Positions 1-37,335 are shown, counted from the first letter of the stretch. The stretch: 37,335 nt of DNA from Elusimicrobiota bacterium (GCA_023249675.1 JAHFCE010000029.1:1-37335); one strand, 5' to 3'. Numbers and translations: made by a program. Notes: generated by a model not told the origin, from the sequence alone.

Positions 1-2
1 AG

Positions 3-1181
3 TTCGGCGTCCGCGGCTCCTTGGGCGTGGGCGCCGACGATTGGCGCCAGATGACGATGGGCGCTTCCTATCGCATCAACAAGATCCAGGCCGACTACGC
101 GTTCCTCGTGCCGGTGGGTGCCGTCAAGGCCAATTCCGGCTCGCACCGCATCGCCCTGACCTTCCACTTCGGCGCGCCCACCGGCGACGAGGAGATCAGC
201 CGCGAGCTTCTCGAGCAGGCCAAGCGCCTGCGCGAGCACGGTCCGGACTACGGCTATGAGTACAGCCAGGAGCTCAAGCCCCAGGACTTGAACGATCCGC
301 GCCTGGCCTCGGTGCGCACGCTCATCGAGCAGCGCAAATACCGGCTCGCCCAGAAAGAACTCAACGACTTCATGCAGAAGCAGCCGCTCGGGTCCTCTTT
401 AATCCGGCTGTCGAACCGCCTCGGCCTGACCGCCTCGTATTACCCGGAGCTGCCCGAGCCCCGCGACAAGTACGAGACCAACTTGGTCGCGGCCCTGCGC
501 GGTTTCCTGTACGGCGAGGATCGCGTGGCCATGCTGCACGCGTCGTACGCCTACAACCTGAGGCCCGATGACGCCCTCACGACCCACTACATCGAGGAGA
601 TGGAGAAGGCGGTGGGGCTCAAGGCTGACCGCCTGCCGCCTGATCATCCCCGCGGGTTCATCGATGAACTGCTCTACCGCATCGAGTTCGCCAACACGCG
701 CGGCGACCAGGGGCGCGTTGAGGCGCTGCTCAAGGACGTCATCGAGCTCGAGCCAGAGTCGGTCACAGCGCTTGAGCGCCTCGGCTCGCTGCGCTTCTTG
801 ACGGGACGCTACCTCGAGGCCAACCAGACATGGGAGGCCGCGCTCAAGCTCGAAACCAGGGAAAAGGAGGTCGAGTCCCTGCGCACGTACATGAAGCTCG
901 CCGCCGAACGCGCCAGCGGCAAGGTTCTGCCCGGGGACTTCGCGCCGACCGTGCCCGTAGCAACGGCGCCCGCGGCCACGTCCCCGTCCGCCGCGCCGGC
1001 GACGCGCCGCGCCGGGGACCCGCGCGACGTGCAGGCGCTGTACCAGAAGGGTGTCGAGCATTACGCGCGCGGCGAGTACCTACAGGCGAGCGGCATGTTC
1101 CTGCGCATTATCGCGATCGATCCGGAGAACGAGCAGGCTCGAAAGGCGCTTGAGCGCATCGAGCGCCGTAAGCCGCGATGA
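3..1181 (+). CDS. Outer-membrane barrel C-terminus (PorV/PorQ-like) fused to TPR domain, 5'-partial
   Basis: The reading frame is open from position 3 and runs off the left edge, so the true start is outside the window; the TTG at 21 is only the first start-like codon. The first ~50 visible residues alternate polar and hydrophobic positions and end in HRIALTFHFG. Together with DYAFLVPVG this resembles the last strands of PorV/PorQ-type beta barrels. The rest is helical, with TPR-like units near codons 230-285 and a clear one at the C-terminus (VQALYQKGVEHYARGEYLQA). A Pro/Ala/Thr-rich linker precedes the last TPR. The stop overlaps the next gene's start as ATGA, so it is probably co-transcribed with the kinase and the FliF/FliG-like protein. 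I infer an envelope scaffold role. The barrel family call is moderate; the TPR call is firmer. Confidence 0.7.
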   Translation, partial: FGVRGSLGVGADDWRQMTMGASYRINKIQADYAFLVPVGAVKANSGSHRIALTFHFGAPTGDEEISRELLEQAKRLREHGPDYGYEYSQELKPQDLNDPRLASVRTLIEQRKYRLAQKELNDFMQKQPLGSSLIRLSNRLGLTASYYPELPEPRDKYETNLVAALRGFLYGEDRVAMLHASYAYNLRPDDALTTHYIEEMEKAVGLKADRLPPDHPRGFIDELLYRIEFANTRGDQGRVEALLKDVIELEPESVTALERLGSLRFLTGRYLEANQTWEAALKLETREKEVESLRTYMKLAAERASGKVLPGDFAPTVPVATAPAATSPSAAPATRRAGDPRDVQALYQKGVEHYARGEYLQASGMFLRIIAIDPENEQARKALERIERRKPR

Positions 1182-2527
1182 GCATACGGCTCAAGCTCGT
1201 CTGCATTCTGTCATCGGCCATCGCCCTCACGGCGGCGGCCGCTGCCGTCGTCTTCTTTGTGATCGAAGGCTCCTCCTTGCGCGCGGGCGAAGAGGAGAAG
1301 ATCCGCATCCTGACGCAAAGCGTGCGGACGATGGCCGCCGAATCGCAGCTCGCCAAAGATCCCCTCATGCTGCTCGACTACCTCTCGTTTTTATCGCGAG
1401 ACCGCCCGGAAGTCCTGTCGGCGCGCGTCAACTTCGTGGGCCGCTGGCAGGAGGTTGAGGGCGCTAAGCCCACGGCGAGCGGCGACAAGAGGCGCATGGA
1501 ACTCATCACCGTGCCCGGGGCATCGGGGCATCGTGGCATCGTCGTGGCGCTGCATTTCTCAACGCAAGTCCTGGAGCGAAGAATAGCTGTGGCGCGCGAG
1601 GCGCTCGCCCATGATCTGGGGGGCGCAGCGCTCGCGGTGCTGCTCGTGGGCGCTTTGTTCAGCGTCCCGCTGGCCTGGTCTCTGACCCGGCGGCTCATCG
1701 TCATCGAACGCGCGCTGGCCGACGTCGGGTCGGGACGCTTGGACCGCAGCATCTCGGACGGGGGTTCCGATGAGGTCGCCCAGCTGGCCAAGGGCGTGAA
1801 TGCGATGACGCTACGCCTGCGCGAGCTCGAGGACATGAAGCGGACCTTCGTCGCCTCGGTGACCCATGAGCTGCGCTCCCCGCTTTTTTCCATCGACAGC
1901 TACGTGCGCATGCTGTTAGCGGAAGCCACGGGTCTGCGTCCGGAGGACCGCCAGCAGCTGTCCCGCATTCAGCAGAATGCCGCGCGTTTGGCGCATTTCG
2001 TGACAAGCCTGCTGAACACGGCCAAGATCGAGCGCGGCAGCATGGACTTTCATCCGCGCTTGTGCGACATATCAAGTCTCGTCGAGGACGCGGCGTTGTT
2101 TCAGCGTTCTTTGGTCGAAGAGGAGGGCAAGACTCTCGTCGTCGAGATCGAGCCGGGCCTACCCCCTCTGCAGATCGACCCTGATCTGATCACTCAGGTG
2201 ATCACCAATCTCGTGTCGAACGCCGTTAAATTCACTCGGAGCGGAGGGCGGGTGACGGTCGGTCTCAAGAGGCTGTCGGGCATCGAGCGCGAGAGCATCG
2301 AGTGCTTCGTGGCGGACACCGGCGTGGGCATAGCGCCGGAGGCTCTGGCGACTTTGTTCAAGCCGTTTGGCCAGGTGAAAAATAGTGTCTCCGCGATCGG
2401 CACCGGTCTTGGGCTGTCGATCGTGAAGTCTCTCGTGGAACTCAACGGAGGCGTGGTCGGCGTGGAGTCGATTCCGGAGCGCGGCAGCCGGTTCTATTTC
2501 CGGCTTCCCCTTGATACAAATCGTTAA
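1178..2527 (+). CDS. Membrane sensor histidine kinase (HAMP-HisKA-HATPase)
   Basis: This 449-residue protein has a TM helix at ~5-28, a short periplasmic sensor region at ~30-145, a second TM at ~148-170 and a HAMP linker at ~170-220. The dimerisation/phosphoacceptor box is VTHELRSPL with His230. The ATPase domain shows the N box (N344, N348), G1 box DTGVGI starting at D380, and GTGLGLSI at 408-415. All catalytic motifs are intact, so it should autophosphorylate. The start overlaps the upstream stop as ATGA. No response regulator is encoded in the window, so the partner is elsewhere. Its place directly before the FliF/FliG-like gene suggests it senses or controls that machine, which is an inference. 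Confidence 0.93.
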   Translation: MSIRLKLVCILSSAIALTAAAAAVVFFVIEGSSLRAGEEEKIRILTQSVRTMAAESQLAKDPLMLLDYLSFLSRDRPEVLSARVNFVGRWQEVEGAKPTASGDKRRMELITVPGASGHRGIVVALHFSTQVLERRIAVAREALAHDLGGAALAVLLVGALFSVPLAWSLTRRLIVIERALADVGSGRLDRSISDGGSDEVAQLAKGVNAMTLRLRELEDMKRTFVASVTHELRSPLFSIDSYVRMLLAEATGLRPEDRQQLSRIQQNAARLAHFVTSLLNTAKIERGSMDFHPRLCDISSLVEDAALFQRSLVEEEGKTLVVEIEPGLPPLQIDPDLITQVITNLVSNAVKFTRSGGRVTVGLKRLSGIERESIECFVADTGVGIAPEALATLFKPFGQVKNSVSAIGTGLGLSIVKSLVELNGGVVGVESIPERGSRFYFRLPLDTNR

Positions 2528-2550
2528 TCGCAAACCCTGTGCGCATGAGC

Positions 2551-2556
2551 TATCCT
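2551..2556 (+). promoter_or_regulatory. Candidate -10 (TATCCT) for the FliF/FliG fusion gene
   Basis: GCTATCCT ends 8 nt before the ATG at 2565. The same GCTATCCT sits at the same distance before motA on the other strand (9269-9274). No convincing -35 is visible and no Shine-Dalgarno lies between, so a very short or absent 5' leader is implied. An overlapping alternative is TATATA at 2556-2561. Confidence 0.35.
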
Positions 2557-2564
2557 ATATAGCC

Positions 2565-4073
2565 ATGCGCGTGCCAGCGTTTTTAATCGCGGTCGCTTTG
2601 CTCGCCGTTCCTGCGGCGGCCGCCGAGACCTCGGCGGATGAGAGCCTCGTTTCCGAGAGGCTGTCAAGCCGCGCTTTGGCCGTGCTCGACGGCATGCTTG
2701 GGCCGGGCCGCGCGAAGGTGCTTGTGGAGGTCCGCGGCGAGCGCCTGCAGGTCCGCACGGAGACGGAGATTCTCACCCCCCTCCCCCAAGAGGGCGCCTT
2801 CGGCGCTCATAACGGGGTCAAGGAAGCTCTGCGTCTGCTCGATCTGCCCGGCTATTATAAGGACCGCCCCGTGTCTGCGCCCGCTGAAAAAGCGGATCCC
2901 GTGGCCGTGCAATCCCTCCAGCCGTTCCACAAAGATTTCGAGCACAGCCTGAGGGACGCGGGCTTCGAGATCAAGAAAATAGAGGCCACGGTCGTTCTGG
3001 ACTCGGCCTTGACGGAGACCGAGGCGCGCGAGGCGGCGCAGATAGCGCCGCAGCTGCTGCGCATCGACGCCACGCGAGGCGACGTCCTGAGCATCGTGCG
3101 CGCGCCCATGCGTCCCGCTTGGAAGACGGCCTTTGCCACCCCGGGAGACTGGCGACAGCTCGCCTTCGCCGCGTCCGGGCTTTTGGGCGCCTTGATCTTC
3201 GTCATCATCCTTGCGGCGGCCTTCGTGCGCGGCGCGCGCGTTTTCGCCAAGGAGCTGGTCTCCCGCCGCGAGAGCGCGCTTGGCCCGGCGGCGGCCATGG
3301 GAGAGCCTCTGCCGGAGCTCATGCCCGGCTCGCCCGCGGGGCTCGTCGAAGGAGGCTTCGGCGGCGAGAGCGGGACAGTTCCCGTCGCGGCGATGGGCCA
3401 TCGCTTCGACTTCCTGGAGACGGCCGACGTCGCGGGCGCTACGCGCATTCTGGCCGAGGAACCCCCTGCCGATCTTGCGCAGATTTTCGCGTATCTCGCC
3501 AAGCTGGCTCCGGAGACCGCCTCGCGGTTGTTCTCGAAGCTGCCGGCCGACGTCCAAGCCGAGGCATCGGCGGCCCTCTTGAAGCTGAAGTCGGTCGACC
3601 CGGACCGGCTCTTGGTGATCGAGGAGCGCCTCAAGGTCCTGGTCGTCAACGGTCTGCGGGGTTCTCAGCGGTTGGCGACGATCTTAAGCCGCTTTCCCGG
3701 AGATGAGCGCGCCACGCTCCTGGGCCGCCTCGCCGGCTCGGACTCGAGCGGCGTGGAGGAAATCCAGAGCCAGCTGTTCGCCTTCGAGGATTTCGATACG
3801 CTGTCTCCCGCGGACCTGAGGAGGGTCATGGGAGCCGTGCCTTACGAGTCGTGGGGCCTGGCGCTGCGCGGCGCTCCGCAGAGCCTCGTCGACCGCGTTC
3901 TGTCGGAGTTGCCGGAGGGCCCCCGCGGCCTGGTTCGAGAGGAAGCCGCGACTCCCCAGCCGAGGGACAAGGTCGTGGCCGCTCGCTCGAAGATTCTCGA
4001 CACGGTTCTCGATTTGGCCGCCAAGGGCCAGGTCAGACTCGAGCAAAGTGCGGGCGCGGAGGAAACGCTGTGA
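2565..4073 (+). CDS. FliF (C-terminal periplasmic part)-FliG (middle + C domains) fusion protein
   Basis: This 502-residue protein has a signal peptide at ~1-20. Residues ~30-182 resemble the C-terminal periplasmic domain of the MS-ring protein FliF: LDGMLGPGRAKVLVEV near 41-56, and IEATVVLDSALT then RIDATRGDVLSI near 139-177. One TM helix lies at ~203-222. Residues ~281-355 match the FliG middle domain (FDFLETADVAGATRIL; EEPPADLAQIFAYLAKLAPE). Residues ~361-493 match FliG-C (FAFEDFDTLSPADLRRVM; ALRGAPQSLVDRVL). The FliG N-terminal domain, whose usual job is to bind FliF, is absent, as expected if the two are covalently joined. By hand alignment the torque-helix charges are kept in character (R435 for Lys264, E459/E460 for the Asp288/Asp289 pair, R467 for Arg297 of E. 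coli). I chose ATG 2565 over TTG 2511 because it begins a clean signal peptide and follows a -10-like box. No flagellar genes flank it except motA/motB. Confidence 0.85.
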   Translation: MRVPAFLIAVALLAVPAAAAETSADESLVSERLSSRALAVLDGMLGPGRAKVLVEVRGERLQVRTETEILTPLPQEGAFGAHNGVKEALRLLDLPGYYKDRPVSAPAEKADPVAVQSLQPFHKDFEHSLRDAGFEIKKIEATVVLDSALTETEAREAAQIAPQLLRIDATRGDVLSIVRAPMRPAWKTAFATPGDWRQLAFAASGLLGALIFVIILAAAFVRGARVFAKELVSRRESALGPAAAMGEPLPELMPGSPAGLVEGGFGGESGTVPVAAMGHRFDFLETADVAGATRILAEEPPADLAQIFAYLAKLAPETASRLFSKLPADVQAEASAALLKLKSVDPDRLLVIEERLKVLVVNGLRGSQRLATILSRFPGDERATLLGRLAGSDSSGVEEIQSQLFAFEDFDTLSPADLRRVMGAVPYESWGLALRGAPQSLVDRVLSELPEGPRGLVREEAATPQPRDKVVAARSKILDTVLDLAAKGQVRLEQSAGAEETL

Positions 4074-5764
4074 CGCCGCCGCGGCGCGACCCTCTTGAAG
4101 AGGCCCGGCGCAGGCTTAACGAGGCGGCTGGCGCCCTCGACGGCATGCGTCGCTTGACGGGCGCGCCCGCAGCACCCGAGGCGCCGGCCGGGTCCGCATC
4201 GGAGGGCGTGCGGCGCGAGGCCTTGGCGGCCGCTCGCGAGGATTTACGCCGGATGGCGGCGGACCTGGAAGCCGCGCGCGCGCGGGCGGCGACGCTTCTT
4301 GAGGAGATGGGGCGCCTGCGCGGGGAGTTGGCGGCGCGGCCGACGGCGCGCGAGCTCGAGGAGGCCCGTGCTGCGAGCGAGTCGGACGCGGTCCGTCGCG
4401 CGGCGGAGCTGGCCGCGCAAGTCGTCGGGCTCAAGGAGCGCCTGGCGCTCTTGAGCGCTGAGCACGTGCGCTTGGAGACCCTGCGGCGCAAGGCCGAGGC
4501 GTCCGGAGCGGATTCCGAGGCGTCTCGACGCTCCCTCGAGGAGACCTTGCGGCGGGATCTGCGCGCCACGCATGCCTCGCTCGACCGGGCCGCAGCCGAA
4601 TCCGGAACGCGCGAGGCGAAGGCGGTCACCGAGATCGAGGAGATGCGCAAGCGTCTTGACCAGGCGCTCAACCGCCTTCACCGCGAGGACATGGCCTGCA
4701 AGCTCGAGGAGGCCCGCGCCGCGGGCGAGTCGCAGGCGACCCGCCGCGCCACGGAGCTGACCCAGCAGGTCGCCGAGCTCAAGGAGCGCCTGGCGCTCTT
4801 GAGCGCCGAGCACGTGCGCCTAGAGGCCCTGCGGCGCAAGACCGAGGCTTCTGGGGCGGATTCCGAGGCGTCCCGACGCTCTCTCGAGGAGACCTTGAGG
4901 CGGGACCTGCGTGACGCGCATACCGCGTTCGACCGGGCCGCGGCTGAATCCGGGACCCGCTTTGAAGCCGCTCAGGCCGTCATCGCTTCGCTCCGGCGGG
5001 AGCTGTCTGAGGCGCAATCGCCGCCTCTGCCGCCGGCCGGTGGTGAATTGGGAGACGGGGAGGAAGTCGGCGTCGAATATCCCGCCCTGGAGTACGCCCT
5101 TGAGCCCGGCTGGGCGAAGTTGCTTGGCCTCGTGAAGCCGCCCTTGCAGGCCGCGTACGGTCACCTGCGCCGGCTCTCAGCGGGACCCATGTCGGCGGGC
5201 CAGCGCGCCATCCTGCGCCTGACCGGCTCCAGTCTCAGCGCGGCGGCGGATTCCCTGGCGACGATCGAGCTCGCACTCGCCGATTCGCCGGCGACGAGCG
5301 AAGCGGCATCGGTTCTTCCGATTCTCGAGTCGGCGCTGGCGGCCTGGGAGGCCGTATTCCGGCGCCGCGGAATCGTGCTGGCGCGAGAATTGACCTCGAC
5401 TGTGCCCGATTCGTCCTATGACCCGGAGCAGCTGCGCCTGGCGCTGCACCATGTGCTGCGCAACGCGGTGGAGGCGCTTGCGCGGGGAGCCACCTTGCGT
5501 GTGCATCTTAGGAAATCAGCGACGGATGTCGCTGAACTCGAATTCCGCGACGACGGTCCGGGTTACCCTCTCGCCTGGCTCGAGAGGCAGTTCGAGCCGT
5601 TCGCTTCGCCTCGTCCGGGCCACGCGGGCTTGGGGTTGGCGGCCGTGCGGCGCGCGCTGCGCCGTTGGGGCGGCGACGCCGTGGCCATCAACTCCACGGA
5701 TGGGCGCGGCGCTTGCTTGACGTTGACCTTTGCGCCGGCGCCGGCGCGGCCTGAGGCGAAGTGA
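4070..5764 (+). CDS. Coiled-coil protein with C-terminal degenerate histidine-kinase-like ATPase module
   Basis: GTG 4070 overlaps the previous stop (GTGA) and has a strong Shine-Dalgarno, GGAGGAA, at 4058-4064, so this start is chosen over upstream in-frame ones. The 564-residue product has no signal or TM and is cytoplasmic. Residues ~5-312 are an Arg/Glu/Ala-rich coiled coil containing two near-identical ~87-residue blocks (95-181 and 211-297). Residues ~345-400 look like a DHp domain (LLGLVKPPLQAAYGHLRRL), but the position of the phosphoacceptor His aligns with Gly353. Residues ~450-555 form a HATPase_c domain: N box with N465, RDDGPGY with D495, and GHAGLGLAAV. It may bind ATP yet not autophosphorylate at the usual site. 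Lying between the rotor-like protein and a sensor kinase, it is plausibly a cytoplasmic adaptor or allosteric partner (inference). Confidence 0.8.
   Translation: MTPPRRDPLEEARRRLNEAAGALDGMRRLTGAPAAPEAPAGSASEGVRREALAAAREDLRRMAADLEAARARAATLLEEMGRLRGELAARPTARELEEARAASESDAVRRAAELAAQVVGLKERLALLSAEHVRLETLRRKAEASGADSEASRRSLEETLRRDLRATHASLDRAAAESGTREAKAVTEIEEMRKRLDQALNRLHREDMACKLEEARAAGESQATRRATELTQQVAELKERLALLSAEHVRLEALRRKTEASGADSEASRRSLEETLRRDLRDAHTAFDRAAAESGTRFEAAQAVIASLRRELSEAQSPPLPPAGGELGDGEEVGVEYPALEYALEPGWAKLLGLVKPPLQAAYGHLRRLSAGPMSAGQRAILRLTGSSLSAAADSLATIELALADSPATSEAASVLPILESALAAWEAVFRRRGIVLARELTSTVPDSSYDPEQLRLALHHVLRNAVEALARGATLRVHLRKSATDVAELEFRDDGPGYPLAWLERQFEPFASPRPGHAGLGLAAVRRALRRWGGDAVAINSTDGRGACLTLTFAPAPARPEAK
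4352..4960 (+). repeat. In-gene tandem duplication, 348-bp period
   Basis: Positions 4352-4612 and 4700-4960 encode nearly the same ~87 residues of coiled coil. Shared segments include LKERLALLSAEHVRLE, ASGADSEASRRSLEETLRRD and FDRAAAESGTR/LDRAAAESGTR. Nucleotide similarity is also high: cctggcgctcttgagcg starts at 4441 and again at 4789. The period of 348 nt is exactly 116 codons, so the reading frame and probably the heptad register are kept. It looks like a recent duplication that lengthened the rod. Confidence 0.9.
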
Positions 5765-7860
5765 AGCTTTTCCCCCGCCTTTTTCTCATTCTGATGCTCT
5801 TCGCCACGCTGCCTCTCGCCGGCCTTGGCGCGTGGATGATGTTCGGGCGCCAGGCGGTGCGCGACAACGCCCGCGTCATGCATGGGCGGCTGGCGGCGCT
5901 GACGGCGGAGCAGGCCGAGCGCACGCTCGAGCAGCTCAACCGCTCTCTGGGCGTGGTCGAGGAGATCGAGAGGGCCCGTGGTCTTGCTCGTCTTGAGGAG
6001 AGCGTGGTGCGTCAGGCCGCGATCGCGGACACGGCGGTCGCGCTGATGTCGATTGTCGATGCGTCGGGACGTGAAGTCATGCGCGTGGCCGACCCGGAGG
6101 CGTTTACGGCAGCGTTCGAGGATCGCGCGGCCGACCCGGCCGTTCTCGAGGCGAGGAAAACGGGCCAGGTCTCTCTGGGCGTGTCGCGCTCCGCCGAGGG
6201 GCGGGCCGTGATCTCGGCGGCGCACCCGCTGGCCGATGGTCGCTGCCTGTACCTGCTCTATTCGCTGGACGGCCTGGCCCGGCGCATGAAGCGCATCAGC
6301 ACGAGCGCTGGGCGCCTGCTCTTCATTGACGCCCAAGGCGACCCTATTGCCGGCATCGGCGGGCCTTCTCCGGCCGCGGGCTGGCGCTGGCCCGCGAACG
6401 CGGAGGGAGAATCCTGGCTTGACGACGTCGCCGGTGAGGGCGGGACGTGGGTCGCCGCGGCAGCGCCCGTGCCTGCCTTGGGCTGGCGCGCGGTCAGTCT
6501 CCAGCTGCGGCGGGAGGCCTATGCGGAGGAGTCGGCTGGCGCTGCGCGGGCCGCGGCCTTCTTCTTTGCGGTGTGCGTGATGGTTGCCTTAGGCGCCTCG
6601 ATGCTCAGCCGCCGCCTGGTGCGTCCAGTCGAGCTTCTCCTCTCCGCGGCCGAGCGTGTTTCTGCCAACGATTTTTCCCGTCCCGTGCCTCCCCTGGGCT
6701 GGGGCGAATTCGAACGACTGCGCTCGACTTTCAACGCCATGACCGAAAAGGTTCGCCGCTATCAGGACTTCCAGGTCGATAAAATCATGGAGGAGAAGGC
6801 CAAGATCGACGCCTTGGTCAAGAACATCCCCGAGGGAGTCCTGCTGGCGGGGCAGGATGGTCAAGCGCTTTACGTCAACAGCCTCGCGGTCAGGATTCTG
6901 GGCGCAAATGCGGCGGGCAAGTTCGAGGGCGCCTCATTTCGGGTGAAATCGCCCAAGCTGATCGCGCTCATCGAGTCCGCCCGCGCGGGAAGCAAGAACG
7001 GCCAGACTTCTGTGCTTGAGATCAAGATGAAGGACGGCGAAAAGTCTTTGATCTATTCGTGCCAGGCCCTCTCCGTGTCCCGCGACGCGACTCATCTCGG
7101 CGTGCTTGTGCTCATGCGGGATGTGACGGTCGAGCGCGAGCTGGACCAGATGAAGGATGAGTTCTTCCATTCCCTTGTGCACGACCTCCGCGGGCCGTTG
7201 ACGGTGATCGACGCGATCGTCGGCACTATGAAGTTGTCGGCCAACGCGGATGAGCGCGAGAAGCGCTACGCGGAGCTCGGCGAGCATGCCTCCAAGCAGC
7301 TGGCCGTCCTGATCACAAATATCCTCGACATCGCCAAGATCGAGTCCGGCACGATGACGATAAACGTCACGCGCACGCAGGCGGACGCCCTGCTTCAATC
7401 GGTGCGCCGGCTCTATCAGATTCCGGCCGACGGCAAGCACATCGCGATTACGGCCGCGCCCGCGCCCGGCGTCGAGCTGTCCTGCGACGCGCCGCTGATT
7501 GAGCGGGTGCTCACGAATTTGATCGGAAACGCGATGAAGTTCACGCCGATGGGCGGGCGCATCGAGCTCGCGGCCCGCACGATCGGCTCAGACGTCGAGT
7601 TCTCGGTGCAGGACAGCGGGCCGGGCATTCCCGTCGACAAGCTCGACGCCGTGTTCGAGAAATTCAAGCAGCTCGACCGCGACACGGCGGCGCGCGCCGG
7701 CTACGGCCTCGGCTTGTCGATCTGCCGGAAGATCGTGGAGCTTCACGGCGGGCGCATTTGGGTGGAGTCGGCCTCCGGCCAAGGCAGCCGCTTCGTGTTT
7801 CTCGTGCCGAGCGCGCGTCCGGCCGCGGCCTCCGCCGGCGTCAGTGCTCGCGCCGGATGA
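5761..7860 (+). CDS. Membrane sensor histidine kinase (periplasmic sensor-HAMP-PAS-HisKA-HATPase)
   Basis: GTG 5761 overlaps the upstream stop as GTGA. This 699-residue protein has TM1 at ~5-28, a large periplasmic sensor domain at ~30-255 (Cache-like by length and position), TM2 at ~262-282, HAMP at ~283-335, PAS at ~346-455 and DHp with LVHDLRGPL (His474). Its HATPase domain has N590, G1 box DSGPGI (D618) and GYGLGLSI at 647-654. All kinase motifs are intact. It ends the plus-strand run begun by the barrel/TPR gene and overlaps the convergent motB end by 20 bp. No response regulator is adjacent. Co-transcription with the FliF/FliG-like gene suggests it regulates that system. Confidence 0.93.
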   Translation: MKLFPRLFLILMLFATLPLAGLGAWMMFGRQAVRDNARVMHGRLAALTAEQAERTLEQLNRSLGVVEEIERARGLARLEESVVRQAAIADTAVALMSIVDASGREVMRVADPEAFTAAFEDRAADPAVLEARKTGQVSLGVSRSAEGRAVISAAHPLADGRCLYLLYSLDGLARRMKRISTSAGRLLFIDAQGDPIAGIGGPSPAAGWRWPANAEGESWLDDVAGEGGTWVAAAAPVPALGWRAVSLQLRREAYAEESAGAARAAAFFFAVCVMVALGASMLSRRLVRPVELLLSAAERVSANDFSRPVPPLGWGEFERLRSTFNAMTEKVRRYQDFQVDKIMEEKAKIDALVKNIPEGVLLAGQDGQALYVNSLAVRILGANAAGKFEGASFRVKSPKLIALIESARAGSKNGQTSVLEIKMKDGEKSLIYSCQALSVSRDATHLGVLVLMRDVTVERELDQMKDEFFHSLVHDLRGPLTVIDAIVGTMKLSANADEREKRYAELGEHASKQLAVLITNILDIAKIESGTMTINVTRTQADALLQSVRRLYQIPADGKHIAITAAPAPGVELSCDAPLIERVLTNLIGNAMKFTPMGGRIELAARTIGSDVEFSVQDSGPGIPVDKLDAVFEKFKQLDRDTAARAGYGLGLSICRKIVELHGGRIWVESASGQGSRFVFLVPSARPAAASAGVSARAG

Positions 7861-8479
7861 TGTTGATTTCGATGCGCCGGTTGGCCGTGCGGCCCTCTGG
7901 GGTGTCGTTTTTCTGCACGGGACGGAACTCACCGTAGCCGATCGCCGACAGACGCTGCTGCGCGATTCCGTTGGTCTCCAGAAAGCGCAGGACGGCGAAA
8001 GCCCGTGCTGCCGACAACTCCCAGTTGCTGGCGAACTTGGCGCCTGTGCCGAGAGGCCGGTCGTCGGTGTGGCCCTCGATTTGGATTGCATTGGGCAGGT
8101 CTTTGAGGCTCTGAATGATCTCCCGCAGAATCGGAAGGGAATCGCCCTTGAGGTAGGCGCCGCCGGAATCGAACAGCACAGGCGCCATGAACACGATGCG
8201 GACCTTGTTCTCGCCGATCTCCAGGCGCGCGATCTTCTGCGTGCCGTAGCGGGTGAACATGTGCTGGATGGTCTGGGTGTCGTTGGAAAAACGCTGTTCC
8301 GCGGCCTTCACGCTGATCTGGATGCCCATGCTGCGCGTCGCGGTGGCGACGTAGAGCAGCAGGAAGAAGATCATGAGATAGCTCATCAGGTCGCCGTAGG
8401 TGATGGCCCACAGCGCTCCGCGGTTGAGCTGGTTCTCGAGTTCCTCTTCGCGCTCGTCCCAGTCGTTAGGGTGCTTCAC
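7841..8479 (-). CDS. motB: MotB-like stator protein (plug/TM + OmpA-type peptidoglycan-binding domain)
   Basis: This 212-residue protein begins with GTG at 8479, inside the end of motA (14-bp overlap). A single N-terminal TM carries the stator signature WAITYGDLMSYLMIFFLLLY, with Asp30 in the place of the ion-binding aspartate of MotB/PomB. The C-terminal OmpA/MotB domain shows IEGHTDDRPL, NWELSAARAFAVLRFL and RTANRRIEI, the peptidoglycan-binding residues. Known family role: with MotA it forms the ion-driven stator that anchors to the cell wall and pushes on FliG. Here the only FliG-like partner is the nearby fusion protein. It converges with the PAS kinase, with a 20-bp tail overlap. Confidence 0.93.
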   Translation of the reverse strand: MKHPNDWDEREEELENQLNRGALWAITYGDLMSYLMIFFLLLYVATATRSMGIQISVKAAEQRFSNDTQTIQHMFTRYGTQKIARLEIGENKVRIVFMAPVLFDSGGAYLKGDSLPILREIIQSLKDLPNAIQIEGHTDDRPLGTGAKFASNWELSAARAFAVLRFLETNGIAQQRLSAIGYGEFRPVQKNDTPEGRTANRRIEINIIRREH

Positions 8480-9260
8480 GCACCGCCTCCGCGTTCGCCG
8501 CGGCGTTGACCGTCAAGTCCTGGTAGGCCGCCAGGCGCAGCTCCACTTGGAAGGTCGGCCGGTTGATCGTGATCTCGAGCATCCCCTCGATGATCATCTC
8601 GAGAATCATCGTTTCCCTCATGGCCTGGGAGCGGATATGTCCCGCCAGCGGCACGCAGATGAAGTTGGCCATGCCGATGCCGATGAAGGCCGAGGAGAGC
8701 GCCAACGCCATGGCCGGGCCAAGGCGCGTGGGCTCAGACATCGAATTGAGCACCTGCAGCATGCCGACCAGCGTGCCCAGCAGGCCGAACATCGGAGCTA
8801 AAGTGGCCAGGGTCCTCAGGACGTTGGCGTCCTCCTGGCGCTGGATGCGCTTGCGGCGGATCGCGATTTCGAGAATCTCCCGCGCGCTGTTGGTTTCCCC
8901 GCAGGTTGCGATGGTCTCAAGAGCATACCGGAGAAAGCCGCCCGCGAAATCGCCCCCCTCGCCGCGCAGAGCGAGGATGCCGCCTTCCGCGCGCGCGCGC
9001 CGTGAGAGGCGGGCCAGTTCGGCTGCGGCTTCAGCCGGCGAGGGCAGGTTCGCGGGAAACATCACCCAGGCGATGGTGCGCAGAGTTCCGAGGATCTGCG
9101 ACAGAGAGGTGTTCACGAGAAGCGCGGAGAGGAGGCCGCCAAAGACGATGAGCAGGCCGTGGGGGTCGAAGATGTTTCGGCCGGCGCCGGGGCGCATGAG
9201 AATCCAGGCCAGCACGCCCCCGGACGAAAAAAGACCAACCCATAGGCTGATGTTCACCAT
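8466..9260 (-). CDS. motA: MotA/PomA-like stator protein
   Basis: This 264-residue protein with four predicted TM helices begins at ATG 9260. TM1 and TM2 lie near the N-terminus (NPHGLLIVFGG-like region: FDPHGLLIVFGGLLSALLVN). A cytoplasmic loop follows, then TM3 (LRTLATLAPMFGLLGTLVGM) and TM4 (LGPAMALALSSAFIGIGMAN), the classical MotA signatures. The loop's charged segment EIAIRRKRIQRQED lies where MotA contacts FliG. It is followed by motB with a 14-bp overlap, so the two form a two-gene unit. The coupling ion cannot be settled from sequence by eye. The start is supported by a -10-like box 8 nt upstream; there is no Shine-Dalgarno. Confidence 0.93.
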   Translation of the reverse strand: MVNISLWVGLFSSGGVLAWILMRPGAGRNIFDPHGLLIVFGGLLSALLVNTSLSQILGTLRTIAWVMFPANLPSPAEAAAELARLSRRARAEGGILALRGEGGDFAGGFLRYALETIATCGETNSAREILEIAIRRKRIQRQEDANVLRTLATLAPMFGLLGTLVGMLQVLNSMSEPTRLGPAMALALSSAFIGIGMANFICVPLAGHIRSQAMRETMILEMIIEGMLEITINRPTFQVELRLAAYQDLTVNAAANAEAVREAP

Positions 9261-9268
9261 AGAGAGTG

Positions 9269-9274
9269 AGGATA
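9269..9274 (-). promoter_or_regulatory. Candidate -10 (TATCCT) for motAB
   Basis: Read on the minus strand, GCTATCCT ends 8 nt before the motA ATG, matching the arrangement before the FliF/FliG fusion gene at 2551-2556. The implied leader is nearly absent. Confidence 0.35.
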
Positions 9275-9309
9275 GCGCCTCTGCGTTACGATTTCAATAC
9301 GCCCGCCGA

Positions 9310-9441
9310 CGTCGGGTGGTTCCTTGCGCGCCTCATTGCGGCGCCGGGGATTATCACCCCTCCGGGCCGGGCGACCGCGCGCCCGCTCCCTTTGGGATGA
9401 TAATCCCCGTGAACAGGCGAGGCTCCGGAAACCACCCGACG
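9310..9441. repeat. Long nested imperfect palindrome in the 325-bp motA-TPR gap
   Basis: The outer arms CGTCGGGTGGTTCC (9310-9323) and GGAAACCACCCGACG (9427-9441) pair with one bulge. Next inward, GCCTC (9330-9334) pairs with GAGGC (9419-9423). Further in, GGGGATTATCA (9346-9356) pairs perfectly with TGATAATCCCC (9398-9408), with more pairing beyond one mismatch, and a GGGCG/CGCCC stem sits at the tip. The whole 132 bp can fold as one rod on either strand. It could be a MITE/REP-type element, a structured RNA, or a terminator/barrier between the TRAP operon end and motAB. The rest of the gap (9442-9585) shows only a weak small hairpin around TTTCAACGCTGAAA and no ORF I would support. Confidence 0.8.
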
Positions 9442-9585
9442 ATTTCGCACACTGCTTATATCAACGCCTCAAGATATCCCCAACACTTTCAACGCTGAAA
9501 ACGCTGAGAATAACCTCGCTCGCTCCGTCAGGTCGGCAGAGGTCGCGGGTTGAGGTGAGAGGCGGGCGGACGCTCCGCAGGGACG

Positions 9586-10791
9586 TCAGTCTTCTTGAGA
9601 CATTGCGCGCAGGCGCTTGAGGACGGCTTCGCGGCCGCAGGGTGTTGCGAGACAGGCGTGCGCGATCTCGCGCGATTCGCCAAGCGGCGGCAGGATCATG
9701 ACCTGCTGATAGTCCGCAATGGCATCGTCTCGGCGTCTTGATATGTCGAGTGCCTGGCCGCGCAGAAGGTAAAGCAAGGTCTTGAAGCTGTCCGGCTTTT
9801 CTTTTGAGGTCTCATGGAGCGCGCGGTCGAGCCAGACGACCGTGCGCTCCATGTCGGTCGCGGCGAGGCAGTCGGGGCCGGAGAGGCCGCACACCACGGT
9901 CAGCCACTTATGGCGGAAGGCCCTCGGGTCGGCGGCGATGATCCTGTGCAGCTCGCGGCCGAGCGCGAACGAGCCCTCCCAGTCGCCGAGGCGGTGGCGC
10001 AGTAGCGCCTCGAGGAAGACGAAGTAGGAACTGCCCGGGAAATCTTTGCGAAGCTGGGAGATGAGGGCGAGAGCGCGCGCGTCGTCATGCAGGTCGACCA
10101 GGTAGATCGAGGACAGGAACTGTGCTGCTTGGCGCCGCGAGAATCGAGATTTGTCCGCCGCGCGCTGGATGCGCAGAAGTCCGCGTTCCTCGTTGCCGCG
10201 TAGGCCGAAGAGGAAGCCGAGCTTGGCGATGCCGGAGAGATGGGAGGCCTGATAGTCGAAGACTCCGAGACCCAGGTAGGCATCCTCGTACTCGTCATCG
10301 AGCTTCACGCACTTTTTGAGGCGCTTGAGGGCCTTCTTGCCGTCGAAGTAGGCGTCGAGCCACTTGCCCTTCATGAGATTCCACTGGCCGCGTGTGCCAA
10401 GCGCCATGCCGGAGATAAAGTAGCCGTCGGCTTTCAGCTGCTTGTCTTTCGAATCGATGTAGGCGTCGGCCTTGCGCACGGCGGCCTCGACGTCCCGTTC
10501 GAAGAGCCCCTGCAAGGTCGGCGTGTCTTTGAACAGGCCGTACTCCTGGGAGGCCTGCCACCAGATGACGCCGGCCTCGAACAGGTAGCCGAAGGGGCTG
10601 TCGGGCTCGAGTTCGATGAGTTTGCGCGAGGCCAGGCGCGACTTCGCGTAGTCGAGGCCGTACAGCGCGTTCAGGCCTTCCTCGAGCCGGGCTTCGGCGG
10701 AGCTCGACGCGTGCATGCCGCCGGCATGAAGGGAGACGGGCGCGGATACGGGCGCCAAAGCGATCAGCAGGGCGAGGACGCTAGTTCGCAT
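9586..10791 (-). CDS. Exported TPR-like helical protein, last gene of TRAP operon
   Basis: This 401-residue protein has an N-terminal signal peptide (~1-23, ending near SLHAGG). It consists of helical repeats of TPR type: LNALYGLDYAKSRLASRKLI at ~40-59, KALKRLKKCVKLDDEYEDAY mid-protein, and others to the end. I do not recognise a named family. The start ATG 10791 lies 11 bp inside the upstream TPR gene's end, so the two are co-transcribed. Fold class and export are seen. Function is unknown; by context it may assist the TRAP system or envelope processes. Confidence 0.8.
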   Translation of the reverse strand: MRTSVLALLIALAPVSAPVSLHAGGMHASSSAEARLEEGLNALYGLDYAKSRLASRKLIELEPDSPFGYLFEAGVIWWQASQEYGLFKDTPTLQGLFERDVEAAVRKADAYIDSKDKQLKADGYFISGMALGTRGQWNLMKGKWLDAYFDGKKALKRLKKCVKLDDEYEDAYLGLGVFDYQASHLSGIAKLGFLFGLRGNEERGLLRIQRAADKSRFSRRQAAQFLSSIYLVDLHDDARALALISQLRKDFPGSSYFVFLEALLRHRLGDWEGSFALGRELHRIIAADPRAFRHKWLTVVCGLSGPDCLAATDMERTVVWLDRALHETSKEKPDSFKTLLYLLRGQALDISRRRDDAIADYQQVMILPPLGESREIAHACLATPCGREAVLKRLRAMSQED

Positions 10792-11761
10792 AGATACGGT
10801 CCCCGGACTCGCTCTGAGGATTTTTTCGGCGCGGTCTCTTCTTCGGCTTCAGCGCCGCCGGCGGCCTCTGTTGTTCAAGCGCGTTCACGCGCGCGCAGGC
10901 CGGGGGCAGGCCGAGATCGCAGGCCTGGCGGTGGTCGGCGAGCGCGCCGTCCGGGACGCCCAAGATCTCGTTGGAAAGGCCGCGGCGAAAATACGCGTCG
11001 GCAAGCGTGCTTTGCGCCGCGTCGCGGCCGCGCTTGACCGCGCCCGCGCGGCGGCGCTCATCCAGGACGCGCTCGAGGTCTGGAAGCGCCTGGCTCAGAT
11101 CTTTGCGCGCCGCGCTCCAGTCGCCGAGCGCGGTGTAGGCGCGGGCTCGCCAGTTCAGGATTTCGGCGCGGTATTTTTTTGGGCGCTCCGCGGCGGCGGA
11201 CAAGGCGGCCAGTGCGTCTTGATCACGCCTCGCGGATAGGTACGCGCGGCCGGAGCCCAGGCTCGGGCGCGGGTCCTCGCCGCCCAGCAAAGCCGCGGCT
11301 TTGTTGAAGGCCGCGCGCGCCCCCTGGTCCGCCTTGGGCGCGCCTTGGGCCAGGCGCGCTTCGCCGAGCGCCAGCCAGCCCTCGGCGTCGTCGGGCCTGC
11401 CCGCGAGATAGTCGAGGGCGTCGCGTTCGGCCTCGACTCCGCGCCCGAGGGCGACGCGGGCTCGGGCGCGCAGGAGCCGGGCGCGTTCGTTGCGAGCATC
11501 GATTTCAAGGGTCTTGGTGAGGTCCTCCTCGGCGGATGCGTCGTCGAACAACGAGATTTCTCCTTCCGCGCGCGCGAAGTGCGCGTGGGCCAGCAGCGCT
11601 CGGCCGTCGGAAGTCTGCCAAGCGCGCAGGGCTCGCGTGGCGAACTCGACGCGCTCGGGATCGTCCGCGCCGCGCGCCTCGGCGCGGCGGAGCTGCTCGA
11701 CGAACGGCGTCAGCGCGCGGGCGGGGATGGTGAGCAAAAGAAGGACGAGAGGAGCCGTCAT
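10781..11761 (-). CDS. Exported TPR protein
   Basis: This 326-residue protein has a short signal peptide (MTAPLVLLLLTIPARA) followed by TPR repeats from ~40 to ~265. A Lys/Arg/Pro-rich tail follows (KPKKRPRRKNPQ). Repeats are visible as SAEEDLTKTLEIDARNERAR, DAEGWLALGEARLAQG and AEILNWRARAYTALGDWSAA. The segment SNEILGVPDGALADHRQACD, followed by LGLPPACARV, has a Sel1-like feel. The ATG overlaps the LOG-family gene's stop as ATGA, placing it in the TRAP operon. Function is unknown. The basic tail is unusual for an exported scaffold and could bind nucleic acid, polyanions or the membrane surface. Confidence 0.8.
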   Translation of the reverse strand: MTAPLVLLLLTIPARALTPFVEQLRRAEARGADDPERVEFATRALRAWQTSDGRALLAHAHFARAEGEISLFDDASAEEDLTKTLEIDARNERARLLRARARVALGRGVEAERDALDYLAGRPDDAEGWLALGEARLAQGAPKADQGARAAFNKAAALLGGEDPRPSLGSGRAYLSARRDQDALAALSAAAERPKKYRAEILNWRARAYTALGDWSAARKDLSQALPDLERVLDERRRAGAVKRGRDAAQSTLADAYFRRGLSNEILGVPDGALADHRQACDLGLPPACARVNALEQQRPPAALKPKKRPRRKNPQSESGDRIYAN

Positions 11762-12645
11762 TTCGCGGCGGCGGCCTCCCTGTGTGATTTCCAGAACTTG
11801 CGGATGTGGTCCCAGCCCTCCTCGGCGGTGTCGACCATCTTGAAAAGCTTGTTATCTTCCCAGTGGGTCATGCCCTGCTCGGCGAGATAGTCGAAGTCCA
11901 CGAGACGCTTCCAGAACGTCTTGCCCACGAGGACGATCGGCAGCGGGCGCTTCTTGCCTGTCTGCACGAGGGTCAAGGTTTCGAAGAGCTCATCGAGGGT
12001 CCCGTAGCCGCCGGGGAACGCGACGAGCGCTTTCGCACGCATCAGGAAATGCATTTTGCGCAGCGAGAAGTAGTGGAATTGGAAGCAGAGCTCCGGCGTG
12101 ATGTACGGGTTTGGGTCCTGCTCGTGCGGAAGGGTGATGTTCAGGCCGATGGACTTCGCTCCGCATTCCCACGCGCCGCGATTGGCGGCTTCCATGATCC
12201 CGGGGCCGCCGCCGGTCACGATCACATGCTCGAGGTCCTGGCCCGCCTGCTGGGCCTTCGAGAGCAAGGCCGAGAAGCGGCGGGCCTCCTCGTACCAGTG
12301 GGACAGCTCGACCTTCTTCTCCGCGAGGACGACCAGGCGCTTGAGCTCGACGTCGCGCGGGTGCTCGGCGAGGTTCTCCTGCGCGATCTTGAGAAACCGG
12401 CGGGCCTCCTCGCCGGAGAGGATGCGCGCCGAACCGAACACCACGATCGTGGAGCGTATTTTTTGCTCGCGCAGGACCAGCTCGGGTTTGAGCAGCTCGA
12501 GCTGCAGCCTGACGGCGCGCAGGTCCTTGCGGCTCATGAAGTCCATATCGGCGTAGGCCTTCAGGTAGGCATGCGACTCGCGGATTTTCTGGAGTAGAGC
12601 GTTCTTTTCTTCCGGAAGGAGTTCACGGGTGGTTTTTGGGTTCAT
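11758..12645 (-). CDS. LOG-family Rossmann protein (TIGR00730 type)
   Basis: This 295-residue protein carries the family motifs GGGPGIMEAANRGA (145-158) and PGGYGTLDELFE (211-222). The family includes cytokinin-riboside 5'-monophosphate phosphoribohydrolases (LOG) and bacterial proteins once mis-called lysine decarboxylases; biochemically it hydrolyses nucleoside 5'-monophosphates at the N-glycosidic bond. The ~130-residue helical N-terminal part makes it longer than minimal LOG proteins. ATG 12645 overlaps the dctM stop (ATGA); an alternative ATG at 12666 would add seven residues. Its position between a TRAP transporter and TPR genes is odd. A link to nucleotide-derived substrate handling is possible but unproven. 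Confidence 0.9.
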   Translation of the reverse strand: MNPKTTRELLPEEKNALLQKIRESHAYLKAYADMDFMSRKDLRAVRLQLELLKPELVLREQKIRSTIVVFGSARILSGEEARRFLKIAQENLAEHPRDVELKRLVVLAEKKVELSHWYEEARRFSALLSKAQQAGQDLEHVIVTGGGPGIMEAANRGAWECGAKSIGLNITLPHEQDPNPYITPELCFQFHYFSLRKMHFLMRAKALVAFPGGYGTLDELFETLTLVQTGKKRPLPIVLVGKTFWKRLVDFDYLAEQGMTHWEDNKLFKMVDTAEEGWDHIRKFWKSHREAAAAK

Positions 12646-13907
12646 TGGAGGAGGCGTGGCAGCCATAAACTGAGGCGCGGGCAATAGGTGACGACCATCA
12701 GGGCCCCGACAAGCAGGATCCAGAAGGGAAAGACGGCGCGGTAGAGAACGGGAAGCGGCTTGTTGAAGCGCCGCGAGGAAAGGAAAAGATTCAGGCCGAG
12801 CGGCGGCGTCATGTAGCCGATCTCGAGATTGAGCAAAAACAACGCGCCAAGATGGATGGGGTCGATGCCGTACTGCGCGGCGACCGGCGCGATGATCGGC
12901 ACGACGATGACGATGGCGGAGAAGAGCTCGACCATGTTCACGATGAGCAGGAACACGTTGAGCAAGGCGAGAAAGCCCCACGGACTTTTCACGTGCTCGT
13001 GCAGAAAGGCGAATATTTTCCCCGGGATGTCGGCGTCGATCATGTAGCTCGTCAGGCCCAAGGCGCACCCGAGCACGATCAGGATCGCGCCCACGAGGAT
13101 CATGCTCTCGCGCGCGACCTCGGGGAGCTTGCGCCACGGCACATCTTGGTAGATCAGGACCTCGGCGATCATCACGTAAAAGGCCATGACGGCGGCCGCT
13201 TCCGAGGCGGTGAAGAGTCCGCCGTAGATCCCGCCGATCACGATGAGGGGCAGCGGAATTTCCCAGGCGGCGGCGCGCGCGGCCAAGCGCAGGGCCTTCC
13301 AGGAGAATGGAATCGGCTTGACCTTTTCGCGGCGCGCGACGACGAACGCATACAGCGACAGCGCGAGGAGTATCAGAAAGCCTGGGACCGCGGCGGCCGC
13401 GAATAGTTTGTCGATCGAAATCTTGCCGACCAGCGCATAGAGGATGATCGGCAGGCTCGGCGGAAACATCAGGCCCAGACTTCCGGTCGTGGTGATCAGT
13501 CCGAGGGCGAAGCCCTCCGGGTAGCCCTGCCGGCGCAGCAGCGGGAAGATGAGGCCGCCGAGCGCTATGATCGTCACCCCCGAGGCGCCGGTGAAGGCGG
13601 TGAACAGCGCGCAGGCGCACAGGCCGGCGATCGCCACGCCTCCGGGCAGCCAGCCGATGAGGCTTTCCGCCAGCGCCACCAGGCGCTGAGGCGCTTTGCT
13701 CTCCGCGAGCACGTAGCCCGCGAAGGTGAACAGCGGCACCGCGATCAAGGACGGCAGCGAGGACAGGCGCGAGAGTTCGATGATGACGGCCGATGAGGAA
13801 ATCCCGGCGCCGTGGAACAGCCACAGCGCGAGAGCGCCCATCAGCGCGAACACGGGCGTGCCCGACAGGGCGAACCCCACAAACAAGAGCAGCGCCAGTG
13901 CCGTCAC
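12642..13907 (-). CDS. dctM: TRAP transporter large membrane subunit DctM
   Basis: This 421-residue, very hydrophobic protein has about 12 TM helices, the usual size for DctM. Family-like segments include FALSGTPVFALMGALALWLF at the start, PRLVALAESLIG-type text (APQRLVALAESLIGWLPGGV), and TGSLGLMFPPSLPIILYALV, the PPS motif typical of DctM. The C-terminal TPPLGLNLFLSSRRF is also characteristic. It forms the ion-coupled channel of the TRAP transporter, working with DctQ and the periplasmic DctP. GTG 13907 overlaps the dctQ stop as GTGA. The substrate cannot be read from the sequence. Confidence 0.95.
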   Translation of the reverse strand: MTALALLLFVGFALSGTPVFALMGALALWLFHGAGISSSAVIIELSRLSSLPSLIAVPLFTFAGYVLAESKAPQRLVALAESLIGWLPGGVAIAGLCACALFTAFTGASGVTIIALGGLIFPLLRRQGYPEGFALGLITTTGSLGLMFPPSLPIILYALVGKISIDKLFAAAAVPGFLILLALSLYAFVVARREKVKPIPFSWKALRLAARAAAWEIPLPLIVIGGIYGGLFTASEAAAVMAFYVMIAEVLIYQDVPWRKLPEVARESMILVGAILIVLGCALGLTSYMIDADIPGKIFAFLHEHVKSPWGFLALLNVFLLIVNMVELFSAIVIVVPIIAPVAAQYGIDPIHLGALFLLNLEIGYMTPPLGLNLFLSSRRFNKPLPVLYRAVFPFWILLVGALMVVTYCPRLSLWLPRLLQ

Positions 13908-14407
13908 CTGGTTGTTCCGGCGGCTTCGGCGGCCGCGTCAACGCTCTTGAACAGCAGGTGCGTCAGCACGAGCGCAAAGCCAAGAGGGATTCCGGCCGAA
14001 GCGATCCAAGAGGGCACGACCACTCCTGCGACCGTCATCAGCTCAGCACCCGCGGCGCGATCGTCCAATACATAGGTCCATGACGCCTTGAGCAGGAGCG
14101 CGGTGATCACCGCGCCCGACAGATTGGCGCTCAGGCGCAGCCAGGGCTTCAGCCGCTGGGGCGCCCCCACGTGCGCGGCCTCCCAGGCGAAATGCTTCTC
14201 GCTCGCGGCCGCAAGCGCAGCCCCCATAAAGCCGGTCCACAGAACGAGGTGCTTGAGGGCGGTCTCCCCCCACAGCAGGCCGAGGCTGAAATGACGCAGG
14301 ATCACCTGCGCGAAGGCGAGCGTGACCATGACGGCCAGCAGAGCCGCGAGCAGGGCTCCTTCGGCCGCGGCGAGCCGGGCCTCAGCTTTTCTTAGCTGAT
14401 CGCGCAC
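13904..14407 (-). CDS. dctQ: TRAP transporter small membrane subunit DctQ
   Basis: This 167-residue protein with four TM helices matches DctQ in size and in WGETALKHLVLWTGFMGAAL followed by a conserved-looking EKHFAWE. I set the start at GTG 14407 (VRDQLRKAEARL), 26 bp inside the end of dctP. An open frame continues upstream to 14632, but that part translates to Arg/Ser-rich text antiparallel to dctP coding and looks spurious. No Shine-Dalgarno is evident, consistent with translational coupling. It pairs with DctM and DctP. Confidence 0.88.
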   Translation of the reverse strand: MRDQLRKAEARLAAAEGALLAALLAVMVTLAFAQVILRHFSLGLLWGETALKHLVLWTGFMGAALAAASEKHFAWEAAHVGAPQRLKPWLRLSANLSGAVITALLLKASWTYVLDDRAAGAELMTVAGVVVPSWIASAGIPLGFALVLTHLLFKSVDAAAEAAGTTR

Positions 14408-15464
14408 GGAGGGTGGCGAGCTCCTTCTCGAACTTCCCGAGCAGTTCCGCGGAGAACAGCTTGCCGACGAGCTCCTGGCGCGCGGTCGCGCCCAGCGCCT
14501 CGTAGCGCCCATGCGTCGCGGGGCCGGGATCGGCGGCGAGGTCGAGGCCCTGCTTCTTGAGCGCCTCGAGGGCCTTGTCGTTCTCGGCGTTGGTGAGTTC
14601 GTTGAGGCGCTTGAGGTGCTGCGCCGAGACATCGATCAGGATTTTTTTTTGGTCATCGGGCAGGCCCTCGTAGAACTTCTTGGAGACAAGAACGGCGCCC
14701 GTGGATTCCGCGATCGGCAGCGGGTAGATGTGCTTGAGCCGCGAGTGCCACTGCAGCGCGACGACGCCGAGCGGCGGGCCGTACACGCCGTTGATCAGGC
14801 CGGTCTGCAGGGACTGCATGACGTCCACCACGGAGAGCGGCACGGGGCTCACGCCGAGCGCTGCGTAGGCGGCTTGCGCGATGGGGTCGCCTTCCCACAC
14901 CCACATCTTCTCCTTCTTCATGTCCTCGGGCGAGGCGATCGGATTCTTGCTGAACACGTACACCGAGCCGAGGTCGGTCCAGCCGAGCAGGATGAAGCCG
15001 CCTTTTTCAACGGCGGCCTTCAGCTCCGCGGCGTACTTCACGCGCACGGCCGACAGCTCCGAGCGCCCTCGGAACAGCCAGGGCGCGTCCAGCAGGCGCG
15101 TTTCGGGCGCGACTAAGCCGAGGCCCACGCCGGTAAATCCCGCGGCGTGGAGCTGGCCGATGCGGATCTTCTTGACCACGTCTTTCTCGTCTCCGGAGAC
15201 GCCGCCGGCGTAGAACTTGAACTTGAGCTTGCCGCCGGTCTTCTTCTCGAGATCCTGCGACAGCTCGGTGAGCACCTTCATCCAGGTGGAGCCTTCGGGG
15301 GCCAAGGTCGCGAACTTGATGACGGTGGTCTGCGCGTAGGCCGGGGCTGCAAGCAGCCCCGCACAGATGCCGCTCAGGAGAGCCTTATAACATCTAGGCC
15401 GGGACCCTTCGGGCCCGGCACAGACGCGGCTGAGGAAGGCTTCATAGCGTCTAGAAATAATCAT
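14382..15464 (-). CDS. dctP: TRAP transporter substrate-binding protein DctP (TatP-like)
   Basis: This 360-residue periplasmic binding protein opens, after a signal peptide ending PAYA (~44), with the DctP-type KFATLAPEGSTWMKVL. It carries the family's central region with GDPIAQAAYAALGVSPVPLS and SLQTGLINGVYGPPLG. ATG 15464 is preferred over the open frame to 15509 because GGAG lies 7 nt upstream and the start sits 14 bp inside tatT's end. The N-terminus is abnormally long: residues ~4-20 and ~23-39 are an imperfect duplicate, so the signal peptide carries an extra 19-residue in-frame copy. Substrate unknown. Its association with TatT suggests a lipophilic or unusual ligand by analogy with Treponema TatP. 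Confidence 0.93.
   Translation of the reverse strand: MIISRRYEAFLSRVCAGPEGSRPRCYKALLSGICAGLLAAPAYAQTTVIKFATLAPEGSTWMKVLTELSQDLEKKTGGKLKFKFYAGGVSGDEKDVVKKIRIGQLHAAGFTGVGLGLVAPETRLLDAPWLFRGRSELSAVRVKYAAELKAAVEKGGFILLGWTDLGSVYVFSKNPIASPEDMKKEKMWVWEGDPIAQAAYAALGVSPVPLSVVDVMQSLQTGLINGVYGPPLGVVALQWHSRLKHIYPLPIAESTGAVLVSKKFYEGLPDDQKKILIDVSAQHLKRLNELTNAENDKALEALKKQGLDLAADPGPATHGRYEALGATARQELVGKLFSAELLGKFEKELATLRARSAKKS
15361..15460. repeat. Imperfect 57-bp-period duplication inside the dctP signal-peptide region
   Basis: The segment starting gcacagatgccgctcagga at 15361 recurs as gcacagacgcggctgagga at 15418, about 70% identical over ~42 bp. Between the copies sits a GC-rich hairpin (CCGGGACCC-TTCG-GGCCCGG). 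The period is 19 codons, so the dctP frame is preserved, and the outer end also overlaps the tatT stop region. It may be a local duplication or an inserted palindromic element. Confidence 0.65.
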
Positions 15465-16314
15465 CGATTTTCTCCAGAAGGGCGGCGGCCTTCTTCTTCG
15501 CCGCTTCATCGGTCAGGCGCGCCTCGGGCAGGAGGCCGGCGTTCGCCTCGAGAACCTTCGTCAACAGCTGCCGGAACAGCTCCCGGTCCTGTACCGCCAC
15601 GGCGTACCAGCGCGCGTTGAGGACGTGGGTCATCAGGTACTGGCCGCGCGTGAGTTTGTGCGCCCGGTCGAAATGGGCCTTGGCCCTGTTGGGGTCTCCG
15701 CCGAGCATCGCGGGGCGCGAGGCGTAGTAGACGCCGAAGAATAGGTCGGCGGCGCCGAAGTGGAAGGCCGGGTCGAGCTCGCCGACGCGCTTCATGAGGA
15801 GGCTCGCCTTAGGGAGGTCCGCGAGCGCCGTCGCGTCATCCTTAGAGAGGTTGATCATGCCCGCCCAGCCGAAGCCGGCCCAGAAAAGGTCGGGGACATC
15901 GTCCTGGGTCGCCCGCGAGAGGGCTTTTTCGAAATTCTCGATGTCCGTGTCTTTGAGGTCTTTGAAGGCCGACTTGAGCGAGAGGGCCTCGAGCGCGTGG
16001 TCGCGGCCGCGAATGTACAGGCCTTTGGCCCGATTGGGCGCATCATCCTCGACGAACAGAAACGCGCAGCCGCCAAAGCCCTCGGCAGCCAGGCGGCGCA
16101 GCGAGCGATTCTTCGGCTCGGAGACGAGCATAGTCTCGATCAGCTTGAGCTGGGCAGCGACGGCGTCGCGCCCGAGCTGAAAGTCGGGCTCCTCGAGAGC
16201 GGCTTTGCGTCCGCGCTCCAGCATGGCGGCGGTCGTGCGCAGGGCGTAGTGGTCGATGGAGGCGCAGCCGGAGCCGGCAAGCCCGATGGCCGCGAGGAGC
16301 AGCGCATTCCTCAT
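15451..16314 (-). CDS. tatT: TatT-family TRAP-associated TPR lipoprotein
   Basis: This 287-residue lipoprotein has a lipobox ending LAGSGC (Cys17) followed by helical repeats. The arrangement YIRGRDHALEAL, then DDVPDLFWAGFGWAGMINLS, and FGAADLFFGVYYASRPAMLG matches the TatT (T-component) family known from Treponema Tp0956. There the trimeric TPR lipoprotein partners the DctP-like TatP. The stop overlaps dctP's start, in the same order as known TatPT systems. It is the first gene of a seven-gene overlapping operon. The start ATG 16314 is supported by an extended -10 box 11 nt upstream. Confidence 0.9.
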   Translation of the reverse strand: MRNALLLAAIGLAGSGCASIDHYALRTTAAMLERGRKAALEEPDFQLGRDAVAAQLKLIETMLVSEPKNRSLRRLAAEGFGGCAFLFVEDDAPNRAKGLYIRGRDHALEALSLKSAFKDLKDTDIENFEKALSRATQDDVPDLFWAGFGWAGMINLSKDDATALADLPKASLLMKRVGELDPAFHFGAADLFFGVYYASRPAMLGGDPNRAKAHFDRAHKLTRGQYLMTHVLNARWYAVAVQDRELFRQLLTKVLEANAGLLPEARLTDEAAKKKAAALLEKIDDYF

Positions 16315-16325
16315 AATGGGAGCCT

Positions 16326-16334
16326 ATCCTAGCA
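16326..16334 (-). promoter_or_regulatory. Extended -10 (TGCTAGGAT) before the tatT/TRAP operon
   Basis: Minus-strand TTTTTGCTAGGAT ends 11 nt before the tatT ATG. The same TTTGCTA core occurs before several other first-in-operon genes in the window. No Shine-Dalgarno follows, so the mRNA leader would be only a few bases. Confidence 0.55.
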
Positions 16335-16343
16335 AAAACGCGG

Positions 16344-18014
16344 TTAATTCAGGCGGGAGGGCGGGCTTGGATCCACACCGCGCGCAGCGCTGTTGAACAG
16401 GCTGAACGCCTGGCCGCCCTTGATCGAGACGACCCAGCGCGAGCCGCCGCCGGGGCCGCGGTTGAGCGCGTAGGCGAGGTCGACGCGGACCACGCCGCCG
16501 CCGCGCGAGCGGGTCGAGGCTGCGCGCAGGCCGGCGCCGATGTCGGACTTGATGCGGCGCAGCGTGAGGTCGGCGTTTTCATCGGCGATGATGCCCGTGT
16601 CCACGAACACCGCGGCACCCAAGCGTATGAGATGGAACCACTCGCCCGCAAAGAAGAAGCGATCCTCGAAGTTGAGCAGGACGGCCTTGCCTCCGACGAA
16701 GCTGTTGTTCTTGTAGCCGCGCAGGCCGGTGCTGCCGCCGAGAGCGACGGCTGCGTTTCGGTCGAGGCGCTTGCCGAAGGCGCCCTCGGCGTGGCCGACC
16801 ATAGTGTGGTCGCCGCGCCAGTTCGTCTTCCAGAAGAAGTTAAGGTCGGTATTGGCGAGCATGTTCTCCCACTGCCCCGCGACGCTTCGTCCCGTCAGGC
16901 CGACGCGCCCGATCGCGAAGCGGCCGGGCGCGAAACGCACGCCCTGCTGATTGGCGGCGTTGAAGATCAGGCGGTCTCGGTCGCCGCCCGTCTTGACGCC
17001 CATCCAGCCGCCACGCACGGACAGTTCGTTGCCGAGGTTGAAGTCCTCGATGCGTTCCATGCGGTCGATGTAGTTCTCCTTGATGTAGTCTGGTCGGACC
17101 CAGGAGTAGCCGAGCGTCGGGCCGGAGAGTTCGCGGTCGGCGGGCAAGGTGCCGGGCGCGGTTTCGAGCAGCGGTTCGTACTGCGCGCGGTCGGCGTACC
17201 AACCGCCCTCGACGCGTTGGACGAACAGATGGTCCGCCGCAAGCCGCCGGCCGAGCGAGGCTTCGGCGACGCGTCGCTTCTGCCGGAAGCGGGAGAATTC
17301 TGCGGCATCTCGGTAGATGATCTCATCTGAGACCGAGCGTCGCCAGGCCGCGGCCGAGGCGCGCGGGGAGTCGAGCGAGTAAAAAGGGCTCGTCAGGGAC
17401 GTCGTGCCCGAGTCGCCGACTGAGCCGCGCGAATAGCCTCCGTTCAGGGCCAGGCGCGTGCCCAGGAAGCGCGGGTCGCCGTAGTTCAGAGAGCTTCCCG
17501 TTCTGTTGCCGGTGCGTCCGGAATCAAACGCGATGCTTTTTCCGTAGCCGAGGATATTGCCCTCCTCGATGCCCATGCTGAAAAAGTTCTCGCCTCCCTC
17601 CGTGCCCGCGTAGAAGCGCGGGTTCGTGGTCCAGCTGTCCTGGCTGCGCACGACCGCGTCGATGAGGCCGTCAGGCCGCTTCACCGGGAGAATGTCGATG
17701 CGCCGGAACGCGCCGTTTAAGCGCAGGTTTCGTTCGGACTCGATGACCTTCAGCGGATCCCAAAACTCGCCGGGCGCGAACAGGAGCTCGCGGCGGATGA
17801 CCATCTCGCGCGTCGGGTAGTGGATTTTGTTCGCGATGCGAAACGCCCACCAGTCCTCGCCGGGGACCGTCGGGTCGAACACATTGACGCGCTCCACGCG
17901 GATATCTCCGATCGTCGCGCTAGGAAGTTCGGGCGGGGGCTTGGGCGATTGGTCGGCGGAGGCTTGGCGCGCGAGCAGCATCAGCGCGAGGAGGCTAAGC
18001 CGCAGCCTCGTCAT
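16344..18014 (-). CDS. Omp85/BamA-TamA-type outer-membrane protein
   Basis: This 556-residue protein has a signal peptide (~1-20) and a single POTRA-like domain (~36-128, including VIRRELLFAPGEFWDPLKVI and LRLNGAFRRIDILP). An Omp85 barrel follows, rich in amphipathic strands, with the family's VALGGSTGLRGYKNN motif (RGY) and a C-terminal strand region. One POTRA is fewer than BamA (five) or TamA (three), so this is an accessory Omp85 protein whose substrate is unknown. ATG 18014 overlaps the metF stop as ATGA; the longer open frame upstream is inside metF and is rejected. Co-transcription with metF looks incidental. Confidence 0.88.
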   Translation of the reverse strand: MTRLRLSLLALMLLARQASADQSPKPPPELPSATIGDIRVERVNVFDPTVPGEDWWAFRIANKIHYPTREMVIRRELLFAPGEFWDPLKVIESERNLRLNGAFRRIDILPVKRPDGLIDAVVRSQDSWTTNPRFYAGTEGGENFFSMGIEEGNILGYGKSIAFDSGRTGNRTGSSLNYGDPRFLGTRLALNGGYSRGSVGDSGTTSLTSPFYSLDSPRASAAAWRRSVSDEIIYRDAAEFSRFRQKRRVAEASLGRRLAADHLFVQRVEGGWYADRAQYEPLLETAPGTLPADRELSGPTLGYSWVRPDYIKENYIDRMERIEDFNLGNELSVRGGWMGVKTGGDRDRLIFNAANQQGVRFAPGRFAIGRVGLTGRSVAGQWENMLANTDLNFFWKTNWRGDHTMVGHAEGAFGKRLDRNAAVALGGSTGLRGYKNNSFVGGKAVLLNFEDRFFFAGEWFHLIRLGAAVFVDTGIIADENADLTLRRIKSDIGAGLRAASTRSRGGGVVRVDLAYALNRGPGGGSRWVVSIKGGQAFSLFNSAARGVDPSPPSRLN

Positions 18015-18880
18015 TTGCGGCGAAGCCGCGTCAGGATGTCGGTCGTCGAGCGCGAGCGGTTCAAGGTGTAGAAGTGGATCCCCGGCGCGCCGCCGTCGAG
18101 GAGTTCGCGGCACTGGCGCGCGCCCCACTCGATGCCCTCGCGGATCACGGCCTCGGGATCGGCCGAGAGCGGAGCCAAGCGCGCCTCGAGCTCGTCGGGG
18201 ATTTTCGCGCCGCACATCGCGACGAAGCGCTTGAGCTGGGCGTATGAGGTGACCGGCATAATGCCCGGAACAATCGGCAAAGTGACGCCAGCCGTTCTCG
18301 CTCGTTTCACGAACGAGAAGTAGTCCTTGCTATCGAAGAAAAGCTGGGTGATCGCCCAGTCAGCGCCTGCGGCGGATTTCTGCGCGAAATGCTTCAGGTC
18401 GTCCTCGGCTGAGAGCGCCTCGGGGTGAGTCTCGGGATAGCCGGCGACGGCCATCTTGAATCCCCCCCGCTTTTTCACGAAGGAAACGAGATCGGCGGCG
18501 TATCCGAAGTCGCGTTCGCCTGGGGGCGGCACCGCGAGATCCTTGGGCGCGTCGCCGCGGAGCGCGACCAGGTGGCGGATGCCGAGTGCGCTCAGGCGGT
18601 CAAGCACGGCGGCGATCTCCAAACGTGTGTGCGCGATGCAGGTTAGGTGGCAGGCCGTGGTGAGGCCTGTCTCATTTTGGATCCGGCCTGCCGCCTCGAC
18701 GGTCCTTTCCCGCCCCGTTCCGGCGGCCCCGTAGGTGAGCGTGACGTAATCGGGCCGCAGCGATTTGAGCGCCTTGACGTCGAGGACGAACCGATCGAGG
18801 TCCTCGGGAGCCTTGGGCAGAAAGAACTCGAAGGAAAAAACCGGACGCCCCTTGCCGAAAAGTTCAGGAATCTCGCGCAC
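18011..18880 (-). CDS. metF: 5,10-methylenetetrahydrofolate reductase
   Basis: This 289-residue TIM-barrel enzyme is of the usual bacterial MetF length. Recognisable segments are FSFEFFLPK near the N-terminus, DYVTLTYGAAGTGRERT, HLTCIAHTRLEI, LVALRGDAPKD, VAGYPETHP, QLFFDSKDYFSF and VPGIMPVTSY. It reduces 5,10-methylene-THF to 5-methyl-THF using FAD and NAD(P)H, feeding methionine synthesis or, in some anaerobes, C1 metabolism. The start is GTG 18880. A TAGAAT box ends 7 nt upstream and there is no Shine-Dalgarno. The stop overlaps the following Omp85 gene. Confidence 0.96.
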   Translation of the reverse strand: MREIPELFGKGRPVFSFEFFLPKAPEDLDRFVLDVKALKSLRPDYVTLTYGAAGTGRERTVEAAGRIQNETGLTTACHLTCIAHTRLEIAAVLDRLSALGIRHLVALRGDAPKDLAVPPPGERDFGYAADLVSFVKKRGGFKMAVAGYPETHPEALSAEDDLKHFAQKSAAGADWAITQLFFDSKDYFSFVKRARTAGVTLPIVPGIMPVTSYAQLKRFVAMCGAKIPDELEARLAPLSADPEAVIREGIEWGARQCRELLDGGAPGIHFYTLNRSRSTTDILTRLRRK

Positions 18881-18887
18881 GGCGGGG

Positions 18888-18893
18888 ATTCTA
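18888..18893 (-). promoter_or_regulatory. Candidate -10 (TAGAAT) for metF
   Basis: TAGAAT on the minus strand ends 7 nt before the metF GTG. A weak -35-like TAGACC lies 16 nt further upstream. The spacing predicts a leaderless or nearly leaderless transcript. Confidence 0.45.
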
Positions 18894-18912
18894 CTAAATG
18901 TGATCCAGGGGT

Positions 18913-21840
18913 CTAGGACGACTTGGCCTTCGCCGAGCGCGACTGCGACTGCGACTCCTCGATGAGTCGTTTATATTCCTCAATGCTGGCGGGATCGGTA
19001 TTGACCAGGCTCGCGGTCTTGAAGTCTCCGGCCGCGTTGTCGAACTTCTGCGAGGCGGTCCACACCGCGGCGCGGTTGCGGTAGTAGCGGTCGATCAGAG
19101 GATTGAGGGCGATCGCCCGGCTGAAGCTTTCCAGGGCCTCGTCGTGACGTCCCAGAGCGAAGTAGCCAAGGCCGAGGCCATTGAGAGCATTGGGGTCGAG
19201 AGGGTCGGTCTTGACGGCGAGAGCGTAGTTCTCGAGGGCCTTCGGGTACTCCTTGAGGAAATAGTATGCGTTGCCGGCGCGTAGGTAGGCCTCGGCGTTC
19301 TGGGGGGCGGCCTGTAGCGCCTTGCCGAGTTCAGCGGTAGCGGCGCGGTAATTGCGGCGCATGGTGAGCACGATGGCCAGCTTCACGCGGGCTTCGGCGT
19401 CGTTGGGAGCGAGTTCGAGGGCGCGCGCGAAGTCTTGTTGGGCGGCCTCAAGCGCATCCTGGGCTGCCAGTGCCATGCCCCGGCCCACGTAGGCGTCGGC
19501 CACGGAGCCATCAATCTCCATGGCTTTCGTGTATTCGAGCACGGCTTTGTCGAACTGTTCAGAGTTATGCAGCGAGTCGGCGCGCAGAATGAACACGAAC
19601 GGATCATTGAGGTCTTTCTGCATCGAGGAATCAAGATCGACGATTGCCGAGAGGTAGTCATCGCCCTCCGGGTGGCCGGCGGTGAAGCCGATGAAGGCGC
19701 TGCGTGCGTCGGGGTCGAGGCTGATAGCCCGAAGATAGGCCCGGTGAGCTTCCTTGTACTGACGCGACGCGGCGTGGGAGATGGATTTGGCGAGGAGGCC
19801 TTCGGTGCGCCTTATGCCGAGCTGCCAAGCGCTGTCGACATCCTCGATTGCGTGCGCATGCTTTTTGAGCGCGAAGTGGGCGAGTGCGCGTTCGAGATAG
19901 GCGGGGCCGTACTGCGAGTCGAGATCGAGGGCGCGCTCGCAGGCTGTGATCGTCTTGTGCGGATCGCCGGCGAGGCGGTAGGCCTGTCCGAGATAAGTCC
20001 AGGTTTCTTTCGACAGAGGTTCGAGATCGAGTGCGCGCTTGAAGTCAGCCTGGGCCGCCTTGAGCCGGCCGAGCGCGCCGTAGGCCAGGCCGCGGTGCAG
20101 AGAAGCGCTCGCCAGGCGTTCGTCGAGCTGGAGGGCCTGGCTGAAATCGCGCACGGCCTGCTCGTAGTCGCGCGCGCGCAGGCGAACGCGGCCGAGGGTG
20201 TCGTAGAGGGAGGCGTTGCGCGGGTCTTTTTCAAGTGCCGACTCAATGTCGTGCATTGCCCCGGAGAGGTCGCCGAGGAGGGACTTGGCGTCGGCGCGGC
20301 GCTCCAGGACGCGGGCGGCCGGGCCTTTGAGAGTGAGAGCGGCGTCGAAGGAGTCGATGGCCTTGAGGTAGAGGAGGTTGCGTAGGCGCAGGGAGCCGAG
20401 ATTATAGTGGTAGCCGGGTTCGTTGGGCTTGAGTTCGACGGCCTTCATCACGTCGCGCAGGGCCTTCTCAGGCTCCTTGAGCGCGTTCGCGTACAGAGCG
20501 CCTCTGCCGTTGAAGGCCTCGGCGTGCCTGGGGTCGGCGTCGATGGCCTTATCGAAGTCCGTGAGCGCCAGGGTCGGCTTGCCGACCCTGGCGTACAAGC
20601 TCGCGCGCGCCACGAGGATATCCAGATCGGCCGGCGCCAAACGTACGGCGCGTGTCAGATCTTCGAGCGCGGACTTTTCTAGGCCTATGCGCGCCAGCAA
20701 AGCCCCGCGCGCCGATATCGCCGAGGCGTTCTCGGGCTCGAGCTCAACGGCCTCATCGAGGTCGGCGCGCGCGTGCTTGAGATCTTTCATGGCTTCCCAA
20801 GTTCGTGCGTGGCGGAGGAGGGATTGAGCGCCTGAGCCGAGTTCGTGCGCGCGGCCGTAGGCGGCGAGGGCGTCCTTCCAGTTTTGAAGCGAAAAGTAGC
20901 GGTCTCCGATGGCGACGGCTGCCTCGGGGGTCAGCTCAGCGGAGGTCATGGCGTTGTGGTAGTCGGATAGGGCCAGTTCGCGCCGCTCCGAGCGCCAGTG
21001 CAGTTCGCCGCGGTTGTAGTAGGGCGCATAGTTTGAGGCGTCGGCCCGGACGGCCTCTTCGAAATCTTTGAGCGCTCCGGGTTCGTTGCCTAAGCGGAGC
21101 TTGACCGCGGCGCGGCCGAGCCAGGCAAATAGGTAGCCTGGATCGAGAGACAGGGCCTTGTCGTAGGCCTTCACCGCGCGATTGTGGTCGCCCGAGTGGG
21201 CGAGCGCGGCTCCGACGAGCGCGAAGGCGAGCGGGAAGTTTTTATTGGCGCGCAGCGCCAGGGTCAGGTCCGCGAGGGCTTTGGCGTCCTCGTGGAGGTC
21301 GTAGTGCGCACGGGCCCGCGCGTAGAGCCACAGGGGAGGCTGCTCATGCACGAGCGCGTCATCGAGATCGGCGACGACTTTAGCGAAGTCCCCCTTTTCG
21401 CGCCAGGCGCGCGCACGGCCGGCAAGTGCCGCGGGGGTTTGCGGGCTTGTCTTGAGCGCCGCGTTGAAGCTGGAGAAAGCTTGGTCGGTCTTTCCGAGCA
21501 GGAGAAAGGCGCCGCCCTGCGCGACGAGATCATCGATGCTCAGGGAGCCGGTTTTCGTTCCGAGCAGATCAAGGGCGCGCGCTGCGTCCGCCTTTTGCCG
21601 CACGCTATCGCCGACGACATGCCACAGGCGCGCGCGCAGCTCGTAAGCGGCGCCTAAGCGCGAATCGGACTCGAAGACCGGATTGACCGCGCGCAGGGCG
21701 TCCTTGAATTCGCCCCGCCGATAGAGGTTCTCCGCCTCGAGAAAGGCGCGGCGCGCCCCGTTCTTGTCGGCCGCCCGGGCGGGCAGGGCGGAAAAGACGA
21801 GGGCCGCGGCGAAGGCAGTCGTGATCAGCCGTGAAGGCAT
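18913..21840 (-). CDS. Very long exported TPR protein (975 residues)
   Basis: After a signal peptide (~1-24, ending PARAAD) almost the whole protein is TPR repeats, about 25 units. Typical copies are DHNRAVKAYDKALSLDPGYL, LKAAQADFKRALDLEPLSKE and YPKALENYALAVKTDPLDPN. The last ~30 residues are Ser/Lys-rich (SQSQSRSAKAKSS). I set the start at ATG 21840, which begins the signal peptide; the open frame to 22272 runs antisense within the aldo/keto reductase gene and is rejected. It stands alone between the reductase (57 bp upstream) and metF. Such arrays bind other proteins, and I infer a periplasmic or envelope scaffold. No partner can be named. Confidence 0.9.
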   Translation of the reverse strand: MPSRLITTAFAAALVFSALPARAADKNGARRAFLEAENLYRRGEFKDALRAVNPVFESDSRLGAAYELRARLWHVVGDSVRQKADAARALDLLGTKTGSLSIDDLVAQGGAFLLLGKTDQAFSSFNAALKTSPQTPAALAGRARAWREKGDFAKVVADLDDALVHEQPPLWLYARARAHYDLHEDAKALADLTLALRANKNFPLAFALVGAALAHSGDHNRAVKAYDKALSLDPGYLFAWLGRAAVKLRLGNEPGALKDFEEAVRADASNYAPYYNRGELHWRSERRELALSDYHNAMTSAELTPEAAVAIGDRYFSLQNWKDALAAYGRAHELGSGAQSLLRHARTWEAMKDLKHARADLDEAVELEPENASAISARGALLARIGLEKSALEDLTRAVRLAPADLDILVARASLYARVGKPTLALTDFDKAIDADPRHAEAFNGRGALYANALKEPEKALRDVMKAVELKPNEPGYHYNLGSLRLRNLLYLKAIDSFDAALTLKGPAARVLERRADAKSLLGDLSGAMHDIESALEKDPRNASLYDTLGRVRLRARDYEQAVRDFSQALQLDERLASASLHRGLAYGALGRLKAAQADFKRALDLEPLSKETWTYLGQAYRLAGDPHKTITACERALDLDSQYGPAYLERALAHFALKKHAHAIEDVDSAWQLGIRRTEGLLAKSISHAASRQYKEAHRAYLRAISLDPDARSAFIGFTAGHPEGDDYLSAIVDLDSSMQKDLNDPFVFILRADSLHNSEQFDKAVLEYTKAMEIDGSVADAYVGRGMALAAQDALEAAQQDFARALELAPNDAEARVKLAIVLTMRRNYRAATAELGKALQAAPQNAEAYLRAGNAYYFLKEYPKALENYALAVKTDPLDPNALNGLGLGYFALGRHDEALESFSRAIALNPLIDRYYRNRAAVWTASQKFDNAAGDFKTASLVNTDPASIEEYKRLIEESQSQSRSAKAKSS

Positions 21841-21896
21841 AGCCCACCCAGAGTAGCGGGATTCTGTTACAAATACAAGGCTAAATTGCGCGCGGC

Positions 21897-22904
21897 TTAG
21901 AGGTAAAAGTCGCGCACCCAGCGGTGGGAGGCGATCGCCGCGAGGTCTTTGGAGCCGAAGTAGTTGCCGTCGCAGACGCGCGCGTTGAAGGTGACGTGCG
22001 ACACGCGGCGCATCCCCGGAATCACGGTTGAAACCGCATCGAAGCTCAGTCCGAACTTGAGCGCGGCCGCGGCGAGCGTCTCCGCCTTGGGGCCGATCAC
22101 GCTCCGCGCGAGCTGGTCGGTGCGGCGGCAGGTCTCCGCCAGGCGCGCGCCGCCGAAGTAATGCGAGCGGAAATCCTCGGGCTCGAAGCGCGTCTCGGTG
22201 GTCAAGGTTCCAGTCAGGCTTCCCTCGTCGAACGGGCAGCGCACGATCACCCCCACGCCCCTGTCGAGGCACAGCGGCAGAAGCTTGTCGGCCGCGCGCT
22301 GATCGAACATGTTGAAGAGGACCTGCACGACGCCGACAAGGCCGGTCTTCACCAGCTCGATGGCGGAGTCGGGGTCGTCGTTGTTGATCGAGACGCCCCA
22401 GTGGCGGACCTTGCCTTCCGCCTTGAGCTTGGCCATCTCAGCGGCGAGCGCGGGCCACAGCGGGTCCTTGAGCCAAGCGTCATGCCACACGTGAAATTGG
22501 TACAGATCGATCGAGTCGGTTGCGAGATTGCGCAGCGAGCGCTCAACACTGAGGCGTACCCAGTCCGGCGGGAAGACCAGCGCCAGTTTCGCGCGCGGAT
22601 GGCCGGGCCATTCCATGTTCTTTGGCGCCACCTTTGTCGAGACGACGGCGCGCTGTCCGGCTTCTTTGAAGAGGCGCGCGATCAGGCGTTCGGAGTGGCC
22701 ATGCCCGTAGGCATAGGCCGTGTCGAAGTAGTTGATGCCCGAATCCAAGGCGGCGTGCAGGGCGCGCATGGACTCGTGGTCGTCCGTTGGGCCCCACATG
22801 GACTTGCCGATGCCCCAGCCCCCGAAGCCGATTTCGGAGACCGACAGCCCAGTTTTCCCCAACGGCCGGTGCGGCAGCTTCAGCGACGCCTCGCTCGCCT
22901 TCAT
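21897..22904 (-). CDS. Aldo/keto reductase
   Basis: This 335-residue (alpha/beta)8 barrel has the AKR signatures: LGKTGLSVSEIGFGGWGIG at the start, FDTAYAYGHGHSE with the catalytic Asp and Tyr, STKVAPK with the Lys, and LYQFHVWHD with the His. The C-terminal region ending GMRRVSHVTFNA fits NADPH binding. The family reduces carbonyls with NADPH, and the substrate is not predictable. ATG 22904 follows an extended -10 box by 7 nt. Upstream lies the 30-bp inverted repeat and then the methyltransferase. Confidence 0.94.
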   Translation of the reverse strand: MKASEASLKLPHRPLGKTGLSVSEIGFGGWGIGKSMWGPTDDHESMRALHAALDSGINYFDTAYAYGHGHSERLIARLFKEAGQRAVVSTKVAPKNMEWPGHPRAKLALVFPPDWVRLSVERSLRNLATDSIDLYQFHVWHDAWLKDPLWPALAAEMAKLKAEGKVRHWGVSINNDDPDSAIELVKTGLVGVVQVLFNMFDQRAADKLLPLCLDRGVGVIVRCPFDEGSLTGTLTTETRFEPEDFRSHYFGGARLAETCRRTDQLARSVIGPKAETLAAAALKFGLSFDAVSTVIPGMRRVSHVTFNARVCDGNYFGSKDLAAIASHRWVRDFYL

Positions 22905-22911
22905 CCCGGAT

Positions 22912-22920
22912 AATCTAGCA
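22912..22920 (-). promoter_or_regulatory. Extended -10 (TGCTAGATT) before the aldo/keto reductase
   Basis: Minus-strand TTTGCTAGATT ends 7 nt before the ATG. It lies directly next to the inverted repeat at 22926-22994, so that element lies just upstream of the promoter, where the -35 region would fall. Confidence 0.55.
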
Positions 22921-22925
22921 AATGG

Positions 22926-22994
22926 TGGTGTCAGGCCTATAGTTACTTCAAATTCCGCAATAAAGAATTTGAAGTAACTATAGGCCTGACACCA
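22926..22994. repeat. Perfect 30-bp inverted repeat with 9-nt loop
   Basis: The left arm 22926-22955 (begins TGGTGTCAGGCCTATAG, ends TTCAAATTC) pairs without mismatch with 22965-22994; the loop is CGCAATAAA. The arms are AT-richer than the surroundings. The element begins right at the methyltransferase stop codon (22996-22998) and ends 6 bp before the reductase's extended -10. It has no U-tract on either side, so a classic terminator is less likely. A MITE/REP-type mobile element or a transcription barrier fits better. Confidence 0.9.
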
Positions 22995-22995
22995 T

Positions 22996-23685
22996 TCAGC
23001 GCCGGACGGCGACGGCCATGCCTTCGCCGGTTGGGATCATGGCGCAGGATGAGAACACGGTTTCATCGGCGAGGAGCTTCAGCGCGGCGCGCATGGGTGC
23101 GACCTTGGGCGCGTCATCGTGGTCGGGCGGCAGGTCGTCGCGGTGCAAGTTTCCGAAGAGATAGGCGTTATCGCAGACCACGAAGCCTCCGGAGCGCACG
23201 TTGTTGGCCGCCCAGAGCACGTAGTCTTCGTAGCCGGTCTTGTCGGCGTCGATGAACGCAAGATCAAAAGGTCCCGAGGCGGACAGGCGGGGCAGAACGT
23301 CCATTCCAGCACCCGTATGAACGATCACTTTTGGCGTTAAGCCCGCGAGCTCGATGTTTTCCTTGGCGACTTTGGCGTGTTTCGGGTCGTATTCGATCGT
23401 GTGCAGCATTCCCCCTTCAGGGAGCGCTCGGGCAAGCCAGCACGCTGAGTAGCCGGCAAGCGTGCCAACCTCGACGATCTTCTTAGCGCCGCAGGCGGAG
23501 GCGAGGAAATGGAGCAGGCGTCCCTCATCGGGGCCGACGCTGATCGGCGGCAGGCCCTGGGATGGAGTCGACTCCCGGATGTCGCGCAGGACGCCGTCCT
23601 CGCGGGCGATCGTCTTGGTCACGAAGTCGAGCAGGGGTTTGGTTCGCTCCCCGAAGTCAAGCTGGGGGCGGGGTCGATGGGGCAT
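22996..23685 (-). CDS. Class I SAM-dependent O-methyltransferase (family 3)
   Basis: This 229-residue protein is of the catechol/caffeoyl-CoA OMT type. SAM-binding VEVGTLAGYSACWLA is at 71-85, acidic motif II is IEYDP (97-101), the metal-binding FIDADK is at 144-149 and CDNAYLFG is near 171-178. The Asp and Asn positions for the divalent cation are present (D146, D172, N173). It methylates hydroxyl groups of small aromatic or related substrates; the substrate is unknown. It is 3 bp downstream of a small unknown gene and probably co-transcribed with it. Confidence 0.94.
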   Translation of the reverse strand: MPHRPRPQLDFGERTKPLLDFVTKTIAREDGVLRDIRESTPSQGLPPISVGPDEGRLLHFLASACGAKKIVEVGTLAGYSACWLARALPEGGMLHTIEYDPKHAKVAKENIELAGLTPKVIVHTGAGMDVLPRLSASGPFDLAFIDADKTGYEDYVLWAANNVRSGGFVVCDNAYLFGNLHRDDLPPDHDDAPKVAPMRAALKLLADETVFSSCAMIPTGEGMAVAVRR

Positions 23686-23688
23686 GGC

Positions 23689-24024
23689 CTAGAGACCGAG
23701 CCACTGCAGGATTTTCCACTTCTCGATCGCCTCGATCTCGTCGCCGTCGCGGCGCAGGCGAAAGCGGCGGCGCAGAGCGCGCGCGTCGCGGCGCAGCGCG
23801 GCGCGTTCGGGTGCGAGCAGGCCCACGCGCTCCTGCTTGGCGAGGTAATCGGTGAACGCCAGGGCGTCGGCCACGACGCCAGCCTCTCCGCGCGGGCGGC
23901 AGCGTTGGGCGTGGGCCAGAAAAAGCGTCCGGTAGCGTGTGCCGAGTAGGCGCACGGTCTGGGGCAGATAGCGCGCGGTTTTCCAGAGGCGCTCGACTGA
24001 ATCGGCCGTGGACGGAGCTTGCAT
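23689..24024 (-). CDS. Hypothetical 111-residue basic helical protein
   Basis: I do not recognise a family. The product is Arg-rich and helical, with no signal peptide or TM; it ends EIEAIEKWKILQWLGL. It starts at ATG 24024, 7 nt after an extended -10 box, and its stop is only 3 bp from the methyltransferase start, so the two form an operon. Codon use and G+C match the neighbours, which supports a real gene. Confidence 0.65.
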   Translation of the reverse strand: MQAPSTADSVERLWKTARYLPQTVRLLGTRYRTLFLAHAQRCRPRGEAGVVADALAFTDYLAKQERVGLLAPERAALRRDARALRRRFRLRRDGDEIEAIEKWKILQWLGL

Positions 24025-24031
24025 CGGCGGC

Positions 24032-24040
24032 AGTTTAGCA
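24032..24040 (-). promoter_or_regulatory. Extended -10 (TGCTAAACT) before the hypothetical/O-methyltransferase operon
   Basis: Minus-strand AAATGCTAAACT ends 7 nt before the ATG at 24024. It has the same TGCTA core and short spacing as the other candidates, with no Shine-Dalgarno. Confidence 0.45.
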
Positions 24041-24352
24041 TTTAGATCGGCGGAGTCAAACCGCCTGTTTCCGGGGTAGGCCCATTGGGAACGGAGACCG
24101 TGGGATCCAGAGCGTGAGCCCTAGATGGACGCATGGCCAAAGGTCCTGTGAATAAGTGGATAAGTCCGTGGATAGCCGCATATTCGTCATATAGTGCCAG
24201 GCTTAAAAGATTAATTTTCGACTGATATATGTATCTTAATATCAGGCACTTGATTGGGACAAAGGACCTATTGAGTATAGGACCTACGGTCTATGGGCAT
24301 ATAGGTCTTGGCGGCGGAATCGTTGGGTCCAATGGGGGAGTCGCCGGGCGAA
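24041..24352. other. AT-richer structured intergenic region upstream of the helicase
   Basis: No supportable gene. From about 24140 the base composition falls well below the surroundings. AGTGCC (24193-24198) and CTGATAT (24222-24228) together match the continuous complement ATATCAGGCACT (24239-24250), leaving a 23-nt bulge that can itself pair AAAA with TTTT. Direct repeats AGGACCTA lie at 24263-24270 and 24279-24286, with a related inverted ATAGGTCT at 24301-24308. It may hold the helicase promoter and a regulatory RNA or operator. Confidence 0.5.
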
Positions 24353-26293
24353 ATGCTACAAAGTTACATGGATCTCGCCGCGCTGTTCGGCCCCGCAGGC
24401 GCGCTCGCGCGTTCGCGCGACGGTTGGGAGCCCCGCGCTGCGCAGGAAGCCATGGCCGGCGCGGTCTGGCAGTCCCTGGAGCGGGGCGTAGACCTTGTTG
24501 TCGAGGCCGGCACCGGCGTTGGGAAAAGTCTCGCCTATCTTCTGCCCGCAGCGCTGTGGGCCGCGACGCATGACCGTCGCGTCATCGTTTCGACGCACAC
24601 GCGCGCCCTCCAGGAGCAGCTCTTGAACCATGAGCTGCCCGCCGCGGCGCGCGCGATGGCGGCGCTCGGCCTTCCTCTGCGCTACGCGATGCTCATGGGT
24701 GCTGACAATTACCTCTGCGTTCAGCGCCTCGCGCGCCTACGCGCGCGCCCGGATGCCGTTTCCCAGGCCGGCAAGGCGATGCTTGACCGTCTCGATGACT
24801 GGACGCGTCAAGCGCAGTCTGGACATCGTTCCGCGCTTCCAGACCTCGTCCCGCAGAATCTTTGGGATCGACTGGCGCGCGATACCGACCTGTGTCTGGG
24901 GCCGGGCGGGGCGTACTGGGACCGCTGCCTGTGGCGGCGCGACCGTGAGCGCGCCGAGCGTGCGCACATCCTTGTGGTCAATCACGCGCTTTTGCTGTCC
25001 GGCGCGCGCCTGCCGCCCTCGGACGCCATGATTCTTGACGAGGCTCACAACCTTGAGGACGCCGCGGCCGCGCGCTACGGCGTATCGGCGGGCTTAAGCC
25101 GCGCGGTGTCGTTGACCGCGGAGGTTCGCGAGGCGGCGAAGGCGTGCGCCGACGAGGGGCTCGCGGCCCTCGCCGATGAGGCGGCCTCGGACATCGGCCG
25201 TTTCCTTGAAAGTCTCGCCAGGGACAATGGCCTCGCGGAGCCCGACGAAGAAAATCAGGGGAAGCTTCTCGAGAGCGCGCCTTCCTTGCCCCCCGCAGCG
25301 CTCGTGGCGCTTGACAAAGCGCTGGCCGAGGCCGCGGCGGCGGCCGAGGGCCGTTCCGACGAAAACGAGATGCGCCTGCTCCACGCGCGCGTGGCGCAGT
25401 ACGGCCATGATCTCATGGCCGTGCTCAAACCGGACTCGTCGGCGACCGCGAGGTGGGTCGCCTGGCCGCGCTCGGGGCCGGAGCTGCGCGCAGCGCCCCT
25501 CGACGTCGGTCGGCGCCTGTCCGAGGGGCTGTTCTCCCGCGGCATTCCCGCAATTCTCACGTCCGCGACTTTATCGACCGGCGACGGTCTCAAGGACTTC
25601 AAGTCGCGCGTCGGCCTGCCCGAGGCGCGCGAGTTGATCCTCGACTCGCCGTACGATTACTCAACACAGGCCGCCTTTTGGGCGATGGAGGGCATTCCGG
25701 ATCCGAGGGACGAGGACGCCCACGTCGTGGCCGTGACGCAGGCCTGCGCGGACGTGGTCGCTCGGGTGCCGGGCGGAGTCTTCCTCCTGTTCTCCAGCTG
25801 GAAGCTCCTGCGAAAAGTGCACGGCCTGTTGCGCAAGAAAATTTTAAACCGCCCGGTGTGGGCGCAGGGCACGACGGGCCACGAGGCGCTCGTGCGCGAG
25901 TTTGAGTCTGCCGGCGACGCCGTGCTCCTCGGCGTGGACACATTTTGGCAGGGGATCGACGTGCCGGGCGAAGCGTTATCGTGCGTCGTGCTCGTGAAGC
26001 TTCCTTTTCCCAATGTTTCTTCGGCGTTGGAGGAAGCGCGGCGGCGGTGGCTCGAGGAGAACGGCAGGGAGTATTTCAAGGACTGGTCTTTGCCCCGAGC
26101 CGTCATGAAGTTTCGTCAGGGCTTCGGGCGCCTGATCCGGACCTCGACCGACCGGGGTGTCGTGATCTGTCTCGACTCGCGGGTGCTCAAGAAGGGCTAC
26201 GGCAAGACGTTCCTGCGCGCTTTGCCCCCCTCGCGGACGATCAACAGCCTCGATGAGCTTGCGAAGTTTTTCAGTCTGCCCGAAGCTGCTTGA
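24353..26293 (+). CDS. dinG: DinG-type ATP-dependent DNA helicase (XPD-like superfamily 2)
   Basis: From ATG 24353 the product is 646 residues. Walker A EAGTGVGKS is at 51-59, DEAH at 229-232 (ILDEAHNLED), and the C-terminal helicase half has GGVFLLFSSWKLL, FWQGIDVPGEAL and FRQGFGRLIR (motif VI). DinG-family enzymes unwind 5'-3' and resolve R-loops and G-quadruplexes. The Fe-S cysteine spacing of E. coli DinG is only partly kept: Cys122, Cys181 and Cys192 align, while the expected third Cys is Gly186. Alternative starts are TTG 24308, ATG 24332 and ATG 24368. I chose 24353 because family members begin just before the LFGP..L segment; a GGGGGAG lies 12 nt upstream. It converges with the DUF962 gene (23-bp overlap). 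Confidence 0.92.
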   Translation: MLQSYMDLAALFGPAGALARSRDGWEPRAAQEAMAGAVWQSLERGVDLVVEAGTGVGKSLAYLLPAALWAATHDRRVIVSTHTRALQEQLLNHELPAAARAMAALGLPLRYAMLMGADNYLCVQRLARLRARPDAVSQAGKAMLDRLDDWTRQAQSGHRSALPDLVPQNLWDRLARDTDLCLGPGGAYWDRCLWRRDRERAERAHILVVNHALLLSGARLPPSDAMILDEAHNLEDAAAARYGVSAGLSRAVSLTAEVREAAKACADEGLAALADEAASDIGRFLESLARDNGLAEPDEENQGKLLESAPSLPPAALVALDKALAEAAAAAEGRSDENEMRLLHARVAQYGHDLMAVLKPDSSATARWVAWPRSGPELRAAPLDVGRRLSEGLFSRGIPAILTSATLSTGDGLKDFKSRVGLPEARELILDSPYDYSTQAAFWAMEGIPDPRDEDAHVVAVTQACADVVARVPGGVFLLFSSWKLLRKVHGLLRKKILNRPVWAQGTTGHEALVREFESAGDAVLLGVDTFWQGIDVPGEALSCVVLVKLPFPNVSSALEEARRRWLEENGREYFKDWSLPRAVMKFRQGFGRLIRTSTDRGVVICLDSRVLKKGYGKTFLRALPPSRTINSLDELAKFFSLPEAA

Positions 26294-26621
26294 GTTGCTG
26301 TGTCCGCATCAGGATCTCAGCGTCCATCTCGCCGCGCAGCGTCAGCCAATACATGCGGAGGTCCGCGCGCAGAGACAGCAGCGGATGAGCGAAGGTCGCG
26401 GGGAGGTTTCTTTCATAAAAAGAATGACCGGCCCATGCGAAAGCATACGCCAAGACGATAGCCGCGACGATCAGCAGAGGAGCGCGCCCAATCAGCGCGG
26501 AGATTCCTAGGAGAAGTCCAGACGTCGTTCCGCAAACATGCAGGCGACGATTGACCGGGTTCAGATGCTGGGAAACATAGAACGGCCAGAACTCGTCGAG
26601 CGTCGTGGGCCGGCCGTTCAT
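26271..26621 (-). CDS. DUF962 / Mpo1-like membrane protein
   Basis: This 116-residue protein has the family pattern FYVSQHLNPVNRRLHVCGT, two hydrophobic helices, then WAGHSFYERNLPATFAHPLL and SLRADLRMYW. The His-rich motifs match the YGL010w/Mpo1 family; yeast Mpo1 is an Fe(II)-dependent dioxygenase of 2-hydroxy fatty acids. Bacterial members are uncharacterised. It begins 11 bp downstream of tRNA-Ser on the same strand, so it may be read through from the tRNA promoter. It converges with the helicase. Confidence 0.9.
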   Translation of the reverse strand: MNGRPTTLDEFWPFYVSQHLNPVNRRLHVCGTTSGLLLGISALIGRAPLLIVAAIVLAYAFAWAGHSFYERNLPATFAHPLLSLRADLRMYWLTLRGEMDAEILMRTQQLKQLRAD

Positions 26622-26632
26622 GTTGTAAAGTT

Positions 26633-26722
26633 CGGAGAGGGAGGGATTCGAACCCTCGGTACAGCTTTACGCCGTACAACGGTTTAGCAAACCGTCGGTT
26701 TCAGCCGCTCACCCACCTCTCC
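26633..26722 (-). tRNA. tRNA-Ser (anticodon GCT)
   Basis: This 90-nt gene has acceptor arms GGAGAGG and CCTCTCC with discriminator G, D-arm region GTGAGCGGCTGAAA, and anticodon stem-loop CGGTTTGCTAAACCG with GCT. A long variable arm (GTACGGCGTAAAGCTGTAC) and T-arm GAGGGTTCGAATCCCTC complete it, and the class II variable arm confirms Ser. No CCA is encoded. It decodes AGC/AGU. Confidence 0.97.
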
Positions 26723-26751
26723 GCAAATTGTTCAGCGCCTGGATTCTGCTC

Positions 26752-26760
26752 ATGATAGCA
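26752..26760 (-). promoter_or_regulatory. Extended -10 (TGCTATCAT) before tRNA-Ser
   Basis: Minus-strand TTTTTTGCTATCAT ends 29 nt before the mature tRNA 5' end. It shares the TGCTA core with the protein-gene promoters, but here with room for a normal 5' leader. Confidence 0.55.
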
Positions 26761-26802
26761 AAAAATCGCCGCCAATCCGGCGGGACGAGACCAAGGGTGA
26801 TT

Positions 26803-26811
26803 TGCTAGAAT
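26803..26811 (+). promoter_or_regulatory. Extended -10 (TGCTAGAAT) before the leader ORF/aminotransferase
   Basis: TTTGCTAGAAT ends at 26811, 10 nt before ATG 26822 of a short leader ORF and 75 nt before the aminotransferase. It is divergent from the tRNA-Ser promoter ~45 bp away. Confidence 0.6.
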
Positions 26812-26821
26812 AAACGGGTCC

Positions 26822-26887
26822 ATGTTCCCGATTCTGCGCCCGCTGCCGGCCACCCCTCGATTGACAGTCGTTGTCCCGGAGGCCTGA
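26822..26887 (+). CDS. Possible 21-codon leader peptide coupled to the aminotransferase gene
   Basis: ATG 26822 opens a 21-codon ORF (MFPILRPLPATPRLTVVVPE plus Ala) ending TGA at 26885-26887, which overlaps the aminotransferase ATG as TGATG in another frame. The ORF starts 10 nt after an extended -10 box, as expected for a leaderless start in this genome. The aminotransferase Shine-Dalgarno (GGAGG, 26878-26882) lies within its last codons. It is rich in Pro and could act as a translational leader. It could also be chance or a relic; the ending LTVVVPEA resembles the start of a glycosyltransferase fold. Confidence 0.4.
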   Translation: MFPILRPLPATPRLTVVVPEA

Positions 26888-28026
26888 TGCCGAACATTCC
26901 TGCCGCGAAAATCGTCATACCTGAGTCCGACCGCCGGGAGATCCTCGCGCGGATCGACGAGTCCTTGCGTACGGGCGCTTTGACGCTCGGGCCCCTCACG
27001 AAGCAGTTCGAGCAGGACTTCGCGGCCTTGACCGGCTCGCGCTACGCGATCGCGGTCAACAGCGGGACCTCGGCGCTGGAGATTCCTCTGCGGGTGCTCG
27101 GGGTCGAAGGTCGCGAGGTCATCGTCCCGTCGAACACCTTTTTCGCGACCCCGGCCGCGGTCCTGCACGCCGGCGGGCGCGTGCGCTTCGCCGATGTCGA
27201 TCCGAGGACGTTCGCGTTGAGCCTGGAGACCGTGCGCCGCGCGGTCACGCCGCAGACGGCCGGCGTGGTCCTTGTCCATATCGGCGGGCTCGTGAGCCCG
27301 GAGACGCCCGCGATCGCGGCCTTCTGTCGGGAGAAGGGCCTTTTCCTGCTCGAAGACGCGGCGCACGCGCACGGCAGCACGCTCGGCCAAAAATCAGCCG
27401 GCACCTTTGGCGTGGCCGCGTCGTTCTCCTTCTACCCAACCAAGGTCATGACCTCGGGCGAGGGCGGGATGATCGTGACCGACGATGAGCGCATCTACCG
27501 GGAGGCTCTGCAGTACCGCGACCAGGGCAAGGAGGGCTTCACGACCAACTTCCACGTCCGTCTCGGCTACAACTGGAGGCTCTCCGAGCTTCACGCCGCG
27601 GTGGGAGTTTCGCAACTTAAGCGCCTGCCCGAGTTCCTCACCGACCGCCGCCGCGCCGCCGATGAGTATACTAGCCGCCTGCGCGGGCTCAAGGGGCTCA
27701 CGCCGGTGCTGCCGGCGGCGGGCTCGCTCTCCAACTTCTATAAGTACATCGTCCGGCTCGAGCCGGGGATCGACCGGGCGCGGCTCAAGAAGACTATGAA
27801 GGAGACATCCGGCGTCAGTCTCAGCGGGGAAGTGTATGAGATTCCCTGCCACCGCCAGCCCGTTTTCGCGTCGTACGCGACCGGACCGCTGCCGGGCGCC
27901 GACGAAGCCTGTGGGAGGCATATCTGCCTGCCCGTTTACGCCGGAATGACGACCGCGGAGGTCGATCAAGTCGTGAGGGCTTTGAGCTCAGCGCTCAAAG
28001 CGGAGAGGACGCCATCATGCGCGTAG
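26887..28026 (+). CDS. DegT/DnrJ/EryC1/StrS-family PLP aminotransferase
   Basis: This 379-residue sugar aminotransferase fold has VNSGTSALEIPLRVLG, EVIVPSNTFFATPAAV, LLEDAAHAHGS with the cofactor-contacting D157, and SFYPTKVMTSGEGGM with the PLP lysine K186. Family members transfer an amino group from glutamate to keto-sugars (ArnB, PseC, RfbE types). GGAGG lies 4 nt before the ATG. The stop overlaps the epimerase start by 10 bp. Convergent neighbours are glycolipid-type genes, so an amino-sugar precursor is a reasonable inference. Confidence 0.94.
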   Translation: MPNIPAAKIVIPESDRREILARIDESLRTGALTLGPLTKQFEQDFAALTGSRYAIAVNSGTSALEIPLRVLGVEGREVIVPSNTFFATPAAVLHAGGRVRFADVDPRTFALSLETVRRAVTPQTAGVVLVHIGGLVSPETPAIAAFCREKGLFLLEDAAHAHGSTLGQKSAGTFGVAASFSFYPTKVMTSGEGGMIVTDDERIYREALQYRDQGKEGFTTNFHVRLGYNWRLSELHAAVGVSQLKRLPEFLTDRRRAADEYTSRLRGLKGLTPVLPAAGSLSNFYKYIVRLEPGIDRARLKKTMKETSGVSLSGEVYEIPCHRQPVFASYATGPLPGADEACGRHICLPVYAGMTTAEVDQVVRALSSALKAERTPSCA

Positions 28027-28934
28027 GAGTCATCGGCGGTTCGGGATTCATCGGTTCGCATCTGGTCGACAAGCTCATGGATTCGGGGCACGAAGTCACC
28101 GTTTTCGACATCATGACCCCGCACCGGCGCGACGTGCGGCATATCGTCACCGACATCTCCGACCAGGGCCGCACCACGGTCGCCCTGGCCGGTGGTTACG
28201 ACGCGGTCTACATCCTCGCTGCGGTCGCCAACGTCAACGACGTCTACCACATCCCCGTCGAGAGCATGAACACCAACGTGATGGCGGTGACGCACGTGCT
28301 CGAGGCCGCGCGGCGCACGGGCATTAAGCGTGTGATCCTCGCCAGCACGACCTGGGTGTACGGCATGACCGCCGCGCCGGAAGTCGACGAGGAAAGTCCG
28401 CTGTCCATCAATATGACCGGACACGTCTACACGGCCTCGAAAGTCGCCGCCGAGATGGCCTGTGTGGCCTACCAGAAGCTGTACGGGATCGAGACGACGA
28501 TCCTGCGCTACGGAATCCCGTACGGGCCGCGCGCTCGGATGGGAACCGTGCTGGCCACCTTCGTCGCGCGCGCGCTTCAGCGCCAGCCGATCGTGATCCA
28601 GGGCGACGGCAGCCAGTGGCGGCGCTTCGTCTACGTCGAGGATCTCGCTTGGGGCAATGTCGCGGCACTCAGGCCCGAGGCCGCCAACCAGATCTTCAAC
28701 CTCGAGGGCTCGGAGCGGGTCTCGGTCCGTCAGGTCGCGGAAAAAGTCCAGTCGTCCTTCCCCGGCACCGAGGTCCGCTACACCCCGGCCCGCAGCGGCG
28801 ACCTCGACCCCAAGCTGGTCAGCGCGGTCAAGGCCAAGAAGCTGCTCGACTGGGAGCCGACGGTCGGTTTCGACGAGGGTTCCGAGCTCTATATCCGGTG
28901 GGTCAACGAGACGTCGGCCGCCGTTCCGGCCTGA
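28017..28934 (+). CDS. NAD-dependent epimerase/dehydratase (extended SDR)
   Basis: This 305-residue protein has the NAD-binding GGSGFIG at 7-13, DIMTPHRRD, ASTTWVYG near 109-116, the catalytic pair Y138xxxK142 (VYTASK), and YGIPYGPRARMG and WRRFVYVEDLAWGN downstream. These are hallmarks of nucleotide-sugar epimerases and dehydratases. The reaction cannot be fixed from sequence. It probably acts with the aminotransferase on a nucleotide sugar. The end overlaps the convergent transporter gene by 46 bp. Confidence 0.94.
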   Translation: MRVGVIGGSGFIGSHLVDKLMDSGHEVTVFDIMTPHRRDVRHIVTDISDQGRTTVALAGGYDAVYILAAVANVNDVYHIPVESMNTNVMAVTHVLEAARRTGIKRVILASTTWVYGMTAAPEVDEESPLSINMTGHVYTASKVAAEMACVAYQKLYGIETTILRYGIPYGPRARMGTVLATFVARALQRQPIVIQGDGSQWRRFVYVEDLAWGNVAALRPEAANQIFNLEGSERVSVRQVAEKVQSSFPGTEVRYTPARSGDLDPKLVSAVKAKKLLDWEPTVGFDEGSELYIRWVNETSAAVPA

Positions 28935-29308
28935 ACCCACGAGCCGCTGAGGAGCGCTACGCCGCCGCAGATCAGCGCGATCCCGGCGAGCCGGAGCGGG
29001 CCGACTGGCTCGCCCAACAAAGCGTAGGCCGCGGCGGCCGCGAGCGCGTACTCGAGCGCATTCATCGGCACCGCCCAGGAGATTTCGGACCAGGATAGGA
29101 CCGCGAGCCAGAGCAAGGAGTAGGCGATCTCAAGGGCAATTCCGAGCCAGATCCAGGGATTGGCCGCCGCCGCCGCGAAGAAGGCGAGCAGTTCGGCCGG
29201 AGCCGCGCCGGGCAAAGCGCCCACGGCGATCATCCCCTGCCGCAGGCAAAGATTGCCCGCGCAGCCGCAGATCGTCGCGGCGAGGACGAAGGCCAAAGCG
29301 CGCCGCAT
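28889..29308 (-). CDS. Small EamA/SMR-type transporter subunit (ArnF/ArnE-like), second of pair
   Basis: This 139-residue protein has four TM helices. The text LSWSEISWAVPMNALEYALA and LLGEPVGPLRLAGIALICGG is the DMT-superfamily half-module pattern of EmrE and ArnE/ArnF. The start ATG 29308 overlaps the previous gene's stop as ATGA; the upstream open frame is a shadow. Two such 4-TM proteins in tandem suggest a heterodimeric flippase, probably for the lipid product of the neighbouring glycosyltransferase and deacetylase (inference). Confidence 0.87.
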   Translation of the reverse strand: MRRALAFVLAATICGCAGNLCLRQGMIAVGALPGAAPAELLAFFAAAAANPWIWLGIALEIAYSLLWLAVLSWSEISWAVPMNALEYALAAAAAYALLGEPVGPLRLAGIALICGGVALLSGSWVQAGTAADVSLTHRI

Positions 29309-29691
29309 CAGCGCGCCTTCCAGGATAGCATCGTCAGCAGGACGCCGACGCTGACGAGACCGATTCCGGCTAGCCGCCGCGGCTCGATGCGTTCGCCCAG
29401 CAGCTTCCAGCCCAGAAAGGTGACGATGAGGTATTCGAGCGCGTTCATCGGCAGCGCCCAGCTGAGCTCCGCCCAGGACAGGACGATCAGCCATGTCAGG
29501 AACTGCCCAAAATTAACGGCAACCCCTCTAAGAACGTATTTGTTGCGCACGGCCGTCCAACCGTAGCGCAGGAGGTGACGAAGCCGGAAATCTTCCAGGG
29601 GGCCGAGCTGGGTCAGGCCGCGCCGCGTGAGCACATTGCCGTAGGCGGAGCAGGCGACCGATAAGACAAGAATACATGTTGTCGCGATCAT
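29308..29691 (-). CDS. Small EamA/SMR-type transporter subunit (ArnE/ArnF-like), first of pair
   Basis: This 127-residue protein with four TM helices is a paralogue of the next gene, sharing VLSWAELSWALPMNALEYL, LLGERIEPRRLAGIGLV and a C-terminal hydrophobic helix. The start ATG 29691 overlaps the deacetylase stop as ATGA, and its stop overlaps the second subunit's start the same way. The order glycosyltransferase, deacetylase, transporter, transporter supports a dedicated lipid-linked sugar flippase. Confidence 0.87.
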   Translation of the reverse strand: MIATTCILVLSVACSAYGNVLTRRGLTQLGPLEDFRLRHLLRYGWTAVRNKYVLRGVAVNFGQFLTWLIVLSWAELSWALPMNALEYLIVTFLGWKLLGERIEPRRLAGIGLVSVGVLLTMLSWKAR

Positions 29692-30548
29692 GCGGCGGCA
29701 ACGACGTCCGACGAGAAGGAGGTCAGGCGGGCGCCCGCCTTTGCGAGAGCCGCGCGCACGCGCGGGCTCCTCAGAGCCGCGAGCTCCTCGGCGTGCCGGT
29801 ACTCCGGCATAGACTCCCGGAGCACGCCGACCGTGGACGTCGCGGGGTGGCAGTAGATTTCGGTGAGGCCGTCTGGCAGGAGCGGGATCAGGCGTAGCCA
29901 GGCGCTTTCAACCATCGCGCCGGTTTCGAACAAGCCGAAGAGGCAGTCGTTGACGGCGATGCCCGCGCGCCGCAGTCGGCAGCGGGTGCGCGCGATCCAA
30001 GGCGCCATGACGGCGGCCATCAAGACCGCCGAAGGCGTTCTTGTCTGCCTCGAGAGGGTTGCCAACGGTTGGTGGGGCACGCGCACGGCGGGGATACGTG
30101 TGCGCGCGGCGATCTGCAGCACGGCGTCGAGAATCGTGGGGTGGATATGGAAATGGTTATGACCGTTGAGATGGTCCAGTTCGAGCCCGGTTTTCGTGAA
30201 CGCCTCCACCTGGGCCCGGCACTCGGCGATGGCCTGCCGGCGCGCGCGCGGCGACATAAAAATACGCGCTCCCGGTCCCACCAACCCCGGCCGAAACCGG
30301 CCCGAAGCGTCCACGAGATCTGGCACCTCGTTGGCGGGCAGCACCGGCCGCCCATCGACGAGTGTTAAGTGCAGGCCGACCTTGAGTCCGGGCCGCGAAC
30401 GCGCCAGAACAACGGCTTCCCCCGCGGCCGGCGCTGCGACCATGAGGCTAGCACAGGTCAGGACGCCGCCCTCATGGGCAAGCCGTACTGCCTCGTTGAC
30501 CTCGGGGCTGAGACCGAAATCGTCCGCTGTGACGATGACCTGCTTCAA
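29688..30548 (-). CDS. hpnK: HpnK/YdjC-family carbohydrate deacetylase
   Basis: This 286-residue protein begins KQVIVTADDFGLSPEVNEAV, the YdjC/HpnK signature (metal-binding Asp). It has VGLHLTLVDGRPVLP and the His cluster LNGHNHFHIHP. HpnK is known to deacetylate the N-acetylglucosaminyl group of a hopanoid glycolipid. No squalene-hopene cyclase is in the window, so the lipid here is open. TTG 30548 overlaps the glycosyltransferase stop as TTGA; the longer open frame upstream lies antisense to that gene's coding and is rejected. Confidence 0.88.
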   Translation of the reverse strand: MKQVIVTADDFGLSPEVNEAVRLAHEGGVLTCASLMVAAPAAGEAVVLARSRPGLKVGLHLTLVDGRPVLPANEVPDLVDASGRFRPGLVGPGARIFMSPRARRQAIAECRAQVEAFTKTGLELDHLNGHNHFHIHPTILDAVLQIAARTRIPAVRVPHQPLATLSRQTRTPSAVLMAAVMAPWIARTRCRLRRAGIAVNDCLFGLFETGAMVESAWLRLIPLLPDGLTEIYCHPATSTVGVLRESMPEYRHAEELAALRSPRVRAALAKAGARLTSFSSDVVAAA

Positions 30549-31690
30549 ACGCTTTCCACGAGCCGGTTGCCGGACAGCACGAAGACGCGGCCTTTCCAAT
30601 GGACCTCTCTTTGGAGAAAGCTCGCGGCCCACGTCGCCGCTCCGGTGAGATCGCGCAGAGGCAGAAGCCACAGCGTGCGCAGGCCCTCGGCGTCGCCCAG
30701 ATACAGACAGCTGGACGCGGCGGAGATGAGGCGGAGCGCGAGCGTCGCGAGCAGCAGCTCGAGCTTGAAGATCCCGTGAGGCAGCAGGGCGCAACTGTAG
30801 AGTACGACCAGGGGTACGCCGCGCACGAGACAGGTGAAGAAAAATCCAACCGGGCTTGCGGCGCGGGTATTCTGGTCCCAATAAACCTGATGCCTCCACC
30901 ACGGACGCCAGCTGCCGAGGTCGACCCCGGTGGCAGCCACGTGAGGTCCGATCACGACTTGAAGTCCTTCCCCGACGATGCGTCGTCCCAGTTCAAGATC
31001 CTCCACGAGGCTGTCCGCCATGGGCGCTAGCCCGCCGATCTTTTCGAGCGTCTCGCGTCGGACGGCCTGGGAGGCGCCCGGACAGGCCAGGGCTGCGCCG
31101 GTCACGGTCGCGAAGATCATCGAGGGCACGAACTCGGCATTGAGCGAGAGAAGTTCAAGGGACTCCCAGACATTGACGGCGCCGTGCGCGCGGTACAGCG
31201 TACAGGAAACCCCGACCGCGGGGTCGGCCAAGGGCGCGGTGATCGCGCGTAGATAGTCGGGAGCCAGGAGCATGTCGCTGTCGGAATAGACCAGCACGTC
31301 GCCTTTCGCCTTCCGGGTGGCGTTGAGGATGTTGCAGAGACGGCCGTTGGGTCCGGCGGCCGTGGGATCGATAAGGATGCGCACGCGGTTTGGCGGGTTC
31401 TCGGCGCGGATCCGTTCGAGGATGGGCAAGACTGAATCCTCGGGGTTTTGGAGCGCGTAGATCACCTCGTAATCGGGATAGTCCTGCGCGCAGGCGCTCG
31501 AGAGGTTGGTGTAGAGGTCCTTTTCCAGGCCGCAGACCGGCTTGATCAGTGAGACCGAGGGTCGGTAGCTTTCGGGCGCGGGACGGGCCTTGCGCGTGAA
31601 GAAAATCGCCACCGCGATCGCGACGGTGATCCAATAAACCCAGGAGAGCAGCACGGATCCGAGCAAAAGGCCGTGCCAGAAGGTAGGCAT
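30545..31690 (-). CDS. hpnI: HpnI-like glycosyltransferase (GT21, ceramide-glucosyltransferase type)
   Basis: This 381-residue membrane protein has an N-terminal TM (~10-32) and then PSVSLIKPVCGLEKDLYTNL. The GT-A motifs are EVIYALQNPED, YSDSDMLL (DxD-like) and SLVEDLELGRRI (D3). Three or so C-terminal TMs follow the HQVYWDQNTR segment. GT21/HpnI proteins usually read (Q/R)xxRW there, so the Arg-to-Tyr change is notable. HpnI transfers GlcNAc to a membrane lipid on the cytoplasmic side. It heads a four-gene overlapping operon with deacetylase and flippase-like genes. Confidence 0.88.
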   Translation of the reverse strand: MPTFWHGLLLGSVLLSWVYWITVAIAVAIFFTRKARPAPESYRPSVSLIKPVCGLEKDLYTNLSSACAQDYPDYEVIYALQNPEDSVLPILERIRAENPPNRVRILIDPTAAGPNGRLCNILNATRKAKGDVLVYSDSDMLLAPDYLRAITAPLADPAVGVSCTLYRAHGAVNVWESLELLSLNAEFVPSMIFATVTGAALACPGASQAVRRETLEKIGGLAPMADSLVEDLELGRRIVGEGLQVVIGPHVAATGVDLGSWRPWWRHQVYWDQNTRAASPVGFFFTCLVRGVPLVVLYSCALLPHGIFKLELLLATLALRLISAASSCLYLGDAEGLRTLWLLPLRDLTGAATWAASFLQREVHWKGRVFVLSGNRLVESV

Positions 31691-31699
31691 CGAAGGGGA

Positions 31700-31708
31700 A
31701 TTATACCA
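31700..31708 (-). promoter_or_regulatory. Extended -10 (TGGTATAAT) before the hpnI-like operon
   Basis: Minus-strand TGGTATAAT has a perfect TATAAT and a TGn extension. It ends 9 nt before the ATG at 31690. No Shine-Dalgarno follows. Confidence 0.6.
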
Positions 31709-31720
31709 TGGCTTGCCCGG

Positions 31721-32017
31721 TCAGCGCTTGGGTCGTACGCCCTCGGCCCATTGCTGAAAGGGCGGCTTGCCGGACTTCTGCGGCATGGTGTAGCCGAGGA
31801 ACAGCGCGATCGCGGCGAGGAAGGCGAGTTCCACGACGATTTTTGCGATACCGTCGCCGAGGTCCAAAATCTTGTGGAGCGCCCAGACGCCGACCGCTCC
31901 GCCGGCGATCGCCGACAAGACCATGACGTGGTAGGCCTGTCTGCTCCAGTTCGGGTAGCACACCGCGATTGCGCCGTACACCGACAGTCCCAGAACCAAA
32001 GACCGGATCAGCGCCAT
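31721..32017 (-). CDS. Small membrane protein after tonB, unknown function
   Basis: This 98-residue protein has about three hydrophobic helices (~5-22, ~30-48, ~58-77) and a polar tail (QKSGKPPFQQWAEGVRPKR). I recognise no family. ATG 32017 lies 10 bp inside the TonB/TolA-like gene's end, so it is the last gene of the exbB-exbD-tonB unit. It may modulate that complex or be a passenger. Confidence 0.7.
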   Translation of the reverse strand: MALIRSLVLGLSVYGAIAVCYPNWSRQAYHVMVLSAIAGGAVGVWALHKILDLGDGIAKIVVELAFLAAIALFLGYTMPQKSGKPPFQQWAEGVRPKR

Positions 32018-32709
32018 GAGGCCTCCGACTTCAACGTCAGATGAATCTTCAGAAACGGCTCGGCGAAATCGGAGGGCAACGCCGGGAAAGGCGCGGCGGC
32101 TTCGACGGCCTCGATCGCCGCTTGGTCGAACGCCGCATCCCCGGAGCTCGACTCCATGCGCAGGTCGGTGAACGCCCCATTGCGCACGATCGCGAACATG
32201 ACGATGCCTTCGCCCGAGGTCGGGGGCATGCGTTTTTGCCATGCGGCCCACAGCATCTGCCGTGCTTGGCTGATGTACCAGGGATACGGGAAGTTGGGCA
32301 GATCGGTGGCCACGCCCGCGGCGTCTCCGGGCATGCCGGCGGCCGCTCCGGGCGCCCCGATCATGGCGGCCTCGGGAGCGGCGGATATCGAGGGCTTGGG
32401 CGGCGCCTTTTTATCGGCCCAGCCTTTGAGCAGGCTGGGGCGGGGCAGAGCGACTTTTCGGTGACGTTTGGTCGCGAACGAATCGGGATCCGCCTGCGGG
32501 GCCGGCTTCTGCGGTTGGATCTCGGAGGGATGGGACGGCGTCGTCGCGGGGGCGGCGGATTGCAGGACGGCGGGTCCGCCGACAAAATCGATCGTGTACG
32601 TCTTGTCCACCGTCTTGAGCGCGGCCGGCGCGTAGAGCGCGGCGGCGATCAGCAAGGCCGCGTGGAATCCGGCGGAGCGGGCGATAAACGGCTTGAGCGC
32701 GTCCGTCAT
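32008..32709 (-). CDS. TonB/TolA-like energy-transducing protein
   Basis: This 233-residue protein has an N-terminal TM anchor (~10-28) and a Pro/Ala/Lys-rich periplasmic linker (~40-125). The C-terminal domain reads WYISQARQMLWAAWQKRMPP, then GIVMFAIVRNGAFTDLRMES and FDQAAIEAVEAAAPFPALP. This pattern is shared by TonB-C and TolA-C; the W....W spacing leans to TolA. With ExbB/TolQ and ExbD/TolR it would transmit proton-motive force to the outer membrane. No TolB or Pal is in the window. ATG 32709 overlaps the exbD stop as ATGA. Confidence 0.87.
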   Translation of the reverse strand: MTDALKPFIARSAGFHAALLIAAALYAPAALKTVDKTYTIDFVGGPAVLQSAAPATTPSHPSEIQPQKPAPQADPDSFATKRHRKVALPRPSLLKGWADKKAPPKPSISAAPEAAMIGAPGAAAGMPGDAAGVATDLPNFPYPWYISQARQMLWAAWQKRMPPTSGEGIVMFAIVRNGAFTDLRMESSSGDAAFDQAAIEAVEAAAPFPALPSDFAEPFLKIHLTLKSEASWR

Positions 32710-33125
32710 TTCCCGTCCGGCGTGACCCCGATGCCGAGCTTGCCCACGCCGAGCTTCTTCGCGTAGTCGAGCACCGCGACGACTTTCTCGATGGGCGTCA
32801 GTCGGTCGGCTTGGACGAGCACGGTCTTGCCCGCGGCTTTCGACAGGCGCAAGGTCATCTCGCGCTCGACTTTTTCCCATTTCACGGCGACGCCCTCGAT
32901 CGTGACCGCCCCCATGCGCGAAATCGAGATCGTCAGGGCGGAGTCGGAGGCGGCGGGCTCGCCGGCAGAGGCTCTCGGCAGCTTCACGGTGAGCTGATGG
33001 TTGACCAGGATTGGCGTCAGCACCATGAAGATGATGACCAGGATCAAAGACACATCGATGAGCGGAACGAGGTTCATCTCCGCGAACACGCGGCGGCGCT
33101 CGGAGCCCGGCGTGTCGGCGCGCAT
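32706..33125 (-). CDS. exbD: ExbD/TolR-family protein
   Basis: It has one TM with the family motif MNLVPLIDVSLILVIIFMVL, including the essential Asp, and a periplasmic domain with VTIEGVAVKWEKVE and KTVLVQADRLTPIEKV. From ATG 33125 it has 139 residues; ATG 33158 is an alternative that would overlap exbB by 29 bp. I prefer the shorter form, which starts 4 nt after the exbB stop. It forms the proton path with ExbB and engages the TonB/TolA-like protein. Confidence 0.93.
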   Translation of the reverse strand: MRADTPGSERRRVFAEMNLVPLIDVSLILVIIFMVLTPILVNHQLTVKLPRASAGEPAASDSALTISISRMGAVTIEGVAVKWEKVEREMTLRLSKAAGKTVLVQADRLTPIEKVVAVLDYAKKLGVGKLGIGVTPDGK

Positions 33126-33129
33126 GGGT

Positions 33130-33756
33130 TTAGCGGGGCGCGCGCTCAACGAGGCCATCGAGCACTTCGTCGATCATCCAGCGCAGCTCTTCCTCGAACC
33201 GGGCGATCTTCTGGTTGAAGTGGTTGAAGGCGGCGACGGCGGGGATCGCGACGAGCAGGCCCGCCGCGGTGCAGATCAGCGCTTCGGAGATGCCGATGGC
33301 CACCAGGCCCGGTCCCGCGCCCGCGGCGTTGGCGAGGTCCTTGAATGCGCGCATGACGCCGAGTACGGTGCCAAACAGCCCGATGAAGGGGGCCACCGAG
33401 GCGATCGTGCCGAGCGTCGAGATTCCGCGCTCAAGCGCGGAGACGGCGCGGCCGGCGGCGCGCTGCGCTGCGCGGCGGCGCTCATCGCGGTTCGTCGGGC
33501 CCGACAACGTGGCCAGCACCACGCCGGAGGCAAGGCCCTTATGGCCCTTCGCGAGCGAGGCCGCGTCGGAGAGCTTGCCTGCGTCCGCTGCGGCGCGCAC
33601 TTTGGCGAGGAATTCCGTGGAGCCGCCGGCGGCTTTCTGGATGAACTTGTAGCGCTCCCAGATCAGGGCCACGCAATAGATCGACAGAAGGATCATCCCG
33701 ATCAGAACGGGCCCGCCGGCGACGAGGATCTCTTTTATTCCGGACTGTTGTCCCAT
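33130..33756 (-). CDS. exbB: ExbB/TolQ-family proton channel
   Basis: This 208-residue protein has three TM helices (~12-32, and two C-terminal: STLGTIASVAPFIGLFGTVL and SEALICTAAGLLVAIPAVAA). These match the MotA/TolQ/ExbB domain (GLFGTVLG, EAL..TA.GL..AIPA). It starts at ATG 33756, 6 nt after a perfect TATAAT. It heads the exbB-exbD-tonB-98aa unit and is distantly related to the motA at 8466-9260, but belongs to the ExbB branch. Confidence 0.94.
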   Translation of the reverse strand: MGQQSGIKEILVAGGPVLIGMILLSIYCVALIWERYKFIQKAAGGSTEFLAKVRAAADAGKLSDAASLAKGHKGLASGVVLATLSGPTNRDERRRAAQRAAGRAVSALERGISTLGTIASVAPFIGLFGTVLGVMRAFKDLANAAGAGPGLVAIGISEALICTAAGLLVAIPAVAAFNHFNQKIARFEEELRWMIDEVLDGLVERAPR

Positions 33757-33760
33757 GGGC

Positions 33761-33778
33761 GCATTATACCTATAATGC
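33761..33778. promoter_or_regulatory. Palindromic divergent promoter with back-to-back TATAAT boxes
   Basis: GCATTATACCTATAATGC is symmetric except for the central two bases and gives TATAAT on each strand: 33763-33768 (minus, exbB, 6 nt to ATG) and 33771-33776 (plus, 8 nt to ATG 33785). Weak -35s fit at 17-nt spacing on both sides: TTGTCC at 33748-33753 (plus) and TTTTCA at 33786-33791 (minus). The two polymerase sites overlap, so they should exclude one another. Confidence 0.7.
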
Positions 33779-33784
33779 CGCTCG

Positions 33785-34855
33785 ATGAAAAAAGCACTCC
33801 TTCTCCCCCTTCTTGTGACGCTTGCGCAAGCCGCGGCCCCGTACATGGGACCGACGATCGAGCCGCCGCCCGGCTGGAGCGACGCGAGGAACCAGAGTCG
33901 GGTGCGCAACACGGTCATCGCGCTCAAGGGGCCGCAGACGAGCTCCTTCATCGTCAAGCGCGCGCCGACGGCGCCTCTCGACAACCCCGCGGGCGTGCGC
34001 GGTTATCTCAACGACGTGCTCGGCGGCCTGCGCGACGCGAGCCGGAAGGATTATCGCTCCTCCGGGCGCGTGGAAACGCGCGTGTTCCGCAACGGCCTGA
34101 CGGCCTCGCTCTTGCGCGCCCAGCTGGGCGGCGAGGATCGTCTTGTGCTTGCTGTATTCGGGGCCGGGGGCAGTGCGTACGTGGCCGTGCTCGTGAGCGC
34201 TGCGCCGGAGGCCATGCTGCCTTCCTTGCTCGGCGCTATCCAGTCTCGCGCGGTCGAGGGCGAAGTCCAGGTGAGCGGGGTCGTGCGCAGCCTCGATGGC
34301 CAGCTTGAGCTCGCACTCGGCGGAGGCCTGCGCGCGCGCTCCCTGCTTGAGGCGGAAGCCGCCCAGGGCTTCGTGCTCGTCATCCAGGGCGCGGGCTCGG
34401 AAATCCTTTTCCAGAAGCTATCGGAGGCGGATGCGACCAGGCCCGCGGAACAGGCCGCGATCGTGCGCGAATTGGCGGCGGCTTCGGCGGGCGTGCCCTC
34501 GGCCAAGGCGGCGAGTGTCCTCGCCGCTCCCAGCGCGGCCGGTCCGATCGCCGTTTATTCCTGGGCGCCGGTTGCGGCCGGCGAGAAGATCTCGGTCGGC
34601 TATCTTCCGTGGGGCTACTGGGGCTATCAGCTGTTCGGACGCGGGCCGGCGGCCGATGAGCTGCTTGTCGGCGCGCTCGCAGCGCTCAAGGCCGGCCCCG
34701 CGGCCGTGCCGGGACTGCTCGCCGCGAGCCCGCGCATTCCAGTTCAGGGAGGGACTCCCTCGCGTCAGTTGCTGCTCGGCGCCGCCGCTGCGCTGGGCGC
34801 GGCACTCTTCTTGGCCTGGAGTCTGCGCCGCAAAAACGCTAACCTACCGCCATGA
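33785..34855 (+). CDS. Exported, C-terminally membrane-anchored protein upstream of moxR
   Basis: This 356-residue protein has a signal peptide (MKKALLLPLLVTLAQAAA), a large periplasmic region, and a C-terminal TM (~329-347, LLLGAAAALGAALFLAWSLR) with a short basic tail. It is therefore a type I membrane protein. No family is recognised. Its stop overlaps the moxR start as ATGA, so it heads the MoxR-DUF58-BatA-like operon. It might play a role analogous to other envelope components of such operons, but this is inference from position. Confidence 0.8.
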   Translation: MKKALLLPLLVTLAQAAAPYMGPTIEPPPGWSDARNQSRVRNTVIALKGPQTSSFIVKRAPTAPLDNPAGVRGYLNDVLGGLRDASRKDYRSSGRVETRVFRNGLTASLLRAQLGGEDRLVLAVFGAGGSAYVAVLVSAAPEAMLPSLLGAIQSRAVEGEVQVSGVVRSLDGQLELALGGGLRARSLLEAEAAQGFVLVIQGAGSEILFQKLSEADATRPAEQAAIVRELAAASAGVPSAKAASVLAAPSAAGPIAVYSWAPVAAGEKISVGYLPWGYWGYQLFGRGPAADELLVGALAALKAGPAAVPGLLAASPRIPVQGGTPSRQLLLGAAAALGAALFLAWSLRRKNANLPP

Positions 34856-35835
34856 AGGACGACGTAAAAAAAGCCGAGCACCTGCGCGAGGCGCGCGCCG
34901 CGATTCTCGATCAGCTCGGGCGCGTGATCGTGGGCCAGCAAGGGACGGTCGAGGAAGTCCTCATCGCGCTGTTCGCGCGCGGCCATTGCCTGCTCCAGGG
35001 CGTGCCGGGCCTGGCGAAGACCTTGCTCGTGACGAGCTTGGCGCGCATTCTCGATCTGCGGAGCGCGCGCGTGCAGTTTACCCCCGATCTGATGCCCTCC
35101 GATGTGACCGGCACCGAGATATTGCAGGAAGATCCCGTGACGCGCGCTCGGGCGCTGCGCTTCGTGAAGGGCCCGGTGTTCGCGAACTTCGTTCTCGCCG
35201 ATGAGATCAACCGCACGCCGCCGAAGACGCAGTCCGCCTTGCTCCAGGCAATGCAGGAAGGCCAGGTCACGGCGGGCTCGCAGACGCTCGCGCTGCCGCG
35301 GCCTTTTTTTGTCATGGCGACGCAGAACCCGATCGAGCAGGAAGGGACGTATCCGCTTCCCGAGGCCCAACTTGATCGCTTTTTCCTGCAGTCCCTGTTG
35401 GATTATCCGACGATCGAGGAGGAGCGCCGCATCGTCACCGAAACGACCGGCGCCTTGGCGCCTGACCTGAAGCCTGTCTTGACGGCCGCCGAGGTCCTTG
35501 AGCTTCAGGATCTCGTGCGGCGCGTCCCCGTGCCCGAGCCCGTCGTGGACATGGCCGTTCGGCTTGCGCGCGCGACGCGGCCCAGGGACGCGCTCGCCTC
35601 CGAGAGCGTTGTGCAGTGGGTGTCGTGGGGCGCAAGCCCCCGGGCAAGCCAAGCACTCGTGCTCGGCGCCAAGGCGCGGGCGTTGCTCGAAGGACGGCTT
35701 GTCGCGTCGGCCGAGGACTTAGTGCGCGTGGCGAAGCCCGTTCTGCGCCACCGCTTGGTTCTCAATTATCAAGCCGAGGCCGAAGGCGTGTCGGCGGACG
35801 ACCTGATCGGACGCCTCCTCAGTGCGGTGGCTTGA
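34852..35835 (+). CDS. MoxR-family AAA+ ATPase
   Basis: This 327-residue AAA+ protein has Walker A GVPGLAKT (50-57), Walker B VLADEINRTPPKTQSALLQA (from 114), and sensor-1 region ATQNPIEQEGTYPLPEAQLDRF-type text. The C-terminal lid fits the AAA_lid of MoxR. MoxR proteins act as chaperones with VWA partners, and the next two genes encode DUF58 and VWA proteins, the usual companions. The start overlaps the upstream stop (ATGA) and its stop lies within the next gene (14-bp overlap). Confidence 0.96.
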   Translation: MKDDVKKAEHLREARAAILDQLGRVIVGQQGTVEEVLIALFARGHCLLQGVPGLAKTLLVTSLARILDLRSARVQFTPDLMPSDVTGTEILQEDPVTRARALRFVKGPVFANFVLADEINRTPPKTQSALLQAMQEGQVTAGSQTLALPRPFFVMATQNPIEQEGTYPLPEAQLDRFFLQSLLDYPTIEEERRIVTETTGALAPDLKPVLTAAEVLELQDLVRRVPVPEPVVDMAVRLARATRPRDALASESVVQWVSWGASPRASQALVLGAKARALLEGRLVASAEDLVRVAKPVLRHRLVLNYQAEAEGVSADDLIGRLLSAVA

Positions 35836-36694
35836 TCCCGCGTCTCAGGCCCGCCTCAAGGGTCTAGTGCTTTCACCGCGACGCGCCCTGGGCCTCTCCG
35901 GCGCGCCGGGCAAGCATCGTACGCTCGCACGGGGCCGTTCGCGCGACTTTGCCCAGCACCGTCCCTATGCCGTCGGCGACGAGGCGCGGAGCATCGACTG
36001 GAAGGCCTACGCGCGGCTTGATCGCTTCTACGTCCGCGAGTTCAGCGCCGAGGACCGCATTCCCGTTTTCGTTCTTCTTGACTGTTCCGGCTCGATGGGC
36101 TACGCGGGCTCCGGCCGAGCCTCGAAGCTCGATCTGGGCCGCACAGTGGCGGCCGGGATCGCCTGGCTTGCGTTGGCGCAGGGCGACGAGGTGGGTCTGG
36201 TGACGTTCGCGGCCGCGGCGAAGCTCGTGCTGGATCCGCGCGCGGGTGCCGCCCATCTGGGCGCATTCGATGAAGCGCTCTCGGCCGTGGTCGCGGCGGA
36301 GGAGACTGATCTAGCGAGTGCGATCGAGGCGGCCGCGACCCAACTGCCCCGGCGCGGCCTTGTCGTGCTTGTGTCCGATCTGATGGGCGACACCGCAGGC
36401 GCGCTGAAGGCCGTCCGCGCGCTCGCCGCGAAGCGCCATGAGGTCTTGATCGTGCGCACGCTCGATCCCGATGAGTGCCATTTCCCCTATGAGGGCCCCT
36501 GTCTGATGGAAGGCCTCGAGGGAGGTCCACCGTTGTTCATCGACGCGCGCGAGGCCGCACCCGCCTACCGCGCCGCGTTTACGCGCCAGGCTGAAACGTA
36601 TGCGGGTTCGCTGCGCCGAGCGGGCCTGCCGTACGTCGTCATGGAGACGGGAGGCCGTTGGGAGGCGGCGCTCGGGCGCCTGCTCTCTCGGTGA
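35822..36694 (+). CDS. DUF58 domain protein with VWA-like fold
   Basis: This 290-residue protein from GTG 35822 carries the DUF58 signature RGRSRDFAQHRPYAVGDEAR followed by IDWKAYARLDRFYVREF. Next comes a VWA-like MIDAS DCSGS (FVLLDCSGSMGYAG) and LVVLVSDLMGD. DUF58 proteins are coupled to MoxR ATPases and Bat-type VWA proteins in envelope-stress or metal-insertion systems. It is soluble, without TM. The stop overlaps the next start as GTGA. Confidence 0.94.
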   Translation: MRWLDPASQARLKGLVLSPRRALGLSGAPGKHRTLARGRSRDFAQHRPYAVGDEARSIDWKAYARLDRFYVREFSAEDRIPVFVLLDCSGSMGYAGSGRASKLDLGRTVAAGIAWLALAQGDEVGLVTFAAAAKLVLDPRAGAAHLGAFDEALSAVVAAEETDLASAIEAAATQLPRRGLVVLVSDLMGDTAGALKAVRALAAKRHEVLIVRTLDPDECHFPYEGPCLMEGLEGGPPLFIDAREAAPAYRAAFTRQAETYAGSLRRAGLPYVVMETGGRWEAALGRLLSR

Positions 36695-37335
36695 GATTCG
36701 GCTTTCCGGCCGCCCTGTGGGCGCTTCCGCTCGCGGGACTGCCCATCGTTCTTCATCTGCTGTCGCGCCGGAGCGCGCGGCGCATTTCCTTTTCGGATCT
36801 TACCCTGCTGCGGGCCGCCGATGCGCGCGCGCGTCCGAAGGCCCGCCTGCGCGAGATCCTGTTGATGGCCGCGCGCTGTGTGCTGCTTGCAGCGCTGATC
36901 CTCGCGGCGGCCGCCCCTGCCCGTCGCGGCCACGCGGCGGCGGGAGACTCCGGCCTCGATCTCGTGCTGCTGCTCGACGCGTCGTACTCGATGCGCGCGC
37001 GCGACGGCGCGCGCGCGCGCTTTGACGCGGCGCGAGGCGCGGGACGCCGCCTGCTGAAGCGCTTCGCGCCCGGCGACCGCGTGGCCGTCGGCGTCTTCGA
37101 TGAGAAGCTCAAGGCGCCGCTCGCCTGGGGCGACGCGCGTTCAGCCGACGCCGCGCTTGCCGCGGCGAGACCCGGCTGGCGCGGCACGAACGATGCGGCC
37201 GCTCTCGCCGCCGCGAAAGCGGCGCTCGAGGACGCGCCGCGCGGCCGGCGGCGCGCGGTCGTTCTTCTCGGCGACGGCGCGGAGCACGGGCTTCGCGGCG
37301 GTGCTGTGCCCGCGCCCGCGGAGGGCTGCGCGGTG
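36691..37335 (+). CDS. BatA-like VWA membrane protein, 3'-partial
   Basis: GTG 36691 overlaps the DUF58 stop (GTGA), and the frame stays open to the right edge (215 codons visible). The N-terminus FGFPAALWALPLAGLPIVLH followed by LLSRRSARRISFSDLTLL is the BatA/aerotolerance N-terminal domain. A second TM follows (~54-74, LLMAARCVLLAALILAAAAP). Then comes a periplasmic-side VWA domain with MIDAS DASYS (LVLLLDASYSMRARDG) and GTNDAAALAAAKAAL. It completes the MoxR-DUF58-VWA module. Its C-terminus is outside the window. Confidence 0.9.
   Translation, partial: MRFGFPAALWALPLAGLPIVLHLLSRRSARRISFSDLTLLRAADARARPKARLREILLMAARCVLLAALILAAAAPARRGHAAAGDSGLDLVLLLDASYSMRARDGARARFDAARGAGRRLLKRFAPGDRVAVGVFDEKLKAPLAWGDARSADAALAAARPGWRGTNDAAALAAAKAALEDAPRGRRRAVVLLGDGAEHGLRGGAVPAPAEGCAV

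Follow-up and report, generated by a model that had tools for sequence, protein, structure and literature searches.

A candidate non-flagellar rotor–stator machine with a natural FliF–FliG fusion in the phylum Elusimicrobiota

Results and Discussion

Organization of the locus

The window, a stretch of 37,335 nucleotides, makes up the whole of contig C21 in an Elusimicrobiota genome of 2.60 Mb and 98.6% completeness. The phylum follows from close relatives in named collections, which, where assigned, are all Elusimicrobia/Elusimicrobiota MAGs. From its first base runs a tightly packed, rightward series of five genes, in the order PorV-like barrel/TPR protein, histidine kinase (HK1), FliF–FliG fusion, coiled-coil HATPase protein and Cache kinase (HK2), which converges with motB and motA on the opposite strand. 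The features are as follows.

1–1181, + strand: PorV/PorQ-type outer-membrane barrel with C-terminal TPR, its 5′ end cut by the contig start (TPR matches; alignment to full-length relatives)
1178–2527, + strand: HK1, membrane histidine kinase (HAMP-HisKA-HATPase) with intact H-box; its first 4 bp lie within the barrel gene (Pfam)
2565–4073, + strand: FliF–FliG rotor fusion, ATG start (Pfam, genome search, profile against PDB, AlphaFold, Foldseek)
~2565–2625, + strand: predicted signal peptide of the rotor
~2622–3104, + strand: FliF RBM3/collar part of the rotor
~3141–3278, + strand: transmembrane helix of the rotor
~3492–3635, + strand: FliG_M of the rotor
~3729–4040, + strand: FliG_C of the rotor
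4070–5764, + strand: cytoplasmic coiled-coil protein with C-terminal HATPase_c (about 5420–5731); its GTG start overlaps the rotor stop (Pfam, sequence)
5761–7860, + strand: HK2, sensor kinase (Cache-HAMP-PAS-HisKA-HATPase) (Pfam)
7841–8479, − strand: motB, with plug-type transmembrane segment carrying channel Asp30 and OmpA peptidoglycan-binding domain (Pfam)
8466–9260, − strand: motA, stator subunit of the flagellar type, its cytoplasmic torque-generating loop complete (Pfam, family profile against structures)

Adjoining genes of the run overlap by 4 bases, except that 37 bases separate HK1 from the rotor gene start; motA and motB overlap by 14 bp. An earlier reading of the sequence alone had proposed a rotary machine at 1178–9260. 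The parts it named are all present at essentially the same coordinates, but its start leaves out the partial 5′ barrel gene (1–1181), which belongs to the set.

The two sensor kinases proposed earlier are both full histidine kinases, HK2 with a Cache-HAMP-PAS arrangement. The coiled-coil protein, described earlier as ATPase-like, does carry an HATPase_c domain by Pfam, and no HisKA domain is detectable in it by the same means. A histidine in the motif YxHLR(R/K)LS is conserved in this protein across the four loci compared.

The rotor fusion

In Pfam the rotor matches FliG_C (4e-16), FliG_M (2e-7) and, weakly, FliF_C (0.0015). Against FliG M-C crystal structures the full rotor family profile scores 5.7e-56, and a profile built from the FliF parts of 32 family members matches solved FliF M-ring chains at 4.5e-12 and 1.6e-9, and SpoIIIAG weakly (0.003). 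In the AlphaFold model (mean pLDDT 78) the N-terminal part folds as a ring-building domain of alpha-beta-beta-alpha-beta order, with an insert at the position of the FliF collar that is disordered; one long membrane-spanning helix and FliG_M-C, composed of helices only, make up the remainder. Foldseek searches with this model returned FliG for 13 of 13 matches below 1e-3, with FliF RBM3/collar ranking next. The window FliG_C superposes on that of T. maritima (1qc7) at 1.5 Å (TM 0.89) and on FliG bound to MotAB (8ucs) at 1.8 Å (TM 0.85). The rotor-like fusion recognized from sequence is thus borne out by domain, profile and model searches.

The first FliF membrane helix, RBM1/2 and FliG_N are missing from the fusion. 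FliG_N normally docks on the FliF tail, so its absence fits a direct joining of FliF to FliG. The N-terminus resembles a signal peptide; the FliF part would accordingly lie outside and the FliG part inside.

The stator

MotB carries the channel Asp30 in WAITYGDLMSYL, and Pfam identifies its plug-type transmembrane segment (4.9e-9) and OmpA domain (2.6e-18). The channel Asp is retained in every family MotB with a called N-terminus. Compared with solved structures, the profile of the MotA family aligns with flagellar MotA/PomA over its full length, torque loop included, at 6.5e-65, and with ExbB at only 0.008. Judged by these matches, MotA is of the flagellar kind in the sense of PMC12505986, where flagellar and generic kinds of MotA-type stator are distinguished, and not of the generic ExbB/TolQ kind. 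The stator pair, with its Asp30 and OmpA domain, is therefore as first described. The host genome also has separate ExbB/TolQ-type genes.

Absence of a flagellum

FlhA and FliM/FliN are absent from the 98.6%-complete host genome, as is a complete FliF with the YscJ-type N-terminal domain (PF01514); the same searches were positive in control genomes. No rod, hook or filament genes were recognized within the window. In the phylum, FlhA was found in three of 295 genomes, the same three in which FliMN_C scores above cut-off, and neither FlhA nor FliM/FliN is found in any member of the window's family. The sequence-only reading had seen no flagellar genes in view, and for FlhA, FliM/N and the FliF N-terminal domain this holds genome-wide; no flagellar genes that might use this MotAB from elsewhere were found in the host genome.

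The homology to the flagellar motor, and flagellar genes in 3 of the 295 genomes, would accord with a relic of a former flagellum, or with a stator serving flagellar genes elsewhere. We reject this explanation as scarcely credible. Besides the lack of FlhA, FliM/N and the FliF N-terminus in the host genome, the paralogues are multi-copy and conserved, each with its own neighborhood. FliF is trimmed to RBM3 and fused to FliG, whereas fliF and fliG are separate genes in a flagellated genome of the survey (G246), whose FliG reaches just 23 bits under the family model, against more than 200 for family members.

Conservation across the phylum

The survey covered 295 genomes, all from the phylum Elusimicrobiota. 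FliFG is present in 121 of them, often in multiple copies, and flagellar-type MotA in 124. Both occur together in 121 genomes, MotA alone in 3, FliFG alone in 0 and neither in 171 (Fisher's p about 1e-80, a value inflated by relatedness). Genomes that lack FliFG are mostly small.

Two arrangements predominate among the loci compared, here called type B (the window type) and type A (a paralogous sister type). Type B is found, in two families, at 18 further loci and at locus L042. The genes of this type are arranged as PorV/TPR, a histidine kinase of ~440 residues, FliFG of ~480, then the coiled-coil HATPase protein (~660) and a kinase of ~707, the order and strand of the last two differing between loci. 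MotB and MotA lie on the opposite strand, and response regulators, up to three, are close by in most. A kinase is kept at the place of HK1, and the ~707-residue kinase adjoins motB.

Type A has the order PorV/TPR, kinase, (MotA), FliFG, coil, MotB. Of its 51 named loci, some cut by contig ends, 46 have PorV/TPR in the neighborhood, 46 a histidine kinase, 42 MotA and 35 MotB; the named loci were collected with a narrower family alignment (A4) and are biased to the sister type. The coiled-coil protein of one such locus (L063) matches no Pfam family. In 13 of the 51, and in the paralogous locus of the host genome, kinase and rotor form a single in-frame fusion. That second host locus, of type A, begins with a giant Kelch/FN3 protein whose C-terminus is of the T9SS type and which adjoins PorV/TPR, and continues with the kinase–FliFG fusion, a short coil, MotA and MotB. 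Across relatives the neighborhood is therefore conserved, at 18 loci and L042 for the window type and 51 for the sister type.

In the FliFG tree, types A and B are each set apart by a strongly supported branch, and the deeper copies lie outside them. Both types are present in several families as separate branches, which shows the association to be old. On the deeper branches the set may reduce to FliFG, MotA and MotB, and these three are thus the core.

The torque-generating contact was compared between types. The window torque helix has R-E-E at the position of E. coli R287-D288-D289, as do several deep copies, whereas type A mostly has E-Q replacing R-D at 287–288, with a variable MotA loop. 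The contact chemistry may therefore differ between the types. Co-evolution of the MotA loop with the FliG-C charges, suggested earlier as a check, gave a mixed outcome: the window and several deep copies are flagellar-like, the sister type is not, and no simple covariation between MotA loop charges and torque helix charges was found in the family.

Outer-membrane barrel and secretion-related proteins

The window copy of the barrel is itself cut by the contig end and is assigned to PorV/PorQ through its relatives. Full-length relatives pass the PorV_fam model NF033709 (L063, 1.6e-45; L060, 5.4e-39) and have a TPR domain in addition; the match to the solved PorV structure (6h3i) is at 3e-25. The barrel/TPR protein proposed from the sequence can accordingly be specified, from these relatives, as a PorV/PorQ-family barrel with a C-terminal TPR. 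The host genome has 10 PorV-family matches, so a PorV gene on its own is unspecific for motility.

At several loci the proteins adjoining the barrel, some giant and some short, bear T9SS type A or CHU_C sorting domains; TIGR04183 scores above cut-off at L003, L042 and L113, and CHU_C at L042. The window shows no sorting-domain protein, its contig ending at the barrel. SprA-like proteins of ~1800 residues occur in 254 of the 295 genomes, always below the curated cut-off, the match in the host genome included (E 4.7e-17). Many genomes without FliFG have this SprA-like translocon, which indicates that motor and secretion are separable. A search for GldM gave no match in the 295 genomes, with control genomes equally silent.

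Proposed machine and alternatives

Homologies, domain order, conserved operons, co-occurrence and the absence of flagellar parts can be read directly from the genomes. From these features, the core very probably represents a dedicated non-flagellar, ion-driven rotor–stator machine under two-component control. Many copies of FliF–FliG would form a single ring, built in the periplasm by the FliF RBM3/collar part, with one transmembrane helix per fusion crossing the membrane and FliG facing the cytoplasm. A MotA5–MotB2 stator, anchored to the wall through the MotB OmpA domain, would push on FliG-C and turn the ring, to which neither rod nor filament, neither export gate nor FliM/FliN switch, would be attached. 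The two kinases, the coiled-coil HATPase protein and the response regulators may gate the motor, and in sister loci control could act through the in-frame fusion of kinase and rotor.

What the ring moves is probably the PorV/TPR outer-membrane protein together with a partner surface protein bearing a T9SS-type sorting domain. Through direct contact between rotor and carrier, rotation would push carrier and adhesin along the envelope, a gliding-type output like that of GldLM-driven SprF/SprB. It is this analogy, with a carrier-like barrel and a sorting-domain protein in the motor operon, that leads us to favor a gliding-type load, for which we put the chances at about even. Nothing was recognized in the periplasm that would specifically connect the rotor with the barrel, which counts against such a load. 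The farthest-reaching reading, to which we give a probability of roughly 0.4, is a phylum-wide, flagellum-independent rotary machine in which a natural FliF–FliG ring and MotAB, in some lineages with a kinase in every rotor subunit, propel outer-membrane carriers of giant adhesins (gliding) in the place of GldLM. The altered torque-helix charges of the sister type and its variable MotA loop count against the proposed machine. We know of no cultured species with a FliFG system.

The abundance of signaling genes can be read differently. A driven or stalled FliFG ring might act as a mechanosensor, reporting load or surface contact to the kinases, with a phosphorelay and gene expression, rather than movement, as its output. 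Of the 51 named loci, 46 have a kinase in the neighborhood and 13 have it as a fusion with the rotor, as does the host's paralogous locus; in window-type loci the coiled-coil HATPase is accompanied by two kinases and at most three response regulators. We nevertheless consider this unlikely, as the conserved PorV/TPR carrier and the sorting-domain proteins beside the motor suggest a mechanical or surface output, and deeper loci retain the FliFG–MotA–MotB core, several of them with no kinase in view. The same carrier and sorting domains, adjoining the motor, could instead point to an energizer of export, in which the motor replaces PorLM/GldLM and powers T9SS-like secretion through SprA and the adjacent PorV-like carrier; SprA-like proteins in 254 of the 295 genomes, and the failure of GldM to match in any (with its silent control), are in keeping with this. 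That SprA-like proteins are found in 254 genomes but FliFG in 121 argues that the motor is not a general energy source, the GldM control was silent, and the SprA matches lie below the curated cut-off; we regard export as a little less probable than sensing. A motor for wall or envelope remodeling, positioning wall enzymes or providing Tol-Pal-type energization, would account for the peptidoglycan-binding domain of MotB. It seems very improbable, given that no recurring wall enzymes were recognized among the annotated locus neighbors and that the genome has separate ExbB/TolQ-type genes.

Of the new class of non-flagellar rotary machine suggested by the sequence-only reading, the rotor–stator core is thus supported, with its conserved set and its co-occurrence in 121 genomes; the candidates for its job are only ranked.

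Comparison with known systems

To our knowledge, the known non-flagellar relatives of MotAB (AglRQS, Zorya and GldLM) have no FliG ring, and known FliG rings are all flagellar. Zorya is a defense system not known to have a FliG rotor, and no defense genes, ZorC/D/E included, were recognized among the neighbors of the loci described here. AglRQS of Myxococcus gliding likewise uses a MotAB-related stator outside flagella, but has no FliG rotor that we know of; here, a flagellar-type stator (MotA/PomA 6.5e-65 vs. ExbB 0.008) is paired with a FliF–FliG rotor. AglRQS groups with generic ion transporters (PMC12505986, PMC9389320), and ZorAB resembles the present system as a MotAB-like complex outside flagella (compared in PMC12505986).

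With the flagellar motor the system shares a homologous stator (channel Asp, torque loop), the FliG_M and FliG_C folds and the FliF RBM3/collar, and presumably the same ring and torque geometry. It differs in lacking the FliF N-terminal helix, RBM1/2 and FliG_N, in having no FliM/FliN or export apparatus, and in having kinases and a PorV-type protein in the operon. FliF–FliG fusions have been studied in Vibrio (PMC11481574); here, the two are fused by nature. The parts are known, the torque generator being a homologue of that in flagella; the system fits no known kind on the defining features tested. A search of the open-access literature, with subscription papers and preprints outside its scope, returned nothing on a FliFG/MotAB system of this kind.

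Conservation of a rotor–stator module that lacks export, switch and filament would demonstrate an independent existence of the motor, providing a new test case for the evolution of the modular flagellum. The Elusimicrobiota have been described as a phylum without flagella (PMC7031533), for which the machine offers a possible mechanism of motility. The naturally fused, minimal rotor lends itself to structural work, and the kinase–rotor fusions allow the direct question of whether a rotary motor can signal.

In the gliding of Bacteroidota, a motor-driven track propels SprF carriers that hold SprB (PMC12635249). The GldLM/PorLM systems (PMC12635249, PMC9389320) are similar to the present one in combining an ion-driven motor with PorV/SprF-type carriers and sorting-domain surface proteins. 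In contrast, the motor here is MotAB with a FliFG ring, no GldM-like match was found (with a silent control), and genes for two-component control lie in the operon. The window-type barrel of locus L042 also matches the PorP/SprF family, weakly (7e-8).

Motor loci and rotor context

A second motor locus lies in the same genome as the window, and three further Elusimicrobiota loci carry either two rotor genes or two MotB-like genes:

L003, 8121-20000 (contig C49 of genome G000): second, paralogous motor locus
L071, 5714-10906: operon with two FliF-FliG fusion genes and motA between them
L056, 6442-8678: two tandem MotB-like genes 3′ of MotA, deep-branch locus
L058, 6811-8962: two tandem MotB-like genes 3′ of MotA, deep-branch locus

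In L003, FliF-FliG is joined in frame to a histidine kinase, and the locus also encodes a 1995-residue Kelch/FN3 protein with a T9SS-type sorting domain. The tandem MotB-like pairs are candidates, perhaps, for a heterodimeric B subunit.

Immediately 5′ of the rotor ATG in the window is an AT-rich stretch, TTGATA...CTATATAG (2509-2565), that could act as an internal promoter giving a leaderless start. The coil genes of loci L061-L088 (e.g., L063, 11626-13053) encode a conserved coiled-coil protein with an N-terminal SIF(S/A)SL motif and a 'IEESKISARREIEDLLKAVREQQKYSEMDRQMH' core. A Pfam scan of the L063 copy returned no family; the protein is a candidate C-ring substitute or scaffold.

Candidate T9SS-like components and genomes with flagellar genes

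SprA-like proteins of approximately 1800 residues were found in 254 of 295 Elusimicrobiota genomes, with every match below the curated cut-off; almost every member of the phylum may have a T9SS-like translocon. The 2.6 Mb G000 genome contains about ten PorV-family matches. FlhA and FliM/N are present in three Elusimicrobiota genomes (G032, G215, and G246; loci L138-L140). The flagellar fliF and fliG of G246 are two separate genes, and they do not resemble the FliF-FliG fusion family.

Additional genes of the window

At 32008-33984, a TolQ/ExbB-type gene (PF01618 match, 33184-33504) and following ExbD- and TonB-like genes make up a generic stator set, distinct from motA/motB. A protein of approximately 1000 residues with many TPR repeats is encoded at 18913-22272. 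Judged by their translations, the genes at 12642-15509 probably encode a TRAP transporter (large permease, small permease, solute-binding protein), and the translations also point to a MoxR/BatA-like operon of the aerotolerance type from 34852 to the contig end (37335).
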